A stretch of 64,000 bases of DNA, taken from the NCBI RefSeq assembly GCF_016767715.1, contig NZ_CP050145.1, positions 806,001 through 870,000 of the forward strand. Reading direction: 5' to 3'. The notes under the pieces were generated by a model. That model made no database searches. It had not been told where the DNA came from and worked only from the letters and a program-made list of their open reading frames with translations. Below, piece by piece: positions 1-64,000 of this stretch. Made by a program: the position numbers and the translations under genes. Numbering within the stretch: position 1 is the stretch's first letter; each line of letters starts with the position of its first letter. Source of the DNA: Mycobacteroides chelonae. Lineage in GTDB: Bacteria > Actinomycetota > Actinomycetes > Mycobacteriales > Mycobacteriaceae.

Positions 1-2
1 TG

Positions 3-1289
3 ATCGCCGCGCCGGTGGGTGTGGGGAAGCGGTTGGCGCAGCTTGCCGGATCGGCTGCCGCGGCGGTAGTTTCGGCAGGCTGGTGGATTGTCACCGTGGA
101 GCTGTGGCCCCCGGGCTCGCGCCCGTGGATTGGCGGATCGCCCGATAACTCGATTCTGGAGCTCACCCTCGGCTACAACGGGTTGGGTCGGCTCAACGGC
201 AACGAGAAGGGCAGCGCGTCCGGTCCGCGTGACGAGATGTACGGCTTCGGTGGCCATTTCGGGAGCGAACCGGGGTTCGGCAGGTTGTTCCAACCGGCGC
301 TCGGCGGGCAGATCGCCTGGCTGCTCCCGACGGCGGTGGCCCTGGCGGTGTTGGGTTTGGTCTTGCTGCGCAAGGACTCCCGAACGGACACACGCCGCGC
401 GGTGCTGATCGTTTTCGGGTTGTGGGTGCTCACCACCGGCACCGTCTTCAGCTACATGCAAGGAATCTTCCACCCCTACTACTCGGTGGCGCTGTCGCCT
501 GCGGTCGCCGCACTTGTGGGGGCGGGTTCGCTCATCGCCTGGCGAGAGCGTGAACGATCTTGGGTGCGTTGGTCTTTGGTGGCCGCGCTATTGCTCACGG
601 TGGTGATGGCCTGGATCTTGCTGGGGCGTTCCCCGGAGTTTGTGCCCTGGCTGCGCTGGGTGATTCTGATCCTGGGGCTCGTCGCTGTCGTCGGCCTGGT
701 CCTGAACAGGTATCCCAAGGCTGTCGCCGCCGCCGCGCTCATCGTGGCGTTGGCCGGTCCGGTCGCATACTCGGTCCAGACCATCGCGACGCCACATAGT
801 GGTGCGCTTCCCTCGGCCGGGCCCGAGGTCAAGGGCGGCGGATTCCCCGACTTCCCGGATATGCCCGGGCGAGAGCATCGTCCGGAATTCGAGGCCGGCC
901 CGAAACGTGGCGGAGGTCTGCTCGATGGCAGTGATCCGGGCCCCAAGATTGTTGCCGCGCTGGAGGCCAACGCTGACCGCTACACCTGGGTGGCTGCTGC
1001 CGTCGGCTCCAACAAGGCGTCGGGCTATCAGCTGGCCACGGGCCGTCCGGTGATGCCCATCGGTGGATTCAACGGGACCGACCCGTCACCGACGCTGGCG
1101 CAGTTTCAGCAATACGTGGCCGACGGGCAGATCCATTACTTCATCGATGGGGAGGGCGGCGGCCATGGTGGCGAGGGATTCAGCCCCCCGGGCAGTGAGA
1201 CCTCGAAAGCCATCCAGGAGTGGGTGCAGCACACGTTCGCCAAACAGACCATCGACGACGTCGATGTCTACGACCTCACGGATCACTAG
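3..1289 (+). CDS. GT39/ArnT-like membrane glycosyltransferase, C-terminal part (5' end outside window)
   Basis: The reading frame is open from position 3, so the GTG at 15 is probably internal and the gene starts upstream of the window. The visible part (about 428 residues) has an extracytoplasmic-looking stretch with ELTLGYNGLGRLNGNE, several hydrophobic segments (about residues 100-120, 130-150, 160-178, 186-205, 212-250) and a C-terminal soluble domain containing GFNGTDPSPTLAQFQQYV. This arrangement is typical of the YkcA/YkcB-like mannosyltransferases of glycosyltransferase family 39, which use polyprenyl-phosphate sugars at the outer face of the membrane. The catalytic N-terminal DE/DD motif lies outside the window, so donor and acceptor cannot be stated. 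It is convergent with serC. Confidence 0.72.
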   Translation: MAAPVGVGKRLAQLAGSAAAAVVSAGWWIVTVELWPPGSRPWIGGSPDNSILELTLGYNGLGRLNGNEKGSASGPRDEMYGFGGHFGSEPGFGRLFQPALGGQIAWLLPTAVALAVLGLVLLRKDSRTDTRRAVLIVFGLWVLTTGTVFSYMQGIFHPYYSVALSPAVAALVGAGSLIAWRERERSWVRWSLVAALLLTVVMAWILLGRSPEFVPWLRWVILILGLVAVVGLVLNRYPKAVAAAALIVALAGPVAYSVQTIATPHSGALPSAGPEVKGGGFPDFPDMPGREHRPEFEAGPKRGGGLLDGSDPGPKIVAALEANADRYTWVAAAVGSNKASGYQLATGRPVMPIGGFNGTDPSPTLAQFQQYVADGQIHYFIDGEGGGHGGEGFSPPGSETSKAIQEWVQHTFAKQTIDDVDVYDLTDH

Positions 1290-1295
1290 CACCCG

Positions 1296-1373
1296 GTCGA
1301 GTGGGAACCTGACGCGTCGAGTGGGAACCTGACGCGGTTTTTGTGGTGTTTTTCCTCGTCAGGTTCCCACTCG
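1296..1373. terminator. Tandem 20-bp repeat plus 17-bp perfect hairpin between convergent genes
   Basis: A 20-bp unit containing GTGGGAACCTGACG occurs twice in tandem (from 1296 and from 1316). The second copy is followed, after a 22-base T-rich loop, by its exact reverse complement: 1318-1334 pairs perfectly with 1357-1373. The element lies between the stop of the glycosyltransferase (1289) and the stop of serC (1391), so it most likely works as a bidirectional terminator. The extra repeat copy allows an alternative, longer-looped hairpin. There is no clear U-tract after the stem, as is common in mycobacteria. Confidence 0.65.
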
Positions 1374-1390
1374 GGGCGTAAGGCGTTGAA

Positions 1391-2596
<1,206 letters not shown>

Positions 2597-2619
2597 CTAG
2601 ATTGGGCCTTCCCGCCCTG

Positions 2620-2646
2620 TTTACACTCGCCCAGAGCTTGTAGACT
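2620..2646 (+). promoter_or_regulatory. Possible sigma-70-type promoter for the oxygenase/fprB operon
   Basis: A TTTACA hexamer at 2620-2625 and a TAGACT hexamer at 2641-2646 (TAnnnT-type -10) are separated by 15 bp, shorter than the usual 17. They lie about 60 bp upstream of the ATG at 2707, which has a strong ribosome binding site (AAAGGAG ending near 2700). This is suggestive only. Confidence 0.3.
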
Positions 2647-2706
2647 TTCAAGTAGCCCCAGAACGTAAAAGTTTGCAGGTCCGTTACTTAATCAAAGGAG
2701 ATAGGC

Positions 2707-3762
2707 ATGTCCCTCCGCGAGAAGTTGCGCGCGAAGAAGGAAGTGCGTGGCGACGCTAAGTACGTCCAGGTGCTGGAGACCCTGTCGCACGGATCGACGA
2801 ACCGGAACTTCGATCCGTTTATCGACATCGACTGGGACTCGCCCGAGTACGCCGTCGTCCCCAATGACACCCGCTGGGTGCTCCCGCATCGCACGGATCC
2901 GCTCGGCCGGCACCCCTGGTACCAGGCGCAACCGCTGGAGAAGCAGATCGAGATCGGCATGTGGCGCCAGGCCAACGTCGCCAAGGTGGGTCTGCACTTC
3001 GAGAGCATCCTGATCCGTGGCCTGATCCAGTACGCCTTCAGTGTGCCCAATGGCTCCCCAGAGTTCCGCTACCTCAACCACGAGTCCATCGAAGAGTGCA
3101 ACCACACCCTGATGTTCCAGGAGATGGTGAACCGCCTCGGTGTCGACGTGCCGGGTATGCCGCGTCTGCTGCGCTGGCTGTCCCCGTTCATTCCGCTGGC
3201 TTCCACTGTCGCACCCGAGACCTTCTTCATCGGTGTGCTTGCCGGGGAAGAGCCCATCGACCACACCCAAAAGAACGTGCTGCGCGAGGGCGACAATCTG
3301 CACCCGATCATGCGCCGCGTCATGGAGATCCATGTCGCCGAGGAGGCCCGCCACATCTCGTTCGCGCATGAGTACCTGCACAAGCGCGTCCCGGCCATGC
3401 ACTGGTTCAACCGGTTTGTGCTGTCCATCAGCACCCCGATCATCATGCGTGTCCTGATGGGCGCCATCATGACGCCGCCGCGCAGCTTCGCCCGGAAGTT
3501 CGACATCCCGCAGGACGTGATGAAGGAGATCTTCTGGAAGAGCCCTGCCTCGCGCCAGACGATGAGCGAGGTCTTCTCCGACGTCCGGATGCTGTGCCGC
3601 GAGGTTGGCATGATGAACCCCATCGCCAAGCTGGTGTGGCGGGTGTTGCACATCGATGGCCGTGCAGCCCGCTACCGCAGTGAGCCGCAGCGTGGCCCGC
3701 TGGTGAACTACTCGGCTCCCGAAGCCGCAGTGGCTGATTCACACAGCGCTGTTCCCGCCTGA
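2707..3762 (+). CDS. AurF-like non-haem diiron oxygenase (Rv0885-type)
   Basis: The 351-residue protein resembles the p-aminobenzoate N-oxygenase (AurF) family of di-iron proteins. Likely iron ligands are visible in two helices: HESIEECNH (from H125) and EEARHISFAH (E212, E213, H216), with a further candidate in VGLHFESILIRG. Family members N- or C-hydroxylate amines or fatty substrates using O2 and two electrons. The gene overlaps the next, fprB, by one base (TGATG), so the ferredoxin/reductase is the obvious electron donor. A strong AAAGGAG ribosome binding site supports the ATG start. The substrate is unknown. Confidence 0.82.
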   Translation: MSLREKLRAKKEVRGDAKYVQVLETLSHGSTNRNFDPFIDIDWDSPEYAVVPNDTRWVLPHRTDPLGRHPWYQAQPLEKQIEIGMWRQANVAKVGLHFESILIRGLIQYAFSVPNGSPEFRYLNHESIEECNHTLMFQEMVNRLGVDVPGMPRLLRWLSPFIPLASTVAPETFFIGVLAGEEPIDHTQKNVLREGDNLHPIMRRVMEIHVAEEARHISFAHEYLHKRVPAMHWFNRFVLSISTPIIMRVLMGAIMTPPRSFARKFDIPQDVMKEIFWKSPASRQTMSEVFSDVRMLCREVGMMNPIAKLVWRVLHIDGRAARYRSEPQRGPLVNYSAPEAAVADSHSAVPA

Positions 3763-5444
3763 TGCCGCACGTAGTTACCCAGGCGTGCTGTAACGAGGGC
3801 TCCTGCGTTTACGCATGCCCGGTGAACTGCATCCATCCCACGCCGGATGAGCCTGATTTCCTCAAGGCGGAGATGCTGCACATCGATGCATCGGCATGCG
3901 TCGACTGCGGTGCCTGCGTTGCGGCGTGCCCGGTCGATGCCATCAAGCCGGACTCGGTGCTCAAGGAAGAGCAGTTGCCCTTCCTGCGGATCAACTCCGA
4001 GTTCTATCCGCGCGAAATCCCCCGCGCCAGCTTGGCTCCGGTCATTCAGGCGCCGCCCGTCCGCTCCAGCGGGCGCGGACTGAAGGTGGCCATCGTCGGC
4101 TCCGGCCCCGCGGCCATGTACGCCGCCGACGAACTGTTGACCCAGCCGAACGTGAAGGTCAGCATGTTCGAGAGGTTGCCTGCCCCTTACGGTTTGGTGC
4201 GTGCCGGGGTGGCCCCCGATCACCAGCAGACCAAGCGGGTGACCAAGCTGTTCGACACGATGGCCGCGCAGCCCAACTTCGAGTTCTTCCTGAACGTCGA
4301 GGTAGGCAAGGACGTCAGCCATGACGAACTGCTGGCGCATCACCATGCGGTGATCTACTCCGTTGGAGCGTCCTCCGATCGGCGCCTGGATATCCCGGGG
4401 ATCGCACTGCCGGGTAGCGCCACCGCCACCGAGGTTGTCGCGTGGATCAACGCCCACCCCGACTACACCGACTTCCGGGTTGATCTCGATCACGAACGTG
4501 CCGTCGTGATCGGTAACGGGAACGTGGCCCTGGACGTAGCGCGTGTGCTCACCGGGAGCACCGACCGCCTCGCACGTACGGATATCTCGGATACCGCACT
4601 GACCGCGTTGCGCAGCAGCGCACTGCGTGAGGTGGTCATCGTCGGGCGCCGTGGGCCGGAACACTCCGCGTTCACGCTGCCTGAGCTGCTTGGTCTCGTG
4701 GGGTTGCCCGATATGACGGTGGTGATCGACGACGAAACGGCCAAGCTGGTCGACGAGGCGCTGCAGACGCATCTGGAGCCGCTGACCCGCCAGAAGCTGG
4801 AGGTGCTGAGCACCTGCCCGCGCGAGGCGCGGGAGCCGGGCGGTAAGACCATTCGTTTCGCCTACAACCGCACTCCCGTCAAGGTCTTGGGGGAGGGGCG
4901 CGTGACGGGCATCGAGTTCCAGCACGGCGACGCCGTCGACACCATCGATGCGGGACTGGTGCTCACCTCGATCGGTTACCGCGGCGTGCCGATGCCTGAT
5001 GTGCCGTTCGACGATCAGCGTGCGGTGATCCCGAATGAGCAGGGGCGCGTGACGGATCCGGCCACAGGCAAGGCGCATCCCGGAACCTATGTGGCGGGAT
5101 GGATCAAGCGCGGTCCGACCGGATTCATCGGGACCAACAAGTCCTGCTCGCAGCAGACCGTTACCTCGCTGGTAGAGGATTACAACAACGGATTGCTCGC
5201 CGATCCCGTGCAACGGCTGTCAGGCTTGTCCAAGCTGATCCAGCGGCGCCAGCCCACGATTGTCGATCACGATGGCTGGCTGGCGATCGACCGTGCGGAG
5301 ATTGCGCGCGGCAAGGGCGAAGGCCGTCCGCGTGACAAGTTCGTCTCGGTGCCGGAAATGCTTCGCGTGGCCGCGAACGCCCCACAACCACCGTTGTGGC
5401 GCAAGGCAATCCGCGGATCGGCGTTGGAAGAACTGCTCCGGTAG
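3762..5444 (+). CDS. fprB: Ferredoxin-fused ferredoxin/NADP(+) reductase FprB
   Basis: 560 residues. The N-terminal ~60 residues are a bacterial ferredoxin with two clusters of cysteines (CCNEGSCVYACPVNC and CVDCGACVAACPVDAIKP), followed by an adrenodoxin-reductase-like flavoprotein: FAD-binding VAIVGSGPAAMYAADEL near residue 110, an NADP-binding VVIGNGNVALDVARVL near 248, and the C-terminal ATG-like segment GWIKRGPTGFIGTNK. It transfers electrons from NADPH through FAD to the iron-sulfur domain. The ATG overlaps the stop of the diiron oxygenase, so the two are translationally coupled. Length and architecture match Rv0886 (FprB). Confidence 0.93.
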   Translation: MPHVVTQACCNEGSCVYACPVNCIHPTPDEPDFLKAEMLHIDASACVDCGACVAACPVDAIKPDSVLKEEQLPFLRINSEFYPREIPRASLAPVIQAPPVRSSGRGLKVAIVGSGPAAMYAADELLTQPNVKVSMFERLPAPYGLVRAGVAPDHQQTKRVTKLFDTMAAQPNFEFFLNVEVGKDVSHDELLAHHHAVIYSVGASSDRRLDIPGIALPGSATATEVVAWINAHPDYTDFRVDLDHERAVVIGNGNVALDVARVLTGSTDRLARTDISDTALTALRSSALREVVIVGRRGPEHSAFTLPELLGLVGLPDMTVVIDDETAKLVDEALQTHLEPLTRQKLEVLSTCPREAREPGGKTIRFAYNRTPVKVLGEGRVTGIEFQHGDAVDTIDAGLVLTSIGYRGVPMPDVPFDDQRAVIPNEQGRVTDPATGKAHPGTYVAGWIKRGPTGFIGTNKSCSQQTVTSLVEDYNNGLLADPVQRLSGLSKLIQRRQPTIVDHDGWLAIDRAEIARGKGEGRPRDKFVSVPEMLRVAANAPQPPLWRKAIRGSALEELLR

Positions 5445-5447
5445 GGC

Positions 5448-5924
5448 CTACTCGCCGCCGCCGGCGACGTACTTCTTGAGGTCTTCGGGGTTGACGATCT
5501 TCACCGGTTGGCCCAATGACCACAGGTGCCCGAACGGGTCCTTGATGACGCCGAAGCGGTCGCCCCAGAACTGGTCTTCGAGTGGCATCTCGATGCTCGC
5601 TCCGGCGTCGACGGCACGGCTGAACCAGTGGTCGACATTGGGCACCGTGAGGTGGATGGTGACCGGGGTGCCGCCGAGGGCGGTGGGCGTGCTGGATTTG
5701 CCGTCGTTGTACTCGGGAAAATCGTCATTCATCATGATGGTCGTGCCGTTGATCTTGACGGCGGCGTGCATCACCTTGCCGTCGGGAGTCTCCAGTAGTC
5801 CGAGCTCTTCGGCACCAAAGGCCTTCTTATAGAACTCGATCGCCGCGCGCGAATCCTCGACGATGATGTAGGGCGAGACGGAGGGTTCTACTGGGGGGAG
5901 GTCGGGAGGGGTCATAGGCCCCAC
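5448..5924 (-). CDS. VOC/glyoxalase superfamily protein (Rv0887c-type, PhnB-like)
   Basis: About 155 residues with paired beta-alpha-beta-beta-beta modules typical of the vicinal oxygen chelate fold: SVSPYIIVEDSRAAIEFYKKAFG at the start and GDRFGVIKDPFGHLWSLG near the end, the PhnB/DUF1428-like pattern. The metal and substrate are unknown. The first ATG (5924) and a second ATG three codons later are both possible. It ends 3 bp after the fprB stop on the opposite strand, so the two genes are convergent with no room for a long terminator. Confidence 0.8.
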   Translation of the reverse strand: MGPMTPPDLPPVEPSVSPYIIVEDSRAAIEFYKKAFGAEELGLLETPDGKVMHAAVKINGTTIMMNDDFPEYNDGKSSTPTALGGTPVTIHLTVPNVDHWFSRAVDAGASIEMPLEDQFWGDRFGVIKDPFGHLWSLGQPVKIVNPEDLKKYVAGGGE

Positions 5925-5961
5925 CCAACCACCTCCCGCGTAGTGACGCCAGAAGTTCAGG

Positions 5962-7098
5962 TTATGCGTCTACCCGAGAGCGCAGCAGCCCGAACCCTTC
6001 CACGGACTCGATCGGACGCGGCCCGGGCCCGACATACAGTGCGGCCGGTCGCACCAGCTTGTCGAGACGCTTCTGCTCCAGGATGTGCGCGCTCCAGCCC
6101 GCGGTGCGGGCACAGGTGAACATCGCCGGCATCATGCGGGTCGGCACCTGCGCGAAGTCGAGTATGACCGCTGCCCAGAACTCGACATTGGTCTCGATGA
6201 CACGGTCGGGACGACGTTCGCGCAGCTCGGTGAGGGCGGCCTGCTCAACGGCGGCGGCCACCTCGTAGCGAGTGGCGTCGAGGCGCTTGGCGGTGCTGCG
6301 CAGCACGCGCGCCCGCGGATCCTCGGCCCGGTACACCCGGTGACCGAAGCCCATGAGCTTCTCGCGGCGATCCAGGATGCCCTTGATGACGCCGCGGGCG
6401 TCGCCGGTCTTTTCCGCCTGCTCGATCATGGGCAGTACGCGGGCGGGTGCGCCGCCGTGCAGCGGACCGCTCATCGCGCCCACCGCACCGGAGAGGGCGG
6501 CCGCCACATCGGCGCCGGTGGAGGCGATGACCCGGGCGGTGAAGGTTGAGGCGTTCATACCGTGTTCGGCGGCAGACACCCAGTAGGCGTCGATTGCCTC
6601 GACGTGCTTGGGATCGGGATCGCCCTGCCAGCGAGTCATGAAACGTTCTGTCACGGTGGAGCATTCATCGATCAGGCGTTGGGGTACGGCGGGTTCGGCG
6701 TTGCCTCGTGCGGACTGGGCGACGTACGAAAGCGCCATCACCGAGGCGCGGGCCAGCTGATTTCGCGCGACTGATTCCTCGGTGTCCAGCAGCGGCTCAA
6801 AGCCCCAGATGGGAGCGAGCATGGCCAGCCCGGCCTGCACGTCCACGCGGACGTCCCCGGTGTGAACCGGGATGGGAAAGGGCTCGGCCGGTGGCAGGCC
6901 CTGGCCGAACTTACCGTCGACCAACAGTGCCCATACGTCACCGAAGGTCACCCGCTGGGTGACCAGATCCTCGATGTCGACACCGCGGTAGCGCAGGGCT
7001 CCGCCGTCCTTATCGGGCTCGGCGATTTCGGTGGCGAAGGCCGTCACGCCCTCCAGTCCAGGTGCGAAATCCGCTGGTAGCGGCGCTGCAACCGTCAT
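5962..7098 (-). CDS. citA: Citrate synthase CitA (second citrate synthase)
   Basis: 378 residues from the ATG at 7098 (MTVAAPLPADFAPGLEGV); an ATG ten codons upstream is less likely because the family begins near this point. Family signatures are RYRGVDIEDLV at the N-terminus, GPLHGGAP in the active-site loop, and MGFGHRVYRAEDPRA, which carries the catalytic histidine of the citrate/2-methylcitrate synthase family. It condenses acetyl-CoA with oxaloacetate. A second, more canonical citrate synthase (gltA2) lies at 32.1 kb, so the window holds both paralogues, on either side of the glycolipid locus. It is divergent from pdxH. Confidence 0.93.
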   Translation of the reverse strand: MTVAAPLPADFAPGLEGVTAFATEIAEPDKDGGALRYRGVDIEDLVTQRVTFGDVWALLVDGKFGQGLPPAEPFPIPVHTGDVRVDVQAGLAMLAPIWGFEPLLDTEESVARNQLARASVMALSYVAQSARGNAEPAVPQRLIDECSTVTERFMTRWQGDPDPKHVEAIDAYWVSAAEHGMNASTFTARVIASTGADVAAALSGAVGAMSGPLHGGAPARVLPMIEQAEKTGDARGVIKGILDRREKLMGFGHRVYRAEDPRARVLRSTAKRLDATRYEVAAAVEQAALTELRERRPDRVIETNVEFWAAVILDFAQVPTRMMPAMFTCARTAGWSAHILEQKRLDKLVRPAALYVGPGPRPIESVEGFGLLRSRVDA

Positions 7099-7145
7099 GA
7101 TTCTCGACTCCCTACCTGTGGGTAACAACTCGGTAAAGGCGATTC

Positions 7146-7157
7146 TTGCACCTGCAA
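7146..7157. promoter_or_regulatory. TTGCA-CC-TGCAA palindrome upstream of citA
   Basis: A perfect 5-2-5 inverted repeat lies 48 bp upstream of the citA start in the citA/pdxH divergent promoter. It resembles the TTTGCAAA-type sites reported for RamB/PrpR regulators of acetate and propionate metabolism in actinobacteria, which would fit a citrate synthase gene. A second inverted repeat (GGTGA...TCACC) follows near 7163-7180. Confidence 0.35.
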
Positions 7158-7208
7158 ATAAGGGTGATTCTTAGTCACCTTGATCTCTCTTAGACGCTCG
7201 CCTGTAGC

Positions 7209-7856
7209 GTGATTTTCGTGACCGAATGGCTGCGCTCGGACTACCGTCCCGGAGAAAAGGACGGCAGTGGCGATCTGGATGTCGATTGGCTGGCCGACGG
7301 CTGGCTTCCCTTGTTGCGCAAATGGTTTGACCTTGCGGTGTCCTCGGGTATCCCCGAACCGAATGCGATGGTGCTTGCCACTGTCGATGGCGGCCGGCCC
7401 GTGACGCGCACGGTGCTGTGCAAGGGGCTCGACTCCGCGGGTGTGACGTTCTTCTCAAACTATGACTCCGCCAAGGGGCGCCAACTCCAGCAAGCGCCCT
7501 ACGCGAGCGTCACCTTTCCCTGGTACGCGCTGGGGCGGCAGGTCCACGTGCGTGGCGCGGTGACCAAGGTCGATCCGGCCCAGACCGCCAACTACTGGAC
7601 CAACCGTCCGCGCGGATCGCAGCTGGGGGCCTGGGCCTCACAGCAGTCGGCGCCCATCGAATCGCGAGCGGCACTGTTGGCTCAGCTTGATGACGTCACT
7701 GCTCGGTTCGCCGATGTGGAGACGGTGCCGGTGCCCCCGCAGTGGGGTGGCTACGTGATCGCTCCGGAGACGGTGGAGTTCTGGCAGGGCCGTGAGAACC
7801 GCGTGCACAACCGGATTGTTTTGCAAGACGGGCGGATTGAGCGGCTGCAGCCCTGA
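7209..7856 (+). CDS. pdxH: Pyridoxine/pyridoxamine 5'-phosphate oxidase PdxH
   Basis: 215 residues. FMN enzyme that oxidises pyridoxamine- or pyridoxine-5'-phosphate to pyridoxal phosphate, the cofactor used, for example, by SerC nearby. Characteristic segments are [52 protein letters not shown] and the C-terminal [13 protein letters not shown] with the RLHDR-like phosphate/FMN-contacting motif altered to NRVHNR. The GTG at 7209 is used here; a GTG at 7218 would remove three residues. It is 3 bp upstream of the GAP-family gene, implying co-transcription. Confidence 0.92.
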
Positions 7857-7859
7857 CAT

Positions 7860-8513
7860 ATGTGGATCACATTGCTGGTGATGGCCCTTGCCGTCAGCTT
7901 CGAACCGTTCCGGCTGGGCATGACGGTGCTGATGCTGAATCGGCCGCGCCCACAGCTGCAGCTGCTGGCGTTTCTGTGTGGTGGGTTCGTCATGGGGACG
8001 ACAGTGGGGCTCGTGGTGCTGTTCACCTTCCGGCACGTGTCGACTGGATCGGCGCAGTTCACGTTGCCGCGGGTGCAGATCGGCATCGGGGTGGCGGCAC
8101 TGCTCGTCGCCGCGTTACTGGCGTCTCGGGTGCGGGGTCCATCGTCAAATGCGCAGTTGGACAAGGTCACCGGGCGTATTCAGTCCATCGCGACGGGCGG
8201 ATCGCTGTGGGTGGCATTGGTTGCCGGGCTGGGAATCGCCCTGCCCTCGGTTGATTTTCTGGCCGCGCTGGCCGTGATCGTGGCCTCGGGCACCCCGGCG
8301 GCCACGCAGGTCACCGCCCTGCTGATGTTCAACATCATCGCCTTCGCGCTGATCGAGGTTCCGCTACTGGCCCATGTTGTGGCGCCGGAGCGCACGGCTG
8401 AGGTGATGGCGAGGCTCAACAGCTGGATACAGTCCAACCGTCGCCGCAACATCGCGCTAGTGCTGGCCGTGGTCGGATGTGTGCTGCTCGCCGTCGGGTT
8501 AGCCGCGATCTGA
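7860..8513 (+). CDS. GAP/Sap-family integral membrane protein (glycolipid translocation accessory)
   Basis: 217 residues with about six hydrophobic segments, starting WITLLVMALAVSFEPFRLG; the conserved N-terminal hydrophobic helix with a PxRLG turn is typical of the GAP (GPL-addressing protein)/Sap (sulfolipid-addressing protein) family. Members occur next to mmpL genes in mycobacterial glycolipid loci and are needed for surface delivery of GPL or sulfolipid. The gene follows the pdxH stop by 3 bp with no good ribosome binding site, so translation is probably coupled to pdxH. It is convergent with the fadD of the TPP-type locus, suggesting a role in that export pathway (inference). Confidence 0.78.
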   Translation: MWITLLVMALAVSFEPFRLGMTVLMLNRPRPQLQLLAFLCGGFVMGTTVGLVVLFTFRHVSTGSAQFTLPRVQIGIGVAALLVAALLASRVRGPSSNAQLDKVTGRIQSIATGGSLWVALVAGLGIALPSVDFLAALAVIVASGTPAATQVTALLMFNIIAFALIEVPLLAHVVAPERTAEVMARLNSWIQSNRRRNIALVLAVVGCVLLAVGLAAI

Positions 8514-8537
8514 CGGCATTCGCCAGTCGCGTCGGGG

Positions 8538-10307
8538 TCAGGAAACCCCTACGCGGGTGTCCGAGTCCAGTCGGGTGAACTCGTCCTGGAGATACTGCTC
8601 GACGCAGGCCGCGCGCCGGATTTTGCCGCTCGTCGTGGTGGGAAGTGACCCGGCCGGCACGAGCACAAGGTCTCCGACATTCACGCCGTGCGCGTTGGCT
8701 ATCGCCGAGGTGACCTCGCTCTTGATCTCATGGAGCCAGTGCGCCACCGACTCGTCAGAATCTGCGCGCTTCTTGAGCTCGATGACGGTCACCAGCTTCT
8801 CGGTGCTGTCGAACGGCACCGATATCGCCGCGACTCGACCGCGCGTGATCTCTTGAACCGTCGCCTCGATGTCTTCGGGGTAGTAGTTACGCCCGCGGAT
8901 GATCAGTAGGTCCTTGATGCGGCCGACGATGAACAGCTCGCCGTCGGAGATGAACCCGAGGTCACCGGTTCTCAGCCAGGGGCCTTCTGGAGTACCGGGC
9001 GACGGCTCGGTCACCTTCGCGCCGAAGCACCGCTGCTCCTCGGGTGACTTGCGCCAGTAGCCGGAGGCGACATTCTCGCCGTGCACCCAGATCTCGCCGA
9101 CCACATCCGGTGCGCACTCCCGGTGTGTGTCACTGTCGATGATCCGCACCGTGGGGGATTGCGGCACATGGTATTTGACCAGCGCCGTGCCGGTCCCGGC
9201 CGGGCAGCGCCGCACGCGCCCCGCAGACAGCTCTTCGACGTCGAAATGAGCAGCAGGCTCGGTCTCGCTCCAGGTGCCCGAGGCCACGAAGACGGTGGCC
9301 TCCGCCAGCCCATAGGACGGGCGCATCATGTGGTCCTGGAAGTTGAAGTGCGCGAACCGATCGACGAAGCGCCGCAAGGTGGCCTGCTCGACGCGCTCGG
9401 CACCGCTGATGATGCCGAGAACTCCGCCCAGATCGAGCCCGGCCAGGTCGGCATCGGTCGTCTTGCGGGCCGCCAAATCAAAGGCGAAGTTGGGTGCCGA
9501 GGACCACGCGTGTGGGTTCTTGGCCAGTGCTCGCACCCACCGCGAAGGGCTTTCCAAGAATGCGATCGGGCTGGTCAAGTCGGCGTGGTAGCCGCCCAGG
9601 ATCGGGGCGCAGACACCCAGCACCAGACCCATGTCGTGATAGAAGGGCAACCAGGACACGATGGTGGCATCCGCCGGAATCCTGGAACCGGTGTCCACGA
9701 AGAAGCTGCGCATCAACTGTTCGAAATTCGACTGAAGGTTGCGGTGGGACAGCACGACGCCGGTGGGTGTTCGGGTCGAACCCGAGCTGTACTGCAGGTA
9801 CGCGATGTCCGGTACGTCGGCCGGAACGGTGCTCGGCCCGCCGTCGATGTCGAGCCGCAGCGTGTCGATCTCGATGATCTTGGGGGCGATCTCGAGGCGC
9901 GACTGGTCGACATAGTCGCCCACATCTGAGGCAACCGCCGAGGTCGTGAGAACCACCGAGGGCGAGGTGTCATCGAAGACGGCACTCACCCGGTCAAGGC
10001 TCGAACCGCGGTGTGGCAGCGGGAGCGGCACAGCGATCAGCCCGGCTTGCATGGACCCCAGGAAGGCCAGGATGTACTCGAGGCTTTGTGGAGCCAGGAT
10101 GAGCGCCCTGTCGCCGGCCGCCGCGTGCTGGCCGAGTTCGCGAGCCACGTTGAAGGTGCGACGCGACAACTGTGACCAGGTGAGGCTTTCGGCGACGCCC
10201 GTTGGGCTGTGGCTGTAGTCGGTAAAGGTGAACGCGATGTCATCCGGGCGCAGGCTCGCCCGGCCGTGCAGCATCGACAGGATGGATGACTGGGTTGAAG
10301 GTGTCAT
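8538..10307 (-). CDS. fadD23: Long-chain fatty acyl-AMP ligase (FadD23/FadD21-type FAAL)
   Basis: 589 residues. ANL-superfamily adenylating enzyme: P-loop-like YLQYSSGSTRTPTGVV near residue 170, RPSYGLAEATVFVASG near 325, WLRTGDLGFISDGELFIVGRIKDLLIIRGRNYYPEDIE near 450, and C-terminal SGKIRR with the catalytic lysine. The ends of the motifs (GLAEATVFVA, GRNYYPEDIE) are those of FAALs, which load acyl-AMP onto a PKS rather than making acyl-CoA. It is the last gene of the papA3-mmpL10-PE-fadD operon, 15 bp after the PE gene. Expected role: activation of the starter acid for the divergent PKS. Named by locus context (FadD23 of TPP loci; FadD21 in the related PAT/DAT locus). Confidence 0.9.
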   Translation of the reverse strand: MTPSTQSSILSMLHGRASLRPDDIAFTFTDYSHSPTGVAESLTWSQLSRRTFNVARELGQHAAAGDRALILAPQSLEYILAFLGSMQAGLIAVPLPLPHRGSSLDRVSAVFDDTSPSVVLTTSAVASDVGDYVDQSRLEIAPKIIEIDTLRLDIDGGPSTVPADVPDIAYLQYSSGSTRTPTGVVLSHRNLQSNFEQLMRSFFVDTGSRIPADATIVSWLPFYHDMGLVLGVCAPILGGYHADLTSPIAFLESPSRWVRALAKNPHAWSSAPNFAFDLAARKTTDADLAGLDLGGVLGIISGAERVEQATLRRFVDRFAHFNFQDHMMRPSYGLAEATVFVASGTWSETEPAAHFDVEELSAGRVRRCPAGTGTALVKYHVPQSPTVRIIDSDTHRECAPDVVGEIWVHGENVASGYWRKSPEEQRCFGAKVTEPSPGTPEGPWLRTGDLGFISDGELFIVGRIKDLLIIRGRNYYPEDIEATVQEITRGRVAAISVPFDSTEKLVTVIELKKRADSDESVAHWLHEIKSEVTSAIANAHGVNVGDLVLVPAGSLPTTTSGKIRRAACVEQYLQDEFTRLDSDTRVGVS

Positions 10308-10322
10308 GGTGTCACGTCCGTA

Positions 10323-11489
10323 CTAATTGGGAGGGGCTGAGCGTGTGCCGTTGCCCAGCACGGCCAGAGCGCCGCTGGTGATCTGTGAAAGCGGATCGGC
10401 ACCGCCGCCGAATGTCGCTTGCGAGGCCGGCGCCGTGACCTTGGCGGGGTCAAAACCGCGCACCGGGTCCACCGCGATCGGCGCCGTCGCCGGGTCATCG
10501 TTACGGGAGTAGCCAGCATCCACTCGAGGCTGCAGTATTGCGTCGAGCCTGTTCAGCGTCTCCTCGGGAACGCCGAGGTATTTGAAACCCAGCACCAGGG
10601 GAAGGTGCTGTTCGGGGATGAAGTACGTCGTCGTCGTTCCTCCCCGGGAGTTAACTTCCGTCCGGATGTTCTGCGGCGGAACCATTTTCGGATTGGTGAA
10701 GGCAATCGCCGTATGGCCGGTGGCCAGACCCGCGATGGCATTGGCAACCGCAAACAGGTTGTCCGGCCGGTCCGGCCAGTCCGCGATGCTGTCATACGCG
10801 GAGATGAATTGGTCGGTGTGGTACTGGCTTTCGACCGGAGCCGGCACGGTGTAGTCCATGAACGGCACCACCGATCCGGGTGCGAAGTTCTGCGTCAGGA
10901 AGCTCTCACCGAACGGGTGCCGCGCGACCGGATCGCCGAACGTCGCGAACGTCAGTGAGTCCGGCGCCGGCGCGGTCGGATCGCTTGCCAGTGCTGACTT
11001 AACGGCGTTGAGTACGAGCGCCCCCTCGGAGAGACCCATCGCGGTGCCGGGACCGCCTGTGCGAATGGCGTTTTCGAGGTTGGGTTCGCCGACGTCGATC
11101 GACTCGCCGATGCTGGGGCCGTCTAGACCCAGGCCGGGCATGATCTTCTCCCCGACCGGGCCGATGCCGGGGAACAGGCGCTCCAGGGTGTGACCCTGGA
11201 CCTGCCCAGCCGGGTACCAGATGTTTTCCCGCTTCATGCCCGGGAACCAGTCCTTGCCGGTCATCCGGATGTACTCGTCATAGGGGATGCCGAGCACGTG
11301 CGCACCGCCCAGGGCATATGCGGTCCGATCCGGCGATACCGGCGCGGCCATCGCCGTCCCGTCTGCCGCGATCCGGGGGATAGGCGGTCCGGGCACCTGT
11401 GGGTCATCGGCAACAGCGGACGGGATGCCAAAACAGCCTGTCATGCTGGCGACTACCAGCAGGGCCGCTCCTGCGAGGAGGTCTTTCAT
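10323..11489 (-). CDS. Exported PE-PPE-domain hydrolase/acyltransferase of the TPP-type locus
   Basis: 388 residues. An N-terminal export signal ([19 protein letters not shown]) is followed by a PE-PPE (PF08237-like) alpha/beta-hydrolase domain: [12 protein letters not shown], the nucleophile elbow [10 protein letters not shown] (GxSxG), and a catalytic Asp/His region towards [22 protein letters not shown]. The signal ends in MTGC, a weak lipobox, so it may be a lipoprotein. Homologues (Rv1184c/Chp2 and the TPP-locus PE enzyme) move acyl chains between trehalose molecules outside the membrane. The gene is flanked by mmpL10 (53 bp) and fadD (15 bp). The C-terminal ~70 residues are Pro/Ala-rich and low complexity. 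Confidence 0.87.
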
Positions 11490-11541
11490 CCGTGCTCCTG
11501 ACCGCTCGGCTTCATTTTCAGTGTCACATACATTTCTGGTG

Positions 11542-14500
11542 CTAGCCCGCCTGCGCCGCGGGCGCTGCGGGTGGCGGCGACGTCACCGATGGTCTTTGGC
11601 GCTTGCTGACCCGTGACGGCCACCAGTTGGCCCATCCCACCAACGCCGCGATGGCGGGCACGGTGATGGTCCGGACGACAAAGGTGTCCAGCAGAATTCC
11701 CACGCCGATCACGAAGCCGCCCTGGACCACGATTCCAATGCTAGAGAACAGCAGGCCACCGACCGACGCAGCGAAGATCAACCCGGCCGCGGTGATCACG
11801 CCACCTGTGGAATTCAGGGCGCGGATAATCCCGTAGCGCACACTGTTTGTCGACTCGTCCCGCATTCGTGACACGAAGAGCATGTTGTAGTCGGCGCCCA
11901 CCGCGACCAGCACAACGAAGGCCAAAGGCGGCACCGTCCAATGCAACTGCTGGCCGAGCAGGAATTGGAACGTGAGCACCCCGATACCGATGGCCGCGAA
12001 ATACGACAGCACCACCGACCCGACGAGATACAGGGGCGCCACGATCGCCCGCAGCAACACCATCAGTGTCAGCAGCACGACGATGAGTGTCGCCGCGATG
12101 ATGAACTGGATGTCGTGCTGGTAGTAGTCGCGCGTGTCGCGCAGGGCAGTCGGAAACCCGCCCATCGAAATCGTGGCATCGGCCAGCGTGGTGTTGGGCT
12201 GAGCACCCTTGGCGACATCGCTGATTTGGTTGACCTGGTCCATCGCCTCGGGGCTGAACGGGTTGAGCTTCGTCTGAACGAGGTACCGCACGGAATGGCC
12301 GTCCGGTGAGATGAACGCCTTGGCCGCTCTTTGGAAGTCCGGATTGTTCAGCACTTCGGCGGGAATGTTGAATCCCGCTTGCGACGGGTCTGCGGCATTG
12401 GTCTTCATTGTCAGCAGGAAGGCCGATGCCTGGTTGAGTCCGTTGACGATCACCTTGATCTGCCCGACGAGCTGATCCACACCGCCGGCCACCTGCTGGC
12501 TACCGCCGGCCAGGCGGTCGGCCCCCTGCCGCAGCTGGTTGAGTCCGGCTTGCGGACCGCCGGGCTTGTCCAGGCCCATGGCCTGCAGCCCGTTCATGAC
12601 GCTCATGAGCGAGGCGTTGAGCTTGGTTACCGTCGCGGAAAGTGTTGCTTTGTTGCCCGGTGAATTCCCGAGCTGATGAGCGAGCTGATTGATTTCGTCG
12701 AGGCGTCCGCTGTTGCGTTCGCCGACGAGTCGCTCGAACTGGCCGCGGGTGGTGGCGCAGGAGACGTCGGCATCGCAGACCGGGTTGGCCTGTAATGCGT
12801 TCAACACCGGGTTGATCCACGCGAACATGTCCTTTGCGGCGGAGAAGTTCCACCCCATGTCATTGGCGAGCGCGTTGATGGCATCGACGAGCTTGGCGGC
12901 GTTGTCCACATTCCGCACCAGTTCGTCGCCGCCCGATTTGGTCTTCAGCGAGTTGGACGCGTCGAGCAGGCTCTGCAGACCGGGGACGATCTTGTTGAGC
13001 TGGGTGCGCAGGTCGCCGAGGCTGCCGGCCAAGGTGTTGGCGCCGGCGGTGAGCCGGTTGAGGTCGCTGCTGCGCTGGCTGATCTGGTTGGAGCCGTCGG
13101 CCAGCCGGGTGCCGACGAGCCCTGCCTGATAGGTGGCTCTGAACTCGGGTGGCACCTCGCCGAGCGGGCGGGTGACGCCGCTGACCAGGCCGACGTCGGG
13201 AAGCTGAGCGATGCGGGACGCCATCTGTTCCAAATCGGCGAGAGCCTGTGGGGTGCGCAGGTCACGCGGCGACTGGATGAGGATGTATTCGGGAATGGAC
13301 TGGCTGAGCGGGAAGTGCCGTTCCAACGCGGTGTACCCGACCGAGCTGGGCGCCGACGGCGACACGGCCTTGCGGTCGTCGTAGTTGTAGCGCGCCAGCA
13401 GGGCGCAGCTCCCCAGCAGGGCCAGGACCACCACACTGGCCACCAGGTGTGGAATCGGACGACGAACGATACGTATGCCGGACCGCCGCCAGAACTGCGC
13501 AGTGAGTTCGCGCCGCGGCCTGACCCAGCCGCGTGGACCGGCCAGTACCAGGATTGCGGGCAGCAGGGTCATTCCGGACAGGTACGCGACACCGATCCCG
13601 ATGGCCGACGACACTCCGACCGTCTGGAAGACGCCCATCTTGGCAAAGCTCAAGAGCAAGAAGGTGATACCCACCGTCGTGGCGGACGCGGTGATCACCT
13701 TTCCGATCGACATCATCGCGGCGCGGACCGCCTGGTCGTAGGTCTTACCCGCCCGCAGATAGTCGTGATAGCGACTGATGAGGAAGACCGCATAGTCGGT
13801 GCCCGCGCCGGCCAGGATCGCGCTGAGGAACACGATGGACTGGTTTGAGACGCCGGCCCCGGTGAGCTGCGAGTAGGCCGCCACCACGGACTGCGCGATC
13901 ACCAGCGAGGACCCGATTGTCACCAGTGGAAGCATCATCGTCAGTGCGCTGCGATAGACCAGCAGCAGCACCGCGAGCACCAAGATGGCGATCGCGAGTT
14001 CGATCGGTAGGCGGTCCTGTTGTCCTGCGACGGTGAGGTCGGCGACCGTGGCCGCTGGACCGGTGATGTGGACGGTCGTGGGACTGCCCTGGGCGCTGCG
14101 CTGGATGAGGCCGGTAACCCGGTTGTACGAGTCGAAGGCCTTGGGCGTACCCAACTCGCCCGCAAGGCCGATCGGCAGGATCCAGGTTTTGTTGTCCTGA
14201 CTCGTCAGAAACTTTCGCAGCTCGGGTGTGCCGATGAAGTCCTGGACCGACACGACGCTGGTCAGGTCGTGTCGTACCGCATCCACCACCTTGCGGTAGG
14301 TCGCGGCGTCCTCGGGTCCCAGTCCGTTCTCGTTGATGAACACGACCAGGAGCAGGTCGTCATTGCTCGATTCGTGAAACGCCTCGGTCATCTTCTTGGC
14401 GGCCACGCTCGACGGAGCATCGGCCGGCAAAATGGCGAGCGGATGCTTCTCCGCCATTTCGGTCAGTGAGGGGAAGGTCAGCGGCAGGGCGATGGCCAGC

Positions 14501-14562
14501 GCCACCCAGGCGCCTATCACCGCCCATGGCCATCGCACCACGAGATCGGCTAGCCGCCGCAT
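11542..14562 (-). CDS. mmpL10: MmpL10-type RND lipid exporter
   Basis: 1006 residues with the MmpL plan: TM1 near residues 12-32, a first periplasmic domain, TM2-6 (about 180-370), a long second periplasmic domain (about 400-790) rich in repeated QL/GxNQL-type heptads that may form a coiled coil, then TM7-12 (about 795-985). The paired Asp-Tyr proton-relay motifs are visible as [16 protein letters not shown] in TM4-5 and [15 protein letters not shown] in TM10-11. In the related locus of M. tuberculosis MmpL10 exports diacyltrehaloses; here the same role is expected for the TPP precursor. It lies 33 bp downstream of papA3 in one operon. Confidence 0.93.
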
Positions 14563-14595
14563 ATCTTCCTCACCCTCATTCTGATGTCGCTCAAG

Positions 14596-16017
14596 CTACG
14601 CGACGCGTCCCCAGTGACCGCTGTCCGCGACTCGCCCGCACACCGACTTCATGGCCTCCATGTAGCGCAGCGCCGACTTCTCGGCGATCGGGTTATCGGG
14701 ATGCATGATCGCCATCGCGGTCCCTTCCCCGTACCGGAATATGTAGATGGTCAACTGGTAGGAGAATCGGCCGTCCGGATAGATGCCGATGTTGTCGGCA
14801 AGGCCCAGCTCGCCCGCCGCGAGGATGGCGTTGAGCGGAGCGGCGCCACCGTGGAAGAAGTTCGACACCGGAAAGTTCGGTTCCGGCCACTTCAGCCACG
14901 GCGCCAATTCCAGGACCCGGTAGTACGGCACCCGGGACATGTCCAGACTCGAATCGAAGGCGGTCTGTGCGGCGTAGGCCGCATCGTTGAAAGAGGTTGC
15001 CGCGATCGGAACGGTGATCGGGATCAGGCCGGTAAACCAGCCTTGCGTCATGAAATTGTCGCTAGCTGTGCGTGAATCCCTCGGAGTCAGACCGTAATAG
15101 GTGACCGCCCCGGTGAATTCGTGCTCGACCAGGCCGAGGCAGGCGAAGAGACCACCGACGAACCGTGAGCCGGCAGTCGAGCAGGCGGACTCGAATCGGT
15201 CCGTCTGCTCCGGGCTCATCAGCGACAGGGAGGTCATGGTGCTGGTGGTCGCTTCGGCCGGGTTGCCCAGTGGAAGCGGGAACTCGGGAAACGTCCCATT
15301 GTTGTTCTCGGCAAAGTCGATCCACGCGCGTACCCCGGGCGAATCCAGGGTTAATGCCGATGTGAACTCGCGCTCGCGAGTGCAGAAGTCGTCGAAGCTG
15401 CCGGCATCGGGAAGCGTGAGGGCCTGCCCGCCTCCGCTCAGCGCGGAGTACATTCCGTTGGCTTCCATCATGGTGGTGCCAATCAACGTTGCATCACCAT
15501 GTACGTGGTCCATGGCAGCGAAGAACGTGAAGTGGTTCTCGCTCTGGATGATTCCAAAGGTGAAGCATCCCCATTCCAGTGGGCTCGGTATGTCGATGAC
15601 GTGGTTGCGTATTTCATCGACCGTCATATGCCCTTGTGTTACAGGCGCGAACTCGATTTCGCTTGGATCGCTGATGGAGTGCCGTACGAACGTCCCGTCC
15701 GCGGCGCGCTCGAACCAGCTGCGGAAGGTGTCATGCCTACGCAGGTATGCGTTGAGGGCATGGTCCATCGCGGCGATGTCGCACTGGCCCGCGACATCGC
15801 AGCTGGCGATTATTTGGCGCGAGAAGTTTAGGCCAGCTTCGTTCCGTTCGTAGTAATTTCGCAGATGTTGGCTCTGCATGTAGCTGACTGGCACCAAACT
15901 CACAGGTGCTTGCCGGGCGTTCTCGGCCGCGTCTGGGGTGGGGTGCCACGAGGTGACGGAGCCGGGGCTCAACGTCCATTCATCAAGTGCGCCAACAGTT
16001 ATCGTGCCAATGCGCAA
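14596..16017 (-). CDS. papA3: Acyltransferase PapA3
   Basis: The TTG at 16017 (LRIGTITVGALDEWTLSPGSV) with GAGAGGA 7 bp upstream gives 473 residues, the usual PapA3 length, and the N-terminus aligns with the family. An in-frame ATG at 16194 would add 59 residues of arginine/glycine-rich sequence with no family character. The condensation-domain-like fold is shown by SWHPTP, the HxxxD active site in MDHVHGDATL, and PDGRFSYQLTIYIFRYGEG near the C-terminus. PapA3 acylates trehalose at two positions using polyketide thioesters from the PKS. First gene of the operon papA3-mmpL10-PE-fadD, divergent from pks. Confidence 0.92.
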   Translation of the reverse strand: MRIGTITVGALDEWTLSPGSVTSWHPTPDAAENARQAPVSLVPVSYMQSQHLRNYYERNEAGLNFSRQIIASCDVAGQCDIAAMDHALNAYLRRHDTFRSWFERAADGTFVRHSISDPSEIEFAPVTQGHMTVDEIRNHVIDIPSPLEWGCFTFGIIQSENHFTFFAAMDHVHGDATLIGTTMMEANGMYSALSGGGQALTLPDAGSFDDFCTREREFTSALTLDSPGVRAWIDFAENNNGTFPEFPLPLGNPAEATTSTMTSLSLMSPEQTDRFESACSTAGSRFVGGLFACLGLVEHEFTGAVTYYGLTPRDSRTASDNFMTQGWFTGLIPITVPIAATSFNDAAYAAQTAFDSSLDMSRVPYYRVLELAPWLKWPEPNFPVSNFFHGGAAPLNAILAAGELGLADNIGIYPDGRFSYQLTIYIFRYGEGTAMAIMHPDNPIAEKSALRYMEAMKSVCGRVADSGHWGRVA

Positions 16018-16317
16018 AGCGCCGTCCTCTCGCTCGGCCGGCCCCGCTCCGGCATCTCTCGTCGGTGGCCCAACATACCCTCGGTTTGACCGCACAACGC
16101 GCGGTCGGCCAAGACCCGGAAACCCCATGCGCCACATGGCATACCGGGAATAACTAGAACTTACTGTCCTAGTTACCACGAAGTTTGGGAACAACAGTGC
16201 GCACGATACTTGTTCGGCTAGAGTCGCGTTCGCACCCGCCGATGTCCAGAGTCACATTCTTGGTCCGACGATGTCGAGGGCCACTCTCCCCACCCGCCGA
16301 CGCAAGGAGGCCACAGC
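16018..16317. other. papA3/pks divergent intergenic region (300 bp)
   Basis: No gene is supported here. It is less GC-rich than the surrounding coding sequence, particularly around 16140-16225, and must hold the promoters of both TPP-type transcripts. It contains the interrupted palindrome at 16151-16175. An AGGAGG ribosome binding site for pks lies at 16304-16309 (CGCAAGGAGGCCACAGC before the ATG at 16318). A TAGAGT hexamer at 16219-16224 could be a -10 element for pks. Confidence 0.6.
16151..16175. promoter_or_regulatory. Interrupted palindrome TAACTAG-N11-CTAGTTA between papA3 and pks
   Basis: Perfect 7-bp arms (16151-16157 and 16169-16175) separated by 11 bp, so the centres of the half-sites are 18 bp apart, close to two helical turns, as expected for a dimeric repressor bound to one face of the DNA. 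It sits 134 bp from the papA3 start and 143 bp from the pks start. No regulator gene is adjacent to the locus. Confidence 0.5.
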
Positions 16318-19300
16318 ATGGAATCCGCTGACCATCCGATCAATCCCGCCCCACGTTTTGCAATCATCGGATATGCAGCGCGTTTTCCCGGTGCCGCCAA
16401 CGCGGACGAGTTCTGGGACGTGCTGCGTGAAGGCCGTGATGCGATATCGGAGGTACCCGCTGACCGGTGGGATGCCGATGAATTCTTTGACTCTGAACCC
16501 GGAGCTCCCGGCAAGGTCGTAACCCGTCGTGCCGGCTTCGTCGATGACGTGACGGGGTTTGACGCGCCGTTCTTCGGTATGTCGACGCGCGAGGTCAGGC
16601 TGATGGACCCGCAGCACCGACTGTTGCTGGAGATGGCATGGCGGGCAGTGGAGCATTCCGGAATCGCCCCAACGGATTTGGCCGAGACCAACGCCGGCGT
16701 GTTCGTCGGTTTGGCCACCCATGACTATCTGGGAATGGCGTCCGATGAGCTGACTTTCCCGGAGATCGAGGCCTACATGGCCATCGGCACCTCCAATGCC
16801 GCGGCCGCCGGCCGCATCAGCTACCGGCTGGGGTTGCAGGGACCGTCGGTTGCCGTCGATACGGCGTGCAGCTCGTCATTGGTAGCAATTCATCAAGCGT
16901 GCCAAGCACTTCAACTCGGAGAGTGCGATCTCGCGCTGGCCGGCGGTGCGAATGTCCTGCTGACCCCGGCCACAATGATCACGTTCTCGCATGCGCACAT
17001 GCTGGCGCCCGACGGCAAGTGCAAGACATTCGACGCGGCCGCGGACGGCTACGTGCGCGGTGAGGGATCCGGCGTCATCGTCATCAAGCGCCTTGAGGAT
17101 GCGATCCGCGACGGTGATCGCGTCCGGGCCGTGATCCGGGGCAGTGCGATTAACCAGGACGGCGCATCGGGCGGGTTGACGGTGCCCAATGGCGTTGCTC
17201 AGCAGCGTGTTATCGCCGATGCGCTCAAGCGTGCCGGTGTCGCGCCGAGTGACGTCGGGTATCTGGAGGCGCACGGCACCGGAACATCGCTGGGCGATCC
17301 GATTGAGGCCCAGGCCGCTGGCGCGGCGTACGGCATCGGCCGTGCGGCGAACGATCCGTTGCTGATCGGCTCAGCGAAGACGAACATCGGACATCTGGAG
17401 GCGGCCGCGGGGATCGCGGGCGTCATCAAGGTGGTGCTGTCACTCGAGAATGAATTGTTGCCGCAGCACCGCAACTTTCAGAATCCGTCGCCGCACATCC
17501 CCTGGGACAGGCTCCCGGTGGAGGTCGTCAAGGAGGCCACCGCGTGGGAGCGCAACGGGCGCCCACGTATTGCGGGAGTTAGCTCGTTCGGGTTCGCCGG
17601 GACCAATGCTCACGTCATTCTCGAAGAGGCTCCGGTAGCGGCCGAGATCGAAACGGCCGAAGAGCCGGAGTCGACGGGGGACCGGTTCAGCATTCTGCCG
17701 CTGTCGGCGCGCACACCCGCCGCGTTGGTGCAGATCGCCGATCAATACCGCAGCTGGCTGAACGGGCACCCCGAGGCCACGCTGGCGGACCTGTGCTTCA
17801 CCGCCGGAGTGGGGCGCGCACATTTGGAGCATCGCGCCGCGCTGGTGGTCAACTCCCGTGAAGCCGCCGTGGAGCTGCTCGGCGCCGTCGCCGATGACCG
17901 CCCGGCGCCGGGTCTGGGGCGTGGAGAATCCCATGACACGCCCAAGACGGCGTGGCTGTTCACCGGCCAGGGCAGCCAGTACCCGGGCATGGCCCGTGAG
18001 CTGTTTGACACCGAGCCGGTGTTCGCCGAGACGCTGAAGCGTTGCGCGGCGGTGGTGGCCGATGTTCTCGAAAAGCCGTTATTGGATGTCATTTTCGATG
18101 TAGACGGTCCAGATGCCGAGGCGACGCTGCGGCAGACCACCTATGCACAGCCCGCCTTGTTCGCAGTGGAGATGGGCTTGGCCCGGCTCTGGCAATCGTG
18201 GGGCTTCGAGCCGGATGTGGTGTTGGGTCACAGCGTTGGTCAGTACGCGGCAGCCTGCGTCGCGGGCGTGTTCAGCCTCGAGGACGGCGCTGCGCTGATG
18301 GCCGAGCGCGGCCGCTTGTTCGGCAGCTTGCCCGCCGGCGGGCGGATGGCAGCGATATTCGCCGCCGCCGAGCGGGTGGAGAGCCTGACTGACGATTTCC
18401 CCAGTCTCTCGGTTGCCGCGTATAACGGTGCCAACACCGTATTGTCAGGTCCCGCACAGGATCTGGAAAAGGCGGTGGCGGGGCTGGTCGCCGAGGGCAT
18501 TCGGTGCGACTTCCTGGAGACCAGTCACGCGTTCCACTCGGCCTTGCTCGACCCTATCCTCGACGAGTTCGAGGCGTATGCCGGCAAGTTCAATTACAAG
18601 ACACCACAACGGATCCTGATCGACAACCGCACGGGCACCGCGCTGGGCAGAAGTGTGAAACTGGACGGTGCGTACTGGCGCCGGCACGCACGTCAACCGG
18701 TGGAGTTCGCCAAGAGCGTGCGCACCCTCGCCGACATGAATTGCAAGGTGTTGTTCGAGATCGGCCCGCAACCGGTGCTCACCGCCGCCGCGCTCCGCGC
18801 CTGGCCCGACCCGGCCACCGCGCCGCGGGCGATAGCCTCCTTGCGTCGAAACACAGCGGATCACAGGCAGATCACCGAAGCCGCTGCCGACGCATACGTC
18901 CTGGGGCACCTGCCCGATTTCGGTGCGTTCCGGCACGGCCCCGCGCGAAAGCTCGACCTGCCCACCTATCCGTTCGAGCATCGCCAGTACTGGTTCAGTG
19001 ATAAGCGAAACGCCGACAACCGCGACGCCACGAACCAGCAACAGCCGGCTTCCGGGCCGCGCACGGAGGCCGTCCGTCTGCTCGAGGACGGAAAGATCCA
19101 GGAACTCGCGAACCTGCTTGGCGGTACAAGCGGAGACCAGCAGACTCTGGCGGTCCTCACAAAGCTTGCGGCACAACATAATCAGCAACGCACCACGCAG
19201 ACGATCGCGGATGCTCGCTACCAGTTCCGGTGGGACAAGTCGCCAACGCCGCTCGCGGGTGCGGATACCAGCACGGCTACCACCTGGCTTCTCGTGGGTG

Positions 19301-22300
19301 ATGTAACCGGCGCGGCCGCGCCGCTGGTTGATGCGCTCACTGCACGTGGACAGCAGTACCGGGTTCTCGGGTTGCCGACATCCGACGCCGACGAGCAGCA
19401 GCTTGCCGACGCGTTCCGTTCCGCGGTATCAGGCGGTTCCGCGCTCCGCATCGTGCATGTCGCGGCCCTCGATGGGGGTACCTCCTCGGCGCGGTCGTTG
19501 CTGCGGATACAACACCAGATACTGGGCGGAACGCGACGGCTCTTCCGTGCGGCCGCGGCTGCTGAACTGCGGGCACCCATCTGGGTGATAACCCGTGGCG
19601 CCCAGCGAATCACCGAAACCGACACCGTGGCGCCAGAACAGAGTGCCCTGTGGGGATTCGGCCGTGCGGCAGCCCTCGAGCTTCCACAAGTGTGGGGTGG
19701 ACTTGCTGATCTGGCCGATGCCAGTGCTGCCGAATGGTCACAGTTCATCAGCCGAGCTTCCGCATCGAGCGACGCCGCAGCCAGGGAGGACCAGATCGCA
19801 TTGCGCGATCAGTCGGTCTACGTTCCCCGGCTCGTGCGGCGGGAGAATCTGCCCAGCGGTACTCCGCTGGAAATCCGCGACAACGGAACCTACTTGGTCA
19901 CCGGCGGGTTGGGTTCGATCGGGCTGGAGATCGCCGGGTACCTGGCCGCGTGCGGCGCCAAGAATCTGGTGCTGACCAGTCGGCGCGAACCGAACGAGGC
20001 GGCACAGCAGCGCATCGACGCACTGGGTGCGCAGCACGGCTGCGAGGTCCGGGTGGTCACCGCCGATGTCGCGGACGCACATGACGTGGCACGCCTGCTG
20101 GCAGGCGTGCAGGCCGAGTTGCCGCCGCTGGCGGGCATCGTCCATGCCGCGGGGGAGATCGGCACCACCCCGCTCAGTGATCTCGACGACACCGAGGTAG
20201 ACCGTGTCTTCGCCGGCAAGGTCTGGGGCGCCTGGCATCTGAGCGAAGCAGCGGCCGATCTGAAGCTCGACTTCTTCATCAGCACCTCCTCCATCGCCTC
20301 GGTGTGGGGTGGCTTTGGCCAGACCGCGTACAGCGCGGCCAATGCATTCCTCGATGGACTTGCCTGGCGTCTGCGTGAGCAGGGTGTCGCGGGGACCAGC
20401 GTTAACTTCGGTCCGTGGACGGCAGGCATGGCCGACGCGGAATCCCGGGCGCGACTGGAACAACGTGGAATCAAGACGTTGTCCCCGTCCGATGCGCTGG
20501 CTGGCTTGGCGGATGTGGTGGCGGCTTCCCAATCGAATGGTGGGGCGCAGGGCGTCGTCGCCCGCATCGACTGGGCCCGTTTCCTACCGCTCTACCAGCA
20601 GGCCGGGAGACGCGCATTCCTGGCGGAGCTGGAGCGTGAGGTGCCTTCGCATCTGGCCACATCTCAGGGTGTCGCGCAGTCGGGCACGACGCAGCTGGTC
20701 GAACGGCTTGCGGGAGCTCCGGTACAGCAGCGCAAGAAGCTTCTGACGGACTACCTGCGCGATGCGGTGGCCGAGGTGACGCGCGTGGACGTCTCGGAGA
20801 TCCGTGAGGACGCGGGGTTCTTCGATCTCGGCATGGATTCCCTGATGGCCGTCGAACTGCGCCAACGCATGGAACAGGGTGTGGGCAAGGAGATTCCGGT
20901 CACCCTGGTGATGGATCATCCGCGCATTTCCGATGTTGCCGACTATCTGCTCGGCGAGGTGCTGGGCCTCAGCGAACAAGCCAAGCCGGCGCCACAACAG
21001 GTATCGGCTGTCACGGATCGCACCGACGAGCCGATCGCGATTGTCTCGGTGTCATGCCGATTCCCCGGCGCGCCGGATCCGGAGGCCTTCTGGGAGGTGC
21101 TTTCCGGAGGCGTCGACGCGATTCGTGAGGTGCCCGAGGACCGTTTCGACATCGACGAGTTCTATGACCCGGATCCGGAGACCGCCGGCAAGACGTACAC
21201 ACGCTTCGGCGGATTCCTGGACGGTATCGATGGATTCGATCCCGAGTTCTTCGGCATTTCCCCGCGTGAGGCCGTCTGGATCGAGCCGCAGCAGCGACTG
21301 ATGCTCGAAACGGTATGGGAGGGCTTGGAACGCGCCGGATACTCGCCGGCCGCGCTGCGCGGCAGCCGAACCGGCATCTTCGCGGGCGTAGGTGCCAACG
21401 AGTACGCGCACCTGCTGTCGTCGGAATCGATCGACAAGATTGAGCCCTACTTCATCACCGGTAACGCGCTCAACGCGATATCGGGACGTGTTGCGTTCGC
21501 GCTGGGATTCGAGGGGCCCGCGGTGGCAGTGGATACCGCGTGCAGCTCGGCGTTGGTGGCGGTCCACCAGGCCGTGCAGGCCCTGCACTCCGGTGATTGC
21601 GATCTGGCAGTGGCCGGTGGTGTGAACGTTCTGTTGAGCCCGGTGACAGTCATTGCCGCCTCGCGCGCCAGGATGCTTTCACCGGTCGGTCGCTGCAAGA
21701 CGTTCGATGCGTCCGCCGACGGCTATGTGCGCAGTGAAGGCTGCGGGATTCTTGTGCTCAAGAGATTGAGCGATGCGGAGCGCGACGGGGACCGAGTCCT
21801 GGCCGTGATTCCGGGTAGCGCGGTGAACCAGGACGGCGCATCCAGCGGACTGACCGTTCCCAACGGAGGGGCGCAGCAACGACTCATCGGAACGGTGCTT
21901 GCGCGTGCCGGTCTGGCGGGCGGGGACGTCGATTACCTTGAGGCGCATGGAACGGGCACCCCGCTGGGTGATCCGATCGAGGTGCAGGCGGCGGCCGCGG
22001 CCTACGGTGGCTCGCGCGAGGCAGACCGGCCGCTGCTGATGGGCTCGGTCAAATCCAACATCGGCCACACCGAATCAGCTTCCGGTGCAGCAGGTCTCAT
22101 CAAGGTGGTGCTCTCGCTCCAAAACGGGGTGCTGCCGCAGAGTCTGCACTTCGAAAAGCCGTCCCCGCACATCCCGTGGGAGTCGCTGCCAGTTCGGGTG
22201 GTGGACAAGGCCATTCCATGGGAGCCCAACGGTCGGCCACGGCGCGCCGGGGTGAGCTCGTTCGGATTCACCGGCACCAATGCCCACGTGCTCATCGAGG

Positions 22301-25300
22301 AGGCACCGCGACGGGCAGTGGTGACGGATGAAGGTGGCCCCGACGACACCGCCGCTACACCAGAAGTTCAGGGCGACAAGGTGAACGTCCTGCCGTTGTC
22401 CGCCAGGTCGCCGGAGGCGCTGGCCGCGGTGGCGCAGCGTTATGAGTCCTGGTTGAGCGCCCATCCAGAGGTCGACATCGAGGATGTCTGCGTCACCGCG
22501 GGGAGTGGGCGGTCGCACTTCGAACATCGTGCCGCTCTCGTCGTGGACTCGGTGGAGTCCGCGCGCGAGGGGCTGGCCGAGTTGGTTCAGAACCGGCTGC
22601 GCCCCGGTGTGGTTCGTGGCGAGCACACGAACCACCCAACAACGGCCTGGCTGTTCACCGGACAGGGCAGTCAATATCCCGGTATGGCGCGTGAGTTGTT
22701 CGACGCAGAGCCGGTTTTCGCCGAGACCGTCACACGCTGCGCGGAAGCCGTCAAGGACATCGTCGAGCGCCCCTTGCTGGAGGTGATGTTCGCCACCGAT
22801 CGCGAAACGGGCGGAGAAGCCGGGAAGGTACTGCGGCACACGTCATTCGCGCAGCCAGCCATCTTCGCCGTAGAGATGGGTCTGGCCCGGCTGTGGCAGT
22901 CGTGGGGCATTGAGCCCGACGTGGTGCTGGGCCACAGTGTCGGCCAGTACGCGGCCGCATGCGTCGCCGGAGTGTTCAGTCTGGAGGACGGTGCGCGACT
23001 GATCGCCGAGCGCGGCAGGCTCTTCGGCAGTCTGCCCGCGGGCGGGCGCATGGTGGCCGTCTTCAGCGACGCCAAGCATGTCGAACAGATCGCGAGTGAT
23101 TTTCCGCGTGTGTCGGTGGGCGCCTACAACGGACCGAACACCGTGCTGTCGGGTCCGGGCGAGGATGTGGAACAGGCGGTCGCGCGCTTCGAGGAGGAGG
23201 GAATCCGGTGCACCTGGCTGGAGACCAGCCATGCGTTCCATTCCGAGCTGCTGGACCCCGTCCTCGACGAATTCGAGTCGTACGCAGCGCAAGTACAGTT
23301 CGCGACTCCCACGTTGCCGCTGGTGTGCAACCGCACGGGTGCGGTGCTGACGGCACAGACCCCGATCGACGCCCAGTACTGGCGACGGCATTCCCGTCAG
23401 CCGGTGCAGTTCGCCGAGAGTGTGCGCACCGTGGCCGCGCTGGGTTGCTCGGTGCTGATGGAGATTGGCCCGCAGCCGGTGCTGACCGGCGCCGCGGTGC
23501 AGGTCTGGCCGGAGCACTTGGCCGCTCCGCGGGCGATTGTCTCGCTGCGCAAGGGTGTTGGCGACCGACGCCAGATCGCCGAGGCACTGGCCGCGGCGTA
23601 CGTCGGCGGTCATCGGCCCAATTTCGCCGCGCTGCGGCGCCACCCGCGTAACACGCTGGAATTGCCGACCTATCCCTTCCAGCGCCGCCGCTTCTGGCCG
23701 AAGTCGTCCGGCGCCGCCATCGAAGGCGGGGGCGGCTTGTCCGCGGGCATCCTGGGTCGAGGCGAGGACCTGGCCTCCGGCGATTCTGTCTACATCAGCC
23801 GGTTGTCGGTCAGGTCGCAGCCCTGGCTGTCCGACCACGTTATCTACGGCACCGTCGTCGTACCCGGCGCAACGTACGCCGCGATGGCCCTAGCGGCCGT
23901 CGGCACTCCGGCACGGGCGAAGGATGTTTTCTTCTACGAGCCGATTATTTTGCCGGAGAAGAGTTCTCGTGAGGTGCAGCTGACGCTGCATCCGCTGGAG
24001 GATGGCAGTGGGTCGAAGTTCCAGGTGCACAGCCGTCCCTACGGCGAACGCGATGTTGACTGGTCACTGAACGCCGAAGGCACCGTCGTGCCGGGTGTCG
24101 ATGACAGCGCCGACGATGCGGCCGGCCAGTCCTCGGAGGCCGAGCCGGTTGACGCGGCCATCGAGCGGATGGAGCGCATGCGTCCGAACGAGCTGTTCGA
24201 AACCTTCGCTGATCTGGAACTGTCCTGGGGCCCAACCTGGTCCGGCTCTCTGAAGTCACTCTGGCTTGGTCAGGGTGAGGCCATCGGCGACGTCCTCGTC
24301 GGTGAAGAACTTGCAGAACAGCTCGGTACCGAGCCGATGCACCCGGTGCTGATGGATCTGTGCACCGGTGTGGCCTTCCCGGCGTTCCCGGCCCTGCTCG
24401 CGGCTGAGCAGGGCATCAACGATCTGTTCCTGCCCTTGCGGTACGGCCAGGTGACGTTGAAGGAAAAGATGCCACGGCGCTTCTACTGCCGGGCCCGGTG
24501 GCATGAGAGCGCGCTGGACAGCGAGACCCAGGTCTTCGATCTCGATTACCTCGATCGCGATGGCCGTCACCTCGGTGGGATTCGCGAGTTCACGGTGAAA
24601 CGTGCGCCGCGTGAGGCATTGCTGCGTGGGCTGGGCGGCGATGCCACCCGCCTGCTGTACACCCTTGGCTGGCACGAGGTTCCGGTGCCAGCCGCGGAGG
24701 ACGGCACCGCGACGGCAAGCGGTACCTGGCTGATCGCCGGGTTCGACGAGCTGGCCGCCAGGGTGCCGGGCTGCATCCCGTTCGATCGGACGAGTAATCC
24801 GGAACTTCTCGGACAGGTGCTGGCAGAGGCCAAGGAGCGCGGCGTGCCGTTCTCCGGTGTCGTCTGGCGTGCCGCCGCACCGGGCGCGCAGGAGTCGAGC
24901 ACCGATGAGATCGCGCGTCTGGAGACCGAGATCGCCAACCTGCTCAGTGCTGTGCATACGGTGCAGAACGGCGCACAAAATGGCGTGAAACTTCCCGATG
25001 GTCTCTGGATCGTCACCGAGCGCGCCGTGGCCACCGAATCGGGCGAGCCGGTCGATCCGGTGCAGGCTTCCCTGTGGGGATTCGGGCGCACCACCATCAA
25101 CGAGGAACCGGCGCTGCGTGCCAAGCTCGTTGATGGTGACGGCTCACCTGAGGCTGTACAGGCGCTGGCGAATCTATTGGTTACGCCGGTCGAGGAGCCG
25201 GAAATCGCTGTGCGGCAGGGCAAGCTGCTCGCCTCGCGGTTGTTGCCGTGGTCACGCAGCGGCAATCTCACGGTGCCGCGCGGGAGCGACTACGCCCTGT

Positions 25301-27429
25301 TGCCCACCGAACGGGGTGCCATCGACAACCTGCGGATCACCGAGAAGGAGGTCGAGGCGCCGGACGAGGGCTACGTGCAGGTGCGGGTGGAGGCCGCCGG
25401 TCTCAACTTCCGTGACGTGCTCAACGTGCTAGGTCTGTACCCGGGTGACCCGGGCCCGATCGGCGGTGACTTCGCAGGTGTCGTCACGCAATTGGGTGAG
25501 GGTGTTACCGAGGTCGCGGTGGGTCAGCGGGTCTATGGCTCCATGCAGGGTGCCTTCGCCAGCCGGTTCAACGCACCGGCTCAGTTCCTGGCACCGATTC
25601 CGGACGGGATCAGCGCGGTCGAGGCCGCCACGATTCCCGCTGCGGCGCTGACGGTTCGACTCGCCTTCGACTGGGCGCAGCTGAAGCCCGGCGATCGCGT
25701 GCTCATCCACGCGGCCAGTGGTGGTGTGGGATTGGCTGCGATACAGATGGCGCAACAGTGCGGTGCCGAGGTTTATGCGACAGCGAGCACTTTCAAGCGT
25801 GCGACCGTGCGCAAGCTCGGCGTGAAGTATGTGTATGACTCGCGTACCACCGATTTCGCCGACCAGATCCTCGCCGACACCGATGGGCATGGCGTTGACG
25901 TGGTGCTCAACAGCCTCACCAGCGAAGGGTTCGTCGAGGCGACCGTGCGGGCCACCGCCAAGAACGGCCGTTTCGCCGAGATCGCCAAGCGTGATATCTG
26001 GACTTCGGAGCAGATGGCCGAGGCACGCCCAGATATCGCCTACGAGATCGTCGCGCTGGACACGGTGATGTTCCAAGAGCCCGAACGTATTAGGGGCCTG
26101 CTGACGGAGGTTTCGGACGGTTTGGCCAAGGGGGAGTGGACACCACTGCCCGCTGAGATCTACCCGCTGACGGAGGCCAGGACGGCATTCCGCCGCATGC
26201 AGCAGGCCCGCCATATCGGCAAGATCGTGTGCCAGATGCCGAATCCACTGTCACCACAGCAGGATCGGACCTATCTGATCACTGGTGGACTGGGCGCGAT
26301 CGGCCTGCACACCGCGTCGTATCTGGCTCAGCTCGGTGCCGGTGACATCGTGCTGACCAGCCGCCGTGCTCCAGATGTGGATGCGCAACGGTTGATCGAG
26401 GAGATCAGCGAGCGCTCCAAGGCCCGCATCCACGTCTTCACCGCCGATGTCGGCGAGGAGTCCGAGGTTGTGAAGCTGCTGGAGCGGATTCGGGCGGAGC
26501 TGCCCCCGCTCGGCGGCATCGCGCATCTGGCAGGCGTGCTCGATGACGCCCTGCTGGGTCAGCAGAGCGTGGAGCGGTTCCGGACCACCTTGGCGCCCAA
26601 GGCGTTCGGTGCCGATTACCTTGACAGGCTGACGAAGGACGAGGATCTGGACTTCTTCATCGTGTCCTCCTCGGTGTCGAGCTTGTTCGGTTCGCCTGGT
26701 CAGTCCAACTACGCGACGGCCAATGCGTGGCTCGACGGTCTGATCGCGCGGCGCAGGTCGCAGGGTCTGCCCGCCACCGGCGTCAACTTTGGCCCCTGGG
26801 GGCAGGGAGGTATGGCCTCCTCGGAGGCGGCGACCGCGAATATCAGTGCGCAGGGCCTGATTCCGCTGGATCCCTCGGCGGCACTCGCGGCTCTGGCCGA
26901 GGTCATTGCCAACGGCACGGGCCAGGCCACCGTCATCAAGGCCAACTGGCAGCGTGCGGCGAAGGTGCTGGGCAGTTCGCGTCCGCCGATCCTGGACCTC
27001 GTGCTGCCGAGTGCCGTGGGCGAGGTGACCGGTGACAGCGAGTTGCTCAAGCAACTGATGGAGATACCGGTGCCGCAGCGGGCTGGTTTCGTGACCGAGT
27101 TCCTGCAGCGCGAGGTGCAGAACTTCCTGCGCCTGGCGCAGCCGCCGGCCGCGACGAGCCGGTTCTTGGACCTCGGTACGGATTCGCTGATGGCGATCGA
27201 GCTGCGTAACCGGCTGCACAGCCAGTTCGGCGGCAAGTTCACCATCAACGCGACGGCGGTGTTCGACTACCCGACCATTGGTGGGCTCGGTGAGTACCTG
27301 GTGGCGCAATTGCCGGATGCGGAGTCCGAATCGCAGGAAGCACAACCCGCGGCGGAGCCAGCGCAGTCCGAGTCAGAGCCGGACACGGTGCCCGCGCCAT
27401 CTGACGAAGTATCCGAGCCGGCGCGGTGA
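16318..27429 (+). CDS. Bimodular type I polyketide synthase of the TPP-type locus (KS-AT-KR-ACP-KS-AT-DH-ER-KR-ACP)
   Basis: 3703 residues; ATG preceded by AAGGAGG. Module 1: KS (about 13-440, Cys184 in DTACSSS), AT (about 545-860, Ser639 in GHSVG, HAFH motif), KR (about 1190-1400, GGLGSIG), ACP (Ser1508 in LGMDSLM). Module 2: KS (about 1570-2000, Cys1742), AT (Ser2207, HAFH), DH (H2507 in [10 protein letters not shown]), ER (about 3010-3300, HAASGGVG), KR (about 3315-3500, GGLGAIG), ACP (Ser3623). HAFH in both ATs predicts malonyl-CoA, hence unbranched chains. KR1 lacks LDD and has the A-type tryptophan ([11 protein letters not shown]); KR2 has LDD (B-type). No loading ACP and no thioesterase are present, so the FAAL should load KS1 and PapA3 release the product. 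An acidic tail follows ACP2. Confidence 0.95.
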
Positions 27430-27435
27430 ACCCGT

Positions 27436-27469
27436 AGCCGTCCAGGTAAGTTAGCCAGCCTGGACGGCT
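27436..27469 (+). terminator. Hairpin downstream of pks
   Basis: AGCCGTCCAGG at 27436-27446 is exactly complementary to CCTGGACGGCT at 27459-27469 (11-bp stem, 12-base loop), starting 6 bp after the pks stop. No U-tract follows. A likely terminator separating pks from the MFS gene. Confidence 0.6.
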
Positions 27470-27509
27470 GCGGTATCTGTTGGCCGGTGACTAGTGGAGC
27501 GGGTGCGGT

Positions 27510-28817
27510 CTGAGTCGATTTTTTGCGGACATCACTCCTCTGCGCAACGCCGATTTCCGGCGTCTGTGGCTGGCCGGGGTCGTCACGGTCATCGGCGCTG
27601 GGCTCACGCTGTTCGCGGTCCCGGTTCAGATCTATGCGCTCACCCACAGTTCGGCGTACGTAGGACTGACGGGCGTTTTCGGTTTGGTGCCGTTGGTGGT
27701 GTTCGGACTGTGGGGCGGCGCGCTGGCGGACCGGATGGACCGGCGGACCCTACTGATCATTACGGCCATCGGGCTGGGTGTTTCTTCGGTGCTGTTGTGG
27801 CTGCAGGCCGCGTTATCCGTCGACAACGTGTGGGTGGTGCTGTGCCTGCTCTCGGTACAGCAGGCCTTCTTCGCGGTGAATTCACCGACGCGCGCCGCGG
27901 CGATTCCGCGGATGCTTCCGCTCGATCAGCTGCCGGCCGCGAACGCGCTGAACATGACGGTCCAGCAGTTCGGGTTCATCGCGGGGCCGCTGCTGGCCGG
28001 CGTGCTGCTGAAGTGGGTGGATCTGTCCACCTTGTATCTGATTGACGCCATCGCGTGCTTGGCGCCGATCTGGGCGACAGTCCGGCTGCACAGGATGCCG
28101 CCGAGTAGTGCGTCAAAAGATCTGCAAGCCAACACTTCTGGCCTTCGTGACGTCCTCGAGGGCTTCCGCTATCTGGCCGGGCACAAGATCGTCCTGATGT
28201 CTTTCGTGGTGGACCTCATCGCCATGATCTTCGGGATGCCGCGCATCCTGTTCCCGCAGATTGCCCACGAGGGGTTCGGTGATCCAGCCGACGGCGGCAC
28301 CGTGATCGCGCTGCTGTCGGCGGCGATATCGGTGGGTGCGGTGATCGGCGGGGTGTTCTCCGGCTGGTTCCATCGGATCGATCGCCAGGGTCTGGCGGTG
28401 GTGGTCAGCATCGTGGTGTGGGGGCTGGCGATGGTGGGTTTCGGGCTCGCCGCGCACGCGCCGCTGCTGTGGCTGTCGCTGGTGTTCCTGGTGATCGGCG
28501 GCATCGCCGACATGGTGTCGGCGGCCTTCCGGACAACGATCCTGCAATCGGTGGCGACGGACGATGTGCGCGGCCGCTTGCAGGGTGTGTTCACGGTGGT
28601 GGTCGCCGGAGGGCCGCGGGTTGCCGACTTCACGCACGGTGCGGCCGCCGCGGTCGTGGGTACGACGGCGGCCGCCGCCGGTGGTGGTGCGCTTGTGGTG
28701 GTGGGGGTGATCGTTGCCGCGCTCCTCGTTCCGGTGTTCGTGCGGTTCCGGACGTCGGACGAGATCACAGCGGAGGATGCGAGCGAGGCTGACCAGGACA
28801 AGGTGCAGCCCCAGTAG
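27510..28817 (+). CDS. MFS exporter (EntS/MFS_3-like)
   Basis: About 435 residues with 12 likely membrane segments. The N-terminus SRFFADITPLRNADFRRLW followed by two helices and GGALADRMDRRTLL (loop 2-3 motif) is typical of EntS-like exporters. In this frame the nearest in-frame stop upstream is at 27492 and no ATG, GTG or TTG occurs before residue ~60; the first usable codon is CTG at 27510. A GTG at 27684 would delete the first two helices, so a CTG start, or a shift at the T6 run at 27519-27524, is proposed. Transported substrate unknown; it lies downstream of pks but beyond a hairpin. Confidence 0.75.
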   Translation: MSRFFADITPLRNADFRRLWLAGVVTVIGAGLTLFAVPVQIYALTHSSAYVGLTGVFGLVPLVVFGLWGGALADRMDRRTLLIITAIGLGVSSVLLWLQAALSVDNVWVVLCLLSVQQAFFAVNSPTRAAAIPRMLPLDQLPAANALNMTVQQFGFIAGPLLAGVLLKWVDLSTLYLIDAIACLAPIWATVRLHRMPPSSASKDLQANTSGLRDVLEGFRYLAGHKIVLMSFVVDLIAMIFGMPRILFPQIAHEGFGDPADGGTVIALLSAAISVGAVIGGVFSGWFHRIDRQGLAVVVSIVVWGLAMVGFGLAAHAPLLWLSLVFLVIGGIADMVSAAFRTTILQSVATDDVRGRLQGVFTVVVAGGPRVADFTHGAAAAVVGTTAAAAGGGALVVVGVIVAALLVPVFVRFRTSDEITAEDASEADQDKVQPQ

Positions 28818-28827
28818 GTTTCACCCC

Positions 28828-30204
28828 ATGGACGCTCTGACGCCAGTGGACTTGCGGCGACTTCCGCGGGACAAGCAGCTTGCTCTGGGCCGCGGGCTGC
28901 GTGACCAGATGCCGCGGCGACGCCTCGCGGAACTTCCCGATCAACCGCACCGGGATCCGATCGCGGTGCTCGCCGCGCAGAACACGTCCAGGATCCCGTC
29001 GCTGGTTCCGGTGCGCCGCGAGCGCATGTCGGAATCGCCGTTCGCGTTCTATCGTGGGGCGGCCGCGGTCATGGCCTCCGATCTTGCCGGCACGGCAACC
29101 ACCGGGGTACCGATTCAGATCTGCGGTGACGCACACCTTTCCAACTTCGGGCTCTTCGCCTCGCGTGAGCGTGCGCTGCTGTTCGACGTCAACGATTTCG
29201 ACGAGACCGCGATCGGTCCGTGGGAATGGGATGTCAAACGACTGGTCACGAGTGTGGCGATTCTCGGCCAGGAATTCGGGATGTCAGACGACGCGGTGCG
29301 CGCCAGCGCCACCAAGACCGCCGCCGCCTACCGCACCCGGATGCGCGAATTGGCGCAGCTGTCTGCCCTGGAGCGGTTCTATCTCAAGACGACCGCGCTC
29401 GAGGTGCTGGATCTGGTCTCGCGACTGTCCAAGAGCGCGTCCAAGCTGGCAACCGAAACGGTCTCGAAGGCCTCCCGCAACACCTCACATCGTGCGTTGA
29501 AGAAGCTGACGGCGACCACCGTCGACGGTCATTACCGAATCGTGGAGCAGCAGGACATTGCGGTCCGGGTCCCGGAGGTGGGTTTCTCCGAAGCCGCCGC
29601 GATGGTGGAGGAGTACTTCGGTTCGGTGCCCGAGGACGTCGTAGCACTGCTGGCATGCCATCAGTTCGAGGATGCGGTGGTGCGGGTGGTCGGTGTCGGA
29701 AGTGTGGGCACCCGTTGCTATCTCGCTCTGCTCACGGATGCCGATGGGTCGCCGCTGTTCCTGCAGATGAAGGAGGCTTCGGCCTCGGTGATCGAGCCGT
29801 ATTTTCCGCAGGAGTTGCGGCTGGATCACGGGCGCCGGGTGGTGGCCGGCCAGCGGATCATGCAGGCCAGCGGTGATCCCTTCCTCGGTTACGTGTCCTC
29901 GACGCGTCGCGGCAGCTTCTACGTGCGGCAGTTCCGCGATATGAAGGGATCGGTCGAGATCGCCAGTCTCACGGATCCCAACGACCTGGCGCTGTACGGG
30001 TCGCTGTGTGCGATGGCGCTGGCGCGTGCCCACGCTCAATCGGGTGTGCCCGGGGTGATCGCGGGCTACCTCGGCGCGGGTGCCGATCCGAATACCGCTG
30101 ATGCGGCCTTCGCTGACTTCGCCGACGCCTACGTGCGCGTCAATCGTGCGGATCACCAGCGGCTGCTCGATGCTTCTGCGGAGCAGTGGCTGCCGAGCTG
30201 CTGA
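28828..30204 (+). CDS. DUF2252 family protein
   Basis: 458 residues from the ATG at 28828, 10 bp after the MFS stop. DUF2252 signatures are visible: PFAFYRGAAAVMASDL, CGDAHLSNFGLFAS, LFDVNDFDETAIGPWEWDVKRL, and FYVRQFRDMKGS. The GDxHLxNFG and DxNDFDE segments resemble the catalytic loop and metal-binding loop of aminoglycoside-kinase-like folds, so a small-molecule kinase activity is possible but unproven for this family. It appears to be co-transcribed with the MFS exporter. Confidence 0.8.
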   Translation: MDALTPVDLRRLPRDKQLALGRGLRDQMPRRRLAELPDQPHRDPIAVLAAQNTSRIPSLVPVRRERMSESPFAFYRGAAAVMASDLAGTATTGVPIQICGDAHLSNFGLFASRERALLFDVNDFDETAIGPWEWDVKRLVTSVAILGQEFGMSDDAVRASATKTAAAYRTRMRELAQLSALERFYLKTTALEVLDLVSRLSKSASKLATETVSKASRNTSHRALKKLTATTVDGHYRIVEQQDIAVRVPEVGFSEAAAMVEEYFGSVPEDVVALLACHQFEDAVVRVVGVGSVGTRCYLALLTDADGSPLFLQMKEASASVIEPYFPQELRLDHGRRVVAGQRIMQASGDPFLGYVSSTRRGSFYVRQFRDMKGSVEIASLTDPNDLALYGSLCAMALARAHAQSGVPGVIAGYLGAGADPNTADAAFADFADAYVRVNRADHQRLLDASAEQWLPSC

Positions 30205-30266
30205 TGTCCTAATTTGTGGGATACCCGACCTGGACGCCATTGCCCAGGTGGCGAACACTAAGAGGC

Positions 30267-31244
30267 GTGACGCGTTCGGTGGTAATCCTGGGTTTTCCGG
30301 GAGTTCAGGCCCTCGACCTGGTGGGGCCCTATGAGGTCTTCTCGACCGCATCCCAGTACCTGACCGGTACCCCCGGCTACGACGTGTCGCTCGTGTCCAG
30401 CAATGGCACTCCGATCGCCACCGGTTCGGGTATGGAGTTGGTCACCCGTCCGTTGCCTGATCCCGGTGCGGGATGCGACACCTTGGTCTTGCCTGGCGGC
30501 GTCGGTGTGCCCGCGGTTCAGCGGGATCCGGCCGTCATGGAATGGATCCGCGCTTCGGCGCACTCTGCGCGGCGGGTGGTCAGTGTCTGCAACGGGGCGT
30601 TCCTGGCCGCGGAGGCGGGCTTGCTGGACGGCTGTCGTGCCACCACGCACTGGGCTATCGCCGAGACGCTCGCAAGCGAGTTTCCCAGCGTCACAGTCGA
30701 TCCCGATCCGATTTTCATCCGCAGCTCGGACAAGACATGGACGGCGGCCGGGGTGACCGCGGGCATCGATCTGGCATTGGCGCTTGTCGAGGACGACCAC
30801 GGAGCGGAGGTGGCGCAGACGGTGGCGCGCTGGCTTGTTCTGTATCTGCGCCGTCCGGGTGGGCAGTCGCAATTCGCGGCCCCGGTGTGGATGCCGCGGG
30901 CCAAGCGCATGCCGATCCGCGACGTGCAAGAGGCCATCGAGGCGCAGCCCGGCGGATCACACCGAGTGCCCGAGCTGGCTCGTCTGGCCGCGATGAGCCC
31001 ACGGCATTTCACCCGGGTCTTCACCGCGGAAGTCGGCGAGGCGCCGTCGGCCTATGTGGAACGCATCCGTTCCGAGGCCGCGCGCCGTCAGCTCGAAGAG
31101 ACCGACGACACCATGGTGGTGATCGCGGATCGCTGCGGGTTCGGATCTGCGGAATCCTTGCGCCGCAATTTTGTTCGCCGCATGGGCGTATCGCCCGATC
31201 AGTACCGCAAGACCTTCTATCGCACCGAAAGGGCTTCGTTATGA
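30267..31244 (+). CDS. GlxA-type transcriptional regulator (DJ-1/PfpI domain + AraC HTH)
   Basis: 325 residues from GTG 30267. N-terminal DJ-1/PfpI-like domain (about 1-180; nucleophile-elbow-like VVSVCNGAFLAAEAG, THWAIAETL) and C-terminal AraC-type double helix-turn-helix (about 220-320; SPRHFTRVFTAEVGEAPSAYV and IADRCGFGSAESLRRNFVRRMGVSP). Such regulators usually activate neighbouring catabolic genes in response to amine or amino-acid-like ligands. The GTG at 30267 is only one base after AGAGG; a GTG at 30216 is an alternative. It overlaps the next gene by four bases. Confidence 0.85.
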   Translation: MTRSVVILGFPGVQALDLVGPYEVFSTASQYLTGTPGYDVSLVSSNGTPIATGSGMELVTRPLPDPGAGCDTLVLPGGVGVPAVQRDPAVMEWIRASAHSARRVVSVCNGAFLAAEAGLLDGCRATTHWAIAETLASEFPSVTVDPDPIFIRSSDKTWTAAGVTAGIDLALALVEDDHGAEVAQTVARWLVLYLRRPGGQSQFAAPVWMPRAKRMPIRDVQEAIEAQPGGSHRVPELARLAAMSPRHFTRVFTAEVGEAPSAYVERIRSEAARRQLEETDDTMVVIADRCGFGSAESLRRNFVRRMGVSPDQYRKTFYRTERASL

Positions 31245-32008
31245 CTCAAATCGCCATCGTGTTGTACCCGGATTTCACCGCACTGGACTTCATCGGTCCC
31301 TACGAGGTGTTGCGCTTCATGCCCGACACCGAAGTCCGCTTCGTCTGGCACCAGCCCGGACCCATCACCGCTGATTCGGGCGTGCTGGTCATCGGTGCCA
31401 CGCACTCGTTCGAGGAGACCCCCGCACCCGATGTCGTGCTGGTGCCCGGTGGGCCCGGAACGACCATGGCGGCCCGCGATGAAGAGCTACTGGAGTGGTT
31501 GCGCCGAGTGCACCCGACGACCACGTGGACCACCTCGGTGTGCAGTGGTTCGCTGGTATTAGCGGCAGCCGGTCTCCTCGAGGGCCAGCGGGCCACCTCG
31601 CACTGGTCCACGCTCCCGCTGCTGAAGCCGTTCGGGGTGACCCCGGTCGGTGATGAGCGCATCGTGCATGCGGATGACGGCGGTGTGGTCACCGCGGCGG
31701 GGGTGTCCGCGGGTATCGATCTGGGGCTGTGGCTCGCGGGCCACATCGCCGGGGAGGAGCGGGCCAAGGCGATTCAGCTGAGTATCGAATACGACCCGCA
31801 GCCGCCCTTCGACTCCGGGCACATGTCCAAGGCCAGTGCCGCGACCAAGGCCACGGCGACCGCCGGGCTTGCCAGGGACACGTTCAAGCCGGCGATCATC
31901 ACCGCGGGCGCGATGTTGTTGTGGGACGGTGCACTCGCGACGGTGCGCCGGAAAGGGAGCCGCCGCCGGTCGCTCGGCACCCGGGTGGACCCCCGACCTC
32001 GACCCTGA
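31241..32008 (+). CDS. DJ-1/PfpI family protein (isonitrile-hydratase-like)
   Basis: 255 residues, ATG in an ATGA overlap with the regulator. The DJ-1/PfpI domain covers about residues 1-190: YPDFTALDFIGPYEV, VPGGPGTT, and the nucleophile TSVCSGSLVLAAAGLLEG followed by RATSHW, the pattern of bacterial isonitrile hydratases (InhA) and related proteins. The C-terminal ~60 residues are hydrophobic then strongly basic (TVRRKGSRRRS) and outside the domain. Coupling to a GlxA regulator with the same domain suggests a sensor/enzyme pair for one ligand. Confidence 0.82.
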   Translation: MTQIAIVLYPDFTALDFIGPYEVLRFMPDTEVRFVWHQPGPITADSGVLVIGATHSFEETPAPDVVLVPGGPGTTMAARDEELLEWLRRVHPTTTWTTSVCSGSLVLAAAGLLEGQRATSHWSTLPLLKPFGVTPVGDERIVHADDGGVVTAAGVSAGIDLGLWLAGHIAGEERAKAIQLSIEYDPQPPFDSGHMSKASAATKATATAGLARDTFKPAIITAGAMLLWDGALATVRRKGSRRRSLGTRVDPRPRP

Positions 32009-32086
32009 CCAGGCGCCGTGTGGAGGGAGCGACTACCTTCTCTATGAACGTTCTCATGGAGCCGCTGAACCTCAGAAGGGATGCCT

Positions 32087-33364
32087 GTGGCCGACAACAA
32101 CGATTTCGCTACTCTCCAGTACCCCGGAGGCGAAACGAAGCTGGATATCGTCCGCGCGACCGAAGGCTCGGATGGCTTCGCGCTGGGGAAACTGCTGGCT
32201 GATACCGGCTACACCACGTTCGATGCGGGGTTCGTCAATACCGCATCGACCAAGAGTGCGATCACCTATATCGACGGCGACGCCGGCATCCTGCGCTACC
32301 GCGGGTACCCGATTGAGCAGCTGGCGGACAAGTCCACCTTTATCGAGGTGAGCTACCTGCTGATCTACGGCGAGCTGCCCACCCCGCAGCAGCTGGAGGA
32401 CTTCACCACCAAGATCCAGCGTCACACCCTGCTGCATGAGGACCTCAAGCGGTTCTTCGACGGCTTCCCGCGTAACGCGCACCCGATGCCGGTGCTTTCC
32501 AGCGCCGCGAACGCGCTCAGCGCCTACTACCAGGACTCGCTGGACCCACATGACGACGCGCAGGTCGAGCTGTCCACGATCCGGTTGCTCGCGAAGCTGC
32601 CGACCATCGCGGCCTACGCGTACAAGAAGTCCGTCGGGCAGCCGTTCCTGTACCCGGACAACACGCTTACGCTCGTTGAGAACTTCCTGCGGATGACCTT
32701 CGGTCTGCCGGCCGAGCCGTACGAGGTGGATCCGGAGATCGTGCGGGCGCTCGACATGTTGCTGATCCTGCACGCCGATCACGAGCAGAACTGCTCGACC
32801 TCGACGGTGCGCCTGGTCGGTTCGTCCGACGCGAACCTGTTCACCTCTGTCTCCGGTGGCATCAACGCGCTGTGGGGCCCGCTGCACGGCGGCGCGAACC
32901 AGGCGGTGTTGGAGATGCTGGAGCGCATTCGCTCCGAGGGCGGCGACACCCATGACTTCGTTCGACGGGTCAAAAACCGCGAGGACGGCGTCAAGCTCAT
33001 GGGCTTCGGGCACCGTGTCTACAAGAACTACGATCCGCGTGCGCGCATCTGTAAGGAGCAGGCCGACAAGATCCTCGGCAAGCTCGGCGGGGACGACCAG
33101 CTACTCGAGATCGCCAAGGCCCTCGAGGAAGCCGCGCTCACCGACGACTACTTCATCGAGCGCAAGCTGTACCCGAATGTCGACTTCTACACCGGTCTTA
33201 TCTACCGGGCCATCGGCTTCCCGACCCGCATGTTCACCGTGCTCTTCGCACTCGGGCGACTCCCGGGCTGGATTGCGCACTGGCGTGAGCTCCATTCGGA
33301 GCCGGGCAAGATCGGCCGTCCGCGCCAGATCTACACCGGCTACGGGGAGCGTCAGTACCCGTAG
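32087..33364 (+). CDS. gltA2: Citrate synthase GltA2
   Basis: 425 residues starting at GTG 32087 (MADNNDFATLQYPGGE), six bases after AGAAGGG; an ATG two codons upstream is less well spaced. Hexameric-type citrate synthase of the TCA cycle: GDAGILRYRGYPIEQLA, HADHEQNCSTSTVRLVGSS, GPLHGGANQAVLEML, GFGHRVYKNYDPRA (catalytic His) and NVDFYTGLIYRAIGFP (catalytic Asp). It is the main citrate synthase paralogue (Rv0896); citA at 6-7 kb is the second. Confidence 0.96.
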   Translation: MADNNDFATLQYPGGETKLDIVRATEGSDGFALGKLLADTGYTTFDAGFVNTASTKSAITYIDGDAGILRYRGYPIEQLADKSTFIEVSYLLIYGELPTPQQLEDFTTKIQRHTLLHEDLKRFFDGFPRNAHPMPVLSSAANALSAYYQDSLDPHDDAQVELSTIRLLAKLPTIAAYAYKKSVGQPFLYPDNTLTLVENFLRMTFGLPAEPYEVDPEIVRALDMLLILHADHEQNCSTSTVRLVGSSDANLFTSVSGGINALWGPLHGGANQAVLEMLERIRSEGGDTHDFVRRVKNREDGVKLMGFGHRVYKNYDPRARICKEQADKILGKLGGDDQLLEIAKALEEAALTDDYFIERKLYPNVDFYTGLIYRAIGFPTRMFTVLFALGRLPGWIAHWRELHSEPGKIGRPRQIYTGYGERQYP

Positions 33365-33426
33365 CGTTCGCTCGTGAGATGACAAAGCTCACACAAATCT
33401 GTTTGCATCGCTAACAGTTGTAGTTT

Positions 33427-33439
33427 CACAATGGTTGTG
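33427..33439. promoter_or_regulatory. CACAA-TGG-TTGTG palindrome on the DHA2 exporter start codon
   Basis: A perfect 5-3-5 inverted repeat ends at the first base of the proposed GTG start (33439). A MarR-type regulator is encoded at the end of the same operon, so this could be its autoregulatory operator. Placement over the start implies a leaderless or very short-leader transcript. Confidence 0.4.
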
Positions 33440-34851
33440 TGGAAGCAGCCGTCGGTGCGCTCAGTGAGCGCCGCAAGATCGTCATCCTGGGTTCTTGCTG
33501 TCTGAGTCTGCTCATCGTGTCGATGGATTCCACCATCGTGAACGTGGCGCTACCGACCATCCGGGCGGATTTCGGTGCCAGCACCTCGCAGCTGCAATGG
33601 GTCATCGACATCTACACCCTGGGGCTGGCCTCGTTGCTCATGCTCTCGGGTGCTGCGGGCGACCGGCTGGGGCGGCGAAAGGTTTTCCACATCGGGCTGT
33701 CGATCTTCGCGGTGGGTTCACTGCTGTGCAGCGTGGCGCCCACCGTCGGGTTGCTCATCGCCGCGCGTCTGCTGCAGGCGGTGGGTGGCTCCATGCTCAA
33801 CCCGGTAGCGCTGTCCATCATTTCGCAGGTCTTTACCGGGCGTGTGGAACGTGCCAGGGCGCTGGGCTTTTGGGGCGCGGTCGTCGGGATATCGATGGCG
33901 CTGGGCCCGATAGTCGGCGGGCTGCTGATCGAATGGGTGGGCTGGCGTGCCGTCTTCTGGATCAACCTGCCGGTGTGCGCGCTGGCGTTTACGCTGACGG
34001 CTATTTTCGTGCCGGAGAGCAAGTCTGCGACTATGCGCGATATCGACCCGGTGGGGCAGGTGCTCGCGGTGCTCTTCCTGTTCGGCATCGTGTTCACCTT
34101 GATTGAGGGTCCGTCGCTGGGATGGGCCACACCCCAGCTCATCGCGGTTCTCATCACCGCGCTGGTGGCGTTCGCGGTGTTCCTCAGGTACGAGTCCCGG
34201 CGCCGCCACCCCTTCATCGATCTGCGCTTCTTCCGCAGCGTCCCGTTTGCGTCCGCCACCCTCACCGCGATATGTGCGTGCGTGGCCTGGAGTGCGTTCC
34301 TGTTCACGATGTCTCTGTACCTGCAGGGGGAGCGCCACTTCTCGGCGATGCACACCGGTTTGGTCTATCTGCCGATTGCCGTTGGCGCGCTGGTGTTCTC
34401 GCCGATATCGGGCCGTATGGTGGGCCGGTTCGGCGCCAGGCCGTCACTGTTGGCGGCGGGCGCGCTGTTCTTCACCGCCTCGCTGTTGCTCGCCCGGGTT
34501 ACGACGGCGACACCGATCTGGGAGCTCCTGGTGGTCTTCGCCATCTTCGGCGCGGGATTCTCCATGGTGAACGCACCGATCACCAATGCCGCGGTCAGCG
34601 GTATGCCGCTGGATCGCGCCGGCGCGGCCTCGGCGGTCACCTCCACGAGTCGTCAGGTGGGCGTAAGTATCGGTGTGGCACTGTGCGGTTCGATCGGTGC
34701 ACCCGCGCTGTGGTTCATGTGTGCGGGCCTCGGGCTCGCCATCGCTACGCTGGGTATCGTGTCCACGTCACCGTTCGCGCTGCGCTCGGCGCAGCGACTC
34801 GCACCGCTCATCGAGAGCACTGCCTCACGGGAGGTTTCTCGTGTCGGATAG
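33439..34851 (+). CDS. DHA2-family (EmrB/QacA) multidrug MFS exporter
   Basis: 470 residues with 12-14 hydrophobic segments. Family motifs: LDSTIVNVALP-like MDSTIVNVALPTIRADFG in TM1, GDRLGRRKVFHIG (motif A), the TM4 motif ARLLQAVGGSMLNPVAL and TM5 LGPIVGGLLIEWVGWRAVFWINLPV (motif C, antiporters). Drug or metabolite/H+ antiport across the inner membrane is expected; the substrate is unknown. It overlaps the start of the MarR-type gene by 11 bp, so regulator and pump are one operon. Confidence 0.88.
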   Translation: MEAAVGALSERRKIVILGSCCLSLLIVSMDSTIVNVALPTIRADFGASTSQLQWVIDIYTLGLASLLMLSGAAGDRLGRRKVFHIGLSIFAVGSLLCSVAPTVGLLIAARLLQAVGGSMLNPVALSIISQVFTGRVERARALGFWGAVVGISMALGPIVGGLLIEWVGWRAVFWINLPVCALAFTLTAIFVPESKSATMRDIDPVGQVLAVLFLFGIVFTLIEGPSLGWATPQLIAVLITALVAFAVFLRYESRRRHPFIDLRFFRSVPFASATLTAICACVAWSAFLFTMSLYLQGERHFSAMHTGLVYLPIAVGALVFSPISGRMVGRFGARPSLLAAGALFFTASLLLARVTTATPIWELLVVFAIFGAGFSMVNAPITNAAVSGMPLDRAGAASAVTSTSRQVGVSIGVALCGSIGAPALWFMCAGLGLAIATLGIVSTSPFALRSAQRLAPLIESTASREVSRVG

Positions 34852-35263
34852 GCCCCTCGCGGATGAGGTCTGGCGCACCATGGCGAGCCTGGTACTTGAC
34901 AATCGCGATGGTTGGCGTCGGACGGTCGTCGAGGCGACCGGCCTGCCGTTCAGTCGCGTGCGCATCCTGAGAAGGCTTGCGCGACACTCCATGACAGTGA
35001 AGGGAATCGCGGAGGCCACGGCACTGGATGCTCCAGCGGCGACGGTCGCGGTGAGCGATCTGGAGCAGCGTGGGTTGGTGGTGCGTCGCATCGATCCCGA
35101 CAATCGGCGATGCAAGCGTGTGTCGTTGACCGACGAAGGCCAGCGCCTGATGGCGGTCATCGCAGAGATGGACGATCCCGCACCGGCAGGTCTGGCGGCG
35201 CTGAGTGAGGCCGAACTGAAGAACTTGCGGGCGATCCTGGAGCGGGCGGCGTCCCTCAGTTAG
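34841..35263 (+). CDS. MarR-family transcriptional regulator
   Basis: 140 residues from GTG 34841, preceded by GGGAGG six bases upstream. Winged helix-turn-helix: FSRVRILRRLARHSMTVKGIAEATALDAPAATVAVSDLEQRGLV, wing RRIDPDNRRCKRVSLTDEG. Most likely represses its own operon with the upstream exporter until a ligand binds. Its 3' end overlaps the convergent oxidoreductase gene by 8 bp. Confidence 0.87.
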   Translation: MSDRPLADEVWRTMASLVLDNRDGWRRTVVEATGLPFSRVRILRRLARHSMTVKGIAEATALDAPAATVAVSDLEQRGLVVRRIDPDNRRCKRVSLTDEGQRLMAVIAEMDDPAPAGLAALSEAELKNLRAILERAASLS

Positions 35264-36713
35264 CGTCGAGTACAGCCATTGCGGCGTGGTATCCGCCGAG
35301 ACCGGACACACCGCCTCCGCGGCGGGACCCTGAGCCGCACAGCAGGATCCGGTCGTGGTCCGTGTCCACGCCCCAGCGTTGTGCGGCGGTCGCCAGCGGG
35401 TCGTCGTCCTCGGCGAACGGCCACTGCAATCCGCCGTGGAAGATGTTGCCCGCCGTCATGCCGAGGGCGTGCTCCAGATCGGCGGTGGTCTTGGTCTCGA
35501 TACACGGGTCTCCGTGCGAGTCGGTGGCCAGCACATCGGTGATCGGCTCGGCCAGTACCGAATTCAGCGATGCAAGCACGGCGGTCTGCAGTTCCTCGCG
35601 CGTTGCGGACAGTCCGTGCGGTGTGTGCAGCCCGAACACTGTCAATGTCTGCACGCCGGATGCTCGCAGCTCTGGTGACAGAATGCTGGGGTCAGCCAGT
35701 GAATGACAGTAGATTTCACACGGCAACGGGTCAGGGGCGGCGCCCGCCTGTGCCTGCCGGTAGGCGTTCTCCAGCTGCGTGTATGTCTCGTTGATGTGGA
35801 AGGTGCCGCCGAAAGCCTGCTCCGGTGTGACCTTTTCATCTCGCAGGCGCGGCAGGCGGGTTAGCAGCAGATTGACCTTGACCTGCGCCCCAGGCTGACC
35901 TTCCGGTGGATCTTCGCCGAGGAGACGAGCTAGCACGGTAGGCGTGACGCCGCTGAGTACACGCTCGCCGATTGCGGTGCGCTCATCGTCACCGGCCCGA
36001 TAGCGCACCTCGCCCTCGGGATTGATTGACAAAACCTCTGCCCCGGTGCGCAGTTCGGCACCGTACCGTCGGGCGGCCGATTCCAGCGAGCCCGTCACAG
36101 CGCCCATGCCACCGATGGGGACGTCCCACGGATTCATCTGGTGATACAGGAAGCAGATGTTCTGCTGCAGGGAAAGATCATCGGCACTGGCGAAGGTTCC
36201 GATCAATGCGTCGGTGAGCAGGACTCCGCGTTGCAGGTCGTTGGGTGTGGCCGCACGGATCACCTCCCCGATGGGTGTCTCGATCAGCTGCTCCCAGGCC
36301 CCCGTGCGGATGTCGCTTCGGCGCCGCAGTGGCTCCAGCATCGAGTCCCACAATGGCCGGGTGACCGAATCGCAGAGTGCTCCGAACTCTGCGAAATCAT
36401 TTGTGCTGGCGAGAAACCCGCTTCGGCCGCCGTCCTCGGGATCCGGCGTGTACGACGCGTACTTGCGTCGCGCCAGGCGTACATCCAATCCCAGGTCATC
36501 GATGATCTGCCGCGGCATCAGGCTCACCAGGTATGAGTAGCGCGACAGCCGGGCGTCCACGCCCTCGAATGCTGGTGCCGAGATCGCCGCCCCGCCGAGC
36601 ACGTCGAGCCGCTCCAGTAACAGCACCCGCTTGCCTGCGCGCGCCAGATACGCCGCGGCGGTCAAGGCATTGTGTCCGCCACCGACGATTACGGTGTCAT
36701 ACCTATCGGTCAT
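35256..36713 (-). CDS. FAD-dependent phytoene-desaturase-like oxidoreductase (Rv0897c-type)
   Basis: 485 residues. N-terminal dinucleotide-binding motif VIVGGGHNALTAAAYLARAGKRVLLLE with GGAAIS just after, and a C-terminal FAD-contacting segment GSGSRRGGGVSGLGGYHAAMAVL. The overall plan is that of the carotenoid desaturase/PYROXD2-like family. No carotenoid synthesis genes are near, so the substrate is unknown. Divergent from the FKBP gene, 23 bp apart, so promoters overlap. Confidence 0.85.
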   Translation of the reverse strand: MTDRYDTVIVGGGHNALTAAAYLARAGKRVLLLERLDVLGGAAISAPAFEGVDARLSRYSYLVSLMPRQIIDDLGLDVRLARRKYASYTPDPEDGGRSGFLASTNDFAEFGALCDSVTRPLWDSMLEPLRRRSDIRTGAWEQLIETPIGEVIRAATPNDLQRGVLLTDALIGTFASADDLSLQQNICFLYHQMNPWDVPIGGMGAVTGSLESAARRYGAELRTGAEVLSINPEGEVRYRAGDDERTAIGERVLSGVTPTVLARLLGEDPPEGQPGAQVKVNLLLTRLPRLRDEKVTPEQAFGGTFHINETYTQLENAYRQAQAGAAPDPLPCEIYCHSLADPSILSPELRASGVQTLTVFGLHTPHGLSATREELQTAVLASLNSVLAEPITDVLATDSHGDPCIETKTTADLEHALGMTAGNIFHGGLQWPFAEDDDPLATAAQRWGVDTDHDRILLCGSGSRRGGGVSGLGGYHAAMAVLDAN

Positions 36714-36736
36714 GACCTAACGATAGGGTCGATCGC

Positions 36737-37096
36737 ATGACGAAACCCGAGATCGATTTTCAGCCAGGTCCAGCGCCCACCGAACTGGTCATCAAGGACA
36801 TCACCGTCGGTGATGGCGCGGAGGCCGCGCCCGGATCGGTCGTCAACGTTCACTACGTCGGTGTCGAGTTCGAGAGCGGCGAGGAGTTCGACAGCTCGTG
36901 GAACCGCGGCGAGTCCATCGAGTTCCCGCTCGATGCGCTCATCCAGGGTTGGCAGGACGGTATCCCCGGCATGAAGGTGGGCGGACGTCGCCAGCTCACG
37001 GTGCCGCCGGCGCAGGCCTACGGCGAGGCGGGTGCGGGGCATCAGCTGTCGGGTAAGACGCTGGTGTTCGTGATCGACCTGCTTGGCGCGCGCTAG
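36737..37096 (+). CDS. FKBP-type peptidyl-prolyl cis-trans isomerase
   Basis: 119 residues, a single FKBP domain: GSVVNVHYVGVEFESGEEFDSSW, LIQGWQDGIPGMKVGGRRQL, and C-terminal LVFVIDLLG. There is no signal peptide, so it acts in the cytoplasm. It accelerates prolyl isomerisation in protein folding. It is convergent with prrB, whose stop is only 2 bp away. Confidence 0.93.
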   Translation: MTKPEIDFQPGPAPTELVIKDITVGDGAEAAPGSVVNVHYVGVEFESGEEFDSSWNRGESIEFPLDALIQGWQDGIPGMKVGGRRQLTVPPAQAYGEAGAGHQLSGKTLVFVIDLLGAR

Positions 37097-37098
37097 GG

Positions 37099-38481
37099 CT
37101 AATGCCCGGGGAGGCGCAGCACCAGTCGTGCGCCTCCCAGCGGGCTGGACTCCAAAGCCGCTGTGCCGCCATGGAGTTCGGCCTGCTGTGCCACCAGTGC
37201 CAGACCCAGGCCGGAGCCGGTGTGTGATGCGGTGGAGCCGCGGGAGAACCGTTCGAAAACCAGTTCGCGCTCGGCCTCGGGGATACCGCTGCCGTTGTCG
37301 TCGATGGCGATCTCCACGCCGTGCACGGTGCTGATCGCGGAGAGCCGGACTTCCGATGCGCCGCCATGGCGGACCGCATTCTTGATCGCGTTGTCGATCA
37401 CCAGCCGCAGCCCGGCGGGCAACCCCAGCATCAAGATGGTCGACGAGGGGACCAGAGACACCTCGACATTCGGATAGCTGCGGTCCGCATCATGCGCGGC
37501 GCGGTCCAGCAGCTCGGTGATATCGACCGGTACATGGTCGTCCTCGGTGGTCAGGTCGCCCTGCGCGAGCCGTTCGAGCGCAGAAAGCGTTGCCTCAATG
37601 CGGGTTTGGGTACGCACTGTCTCTTCAAGGATTTCGGCGCGCTGGTCCTCGCTGAGGTTCAGGGTCGAGAGCACCTCGAGGTTGGTCCGCATCGCGGTGA
37701 GCGGGGTGCGCAGCTCATGTGAGGCCACCGCGGAGAAGTCGCGCGCGGTTTCGAGGGCCGCCTTGGTCTTTTCTTGTTCGGTGTTGATGCGTTCGAGCAT
37801 TCCCTCGACCGCCTCGGAGATCTCGACTGCCTCGCGCACACCGCGCACGTTCACGTCGTCGGGGTTGGATTGTGCGTTGATCAAACGGGCCTGCTGCGCC
37901 AGCAGCCGGAAGGGGCTCACCACGATGAGGGAGATCACCCAGCCCACGATCACGGTTCCGACCAGCACGCCGCCACAGATCGCGAGGATGCGGATGTGGT
38001 ACCGGTCGATCTGCCGCTGGGTCTCGGCGATCGGGGCACCCACGGCAACGGGGATGTTGCCCGGGGCGATGAACGACCGGACCCGGTATTCGACGCCGTT
38101 GATGGTGGTGTTGGCGTAGCCGGGTTCCAGTAGCGGTAGTTCCACTTCACTGGGGATGGACTTGGTCAGCCCGGCCACACGGGCGGTGAGCACCAGGCCG
38201 TCGGGGGTGTCGACCTTCCCTTCCGAACTGATCACCGAATTCAGCAGGCTGGAGACGGCACCCAGGCTGGACACCGAGTCCAGCCGGCGATCCAGCTGGC
38301 TGTTCTGGTCATCTTCCACACCAAGCCATACCCAGGTGCCCAGCGTGACGACGAGTGCCATCACTCCGAGCGCGGCGATCGCGACGAGGGTGCGCAGTGA
38401 GAAGACCCGCATGGGCCGCTCCAGCAGTCGGTACGCCAGATCGGTGATCCGCTGGCTGCGGTGCTTACTGGGAGTGGTCAT
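37099..38481 (-). CDS. prrB: Sensor histidine kinase PrrB
   Basis: 460 residues. Two membrane segments (about 28-50 and 163-185) flank a sensor domain; a HAMP-like linker follows (about 186-235). The phospho-acceptor is H255 in SHELRTPLTAMRTNLEVL; ATP-binding boxes are NAIKNAVRHGG (N), DDNGSGIPEAE (G1) and TGSGLGLALV (G2). It phosphorylates PrrA, encoded 6 bp upstream in the operon. PrrA is essential in M. tuberculosis and linked to nitrogen limitation and early intracellular growth. Confidence 0.93.
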   Translation of the reverse strand: MTTPSKHRSQRITDLAYRLLERPMRVFSLRTLVAIAALGVMALVVTLGTWVWLGVEDDQNSQLDRRLDSVSSLGAVSSLLNSVISSEGKVDTPDGLVLTARVAGLTKSIPSEVELPLLEPGYANTTINGVEYRVRSFIAPGNIPVAVGAPIAETQRQIDRYHIRILAICGGVLVGTVIVGWVISLIVVSPFRLLAQQARLINAQSNPDDVNVRGVREAVEISEAVEGMLERINTEQEKTKAALETARDFSAVASHELRTPLTAMRTNLEVLSTLNLSEDQRAEILEETVRTQTRIEATLSALERLAQGDLTTEDDHVPVDITELLDRAAHDADRSYPNVEVSLVPSSTILMLGLPAGLRLVIDNAIKNAVRHGGASEVRLSAISTVHGVEIAIDDNGSGIPEAERELVFERFSRGSTASHTGSGLGLALVAQQAELHGGTAALESSPLGGARLVLRLPGH

Positions 38482-38487
38482 CGAGAG

Positions 38488-39231
38488 TTACTGCGAACGC
38501 AACACGAACCCGACACCGCGCACGGTGTGCAGCAGGCGAGGCGCGCCACTGGTCTCCAGCTTGCGCCGCAGGTATCCGATGAAGACGTCGACGACGTTGG
38601 TGTCGGCGGCGAAGTCGTATCCCCACACCAGCTCGAGCAGCTGGGCTCGGGACAGCACCGCGGTCTTGTGTTCGGCCAACACGGCCAGCAGATCGAACTC
38701 GCGCTTGGTGAGGTCTACCTCGACGCCGTTGATCCGGGCGCGCCGGCCGGGAATCTCGACCTCAAGAGGGCCGACGGTGATGGTCTCGGTGGACGAGGTC
38801 GCCACCGCGCCGCGGCGGCGCAGCAGGGCCTTTACCCGGGCCACCAACTCGGCGAGCACGAAGGGTTTGGTCAGGTAGTCGTCGGCGCCCGCTTCCAGGC
38901 CCGCGACCCGATCATCCACCGAGGTGCGCGCGGACAGCACGCAGACGGGTACGTCGTTGTCCATCGCGCGCAGCGCGGTCACCACGCTGACGCCGTCGAG
39001 GACGGGCATGTTGATATCGAGCACGATCGCATCCGGGCGATGCTCGGTGGCGCAGCGCAGCGCTTCGGCGCCGTCGCTCGCGGTATTCACCTCAAAGCCG
39101 GACAGGCGCAGGCCACGCTCCAGCGAGGCGAGCACGTCGGCGTCGTCGTCCACCACCAGTACTCGCGGGGAGGGGTGCCCGGCATCTGGTGATGAGCCGC
39201 TTGCGCGAAGTCCATCAGGCATGTCTGCCAT
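38488..39231 (-). CDS. prrA: Response regulator PrrA
   Basis: 247 residues from the ATG at 39231; an ATG at 39222 is equally plausible, and a longer reading to 39327 lacks family character. Receiver domain: [19 protein letters not shown], phospho-acceptor Asp in [13 protein letters not shown], and conserved Lys in YLTKPF. OmpR/PhoB-type winged helix at the C-terminus: [45 protein letters not shown]. First gene of prrA-prrB. Confidence 0.94.
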
Positions 39232-39342
39232 CTTGCCCGATGCAGTGCTCAAAACGTTCCATCTGCGGACGTCGGTGCCGTCCCGTGCGTCGCCAGTATC
39301 ATGAAAGCTGATAATCCGGCGACCCATACCGAAAGCTTGCGC

Positions 39343-39969
39343 ATGTCAACAAAAGCACCTGTAAAGCTAGTCTCCTCTGTTGCTGGCGTCTGCGCCGTCC
39401 TTGGTTTGGGGCTGCTTTCCGGGGGTGTGGGCGTCGCTCACGCCGACCCCGCCTTCCCGGATCTGAACGGGTTCGCCGCGGTGGCACCCGACGGATTCTT
39501 CGTGACCAACGAAAACTCTTCGGTCCGCTCGATCCACTTCTCCACCCCCGACGGAATCGGTTGCATGTTCCGTGCCTCGGCGAACATCACGCCCACCTCG
39601 CGTCAGCGGCTCAGCTGCGACGGTGCCGTGCCCGGAATTCCGGGCGATGCCCAGAACGCCCCGAACGTGCCTGGTGTCGGTGGCGCGAGCGCCAATGTGC
39701 CCGGACTGGGTGGCGTGAACATCCCCGGTGTCGGCACCTGCCCGATGGGCACCGTCGCGCAGAAGGGTGATGGCGCCTTCGAAATCAGCAAGGGTGCCTG
39801 GTCCTGTGGCACCAAACCCGAGGCGCCGGTGCTCAACGTCGGGCAGAAGCTCACCTACGGCAACGTCACGTGTGCCGTAGGTGCGGGCAGTCTGACCGCC
39901 TGTCAGGTGACCATGGGCGATCAGAAGCATGGTTTCGTGCTGCAGCCCTCAGGCAGCACGTCCTTCTAG
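39343..39969 (+). CDS. Secreted hypothetical protein with Gly/Pro (N)VPG motifs
   Basis: 208 residues from ATG 39343 ([16 protein letters not shown]); an upstream ATG at 39301 would lengthen the N-terminus. Sec signal peptide ending in VAHADPAF. The mature protein has a domain with [26 protein letters not shown] and four cysteines that could form two disulfides, interrupted by a flexible stretch with repeats of the type NVPGVGG, NVPGLGG, NIPGVG. The flanking parts resemble small secreted mycobacterial proteins with no known activity. The 3' end overlaps the convergent flavoprotein gene by 21 bp. Confidence 0.75.
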
Positions 39970-41010
39970 ATAGTTCATCAGCTCGACGACGGCGGCACGC
40001 GACGCCCGGTTGGCGCCGATGGTGCTGGCCGAGGACCCGTACCCCAGCAGGTGGACGGCGGGTTGTCCCGCGACTTGAGTGAGCAGGCGGCCGGTCATGG
40101 TGATGCCGCCCCGGCTGTTGCGCAGGTGTAGCGGCGCCAGGTGATCCAGCGCGTGCCGGAATCCGGTACACCACAGGATCACGTCGACATCCAGTGTGCT
40201 GCCGTCCGGCCAGACCACACCGGTCGGGGTGATGCGGCTGAACATGGGCCGTCGGGCCAGCGCGCCGCGCTGCGCGGCGTCGGCGATCTCGGGTGTCCAG
40301 GGCAGTCCGGTCGCGGACACCACCGAGCGTTGCGGTTCCCCCTGCCGGGAACGTTCATCGACGCCGGCGACCGCGGCCCGCAGTCGGTCGACGGTGAAAT
40401 CGGTGACGAACACCGGCTCGCGCCGGGTCACCCACGACGTGCGGGTGACCGTCGATATCTCAGCCAATAACTGGAGCGCCGACACTCCGCCCCCGACCAC
40501 CAGCACGTGCTTGCCTGCGAACTCCTCCGGTGTCCGGTAGTCGTGAGTGTGCAGCTGACGTCCCCCGAAGGTGGCCGAGCCCGCGGCGAAGGGGATGAAC
40601 GGTTTGTCCCAGGTCCCGGTCGCGTTGATCAGTCCGCGGACCGTGAAATCGCCCGCGGAGGTTTCGAGCGAGAAGCCGCCCGCAATTGCTTGCACCTCTC
40701 GCACGTGCACGGGCCGACGGACATCAAGGGCGTAGCGATGTTCGTACTCGTCGAAGTAACGGGGCATGGCGGTCGACGCCTTGATGGTGCCCGTCTCCTC
40801 GAACGGCAGTCCGGGCAGTTGATAGATGCGGTTGGTGTTGTCGAGCGTCAACGTGGGCCAGCGGAACTGCCACGCTCCGCCCGGGCCGGGGGAGTGATCG
40901 AGGATGACAAATCCGCCGCCGGGCTCAAGGCCGCGACGCCGGAGGAAGTACCCCGCGGCGATCCCGGCCTGCCCGCCACCAATCACGGCGACGGTAGTCA
41001 TGGGCGCCAT
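39949..41010 (-). CDS. Flavin-containing monooxygenase-like FAD/NAD(P)-binding oxidoreductase
   Basis: 353 residues. FAD-binding [19 protein letters not shown] at the N-terminus, [13 protein letters not shown], and a second Rossmann motif [17 protein letters not shown] near residue 170; the CzcO/Trk-type flavoprotein pattern. It probably oxidises a small or lipophilic substrate with NADPH and O2; substrate unknown. An ATG three codons in (41001) is an alternative start. It is divergent from echA6 with starts only 15 bp apart. Confidence 0.84.
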
Positions 41011-41025
41011 ATTAGGGTGGTTGCC

Positions 41026-41757
41026 ATGATCGGTGTAACTAGCGACGGTCCCGTCACCACCATTGAGCTGCAGCGCCCAGAACGGCGCAATGCGGTGACC
41101 TACGAGTTGGCGCTCGCCTTCGCCGAGGAGGTCCGCAAGGCCGCCGAAACGGCGCGCGTCATCGTCATCACCGGGCAGGGCACCTCGTTCTGCGCGGGTG
41201 CCGACCTATCCAGCGGCGCTCCTGATCCCGATAAGTTCGCCGACGCCTGGCAGCACTCGATCAAGAGCATCGACGCCGCCGACATTCCGGTCATCGCCGC
41301 CGTCAACGGCCCCGCCATCGGTGCCGGTGTCATGCTGGCGATGGTGGCCGACCTGCGTGTGGTCTCCGAGACCGCGCGCTTCCAGTTCCCGGTCGCCAAA
41401 TACGGCATCGCCCTGGATAACTGGAGCATCCGCAGACTGTCCTCGTTGGTCGGCTACGGACGCGCACGCGGCATGCTGCTGGCCGCCGAGCCGCTCGACG
41501 CGCAGGCCGCCTTGCAGACCGGCATGGCCAACCGCATCGGAGAGCTTGCCGACGCGCAGGCGTGGGCGGCCGAGCTGGCCGGGTTTGCGCCGCTGGCCCT
41601 CAAGCATGCCAAGCGGGTGCTCAACGACGACGGTGCGTTCGAGGACCAGCTGCCCGAGCACAAGGTGCTGTTCGACAAGGCGTGGAGTAGCCAAGACATC
41701 ATCGAGGCTCAGGTCGCGCGAATTCAGAAGCGTCCCCCGAACTTCCAGGGAGCCTGA
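41026..41757 (+). CDS. echA6: Enoyl-CoA hydratase/isomerase-like protein EchA6
   Basis: 243 residues, the exact length of M. tuberculosis EchA6. Crotonase fold: [15 protein letters not shown] (oxyanion-hole segment) and [20 protein letters not shown]. In M. tuberculosis EchA6 lacks hydratase activity and is thought to shuttle acyl-CoA to the FAS-II/mycolic acid machinery. Here it precedes the MBL-fold gene by 2 bp, the same order as Rv0905-Rv0906. Confidence 0.9.
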
Positions 41758-41759
41758 GC

Positions 41760-42860
41760 GTGCGGGCGCTCTGGGTTGGCGCCGGCGCAGCTCTTGCGTC
41801 GACGTGGTTCGGGCGCGCCCTGCGTGACGTCCCGCGAACGCTGGGCGCCAGCAAGGAGCGCATCGCCGAGGTTGCGCAGGGGTCACCGCAGTACCGTGGT
41901 GGTTCCTTCCATAACGCCGAACCGGCACGGCAGTTTTCGCCTGATGCCGAGGCCACCACGGTGGTGTGGGATGTGATCACCCGGCGTAGCGCGGGTGCGC
42001 CTAAAGGCCAAGTGCCGCTTGTGGTCCCTGAACTTGGCGGTCCGCCTGCCGATTTGGCCGCCACCTGGTTCGGGCATTCCAGTGTGCTCGTAGAGGTCGA
42101 CGGGTATCGGGTGCTCACCGATCCGGTATGGAGCGACAGATGCTCGCCCTCTCGAGCCGTTGGGCCGCATCGTCAGCATCCTGTCCCGGTGGAGCTGTCG
42201 GCATTGCCCGCGCTGGACGCCGTGGTGATCAGTCACGACCACTACGACCATCTCGATATGGACTCCATCATCGCGCTGACCCGGAGCCAGAACGCGGTTT
42301 TCGTGGTGCCGCTCGGGGTAGGCGCGCACCTGCGCAGCTGGGGCGTCTCACCGGCGCGGGTCATCGAGCTCGACTGGGACCAGAGTCATCAGCTCGGAAA
42401 GCTCACGCTCACCTGCACGCAGGCCCGGCATTTCTCCGGCAGGTCGCTGTCCCGCAACACCACGCTGTGGGCATCTTGGTCCATCGCCGGACCGAAACAT
42501 AAGGTGTTTTTCGGCGGCGACACCGGATACACCAAGGCTTTCAAGGTCATTGGTGACACCTACGGGCCCTTTGATCTGACGCTGTTGCCGGTCGGTGCCT
42601 ACAACACCTCGTGGGCCGATATCCACATGAACCCCGAAGAGGCCGTCCAGACCCACCTGGATCTCGCGACGTCTCAGGCCCCACTCCTGCCGATCCACTG
42701 GGCGACGTTCAACCTGGCCCTGCATCCGTGGGCCGAGCCGATCGAGCGGTTACTCACCGCCGCCGACGAGCAGGGCGTCACTGTCGTGGCGCCCAAGCCC
42801 GGGCAACGGGCCGATATGCGGCAGCCCGTTGCCCCCGACGGCTGGTGGCGTCTTTCCTAA
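41760..42860 (+). CDS. Metallo-beta-lactamase-fold hydrolase (Rv0906-type, NAPE-PLD/UlaG-like)
   Basis: 366 residues from GTG 41760, coupled to echA6. MBL signature SHDHYDHLD (HxHxDH, two-metal site), preceded by WFGHSSVLVEVDGYRVLTDPVW and followed by FFGGDTGYT and LPIHWATFNLALH with later ligands. This is the pattern of N-acyl-phosphatidylethanolamine phospholipase D-like and RomA-like proteins. A hydrophobic N-terminal segment (GAGAALASTWFG) could anchor it at the membrane. Likely a phosphodiesterase or lipid hydrolase. Confidence 0.86.
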   Translation: MRALWVGAGAALASTWFGRALRDVPRTLGASKERIAEVAQGSPQYRGGSFHNAEPARQFSPDAEATTVVWDVITRRSAGAPKGQVPLVVPELGGPPADLAATWFGHSSVLVEVDGYRVLTDPVWSDRCSPSRAVGPHRQHPVPVELSALPALDAVVISHDHYDHLDMDSIIALTRSQNAVFVVPLGVGAHLRSWGVSPARVIELDWDQSHQLGKLTLTCTQARHFSGRSLSRNTTLWASWSIAGPKHKVFFGGDTGYTKAFKVIGDTYGPFDLTLLPVGAYNTSWADIHMNPEEAVQTHLDLATSQAPLLPIHWATFNLALHPWAEPIERLLTAADEQGVTVVAPKPGQRADMRQPVAPDGWWRLS

Positions 42861-43534
42861 CGCTTGTGCGCTTGAAGCAGGAACGCGGGCTGCTTGTTGC
42901 GTCCCTTCTCGTCCTTGTGGAACAGCGGCATGTCGAAGTTGGCGCCGGGTATCACCTCGGGGATGTTCGAGTGGATAAATGCCGGACTCAGCTCGTCGAT
43001 TACCCAGTACGGTTCGACCGCCGCGCGTAGCTCGTCCTCGGTGACGGCGTTGGGGCCGATTCCCGGTGGGAAGGCGCCTACCGCGAAGACCAACACGTAG
43101 TACGACGCCTCCGGCGCCGCTGCACGGGAAATCGACCGTTGGTAGGCCTCGCGGGCCTCGACCGGGATCGAGTGGAACAGCGTGCTGTCGACGATGGTGT
43201 TGAAGCGCCCGTCGTATCCGGAGAACTTGGTGATGTCGGCGACCTCGAAGCTGGCGTTGGACAGTCCGCGTTCGGCCGCAGCGCTGCGAGCGGCCTCGAT
43301 GGCCGTGGGCGATAGGTCGAGCCCGACAGTGACATGTCCCAATGCCGCCAGCCGCAGCGCGGTTTCGGCGTGGCCGCATCCGACATCCAGGACAGAGCCA
43401 TGGAACTTGCCCGCATCGATCAGCGCCGCGAGTTCGGGCTGAGGCTCGCCGATGTTCCACGGCGGATCGCCTTGGAAGAGCTCACCCTTGCCTTGATATG
43501 TGGCGTCCCAGTCCGGAAGTTCATTCGATGTCAT
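42857..43534 (-). CDS. Class I SAM-dependent methyltransferase
   Basis: 225 residues from the ATG at 43534 (MTSNELPDWDATYQGKGELF). The open frame continues upstream across the ctpE start, but that extension is antisense sequence without domain character. Motif I is SVLDVGCGHAETALRLAALG, followed by acidic motif VTVGLDLS and FEVADITKF. The WDATYQ...PPWNIGEPQP start is shared with Rv3699-like and thiopurine-type methyltransferases. Its stop overlaps the MBL-fold gene by four bases, convergent. Confidence 0.82.
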   Translation of the reverse strand: MTSNELPDWDATYQGKGELFQGDPPWNIGEPQPELAALIDAGKFHGSVLDVGCGHAETALRLAALGHVTVGLDLSPTAIEAARSAAAERGLSNASFEVADITKFSGYDGRFNTIVDSTLFHSIPVEAREAYQRSISRAAAPEASYYVLVFAVGAFPPGIGPNAVTEDELRAAVEPYWVIDELSPAFIHSNIPEVIPGANFDMPLFHKDEKGRNKQPAFLLQAHKR

Positions 43535-43651
43535 ACCACCTGACATTACCCGCGTCGACCGGGAATGTGGCGTGACAATCCGGCCAAATAATTGCGCAAG
43601 GTTCCCACTCGGCAGCCGTGCCAGGCGCGCGCCGGTCGCTACTCTGCAGGG

Positions 43652-46057
43652 GTGGCAACGATCGAGGGATTGACCGTCGGCGGATTGACCGCCGCTGACG
43701 TCGCTGAGCGCGTGGCGCAGGGGAAGACCAATGACGTCCCCTCGCGTGCGGCACGCAGTGTGTCGGACATCGTGCGAGCCAACGTGTTCACCCGGATCAA
43801 CGCCATTCTCGGGGTGCTGTTGGTCATCGTGCTGTCCACCGGCTCGGTCATCAACGGTGCGTTCGGTCTGCTGATCATCGCCAACAGTGCCGTCGGCATC
43901 ATTCAGGAGCTGCGCGCCAAGCAGACGCTCGACAAGCTGGCGATCGTCGGTCAGACCCGTCCCCTGGTGCGCCGCGACGGTGCCGCGACAGCACTCGCGC
44001 CCAACGAAGTGGTTCTCGACGACATCATCGAGCTGGGGCCCGGCGATCAGATCGTGGTGGACGGCGAGGTCATCGAGGAGGCCGCTCTTGAGGTCGACGA
44101 GTCGCTGCTGACCGGAGAAGCCGATCCCATCGACAAGACCGTTGGCTCTCCGGTGCTTTCGGGCAGCTTCGTGGTGGCGGGCAGCGGCGCGTACCGGGCG
44201 ACCAAGGTGGGCCGTGAGGCATACGCGGCCAAGCTGGCCGAGGAGGCGTCCAAGTTCACCCTGGTGCATTCCGAACTGCGCAACGGCATCAACAAGATCC
44301 TGCAGTTCATCACTTACCTGCTGTTGCCCGCGGGTGCGCTGATCATTTACACCCAGCTGTTCACCACCGATGACAGTTGGCAGGAATCGGTACTCCGGAT
44401 GGTGGGTGCCCTGGTCCCGATGGTTCCCGAGGGGCTCGTGCTGATGACGTCAATCGCCTTCGCGGTGGGTGTGATTCGCCTGGGTCGGCGCCAATGCCTG
44501 GTGCAGGAGCTGCCCGCCATCGAGGGGCTGGCCCGGGTGGACACGGTCTGCGCCGACAAGACCGGCACCCTCACCGAGAATGGGATGCGGCTCTCGGATG
44601 TGAAAACGCTGGACGGCGGCGGTGATCAGGCAGATGCGCTGACGGCGCTGTCGCAACTGGCGGCCGATGACCCGCGGCCCAACGCAAGCATCGCCGCCAT
44701 CGCCGAGGCATACGACACCCCGCCGGGCTGGAAATCGACGGCGATAGCGCCCTTCTCGTCGGCCAAGAAGTGGAGCGGCGCATCCTACGGTGAGCATGGC
44801 AACTGGGTGATCGGTGCCCCCGATGTACTTCTCGACCCGACCGACCCGATCGCTACGGCGGCCGAAGAGATCGGTTCCCGGGGCCTGCGGGTGCTGTTGC
44901 TTGCCTCGGCGGAGCTGCCGGTCGACGACGCCCACGCACCCGGTGCCATCACCGCACGTGCGCTGGTGGTGTTGGAACAGAAGATTCGCCCCGATGCGCG
45001 TGACACCCTTGAATACTTTGCCTCTCAGCATGTCTCGATCAAGGTGATCTCCGGTGATAACGCGGTGTCGGTGAGCGCGGTGGCTCAGACGCTGGGGCTC
45101 TCCGGCGCCGCCATCGACGCGCGCACCCTGCCTTCTGATACCGACAAGCTGGCCGACACCCTTGCCGATGCCACCACCTTCGGGCGGGTGCGGCCCGACC
45201 AGAAGCGGGCGATGGTCAAGGCGCTGCAGTCGCACGGCCATACCGTGGCGATGACCGGTGACGGTGTCAACGACGTGCTCGCGCTCAAGGATGCCGACAT
45301 CGGTGTGGCGATGGGTGCTGGCAGCTCGGCCTCACGTGCGGTGGCTCAGATTGTCTTGTTGGACAACAAGTTCGCCACCTTGCCCTATGTGGTTGCCGAG
45401 GGACGGCGCGTCATCGGCAATATCGAACGGGTTTCCAACCTGTTCCTCACCAAGACGGTGTACTCGGTGCTGCTCGCGCTGACGGTGGGGCTCGCGGGAC
45501 TGGGCTCGAAGATCTTCCACTACGGCGCGGTGCCGTTTCCGTTCCAGCCGATCCACGTCACTATCGCCGCCTGGTTCACCATCGGCATTCCGGCGTTCAT
45601 TCTGTCGCTGGCGCCCAACAATGAACGCGCACAGACGGGATTCGTGCGCCGGGTGATGATGTCGGCAATTCCGTCGGGCCTGACGGTGGGCATCGCGACG
45701 TTCCTGTCCTATCTGTTGGCTCGTCAGATTCTCCACGTCACGGGGAACAGCACGCAGGCGTCGACCGCCGCGCTGATCACCGAACTTGTTGCGGCGGTGT
45801 GGGTGCTCGCCGTGGTGGCACGTCCCTATCGCTGGTGGCGGGTGGCGCTGGTGGCGTTCTCGGGCCTGGGCTACGCGGTGATCTTTGCGATCCCCTTGGC
45901 GCGAGAGACATTCATGCTCGATCCGGGCAATCTGGCGGTCACCGGGCCCGCGTTGGGCATCGGTGTCGCGGCGGCCGCCGTGATCGAGGTGTTGTGGTGG
46001 CTGCAGGGCAAGTGGTCTGGTCAGCCCCGCCATTTCTGGGCCACCAACGACGACTGA
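43652..46057 (+). CDS. ctpE: P-type ATPase CtpE
   Basis: 801 residues from GTG 43652 ([21 protein letters not shown]), close to Rv0908 in length. Phosphorylation site D302 in [10 protein letters not shown]; actuator motif [10 protein letters not shown]4 VPEGLVLM; nucleotide-binding and hinge motifs KWSGASY and [20 protein letters not shown]. Ten membrane segments are expected. CtpE of mycobacteria has been linked to calcium uptake. The reading frame extends upstream to 43592, but the N-terminus before the GTG has no family match. Confidence 0.94.
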
Positions 46058-46367
46058 GTCGCCGCAGATAATTCGGGTGCGCGGCATCGCAGCTGTTCGC
46101 TATCTTTGCTGACGCGGAGATCAAGCGGCGTCCCGGCATCGCCGGTCGGCGTACCGCGTGTTGGGTCTTCGCCTTGTCGGCACGCCTCCTCAGGCTAGGG
46201 GGTTCGAGTCCCTCACGGGATGGCTTCCGGGCCGTGCGCCTTACGGTTCACGGATCGGCCCTGCGGGGAACGCTACGGCGAATTCCCCCCGCCGGCCCGC
46301 GACGCGGTCCGGAAGTCGTTCCTCCGCAACGGAATTACAACGTCAGAGGTAAGAGAGGTGAATAAGG
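46058..46367. other. 310-bp non-coding gap with strong secondary-structure potential
   Basis: No convincing gene. Several self-complementary stretches are visible: GCCGGTCGGC near 46141, GCCT/AGGC near 46185-46196, a tRNA T-arm-like GGGGG-TTCGAGT-CCCTC at 46198-46214, GGGCCG...CGGCCC between about 46230 and 46262, and GCGGGGAA...TTCCCC between about 46263 and 46288. The gap ends with a ribosome binding site for the slipin gene. It could be a structured 5' leader or a small RNA; see the findings. Confidence 0.4.
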
Positions 46368-47042
46368 ATGAGTATGTGGGAAGAGATCTTCGGGCAGAAG
46401 ATCACGATCATGCAATGGCAGCGCGGTGTGCTGTACCGCGACGGCGTGTTCAAGGCGGTGCTGACACCAGGCGTGCATTACACGCGCCCGCGTACCGACA
46501 CCTTGGTCACCGTGGACATGCGTGCGCAGTCGATTCAGGTGGTCGGTCAAGATGTGCTGACCGTCGATGGTTTCACCGTGAAGGTATCGGCGGCGGTCGA
46601 ATACAAGGTGTCCATGCCAGACGTTTTCGCCACCGCCGAGAATGGCTCGGTGCACTGGGGCATCTACCTGCGTGCTCAGCTGCAGGTGCGTGACGCCGTC
46701 GCGGCACTGACGCTCGATGAGCTGTTGGCTCAGCGGGGGCAGTTTCTGGGCGCCGATGCCGTTGCGAGGCTTGCGGCCGAGGCCGAGGAGTTCGGCGTCA
46801 CGGTGAACCGGTTCGTCGTCAAGGACATCATGCTGTCCGGCGAGGTACGTAAGGCACTGGCCGGGCCGCTGTTGGCCCGTGAAGCGGGTAAGGCCCAGTT
46901 GGAGCGGGCCCGCGCCGAGGCCGCCGTGCTGCGCTCGATGGCCAACACCGCCAAGCTGCTGCGGGAGAATCCGGAGCTGCTGCAGCTGCGGACCCTGGAG
47001 TCGGTGGCGGACGGCAAGGCAATGGTCGTCCTCAACCGCTGA
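46368..47042 (+). CDS. Slipin-type SPFH/Band 7 protein lacking the membrane hairpin
   Basis: 224 residues, ATG preceded by AGAGAGGTGAATAAGG. The SPFH domain spans about residues 15-175: LTPGVHYTRPRTDTLVTVDMRAQSI, LTVDGFTVKVSAAVEYKV, FGVTVNRFVVKDIMLSGEV. A coiled-coil-like Ala/Glu/Arg helix follows (REAGKAQLERARAEAAVLR). Usual stomatin/slipin proteins have an N-terminal hydrophobic anchor; none is seen here, so it may be soluble or recruited. Function unknown; such proteins scaffold membrane microdomains or proteases. Confidence 0.82.
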   Translation: MSMWEEIFGQKITIMQWQRGVLYRDGVFKAVLTPGVHYTRPRTDTLVTVDMRAQSIQVVGQDVLTVDGFTVKVSAAVEYKVSMPDVFATAENGSVHWGIYLRAQLQVRDAVAALTLDELLAQRGQFLGADAVARLAAEAEEFGVTVNRFVVKDIMLSGEVRKALAGPLLAREAGKAQLERARAEAAVLRSMANTAKLLRENPELLQLRTLESVADGKAMVVLNR

Positions 47043-47047
47043 GTGCC

Positions 47048-47881
47048 CTAGAAGGAAAACCGCATGATCCTGCCGATATCGCGCAGGGCAGGGATATGCG
47101 AGATCACCTTCATCTGGATGCGGCCCGACAGTGGCAGGTGCTCCTCACCTGCCACGTCGGTGCTGCGCAGGTCGTCGAGACAGTGCAGCCCGGGATGTAA
47201 TGCCTCGATTTGGCCGGGGTCGTCGATACCCCAGTGCAGGGTGGCACCCGCGTTGCGCACCGCGGGGACAAGCTTCTGCAGCGTGATTCCGATGCTGCCG
47301 TAACAGTCGAAAGCTAGCTGGCCGCTGGGGAATCGGCCGGTGATCCGCCGGATCAGGGACTGTCCTTCGGCCTGTGTCAGGTACATCGTCAAACCCTCGA
47401 ACACCGCGAGCGTGGGGCGATCTGCGGGGATATCGTCCAGCCATGACTCCTCGGTGACCGAGCTGCCCACCATCCGATAGTCGCCACCGCGCTCGGGGAG
47501 CAACGCGCGCCGCAGCGCGATGATGTCGGGGTAGTCGACATCGACCCAGCGCACCGTCTCGGGCGGATTGACCCGGAAGATACGGGTGTCCAGCCCGCAG
47601 GCCAGATGCAGCACCGTCGCTTCCCGGTGTGCGGCGAGGAACTCCGAGGTCCAGACGTCGAGTTGGCGGGCGCGTAATGCCACCCCAATCGCCTGGGTTC
47701 CTTTGATCTTGGTTTTGGAGAAGTCGTAGTCGATACGACCGACGGCCTGGGCGGCGTAGTGGTCATGAAGAACCGAATTCGGGGACACGGCGTCCTGTGC
47801 CCGGCCGTACAGGGTGGCCAGCATGGTCTCTGGGGCGCCGCTCAGCGTGATTTTCACGCGGTCCGTCACTCGACCCAACAT
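47048..47881 (-). CDS. SAM-dependent methyltransferase, TcmP/LCM-like family
   Basis: 277 residues from the ATG at 47881; the frame is open further upstream (to 48322) but that part is antisense to the antitoxin and lipase genes. Features of the leucine-carboxyl-methyltransferase/TcmP family: TVLHLACGLDTRIFRV (motif I with CGxDxR), WVDVDYPDIIALRRALLP, and LAVFEGLTMYLTQAEGQSLI. It probably O-methylates a small molecule or polyketide-like acceptor; target unknown. Divergent from the MT0933-like antitoxin gene. Confidence 0.84.
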   Translation of the reverse strand: MLGRVTDRVKITLSGAPETMLATLYGRAQDAVSPNSVLHDHYAAQAVGRIDYDFSKTKIKGTQAIGVALRARQLDVWTSEFLAAHREATVLHLACGLDTRIFRVNPPETVRWVDVDYPDIIALRRALLPERGGDYRMVGSSVTEESWLDDIPADRPTLAVFEGLTMYLTQAEGQSLIRRITGRFPSGQLAFDCYGSIGITLQKLVPAVRNAGATLHWGIDDPGQIEALHPGLHCLDDLRSTDVAGEEHLPLSGRIQMKVISHIPALRDIGRIMRFSF

Positions 47882-47935
47882 ACGCCGCGAACTCGTACTA
47901 CAGTTGCGCCGTCCCAGACCGAAGGAGAACCTCAC

Positions 47936-48151
47936 ATGGCTGATTTCAAGGGCCTCATCGACAAGCTCAAGAGCCTGTTGGCGGGCAACAAGGACAAGGT
48001 CAACCAGGCCGTCGACAAGGTCGGCGACGCCATCGACACCAAGACCGGTGGCAAGTACTCGGCAGTGGTGGACAAGGTGCAGGACGCCGCCAAGGGCGCG
48101 GTCGAGAAGGTCGAGGGGGCCACAGCTCCTAAGGACGGCGACGCTCAGTAA
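47936..48151 (+). CDS. MT0933-like antitoxin (Rv0909-type)
   Basis: 71 residues, ATG preceded by GAAGGAGAAC. Lys/Asp/Val-rich amphipathic protein (DFKGLIDKLKSLLAGNKDKV, DTKTGGKYSAVVDKVQDAA) of the family named after MT0933/Rv0909, annotated as antitoxin because Rv0909 lies next to Rv0910 in M. tuberculosis. Biochemical proof for a toxin-antitoxin role is limited. Here its partner-like gene (49347) is not adjacent: a lipase gene lies between. Confidence 0.8.
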   Translation: MADFKGLIDKLKSLLAGNKDKVNQAVDKVGDAIDTKTGGKYSAVVDKVQDAAKGAVEKVEGATAPKDGDAQ

Positions 48152-48155
48152 CCGA

Positions 48156-49310
48156 CTGGCGCCGCTGCTGGCGGCGCTGGTGTTGGTCACGGCGGCCTGC
48201 GCGCGGGTCGAGGCGGAAGGTGTTGCACCTCCGCCTCCCTCGCCGCCGCCGGGTGAGGTGCTTTCCGATGCGCCGTTGTCGCTGGCTCCTGATCTGGACG
48301 CGATCGCCGACGGCCACCTCATCCGCTACATGTCGACCTCCGGTACCACCGGCACCCCCACTGAGGTGACGGGTGTCGTGTTTTCACCGAAAGGTCAACC
48401 TCCACAACAAGGTTGGCCCATTGTGTCGGTGGGTCACGGCACCACCGGTCTGGATGACGAGTGCGCGGTCTCGCGTGCTCCCGATCTGCGCGGCTACATC
48501 TGGTTGGTGCGCAACCTCACCAAGCGCGGCTGGGTGGTGGCCATCACGGATTATGAGGGGCTGGGCGTACCGGGCCCGCATCCGTATCTGGAGCCGCGAT
48601 CCGAAGGATTCAACGTCGTCGACGCGGCGCGTGCCGCGATGTCGCTGATTCCCGGGTCGTCGACGACATGGGCGGCGATCGGAGCGTCCCAGGGTGGCCA
48701 GGCCACCTGGGCGGCCGCCGAGCTCGCAGGCGACTATGCCCCGGAACTGGACTTTGTGGGTGCGGCCAACCTGTCCCCGGCGGCAGATCTGACCGAGATG
48801 GCGACGCACGTCGGTGACGGACGGTACGACTGGAGCCAGCTCTCGATGATGCCCACGCTGCTCACGGGGCTGTCGGTCACGGTCCCCGAGCTGAGGCCGG
48901 AGAACTTCCTGCACGGCTCTTTTCAGGACAACCCGCACGATAAGGCGCTGCTGCTGGGATGTCATAACGGGCTGGATCCGGCGCGGGCGGCGGCCATAGG
49001 CAGATTGCGCGCCAACGATTTTCACGGCATCACCCCGCAGGATGCGGAGATCTTCGCGCGCGCGTTGAAGCGGATCTCGTTGCCGCTGGGGCCGGCTTCC
49101 GGCCCGATGCTCGTCTACGCGGGTGGGGCCGATCGGCTGATCGACGCGCGCTGGATCCACGCTGCGGTGCGGCGGGCCTGTGCATTGGGCGACACCGTCC
49201 AGGAGATCGTGGCGCCCGGTAAGGGCCATGTAGACCCCGAAGGGGAGCGGCTGGGGGTGCAGTGGATCGCGGATCGGTTTGCCGGGATCCCGCCCCCTAG
49301 TAACTGCTAG
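48156..49310 (+). CDS. Exported secretory-lipase-family (LIP) protein, start uncertain
   Basis: About 384 residues. A hydrophobic export signal (LAPLLAALVLVTAAC) with a possible lipobox cysteine is followed by the LIP/alpha-beta hydrolase domain: SVGHGTTGLDDECAV, DYEGLGVPGPHPYL, nucleophile elbow GASQGGQ (GxSxG), and GGADRLIDARW before the C-terminal GKGHVDPEG with the likely catalytic His. No ATG, GTG or TTG lies at the expected start; the coordinate given is a CTG 4 bp after the antitoxin stop. GTG 48048 inside the antitoxin gene (giving an Arg-rich N-terminus) and GTG 48180 (inside the signal) are alternatives. Confidence 0.78.
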   Translation: MAPLLAALVLVTAACARVEAEGVAPPPPSPPPGEVLSDAPLSLAPDLDAIADGHLIRYMSTSGTTGTPTEVTGVVFSPKGQPPQQGWPIVSVGHGTTGLDDECAVSRAPDLRGYIWLVRNLTKRGWVVAITDYEGLGVPGPHPYLEPRSEGFNVVDAARAAMSLIPGSSTTWAAIGASQGGQATWAAAELAGDYAPELDFVGAANLSPAADLTEMATHVGDGRYDWSQLSMMPTLLTGLSVTVPELRPENFLHGSFQDNPHDKALLLGCHNGLDPARAAAIGRLRANDFHGITPQDAEIFARALKRISLPLGPASGPMLVYAGGADRLIDARWIHAAVRRACALGDTVQEIVAPGKGHVDPEGERLGVQWIADRFAGIPPPSNC

Positions 49311-49346
49311 CCGTCTGTTGATGTCGCTCGGGTATCGTTTGCCGAC

Positions 49347-49790
49347 GTGGCAGCCAAACTGAATTCCTCCATCGATGTGCCCCTCCCTCCGCAGGAGGCC
49401 TGGGAGCACGCCTCGGATCTGCGGCGTTTCGATGAGTGGCTGAGTGTTCACACCGCGTGGCGCAGCGCGTTGCCCGAGACACTGGAAACGGGCACGGTGA
49501 TCGATTCGATCGTGTGTGTGAAGGGCATGTACAACCGGGTCAGATGGATCCTTAAGAAGTACGACCCTCCGACGGGACTGTCACTGGAGGGACAGGGCAG
49601 AGGTGGCGTGAAGGTCAAGCTCCGGGTGACGATCACCCCGAAGGGGCCGGGTTCGGTCGTCGACTTCACCCTGCATTTAGGCGGCCCCGCGATGTTCGGC
49701 CCGATCGGCGCGGTGGTGGCGGCAGCGTTGCGCAGCGACATCGACGCGTCGCTGTCGAAGTTTGTTCATGTTTTTGCATCCGCCTCGTAA
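49347..49790 (+). CDS. SRPBCC-fold protein, Rv0910-type (putative toxin partner of Rv0909 family)
   Basis: 147 residues from GTG 49347. The sequence follows the START/Bet v1-like fold seen in Rv0910: NSSIDVPLPPQEAWEHASDL, KGMYNRVRWIL, GGVKVKL, and C-terminal LHLGGPAMFGPIGAVVAAALRSDI. Rv0910 is annotated as a putative toxin paired with Rv0909, but its fold suggests hydrophobic ligand binding. Here it follows the lipase stop by 36 bp and is 1.2 kb from the antitoxin-like gene. Confidence 0.84.
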   Translation: MAAKLNSSIDVPLPPQEAWEHASDLRRFDEWLSVHTAWRSALPETLETGTVIDSIVCVKGMYNRVRWILKKYDPPTGLSLEGQGRGGVKVKLRVTITPKGPGSVVDFTLHLGGPAMFGPIGAVVAAALRSDIDASLSKFVHVFASAS

Positions 49791-49903
49791 TCGCCATTTT
49801 TTGCGTTCTACCTGCGAAAACATAAGCGACCGTTTGTGATTGGCTCCGTATCGAGTTGGTGTCGGTTGTTGGCATGCTCCCGAACAAGGAGCAATATGGA
49901 TAT

Positions 49904-50191
49904 ATGTCAATCACACGGAAGTTCATCGGAACGGTGTTCGCCGCAGGTGCTGGCGCGGTACTGATCGCTGCTGCGCCCGCCGCCGTGATGACCACCGGGG
50001 TGCCGACAACCACGTCTAACCAGGTGGTTCTTGCTGATCCCGGCGGCTCAGGCAGCGGTGACGCAGGTGGCGGCGGTGGCTGCTACAACGGCGTATGCGG
50101 CGGATGGAACCCAGGACAGGGTGGCTGGGGCCACGGCTGCTACAACGGCGTTTGTGGTGGCTGGGACGGCCAGCGCGGCTGGGGCAACTAA
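49904..50191 (+). CDS. Small secreted Gly-rich protein with two CYNGVCGGW motifs
   Basis: 95 residues from ATG 49904, with AAGGAG 13 bases upstream; an in-frame ATG at 49874 is an alternative. Sec signal: ITRKFIGTVFAAGAGAVLIAAAPAAV, cleavage probably before or near ADPGG. The mature peptide (about 50 residues) is almost only Gly, Trp, Asn and two CYNGVCGGW repeats 19 residues apart, so four cysteines in two CxxxC loops. No enzyme domain. No known family is recognised beyond resemblance to short Gly-rich secreted mycobacterial peptides. Confidence 0.7.
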   Translation: MSITRKFIGTVFAAGAGAVLIAAAPAAVMTTGVPTTTSNQVVLADPGGSGSGDAGGGGGCYNGVCGGWNPGQGGWGHGCYNGVCGGWDGQRGWGN

Positions 50192-50208
50192 GCCCTCTCG
50201 GCCGGACG

Positions 50209-51120
50209 TCAGTCCGCGAGCGGCCTAAGGGCCTGCGCCAGGGCGTCGTAGGCGTCCCGGCGAGCTGGCCCGGTGCCCAACAGGTGATCCGGCAGGATCA
50301 CCTCGTCGACACCCTCCTGTGCCCACGGTGCCATCTGCTCCGCGATGCGGTCTGCGGTGCCGTACAGCACCGGAATCGGTGATGTCGCAGCGGTTTCCGC
50401 GGCGCGTTCCTCGGACTGCGGGCTGTCGGTGACGATGATGCGGGCCTGGGTGGAACGCCAAATCGTCGCAGGATTGCGGCCGATCTTCTCGGCTGCGGCG
50501 TCCAGACGGTCCGAGACGTCACGGAACGCTCCGGGCGTGGACCACTGATTCCACTCCTGGGCGTAACGGGCGGTCAGGCCGAGCATGCGTGGCTGTGTGG
50601 CGCCGATGAGGATGGGCAGCGGGCGCTGCAACGGCTTGGGTTCGCAGATGGCCTCGGCCAGCTGGTAATACTCGCCGTTCACCGTGGTGGCTTGCTCATT
50701 GAGCAAGCCGGTAATCACTTGCAGCCCTTCGGAAAACCGGTCGACGCGCGGTCCGGGCTTGCCGAGTTCGAGCCCGTAGCGCTGGTGTTCGTTCTCTTGC
50801 CAGCCGGCGCCCAGTCCGAGCGTGAAGCGCCCCTGGCTTACGTGATCGACGGTGGCCGCCCAGTTGGCAAGCACCGCCGGATGCCGGAAGGTCATCGACA
50901 GCACTAGGGGAGCGAGCCGGATCCGTGAGGTGGCCGCGGCGAGCGCGGCAAAGATCGCGGTGGCTTCGTGGAAGTCGGTGCGCTGTTCGGCGGTGTCCGA
51001 GTGTGCCATGAAGTGGTCTGCGGCGTAGAAGGCACGCCACGATCCGCCGTCGGCGTACTGGGCGATATCCAGCAGATCTGTCCAGGATTGGTTGGTTTGT
51101 CCCCATATCGAGAAGCGCAT
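50209..51120 (-). CDS. LLM-class F420-dependent oxidoreductase
   Basis: 303 residues from the ATG at 51120 (MRFSIWGQTNQSWTDLL); upstream open frame to 51246 is antisense to the TetR gene. Luciferase-like monooxygenase fold: YAADHFMAHS, RLAPLVLSMTFRHPAVLANWAATVDHVSQGRFTLGLGAGWQENEH, and PILIGATQPRMLGLTARYA. In mycobacteria such proteins usually use coenzyme F420. Substrate unknown. Divergent from the TetR gene with a 58-bp gap holding an inverted repeat. Confidence 0.88.
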   Translation of the reverse strand: MRFSIWGQTNQSWTDLLDIAQYADGGSWRAFYAADHFMAHSDTAEQRTDFHEATAIFAALAAATSRIRLAPLVLSMTFRHPAVLANWAATVDHVSQGRFTLGLGAGWQENEHQRYGLELGKPGPRVDRFSEGLQVITGLLNEQATTVNGEYYQLAEAICEPKPLQRPLPILIGATQPRMLGLTARYAQEWNQWSTPGAFRDVSDRLDAAAEKIGRNPATIWRSTQARIIVTDSPQSEERAAETAATSPIPVLYGTADRIAEQMAPWAQEGVDEVILPDHLLGTGPARRDAYDALAQALRPLAD

Positions 51121-51139
51121 GTTTTCCAGCCTAGAGCCG

Positions 51140-51165
51140 GTGCGCATATCGCCGTTATTGCGTAC
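51140..51165. promoter_or_regulatory. Candidate TetR operator GTGCGCA-N12-TGCGTAC
   Basis: Inverted repeat with 7-bp arms (one mismatch) separated by 12 bp in the 58-bp gap between the LLM oxidoreductase and the TetR gene. TetR proteins commonly bind such a site in the divergent promoter they control. Confidence 0.45.
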
Positions 51166-51178
51166 TACCCTCGAAACG

Positions 51179-51763
51179 GTGGAGGAGCAACCAAGGGGTC
51201 GGCGGGCAGAGGTGATCGCGGCCGCTATCGAGGTGGCGGGCACCATGGGTGTCGGGGGTCTTACGTATCGCTCGGTGGATGCGGCGGCGAACGTCCCGAG
51301 CGGTACTACGTCGAATCATTTCCGTACACGTGATGCGCTGCTGCTGGGTGTCATTGTGGAGATCGAGAAGCTTCGCCGGGCCTTCTGGCGGGCGCTTGTC
51401 ACCGAGATCAATCCGACCACAGTGGCTGATCTGGTCGGCATCGGCACCGCGTACGCCAACGGGGCGGTCGGAATGATGAGTACCCGGGTGCGCGCGTACA
51501 TGGCGCTTCTCATGGAGGGATGGAGCCATCCCGAGCTGCGAGAGCCGCTGCAGCGGGGCCGGGATGCGCAGATTCCCCGCACACTGCAGCTCATGCGCAA
51601 AGTGGACCCGAAAACCCCTGAGCTGCATGCGGAAATCTTTCAGGACTATCTGACGGGCATCATCTACCAGCAGCTGGCCAACCCGTCGCCGAACTTCAAT
51701 CCGCGTCCCGGGATTGAAGCATTGCTCACCCGCCTGGTGACGCCCCAGGCAGCGCAGGAATAG
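51179..51763 (+). CDS. TetR-family transcriptional regulator
   Basis: 194 residues from GTG 51179 (EEQPRGRRAEVIAAAIEVAG); the frame is open to 51092 without a clear ribosome binding site. N-terminal helix-turn-helix: RRAEVIAAAIEVAGTMGVGGLTYRSVDAAANVPSGTTSNHF. The C-terminal ligand domain is unassigned. Probably controls the divergent LLM oxidoreductase gene. Its 3' end overlaps the convergent exporter gene by 38 bp, so the exporter may be part of the same response. Confidence 0.88.
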   Translation: MEEQPRGRRAEVIAAAIEVAGTMGVGGLTYRSVDAAANVPSGTTSNHFRTRDALLLGVIVEIEKLRRAFWRALVTEINPTTVADLVGIGTAYANGAVGMMSTRVRAYMALLMEGWSHPELREPLQRGRDAQIPRTLQLMRKVDPKTPELHAEIFQDYLTGIIYQQLANPSPNFNPRPGIEALLTRLVTPQAAQE

Positions 51764-53780
51764 GGTTCTCGCGCCAATCGGTGTCGGTGACAATTCGCCG
51801 TGAAATGCGTTCCAGCGCTGCCTGAATCTGTTCGCGGTCTGCCCGATCCTCGAAATCGGGTGTGCGGGAGAGTCGTTCAACCAAGTACTGGTTGATTGCC
51901 TCGCTGATCTTGTCGACTTCCTGGCGTCCGGAATCGGTGAGCCAGACGTGGTCGTTGGTGCGTAGGGCGTACCCGTTCTCGGTGAGCTCGTTGAAGGCGG
52001 GGGCGATGACCTCGGGCGGTATCCGGTACCACTGCGCGATTCGGGACACCTCGGCAGACCCGGTGGCGCGCAGGAAGCGGTTGGCCTGTACCAGGGCCCA
52101 CAGTGGCGCGATGGGCATCGACACACCCGCGTGTTCGCGCAGCTTGTGCAGGCCGATGTGTGGGAATCCTCGCATGGCATTGCTGATCGCGATCTCCAGC
52201 AATTTGTCTGGTGAGAACGAGTTGGGCATGCCGAAGCCCTCGCCCATATCGGCGGCGAGGGCCGAGTCGGTCCCGCGCAGCGGAACCTCTTTGAGGAACA
52301 GCGCCACGACGAATCCGATGACGGCAACAGGTGTGGCGCAGAGGAACACAAGGTCCAGTGAGTCGGCATAGGCGTTGATGACCGGTATCGCGGCATCATG
52401 TGGCAGTGCGTGCAGCGCCTGCGGTGACGCGGTGGCCTCGGGTGGCACGTTCACCGAGCTGATCTCGCGTGCAAGGAAATTGGAGAACAGTGACCCGAAT
52501 ATCGCGGCGCCGAATGAGCTGCCGATGGTGCGGAAGAACGTCACACCGGAGGTCGCGACGCCCAGATCGTCGAAACGGGCCGTGTTCTGCACGATAAGGG
52601 TGAGTACCTGCATCGAGGCGCCGATGCCTACCCCCAGAATGAGCAGATACAGCGACTGCAACAGGAAGGGCGTCGAATTGTCCATCCTGGACAGCAGCAC
52701 CAGTGCGACAGCCATGGTGGCGGTGCCGAGGACGGGATAAATCTTGTACTTGCCGGTGCGGCCCACCAGGATGCCGGTTCCGGTGGAGGTGATGAGCATG
52801 CCCGCCACCATGGGCAGGGTGCGCATACCCGACACGGTGGCCGAGACACCGTTGACGAACTGCATGAACGTCGGGAGATATGTCATCACCCCCAGCATGG
52901 CGAAGCCAACGACAAAGCTCAGCACGCAGCAGATCGTGAAGACCGGGTCGCGGAACAGCCGCGGCGGCAGGATCGGTTCGGACACATGGGATTCCACCCA
53001 GACAAACACGCCTATCGCGGCGACCGCGCTGACGAACAGTCCGATGATCACCGGTGAGGACCAGGGGTAGGTGGTGCCACCCCAGCTGGTCGCCAGCGTC
53101 AGTGCCGAGGCACCCAATCCGATGAGCACGATGCCCCAGTAGTCGATGACGGGGCGCGTCGCCTTGGCCAGAGCCGGGATGGCGGCAGCCGCGACCACGA
53201 TCACCACCACCGAGATGGGCAGGTTGATGTAGAAGGCCCAGCGCCAGCCCAGATGATCGGTGAACAGTCCGCCCAACAGCGGGCCGATCACGGTCGTCAC
53301 CCCGAAGACCGCCCCGAGCATGCCCTGATAGCGGCCGCGCTCGCGCATGGGAATGATCTCGCCGATGAGGGCGGTCGCCGTCACCATGAGTCCACCCGAG
53401 CCGAGGCCCTGGATCGCACGCGCACCGACCAACATGGCCATCGATCCGGCCATGCCGCAGAGCAGTGATCCGGCCGCGAAGATGACGATGCAGGCGATGA
53501 AGACTGCGCGCCGTCCGAAGAGATCACCGAACTTGCCCATGACGGCTGTGGCCACGGTGGAGGCCAGCAGATAGCTGGTGACCACCCACGACTGGTGTCC
53601 GGCATCTCCGAGATCGGCGACGACGGTGGGCAGGGCCGTAGCGACAATGGTGCCGTCCAGCGCGGCCAGGAGCATCCCGAGCAGGACCGCGACGAAGATG
53701 AGGTTGCGGCGCTGCACGCTGATCATGGAGCTCGCGGCTTCCTGATCGACTGTTTCGGGCTCAGGTGACTGCGTAGACAT
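51726..53780 (-). CDS. DHA2-family MFS exporter with a C-terminal winged-helix-like domain (Rv1877-like)
   Basis: 684 residues. The first ~520 residues are a 14-helix DHA2 exporter: LDGTIVATALPTVVADLG in TM1, GKFGDLFGRRAVF (motif A), GARAIQGLGSGGLMVTATAL, and motif C in FGVTTVIGPLLGGLFTDHLGWRWAFYINLP. The C-terminal ~150 residues are not a transporter extension: SRIAQWYRIPPEVIAPAFNELTENGYALRTNDHVWLTDSGRQEVDKI reads like a winged helix of the MarR type, flanked by helical DKLLEIAISNAMRG. Size and architecture resemble Rv1877. The cytoplasmic domain could be a regulatory or interaction module. Convergent with the TetR gene. Confidence 0.85.
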   Translation of the reverse strand: MSTQSPEPETVDQEAASSMISVQRRNLIFVAVLLGMLLAALDGTIVATALPTVVADLGDAGHQSWVVTSYLLASTVATAVMGKFGDLFGRRAVFIACIVIFAAGSLLCGMAGSMAMLVGARAIQGLGSGGLMVTATALIGEIIPMRERGRYQGMLGAVFGVTTVIGPLLGGLFTDHLGWRWAFYINLPISVVVIVVAAAAIPALAKATRPVIDYWGIVLIGLGASALTLATSWGGTTYPWSSPVIIGLFVSAVAAIGVFVWVESHVSEPILPPRLFRDPVFTICCVLSFVVGFAMLGVMTYLPTFMQFVNGVSATVSGMRTLPMVAGMLITSTGTGILVGRTGKYKIYPVLGTATMAVALVLLSRMDNSTPFLLQSLYLLILGVGIGASMQVLTLIVQNTARFDDLGVATSGVTFFRTIGSSFGAAIFGSLFSNFLAREISSVNVPPEATASPQALHALPHDAAIPVINAYADSLDLVFLCATPVAVIGFVVALFLKEVPLRGTDSALAADMGEGFGMPNSFSPDKLLEIAISNAMRGFPHIGLHKLREHAGVSMPIAPLWALVQANRFLRATGSAEVSRIAQWYRIPPEVIAPAFNELTENGYALRTNDHVWLTDSGRQEVDKISEAINQYLVERLSRTPDFEDRADREQIQAALERISRRIVTDTDWRENPIPALPGASPGG

Positions 53781-53830
53781 CGTTACCCACTCTAAGGTAT
53801 TCGATTTGCCATGCGCCTATTCTTGCCCAC

Positions 53831-54727
53831 ATGGCCGATGGGCCCAGTACAAGACGTAGTTCGATAGTTGCTGCGTTGCCAAGGGTGTTTCCGCACCTTC
53901 ATATCGAGCCGGTCGGATCGGATGCGCCAGGCCTTCCGCAGGCGTGGCGAGGTATCGCGTCGTTGTCCGGACGCGAGGCGGTGAGAGAAGCACTGGTGTT
54001 GTGGCGTGAGGTGGTGCCGGACGGCTTCCTCCGCTTGATCGGACTGCTGGATGCGCACTGTGCCGACGTCGTGGTGGTTCGTGTGAGCGGTAAGGAGGCA
54101 GAGTTCTCAAGCCTCGCCCTGATGTACGCCATCGCGGGGAGTGGGCATCCGGAGTCTGATTGGCAATTCCGGTTTGGGCTAGCCCCTGTGGATGATTCCG
54201 CTGCGCGAGGCCGTGTTGGTGTGAACTGGGCTCGGCAAGTGGTCTTCATACCCGCGCTTGAACGGTTCGGTGCCTGGCAGGCGGTCAATGTCGTGGTGAG
54301 ACCGGTCATCTGGGAGCGGATACCGCGTGGCCTCCGTCGCATCTATACGGACCTGCACAACGGCTTCCTTGAGACATTGCACGGTGACGACCGCGGTCTG
54401 GTCGCCATCGAAAGTCTGTGCACCATCGACAACTTCTACAAACATGACGACTTCGCCGGCGACTTCTGGGTCAGTGCGATGGGTGCCGACGGACAACTCA
54501 TCCTGCCGCGAGACCAATGGCCCGACCTGGTTGATCTCCTCCGTATCGCAACTGTGCAGTGGCGTGGATGGTTGTGTGTAGATATCGGCGACGCCGATTC
54601 TGGGCGGGTGTGGGAGCTGTGGCACCGTGATGGGCTTGAACGCGGGAGCGGCGACCTTTTCACGCGTCTGGATGACTTGTTGGTCGGGTCCTTCCACGCG
54701 CTTCCCGGTGGGTGGGAACGCATGTGA
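53831..54727 (+). CDS. Hypothetical protein, possibly SMI1/KNR4 (SUKH)-like
   Basis: 298 residues, no family recognised with confidence. No signal peptide or membrane segment. The C-terminal ~70 residues ([22 protein letters not shown], then [15 protein letters not shown]) resemble the end of SUKH/SMI1-KNR4 domains, where a Trp-rich hydrophobic strand is followed by an acidic loop and an F..LLxSF helix. SUKH proteins are immunity proteins of contact-dependent toxins in many bacteria; this link is a weak pattern match. Divergent from the exporter (50 bp). Confidence 0.55.
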
Positions 54728-54806
54728 GCAGCGGCCGTACTCCCACTCGCGACCTGGGTGTAACGTACGTCACAGGGCTCGCATCGATGACCGACAGGAG
54801 CAGGCA

Positions 54807-56323
<1,517 letters not shown>

Positions 56324-56324
<1 letters not shown>

Positions 56325-56710
56325 TGATCCCCCGCGTCGAGCTCACTGCGGCGGCGGCCGAGCTGTTGGCTTCGCTGGTGGCTCGACATGGGCCTGTGAT
56401 GTTCCACCAGTCAGGCGGCTGCTGTGACGGCAGCGCGCCGATGTGTTACTTGCGCGGAGAATTTCGTGTGGGTGCCTCGGATGTGTTGCTCGGCGAGGTT
56501 AGCGGGGGTACACCGTTCTGGATGAGCGCCGACCAGTTCGAGTACTGGTCACATACACATTTGACGGTGGACGTGGTGCCTGGGCGAGGGTCTGGATTTT
56601 CGCTGGAGGCGCCGGAGGGGGTGCGTTTCCTTATCCGGTCGAGGTTGTTCACCGATGACGAGGTGCTCGCGTTGGCGAATCAGCCGGTCAGGACCGGCGC
56701 CGACGGTTAA
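56324..56710 (+). CDS. DUF779 family protein
   Basis: 128 residues, ATG overlapping the ALDH stop. Conserved features of DUF779 are visible: MFHQSGGCCDGSAPMCYL with three closely spaced cysteines, and EYWSHTHLTVDVVPGRG. The constant coupling to ALDH genes suggests an accessory or regulatory role for the dehydrogenase; the Cys pair may bind metal or sense redox state. Mechanism unknown. Confidence 0.86.
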
Positions 56711-56811
56711 GGCGCTGCCGATTCCTTCGTGTTGTCGGTTGCCCGCAGAGGTAGTAGTTTGCCCTTGTCGGAGGCTGTCTGGTCGGGTCGGTCGTAGGGG
56801 AGTGTCATCCA

Positions 56812-58638
56812 GTGTATGTAGCTATTCGAACTGCTGCGGTTGCTGCGGTGTGCAGTCTGTGTGTCGGGACAGGTCTGGATGCGCGCACCGTGCGGCCGGT
56901 CCCTTCCCTAACGGCCACGGCCACAACACATTCCGTGACGAATCGGGCAGTTTCTCTCACGTCGTTCTCTGATTTGCTGGCGGTGGCTGCCCCGCAGAAT
57001 GATGCTGGGGCGCAATCGAATCCAGTGGCCACCGGGGTGCCGAGTAGCGGCGAACTCATAGGGACAGTCGCCAAACTCCTCACGGCATCACAAGCCGCGT
57101 CGACCGGTTCGGCTCCGGCGATCACCGCGGCCGCCGTTGATCCTGTCGATCCGCCGGTGGAGCAGCCGGTAGATCCGCCCGTCGAGCAGCCCACAGATCC
57201 GCCCGCGGCCGACGAGCCGGCGCCACCCACCAACTTCCCGGGGACCCATTGGCCTGCGTTTGGCACCCCGTCCTACTTTGCGCAGTTGGCCTTTGCGGTG
57301 TTCCACGTTGTGGCCTTGCCAGTCACGGTGCCTGTGCAGTTCTTCCTGGGCAGCGCCGAGGGTGTGCCAACGGTGATCGCCGCGGCGCTCAATGACTTGT
57401 CGGGCCTGCTGGGCCAGATACCAGGGTTCTCACCGCAGCAACCGGCGGCGGCGCAAGCGCAGCAGAAGGTCGCTGAGGCCTCCTCGGTGTTGCCGAAGAC
57501 GGCGGCAGCGGAGGCCGAAGCGCCGGCCGCTGAGGAGCCGGCTCCGGCTCCGGCGCCAGAACCCGAACCCCTGCCGACTAACTTCCCGGGCCCGCGCCCG
57601 GCGTTCGGAACGCCGTCCTACTTCGCGCAGTTGGCGTTCGCGGTGCTGCATGTGCTGGCGCTGCCTATCACGGTGCCGGTACAGGCGATCATCGGCAGTA
57701 CCGAGGGCGTGCCGACGGTAATTGCCGCCGCGCTCAACGACTTGTCCAGCCTGCTGGGACAGGTGCCGAAGATATCGCTACCTGGGACCAACCCAGGGAC
57801 CACGCCGGAGACCTCCTCGAAGCAGGTCGATCAGGCTGTCGCCAAGCCGGAAACGGCGTCCGAGAAGTCAGAGACCACCAAGCGCGACGTCGATGCGAAG
57901 ACTCCCAACACCGAGCACACGGAGCACGGGGCCAAGCCTGGCGATACGCCCGCAGAGTCGCCCAAAACCGAGCATGAGGCCAAGCCCGCTGAGACTCCGG
58001 CGGACGCGACGAAGGTTGACCCGACGAAGGCAGATCCGGCTAAGGCCGTCGACCCGGCTAAGGCCGTCGAGCCCAAGGTTGACCCGACTAAGGCCGCCGT
58101 CGAGCCGGCGAAGGTTGTTGAGCCCAAGGTTGATCCGGCTAAGGCCGTCGAGCCCACGAAGGCTGTTGAGCCGACGAAGGTTGTTGAGCCCAAGGTTGAC
58201 CCGGCGGCCGCAGCATCTACGAAGCCCGAGCCGGCCAAGCCCGTCGCGGTCAAGCCAGAGACCAAGCCTGAACCGGTCAAGCCGGAGATTAAGCCGGAAC
58301 TGGCCAAGCCTGAGCCCGCTAGCAGCCCGGTGAAGGTCGTTCGCGACAGCCTGAAGTCGACACCCGGTGGAACCACCACCACCGGCGGCACCAAGACGAC
58401 CGAGGGATCCAAGGGCGCTGAAACGGATAGCAAGACGCCCGGTGCGTCTACGGCGACCAAGGTTCGCGAAGGATCGACCCCCTCCGTGGGTGGCACGTCC
58501 GATAAGCCCGCGGAGAAGCCTTCGACGGAGAAGTCGTCGACCGGCAAGAGCTCACCGTCGTCGGAAGGGAGTTCGCATTCCTCCGAAGGAAAGACGCATT
58601 CCTCCGAGGGCAAGTCACACTCGGGGTCTACTGACTGA
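56812..58638 (+). CDS. Secreted repeat protein A: two hydrophobic repeats and a Lys/Pro/Ala- then Ser-rich tail
   Basis: 608 residues from GTG 56812 with GGGGAG 9 bases upstream. Signal-peptide-like N-terminus (AIRTAAVAAVCSLCVGTGLDA), a Pro/Glu linker (PVDPPVEQPVDPPVEQ), two repeats of about 57 residues each beginning FGTPSYFAQLAFAV, then a long tail in which EPKVDPxKAVEP-type units repeat, ending in a Ser/Thr/Lys/Gly-rich stretch (SSEGSSHSSEGKTHSSEGK). The repeats are hydrophobic and may associate with membrane or lipid; the tail is flexible, basic and could span the cell wall or bind polyanions. It is a paralogue of the gene at 61744. No enzymatic domain; function unknown. Confidence 0.7.
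   Translation: MYVAIRTAAVAAVCSLCVGTGLDARTVRPVPSLTATATTHSVTNRAVSLTSFSDLLAVAAPQNDAGAQSNPVATGVPSSGELIGTVAKLLTASQAASTGSAPAITAAAVDPVDPPVEQPVDPPVEQPTDPPAADEPAPPTNFPGTHWPAFGTPSYFAQLAFAVFHVVALPVTVPVQFFLGSAEGVPTVIAAALNDLSGLLGQIPGFSPQQPAAAQAQQKVAEASSVLPKTAAAEAEAPAAEEPAPAPAPEPEPLPTNFPGPRPAFGTPSYFAQLAFAVLHVLALPITVPVQAIIGSTEGVPTVIAAALNDLSSLLGQVPKISLPGTNPGTTPETSSKQVDQAVAKPETASEKSETTKRDVDAKTPNTEHTEHGAKPGDTPAESPKTEHEAKPAETPADATKVDPTKADPAKAVDPAKAVEPKVDPTKAAVEPAKVVEPKVDPAKAVEPTKAVEPTKVVEPKVDPAAAASTKPEPAKPVAVKPETKPEPVKPEIKPELAKPEPASSPVKVVRDSLKSTPGGTTTTGGTKTTEGSKGAETDSKTPGASTATKVREGSTPSVGGTSDKPAEKPSTEKSSTGKSSPSSEGSSHSSEGKTHSSEGKSHSGSTD
57256..57774 (+). repeat. Two 57-residue internal repeats of secreted protein A
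   Basis: Copy 1 starts at 57256 and copy 2 at 57601. Both encode FGTPSYFAQLAFAV followed by FHVVALPVTVPVQ or LHVLALPITVPVQ, then GVPTVIAAALNDLSxLLGQ. They are highly similar in protein and DNA, separated by a Glu/Pro/Ala linker. Confidence 0.85.
58018..58212 (+). repeat. Lys/Pro/Val/Glu-rich tail repeats of secreted protein A
   Basis: Short degenerate units of the type KAVEPKVDPTK / KVVEPKVDPAK recur through this stretch. Alternating Lys/Glu/Pro composition gives an extended, charged tail resembling the basic tails of surface adhesins such as HBHA, although the order and acidic content differ. Confidence 0.7.
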
Positions 58639-59374
58639 CGATGATCGTGAGCGTGTTGCCGTCGCGTTCGATATGAAGTCCGGCGCGACGGGCAACCGCA
58701 GCCACTGAGGCGGCGTCATTGGGTTCGGCTCTGCTGCCGGCGAGGATACGTGCCAGTTTTCCCTTGTGCGCCTTGTTGAAATGGGTGATCACCGTACGTC
58801 GCCCATCGGGATGCTCTGTGAGGCAATCAACGGTTATCGCCTGCGGTAGCCGCCCTAATCCCGCGTACGAGCCTGAGCGTAGGTCCACCACCAGTTCGTC
58901 GGCGGCCAGCTCCGCCAACACCGGCTCCAGTACCGGCTTCCAGCGGGCGGATAACGACGGCTTTCCGGGCAGCTTGGATGAGGCCGACAGCCGATAGGCA
59001 GGCACGGGATCGTCGGCGCGTAGCAGCCCGAACAGCGCCGAGCCGACGGCGAGGCGTTCGCGTGCACGTGTCGCGGAGGCGCCGCGCAGAGACGTAACGT
59101 CCAGGGCGTCGTACAGCACGCCGGTGTACCGCTGCAGGGCAGGCATGGTGGGGGAGGTCCGCAGCTCGGCGTTGCGCTGGATTTCAGCGTCCTGAGAGGC
59201 CGAGATGCCCAGCGCCTTCCTGCATGCCGGAGGGTCGGCGGCAAGGGCGACGAGTTCGTCGACGAGTGCCGCGCGCACCGGATTCAGCGATGGTGTGGCC
59301 AGCTTGTCCAGGCGCAGAGGAACATGATCTCCACCTTCGCGTTTGGTTTCTGAGGGTGGTAGCAACACGATCAC
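58628..59374 (-). CDS. yaaA: YaaA-family peroxide-stress protein
   Basis: 248 residues from GTG 59374 (IVLLPPSETKREGG); upstream frame (to 59518) is antisense to the VOC gene. The conserved LLPPSETK start and C-terminal VITHFNKAHKGKLARIL are those of the YaaA/DUF328 family, which in E. coli limits Fenton damage by lowering free iron under H2O2 stress. The 3' end overlaps the tail of secreted protein A by 11 bp, on the opposite strand. Confidence 0.86.
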   Translation of the reverse strand: MIVLLPPSETKREGGDHVPLRLDKLATPSLNPVRAALVDELVALAADPPACRKALGISASQDAEIQRNAELRTSPTMPALQRYTGVLYDALDVTSLRGASATRARERLAVGSALFGLLRADDPVPAYRLSASSKLPGKPSLSARWKPVLEPVLAELAADELVVDLRSGSYAGLGRLPQAITVDCLTEHPDGRRTVITHFNKAHKGKLARILAGSRAEPNDAASVAAVARRAGLHIERDGNTLTIIVSQ

Positions 59375-59493
59375 GCCACAGACCGTAGCGAACTGGCCGC
59401 CGCTGAAGGCGCAGCGGGTCAACAGCTGCGATGAGTTTTGGCGGTCCGGATGGTCGATATGGGTGAGTGCCCCATCCAGTACAAGGAGACCCC

Positions 59494-60276
59494 ATGCCCA
59501 CTCGTGAAGAAACTCCACTCGGTGCCCCCGCGTGGATCGACCTTGCCTCGTCGGATGTCGAGAAGTCGAAGGCCTTTTACAGCGCGTTGTTCGGCTGGAC
59601 CCTGCAGGACGCGGGTCCCGAGTACGGCGGGTACATCAATGCGCACATGGACGGTAAGGCGGTCGCGGGAATGATCGCGAACAATCCGGAGTGGAATGCG
59701 CCCGACGGATGGACAACCTATTTCGCCACCGACGACATCGACGCCACGCTCCAGAGGGTGGCTGACAACGGTGGCGGAAACTGCATGCAGGCGATGGAAG
59801 TTCCACAGCTCGGATATATGGGCCTTTTTGGCGACCCCTCCGGAGCTGTGGTGGGACTGTGGCAGCCGCTGGCCCACAAGGGTTTTCAGCTGGTAGCCGA
59901 GGCGGGTGCCCCGGTGTGGCATGAGCTGAACACCCGCGAATACGACAAGGCGGTCGACTTTTACACCAAGGTGCTTGGTTGGGAAACCAAGGTGGAAGGC
60001 GATTCCGAGGAGTTCCGGTATGCGTGTGCCCAGCACGGCGGAGAACCGATTGCCGGGGTCAACGACGCGACAGTGGGTCAGTGGACGCTTCCGGAGGGCG
60101 TTCCGGCGCATTGGGCGGTCTATTTCGGTACGTCGGACACCGACGCCAGTGCGGCAAGGGCTACTGAGCTCGGGGGCGTGGTGCTCACACCTGCGCAGGA
60201 CACCCCATATGGCCGGATGGCGCTGGTTCGGGACACCACCGGCGGTACCTTCTGGTTGTGCTCCGTCGATTCCTGA
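59494..60276 (+). CDS. Two-domain VOC/glyoxalase protein (Rv0911-type)
   Basis: 260 residues, ATG preceded by AAGGAGA. Two vicinal-oxygen-chelate domains in tandem: first WIDLASSDVEKSKAFYSALFGW, second WHELNTREYDKAVDFYTKVLGW, each ending in a GDPSGAVVGLWQ- or DTTGGTFWLCS-type segment. Substrate unknown. In M. tuberculosis Rv0911 lies next to Rv0910; here they are separated by about 9.7 kb of accessory genes. Confidence 0.87.
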   Translation: MPTREETPLGAPAWIDLASSDVEKSKAFYSALFGWTLQDAGPEYGGYINAHMDGKAVAGMIANNPEWNAPDGWTTYFATDDIDATLQRVADNGGGNCMQAMEVPQLGYMGLFGDPSGAVVGLWQPLAHKGFQLVAEAGAPVWHELNTREYDKAVDFYTKVLGWETKVEGDSEEFRYACAQHGGEPIAGVNDATVGQWTLPEGVPAHWAVYFGTSDTDASAARATELGGVVLTPAQDTPYGRMALVRDTTGGTFWLCSVDS

Positions 60277-60301
60277 TCGCGGATAGGGCATCCCGGCGTC
60301 G

Positions 60302-61507
60302 TTAAATGTCTTCGAAGGTCGGGATGCCCCACTCCTCATGCCCGCCGCCGTGCAACAAGGTGGCACGGGTGACCGAGCGGGTACCGAACCTCTCGCGTAG
60401 CTCGTCCAACGTGCTGTCCAGCGCTAGTGTGTTTGTCTGCGAACTGTCGAATGGCAACTCCAATTGCGTTGCGCCGCAGGATTCGAAGTTGGAGACAGCG
60501 AAACCGATCAGGGTGATGCCCCGTTCCGCGACCAGCACAGCGGCCTCGCCGACAAGCTGGCGTGCTACGGCCAGTAGGTGTTCCGTGGAAGTCGTGGGCC
60601 GTGACACGGTGTGTGAGCGCGTCGCGCGCGTGTAGTCGTCGAACCGTAGCCGGAGCACCACCGTTCGGCAGCTGCGGCCGGTGCCACGCATCCGGCGCGC
60701 GATCCGTTCGATGAGTTGTGTAGCGATCGCGTCGATCTCGTCGCCGGTGCGCCGCCGTCTGCCGAGCGCACACTGTGCGCCGATTGAGCGCCGCCGTCGA
60801 CCGCCCTGTACCCGTCGCGGATCGACATTATGTGCCAGGCAATGCAATTGGTGCCCCATGGCGCGGCCAACCATCGACGCCAGGGTGGACTCGCCAAGAT
60901 CGGCGATGTCGGCGACGGTGTGGATTCCGTACACCCGCAGCTTCTCGGCGGTGATGGTGCCGACGCCCCACAGCGCCTGTACCGGCAAGGGGCGCAGGAA
61001 TGTCATTTCTTCGTGAGGTTCCACCACCAACAGTCCGTCGGGCTTACCCTGGCGGCTGGCGACCTTGGCCAGGAACTTGGTGCGGGCGATGCCGACGGTG
61101 ATCGGTAGACCGGCTCGACGGCGCACCTCCGTGCGTAACGTCTCCGCGATATCACGCGGAGTGCCCGAAATACGCAGTAGGCCAGCGACATCGAGAAATG
61201 CCTCGTCGATGGACAGCGGTTCGACCAGCGGGGTGGTGTCTCGGAAGACCTCGAAGACCTTCTTGCTCGCGGCACTGTACGCATCGAAACGCGGCGGTAC
61301 CACCACGGCCTTCGGACATAGCTGCCGCGCCTGTCGGCCCCCCATCGCGGTGCGCACGCCGCAGCGCTTGGCTTCGTAGCTGGCGGCCAACACGACACCG
61401 CCTCCAACGATCACCGGGCGGCCGCGCAACGCCGGATCATCACGTTGCTCGACAGAGGTGTAGAACGAGTCCAGATCCGCGTGCAGGATGCTGGCTGACC
61501 CGGTCAT
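60302..61507 (-). CDS. dinB: Y-family DNA polymerase IV (DinB)
   Basis: 401 residues. Translesion polymerase: ILHADLDSFYTSVEQRDDP (catalytic Asp and the FY steric gate), YEAKRCGVRTAMGGRQARQLCP, SIDEAFLDVAG (catalytic Asp-Glu), thumb helix-hairpin-helix LPVQALWGVGTITAEKLRVYGI. Near the C-terminus TQLELPF is a beta-clamp-binding motif. The gate is tyrosine, unlike the ribonucleotide-permissive DinB2 with leucine. No SOS (GAACnnnnGTTC) box was seen upstream. Confidence 0.92.
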   Translation of the reverse strand: MTGSASILHADLDSFYTSVEQRDDPALRGRPVIVGGGVVLAASYEAKRCGVRTAMGGRQARQLCPKAVVVPPRFDAYSAASKKVFEVFRDTTPLVEPLSIDEAFLDVAGLLRISGTPRDIAETLRTEVRRRAGLPITVGIARTKFLAKVASRQGKPDGLLVVEPHEEMTFLRPLPVQALWGVGTITAEKLRVYGIHTVADIADLGESTLASMVGRAMGHQLHCLAHNVDPRRVQGGRRRRSIGAQCALGRRRRTGDEIDAIATQLIERIARRMRGTGRSCRTVVLRLRFDDYTRATRSHTVSRPTTSTEHLLAVARQLVGEAAVLVAERGITLIGFAVSNFESCGATQLELPFDSSQTNTLALDSTLDELRERFGTRSVTRATLLHGGGHEEWGIPTFEDI

Positions 61508-61743
61508 GAACAGATGCTCGCACCAGGGTCCGACACCTAGATCCGGTTGATTTGCCCAACAGCCAGTTGATTCGGAGAATCGCGGGTCAATCCTTGATGG
61601 CGTCTGGGAGATATTTGACTTACGGCTAGGAAAACTATCGAGTCCGTGGTCGGCGGCATGGTGCAGTGTGCCCTACGTTTATCCCGAGTTCTCCAGGTTA
61701 CTTCCAGCCTATTCACATTCTTTGCCCAGAAGGGGTGGTTCAC

Positions 61744-63609
61744 GTGCGCGTTCGCCTTCGTGCCACGGCTGCCGCGGCGGTTTGCAGTGTCTGCATCTCC
61801 GCGTCGGCTTCCGTGCCTACGATTCAATCTCTCAGCGCCAGTCCAGAACAGCACCGGACCGTCTCGACGCAGTCCTATGTGCTGACGTCGAACGAAGGCT
61901 CGCTGGCGCCGTCGAGCATCGGCTCGCTGGCGACATTGCCCGGCGTGTCAGGTTCGGCCGCGACACCATTGGCCGCGGCTGCTACTCCGGCTCCGAGTTT
62001 GTTCCAGGCGGTTCAGCCGGTGTTCACGGTGTTGGGTGGGGCGTTGACGCTGCCGTTCAATATCCCGTTCTGGTTTGTGACGGGGCAGCTGAATGCGGCC
62101 GCGAACCAGACCCAGATCAACAACTTTGTGACGGCCATCGGTCAGTTGCCGGGTGTGCCTGCTGCGGTGTTGTCGTATCTGGCGGGTATTCCGTCGCAGA
62201 CGCTGCCGACCATCCCGTCGATTCCGGGTTTGACGTCGACGACGGCTGCTCCGACGGTGAAGACTGCTGCGGCTGCCACGCCTGCGGCTGCTACTCCGGC
62301 TCCGAGTTTGTTCCAGGCGATTCAGCCGGTGTTCACGGTGTTGGGTGGGGCGTTGACGCTGCCGTTCAATATCCCGTTCTGGTTTGTGACGGGGCAGCTG
62401 AACGCGGCGGCGAATCAGAAGCTGATCAATGATTTCGTGACCGCTATCGGTCAGTTGCCGGGTGTGCCTGCTGCGGTGTTGTCGTATCTGGCGGGTATTC
62501 CGTCGCAGACGCTGCCGACCATCCCGTCGATTCCGGGTTTGAATGCGGCGGCTTCTCCCACCGTCAAGACGGCGGCATTGTCTGCGCCGACTGCTACTCC
62601 GGCTCCGAGTTTGTTCCAGGCAGTTCAGCCGGTGTTCACGGTGTTGGGTGGGGCGTTGACGCTGCCGTTCAACGTTCCCTTCTGGTACGCAACGGGGCAG
62701 CTGAACACGGCCGCGAACCAGAAGCTGATCAATGATTTCGTGACGGCTATCGGTCAGTTGCCGGGTGTGCCTGCTGCGGTGTTGTCGTATCTGCAGGGGA
62801 TCACGACTCAAACGGCTCCGACCATCCCGACCATCCCGGGTCTCACCTCCCTGGTCACGCCCTCATCGAAGCTGGTCACGAACTCTGCGGTGGCGCAGTC
62901 CGATACCGCGAAGGTTGACGTCGCCAAGTCGGAAGTCACCAAGACCGGAACCGTGGAGGAAGCGGCGAAGCCCGCTACCGCGGCCACCCCGGCGGAGTCG
63001 GTGACGACTCCGGCCGAGCCGGCCAAGCCTGCGGAATCCGTCACCCCGGCGGAGTCGGTCAAGGTGACGACGCCCGCCGAGCCGGGCAAGCCCGCGACCC
63101 CGGCTACACCCGCGGATTCGGTGAAGGTGACGACCCCGGCTGAGCCGGCCAAGCCCGCGGAAGCCGCCACCCCCGCCGAACCGGTCAAGGTGGCCACCCC
63201 GGCTGAGCCCGCCAAGCCGGCTCCCGCTGAGCCTGCCAAGCCCGCTGCCCCCGTCGACGCCGCCAAACCGGTGGAGTCGAAGGTCAACGTGCCGAAGGTC
63301 AAGCTGCCCACCCCGGTCACCAAGGTCGGCGAGGTCAGCGGTGGAGTCGGGACGAAGGCCGATGAGTCGGCCAAGGCCGACAAGAGCGAGAAGGCCGATT
63401 CCAAGGACACCAAGTCCGACAAGGGGTCCGCGCCGAAGAAGTCTGAAAATGACTCTTCAGCTGCGAAGAAGCCCGAGAGCGCGGCCTCGTCTGCCGGGAA
63501 GTCGGAGTCCGCTTCGAGTTCCTCGTCGAGCTCGTCATCGAGTGACTCGCACTCGAGCGCCTCGAATGGTTCCTCGTCCGGTTCCTCGCACAAGGCGTCG
63601 TCGGACTAG
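61744..63609 (+). CDS. Secreted repeat protein B: three near-identical hydrophobic repeats and a Lys/Pro/Ser-rich tail
   Basis: 621 residues from GTG 61744, with AGAAGGGG 8 bases upstream; the frame is open further upstream but lacks a ribosome binding site. Signal-peptide-like start VRVRLRATAAAAVCSVC, matching AVCSLC in secreted protein A. Three ~84-residue repeats follow, each with PSLFQAVQPVFTVLGGALTL, FVTAIGQLPGVPAAVLSYL and PSIPGL-type ends. The tail repeats TPAEPxKPA and VKVxTPAEP, then a Ser/Lys-rich end. Possibly a cell-envelope protein with lipid-contacting repeats and a wall-spanning tail. A strong hairpin terminator follows. No enzyme domain; function unknown. Confidence 0.72.
   Translation: MRVRLRATAAAAVCSVCISASASVPTIQSLSASPEQHRTVSTQSYVLTSNEGSLAPSSIGSLATLPGVSGSAATPLAAAATPAPSLFQAVQPVFTVLGGALTLPFNIPFWFVTGQLNAAANQTQINNFVTAIGQLPGVPAAVLSYLAGIPSQTLPTIPSIPGLTSTTAAPTVKTAAAATPAAATPAPSLFQAIQPVFTVLGGALTLPFNIPFWFVTGQLNAAANQKLINDFVTAIGQLPGVPAAVLSYLAGIPSQTLPTIPSIPGLNAAASPTVKTAALSAPTATPAPSLFQAVQPVFTVLGGALTLPFNVPFWYATGQLNTAANQKLINDFVTAIGQLPGVPAAVLSYLQGITTQTAPTIPTIPGLTSLVTPSSKLVTNSAVAQSDTAKVDVAKSEVTKTGTVEEAAKPATAATPAESVTTPAEPAKPAESVTPAESVKVTTPAEPGKPATPATPADSVKVTTPAEPAKPAEAATPAEPVKVATPAEPAKPAPAEPAKPAAPVDAAKPVESKVNVPKVKLPTPVTKVGEVSGGVGTKADESAKADKSEKADSKDTKSDKGSAPKKSENDSSAAKKPESAASSAGKSESASSSSSSSSSSDSHSSASNGSSSGSSHKASSD
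61981..62844 (+). repeat. Three ~252-bp tandem repeats in secreted protein B
   Basis: Copies begin at 61981, 62290 and 62593 with the same GCTACTCCGGCTCCGAGTTT and run about 252 bp (84 residues), spaced by Ala/Thr/Val-rich linkers of 57 and 51 bp. Long runs, such as the segment encoding GGALTLPFN, are almost identical at DNA level, including synonymous positions, which points to recent amplification or gene conversion. Confidence 0.88.
62986..63255 (+). repeat. Pro/Ala/Glu/Lys tail repeats of secreted protein B
   Basis: Degenerate 10-14-residue units of the type TPAEPAKPAE and SVKVTTPAEP are repeated here. They encode a proline-stiffened, alternately charged tail of the same kind as in secreted protein A. 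Confidence 0.75.
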
Positions 63610-63628
63610 TCCGCAATCGCAAGCTCAA

Positions 63629-63660
63629 AGGTCCCCGCGCCCGACATGGCGCGGGGACCT
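63629..63660 (+). terminator. Strong GC hairpin after secreted protein B
   Basis: AGGTCCCCGCGC (63629-63640) is perfectly complementary to GCGCGGGGACCT (63649-63660), a 12-bp stem with an 8-base loop, 20 bp downstream of the stop. There is no U-tract, but the position and stability fit a mycobacterial intrinsic terminator. Confidence 0.75.
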
Positions 63661-63675
63661 GCTTGTAAGCGGAAC

Positions 63676-63698
63676 TGACATAAGTCAACATCATTGAC
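63676..63698. promoter_or_regulatory. Overlapping inverted repeats just before the MarR gene
   Basis: TGAC-ATAA-GTCA (63676-63687) and GTCAA-N5-TTGAC (63684-63698) share the central GTCA arm and end immediately before the ATG at 63699. There is no ribosome binding site between them and the ATG. A candidate autoregulatory operator of a leaderless or short-leader MarR gene. Confidence 0.4.
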
Positions 63699-64000
63699 AT
63701 GGAAATCGATGGAACCGCGACCCTGGGGTACTTGCTGACCCGTACCGCGACATCGCTGCGCGGCAAGGTGGCGGCCCGTTTGGAGCCGATGGGCCTCAGC
63801 CTGCCGGAGTACATCTGCATGCAGATCCTGCGCACCTACCCCGGCATGTCCAACTCCGAGCTGGCGCGGCAGGCGATGGTCACCCGGCAGGCCATGAATG
63901 CGGTGCTGCACCGGTTGGAGCAGGAAGGCTTGATCAGCCGTCCGGAGAACGCGGACCACGGCAGGTCGCTGCCGGCTCGCCTCACCCGGCGTGGCAGCAC
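63699..64000 (+). CDS. MarR-family transcriptional regulator, 3' end outside window
   Basis: The first 100 residues are visible, beginning EIDGTATLGYLLTRTATSLRG. The winged helix-turn-helix is clear: LSLPEYICMQILRTYPGMSNSELARQAMVTRQAMNAVLHRLEQEGLISRP, followed by the start of the wing. The frame is open to the last base. Its target genes are outside the window. Confidence 0.85.
   Translation, partial: MEIDGTATLGYLLTRTATSLRGKVAARLEPMGLSLPEYICMQILRTYPGMSNSELARQAMVTRQAMNAVLHRLEQEGLISRPENADHGRSLPARLTRRGS

Follow-up and report, generated by a model that had tools for sequence, protein, structure and literature searches.

The 64-kb stretch of DNA analysed here (the window) contains a bimodular type I polyketide synthase, the trehalose polyphleate (TPP) Pks, adjoined by genes resembling papA3, mmpL10, pE and fadD23 (Table 1). 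These FadD23-, PE-, MmpL10- and PapA3-like neighbours identify the region as the TPP locus of an M. chelonae-like genome and support the assignment to TPP and its phleic acids made in an earlier note on this DNA. In 12 of 16 related loci the pks gene has PapA3, MmpL10 and PE next to it, and nine of these 12 also show a FadD match in the stretch fetched. The pattern HHxxxDG had no match in the PapA3-like frame that was read. TPP is reported to be made by this locus in M. smegmatis and M. abscessus (PMC10465359, PMC11633156), and the corresponding synthases, MSMEG_0408 and MAB_0939, are described as being of like size (MAB_0939 has 3,697 residues) and as having the same locus genes (PMC10465359). 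We noted no difference between these synthases and the one in the window, which is the M. chelonae-like member of the group; the M. abscessus ortholog P0019 is 88% identical to it in the KR1-ACP1 region. TPP Pks is probably the enzyme that makes the polyunsaturated fatty acids carried by the cell-surface glycolipid TPP.

Table 1. Features of the TPP locus, in order of position in the window.
Feature	Position	Strand	Basis or remark
FadD23-like fatty-acid--AMP ligase	8538..10307	-	fatty-acid--AMP ligase
PE acyltransferase	10323..11489	-	NF041570, above its cut-off
MmpL10-like transporter	11542..14562	-	MMPL family
PapA3-like acyltransferase	14596..16194	-	condensation domain
Bimodular type I PKS (TPP Pks), 3703 aa	16318..27429	+	ORF and Pfam domains
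KS1	16345..17637 (approximate)	+	DTACSSS at 16858
AT1, malonyl-type	17935..18897 (approximate)	+	HAFH; TSHAFHS at 18520
KR1 catalytic core, A-type signature	19885..20421	+	Trp present, no LDD
ACP1	20749..20949	+	LGMDSL at 20827
KS2	21028..22155	+	KS2-AT2 nearest solved relative is CurL
AT2, malonyl-type	22648..23610	+	HAFH; TSHAFHS at 23224
DH2, CurH-type	23764..24624	+	sole dehydratase domain found in the 64-kb window
ER2	25366..26229	+	Pfam domain
KR2, B-type signature	26257..26991	+	LDD; LDDALL at 26539
ACP2 phosphopantetheine site LGTDSL	27172..27189	+	motif

Pfam searches of the synthase frame found two KS, two AT, two KR and two ACP domains together with a single DH (aa 2483-2769) and a single ER, in the order KS-AT-KR-ACP (module 1) and KS-AT-DH-ER-KR-ACP (module 2), just as the earlier note had described it. 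The malonyl-type HAFH motif that it had read in both ATs is likewise present. The KR nucleotide motifs TGGLGxIG lie at 19900 (KR1) and 26281 (KR2). KR1 reads HAAGEIGTT at 20143-20169, without LDD, and carries a Trp eight residues N-terminal of the catalytic Tyr in an eleven-residue stretch at 20299-20331. It thus has the A-type signature claimed for it, by criteria (no LDD; Trp eight residues ahead of the Tyr) from PMC11228615, of whose fuller motif set, including motifs 3, 5 and 6, LDD and Trp were mapped here; in actinobacterial KS-AT-KR-ACP modules, 87-98% of the KRs of each type satisfy the full criteria. The product predicted for such a KR is an L-3-hydroxyl. The B-type call on KR2, a type expected in a DH-ER module, stands in so far as LDD is present, but in such modules LDD is only a rough guide to KR type (PMC11228615). 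Among solved structures, the KR1 core is closest to the KRs of 4imp and AmphB, which both bear the Trp.

We followed these motifs through the best 120 of 1690 reported orthologs. The KR1 Trp is kept in all 120 and LDD in none of their KR1 domains, whereas KR2 has LDD in every one; HAFH was found in AT2 of 120/120 and in all 119 AT1 matches counted. Eleven of the 120 proteins lack part of the N-terminus, and most of their "AT1" matches will have landed on AT2, so that about 109 true AT1s underlie the latter count. The same 11 proteins account for an apparently high variability of KS1, which proved an artefact (median identities of 89.7% for KS1 and 92.3% for KS2). The conservation of the KR and AT motifs is not due to chance, although it partly reflects shared ancestry because these orthologs are closely related to one another (KR1 identity 78-100%). 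In 16 of 16 further loci, whose Pks identities range from 65.7 to 80.3%, the motifs of KR1 and DH2 are also kept.

A feature overlooked in the earlier note is that module 1 lacks a dehydratase. With DH2 as phmmer query, module 1 gave no DH match in 119 of the best 120 of 1690 orthologs, 11 of these 119 having an incomplete module 1; the AT1-KR1 stretch, the expected place of a DH, is at least 80% covered in 118 of the 120. The single exception, P0007, is a protein of 5730 aa with an extra N-terminal stretch. We relied on phmmer and set aside a search for a hidden DH by motif spacing, whose VWG pattern also matches elsewhere. None of the 15 MaoC (PF01575) and none of the 12 FAS1_DH (PF13452) matches in the genome falls inside the window, and the one of three PS-DH (PF14765) matches that does is DH2 itself. 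Module 1 therefore cannot be the "unsaturated unit" as it had been described, and module alternation alone cannot yield a double bond: the hydroxyl left by module 1 has to be dehydrated either by DH2 or by some other DH. The proposal that alternating modules explain the C4 repeat retains its domain order and spacing but needs this additional step.

DH2 has its catalytic His and Asp in ten-residue stretches at 23836 and 24340, respectively, and both residues are present in 120/120 of the same best orthologs. The commonest side motifs of PKS DHs are DxxxQ/H and YGPxF. DH2 reads WGPTW (24226-24240) where YGPxF is usual, and all 120 orthologs depart from both motifs, with DLCTG and WGP[TNI]W. The CurH-like DH deviates at these sites as well (DACTR and YGPML), and the departure in DH2 is therefore no argument against its activity.

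Compared with solved structures, DH2 scored 146.8 bits against the DH of CurH, an enzyme of the cyanobacterial curacin pathway, and 66.4 bits against the next; the wild-type curacin DHs of CurJ, CurF and CurK gave 60.0, 55.4 and 54.6 bits. In the reverse search, a CurH-like DH from Moorena matched DH2 at 144 bits and nothing else in the M. chelonae genome above 65, and the next best solved relative of that Moorena domain scored 72 bits. Trees placed the DH2 orthologs and the CurH-like DH in one clade, with support of 93/91 for 20 rows, a value short of the level that the program stars, and of 98/98 for 15 rows, after removal of five, among them the next relative, L027. By sequence, then, DH2 groups with the CurH DH. 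A fold search, for which the underlying alignment A1 included a CurH-like row, did not discriminate among the CurH, CurJ, CurF and CurK entries, all of which came within 2.6 Z units. Neither of the other reductive-loop domains of module 2 showed specific curacin kinship: ER2 scored 222.6 bits against CurK versus 214.1, and the best solved match of KR2 was tylactone synthase 2z5l.

We read the CurG and CurH modules from one locus of Moorena sp. SIO3H5, which stops before the CurH-like module reaches an ER or a KR core. There the CurH-like gene lies directly 3' of a CurG-like KS-AT-KR-ACP gene without DH, and the CurG-like KR has the same code as KR1, with HAAGVGRLDT (no LDD) and SVWGSRGQTHY (Trp). 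The Moorena pair and TPP Pks thus share a DH-less first module with an A-type-signature KR, followed by a module with a CurH-type DH. L027, which has the best-scoring DH outside the genus (92 bits), was ruled out as a third case of this pairing because its module and the preceding one both have DH and KR. CurG is not the closest relative of module 1, as inheritance of the whole pair would have it: KS1 is 55% identical to the CurH-like and 41% to the CurG-like domain, and KR1 is nearer to KR2 than to the CurG KR. CurG and CurH together make a cis CH=CH-CH2-CH2 unit and are used once, whereas the TPP Pks pair is probably used five to six times. In epothilone synthesis, too, a DH-less KR module precedes a module whose DH makes a cis double bond. 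CurG and CurH are two proteins, reportedly joined by docking domains (PMC9113145); the TPP Pks modules form one polypeptide.

These observations lead us to favour, with somewhat better than even confidence, a reading of TPP Pks as an iterative module pair in which one CurH-type DH makes the double bond of each round. KS1 and AT1 would add two carbons and KR1 would leave an L-3-hydroxyl, which, since module 1 has no DH, would be handed on to module 2. KS2 and AT2 would add two further carbons and KR2 would reduce the new ketone. DH2 might then remove the 3-hydroxyl and subsequently, in a vinylogous step through the conjugated system, the KR1-derived 5-hydroxyl, giving a 2,4-dienoyl chain of which ER2 would reduce only C2=C3, leaving the double bond at C4. 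The net gain per round would be -CH=CH-CH2-CH2-, the L-configuration of the KR1 hydroxyl may make the remaining double bond cis, and the chain would return to KS1 for five or six rounds before PapA3 took it to trehalose. Sequential elimination from 3,5-diols to dienes is reported for the CurJ and CurH DHs, as is an E,Z diene from a gladiolin DH (PMC12828468). The reported phleate chains, C36:5 and C40:6 (PMC5902629), can be resolved by arithmetic into a C16 starter and five or six C4 rounds that each bring one double bond, in agreement with the spacing of one per four carbons proposed earlier. Among the matches listed in the TPP literature searched, no statement was found of the cis geometry of phleic acids that the earlier note gives as known.

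Alternatively, DH2 might reach back to the chain on ACP1 and dehydrate its L-3-hydroxyl there, giving a Z-2-enoyl chain, and then act normally on module 2. This route draws on the same single DH, A-type KR1 and product arithmetic, and epothilone and iso-migrastatin papers on such dehydrations are cited in PMC9899208, but we consider it unlikely given that CurH, the nearest relative of DH2, is reported to act on 3,5-diols (PMC12828468). Reach-back and double dehydration give the same 2,4-dienoyl intermediate and the same product, and the sequence favours neither.

It is a little less probable still that the same chemistry yields trans (E) double bonds, with DH2 making E,E-dienes; this overlaps with the other alternatives, and its probability is not to be added to theirs. 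The A-type signature of KR1 argues against it, and 13C shifts of 127-130 ppm fit cis double bonds at least as well as trans ones. That range, given in PMC5524727, speaks weakly against E geometry, while the reported E,E-dienes of CurH (PMC12828468) speak for it.

That module 1 is served in trans by a free-standing DH (FAS-II HadABC/HadD-like or MaoC-like) appears very improbable. The MaoC-type and FAS1_DH-type matches in the genome, which partly overlap, supply candidates, but all lie outside the window, TPP is reported to be still present in M. smegmatis without hadD (PMC5902629), and the CurH kinship of DH2 would be left unexplained. The model as first written, with module 1 itself making the unsaturated unit in alternation with module 2, describes domain order and KR types correctly but can hardly be upheld, being contradicted by the lack of a DH-like match in module 1 of 119 of the best 120 orthologs unless DH2 or another DH is added.

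The same code recurs in paralogs elsewhere, in one GPL-like kind of locus and in one beside a PKS-NRPS. We give about an even chance to the full reading, in which an iterative bimodule of a cis-AT type I PKS, with one CurH-type DH, removes two waters per round over five or six rounds to build a polymer-like cis CH=CH-CH2-CH2 chain, and in which mycobacterial loci of at least two further kinds have received copies of this engine. If so, the chains made at the GPL-like and PKS-NRPS-adjacent loci should likewise carry one double bond in each four-carbon unit. Bacteria seldom make long polyunsaturated chains. TPPs are reported to be required for infection by the therapeutic mycobacteriophages BPs and Muddy (PMC10465359). 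If DH2 acts as proposed in the iterative pair, the simple view that module 1 makes the double bond would be corrected, an iterative case would be added to the double-dehydrating DHs, and the origin of the TPP double bonds would narrow to a question about a single domain, the action of DH2 on a 3,5-diol.

The polyketide synthase (PKS) gene lies divergent from genes for a PapA3-like acyltransferase, an MmpL transporter, a PE acyltransferase (NF041570 match above cut-off) and a fatty-acid--AMP ligase. The gene set is that of the trehalose polyphleate (TPP) locus described for MSMEG_0408-0412 of M. smegmatis and for M. abscessus (PMC10465359, PMC11633156), and the PKS is an already known enzyme. 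Two citrate-synthase-family genes about 25 kb apart flank the locus. Pfam returned the domain order given in the earlier note, KS-AT-KR-ACP (module 1) and then KS-AT-DH-ER-KR-ACP (module 2), and all the motifs quoted there were located in the ORF. Among the best 120 of 1690 orthologs reported, the A-type Trp of KR1 with LDD absent, the LDD of KR2, the HAFH of AT2 and the His and Asp of DH2 were each retained in 120/120. HAFH of AT1 was found in 119/119 counted, with the match presumably falling on AT2 in up to 11 N-terminally incomplete proteins. DH2 also carries WGP[TNI]W where YGPxF is usual and an invariant DLCTG where DxxxQ/H is usual, both in all 120 of these orthologs. The KR1 and DH2 motifs also agree in each of 16 more distant loci, where the Pks is 65.7 to 80.3% identical.

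Window features and PKS copies in other genomes
Feature	Window position or locus	Strand	Remark
Bimodular PKS ORF	16318-27429	+	3703 aa
WGP[TNI]W of DH2	24226-24240		
DLCTG of DH2	24340-24369		
Citrate-synthase-family gene	5962-7128		
Citrate-synthase-family gene	32081-33364		
Second PKS copy, genome G102	L032+L048		same KR1/DH2 motifs
Second PKS copy, genome G043	L034+L050		same KR1/DH2 motifs
Second PKS copy, genome G258	L045+L049		same KR1/DH2 motifs
TPP copies in these three genomes	L033, L035, L046		

The C36 phleic acid has double bonds at positions 4, 8, 12, 16 and 20. The earlier note had ascribed one double bond per four carbons to alternation of the two modules, and its arithmetic holds, a C16 starter with five or six rounds giving C36:5 or C40:6, both reported as phleate chains (in PMC5902629), but module 1 has no dehydratase. 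Pfam finds a single DH in the whole PKS, and a DH2 search of the module-1 part found no DH in 119 of the best 120 orthologs (11 are incomplete, the AT1-KR1 stretch nonetheless being covered in 118/120). The exception, P0007, is a 5730-aa ortholog whose extra N-terminal stretch contains a DH-like match; it may be a fusion, carry an additional module or reflect faulty assembly. Profile searches of the window gave no PF01575, no PF13452 and no second PF14765 match. Outside the PKS gene, the KR1-ACP1 piece had no further match above 35% identity in the 5.06-Mb genome, of which the window is C1:806001-870000; this region is 100% identical in some orthologs, among them P0006, named Mycobacteroides chelonae. 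The observation was sound and its interpretation incomplete: the double bond ascribed to module 1 must be due to DH2 or to an enzyme elsewhere in the genome.

DH2 is CurH-like. Against solved structures it scored 146.8 bits with the DH of CurH, a curacin module, and 66.4 with the second best (wild-type CurJ, CurF and CurK DHs, 60.0, 55.4 and 54.6). In reverse, the CurH-like DH of Moorena sp. SIO3H5, whose own second-best solved relative reached only 72 bits, picked out DH2 in the window's genome with 144 bits (second, 65). DH2 orthologs grouped with it in a 20-row tree with support 93/91, under the starred level, and 98/98 once five rows (L027, the next relative; L052, long-branched; fluvirucin, rifamycin and borrelidin) were left out. 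Both DHs contain EPxHPVLxDxCT around the active Asp and, close to the C-terminus, FTVKRAP. At the two unusual DH2 sites the CurH-like DH has YGPML and DACTR. With the predicted DH2 model (mean pLDDT 83), Foldseek ranked CurH first (4.5e-29; CurJ, 1.2e-22), but VIA-align 2 tied CurH and CurJ (34.4 and 33.7). A DH2 search of 298 genomes from the order indicates that the PKS family does not extend beyond the genus. Apart from the window's own genome, 25 of the same genus gave a match, and 9 of those listed gave none; no genome outside the genus scored above 92 bits, and no full-length match within it fell below 489 (in G183 the match is split in two, with 373 and 218 bits).

The part of curacin that corresponds to CurG and CurH is precisely a cis CH=CH-CH2-CH2 stretch. 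The Moorena gene immediately upstream of the CurH-like one encodes KS-AT-KR-ACP without a DH and with an A-type KR signature, so a DH-less A-type module followed by a CurH-type DH is a division of labour common to both systems. CurG, however, is not the closest relative of KS1 or KR1, so the module pair is alike in design and not inherited whole. The TPP PKS has cyanobacterial affinities, KS2-AT2 being nearest CurL (872 vs 697 bits). If DH2 takes water from both hydroxyls and ER2 reduces C2=C3 only, the chain would grow in each round by CH=CH-CH2-CH2, its new double bond lying at C4. The second water loss may occur vinylogously on ACP2 or directly on ACP1, the sequence being compatible with either. 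Alternatively, a dehydratase from elsewhere in the genome might make the module-1 double bond; HadD is one such candidate but is not needed, since TPP is still present in M. smegmatis lacking hadD (PMC5902629).

The prediction of Z geometry depends on KR1 having the A-type signature. According to PMC11228615, the full criteria are satisfied by 87-98% of the actinobacterial KRs of either type in KS-AT-KR-ACP modules; two of the motifs concerned were mapped in KR1. KR1, however, belongs to a synthase with cyanobacterial affinities, and the same paper credits these motifs with only moderate accuracy in non-actinobacterial PKSs. It further reports the Trp for just 5/42 KRs paired with Z-type DHs, although these KRs are from modules that have a DH of their own. 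The CurJ and CurH DHs are reported to perform sequential eliminations from 3,5-diols to E,E dienes, the product of a gladiolin DH being an E,Z diene (PMC12828468); by kinship alone, the CurH result speaks against a cis outcome. With a CurH-type double-acting DH added, the proposal becomes workable as chemistry and can be tested directly.

In three genomes the TPP copy is accompanied by another bimodular PKS of the same code (DH2 identity 72, 72 and 70%), with no PapA3, MmpL10, PE or FadD23 in the fetched upstream stretch. Scans of the upstream side at L032 and L045 showed EryCIII-like glycosyltransferases and a methyltransferase, and a scan of the downstream side at L049 showed an NRPS; this setting resembles that of glycopeptidolipid (GPL) loci. 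A fourth genome, G172 (L042+L051), has only a 65% identical bimodular copy, beside which are encoded a PKS-NRPS protein of 2483 aa and a protein with a Rieske domain; at E 1e-30 this genome gave no match for the PE acyltransferase. Provided that the code has the proposed meaning, the products of these paralogous loci should likewise have one double bond per four carbons in their chains.
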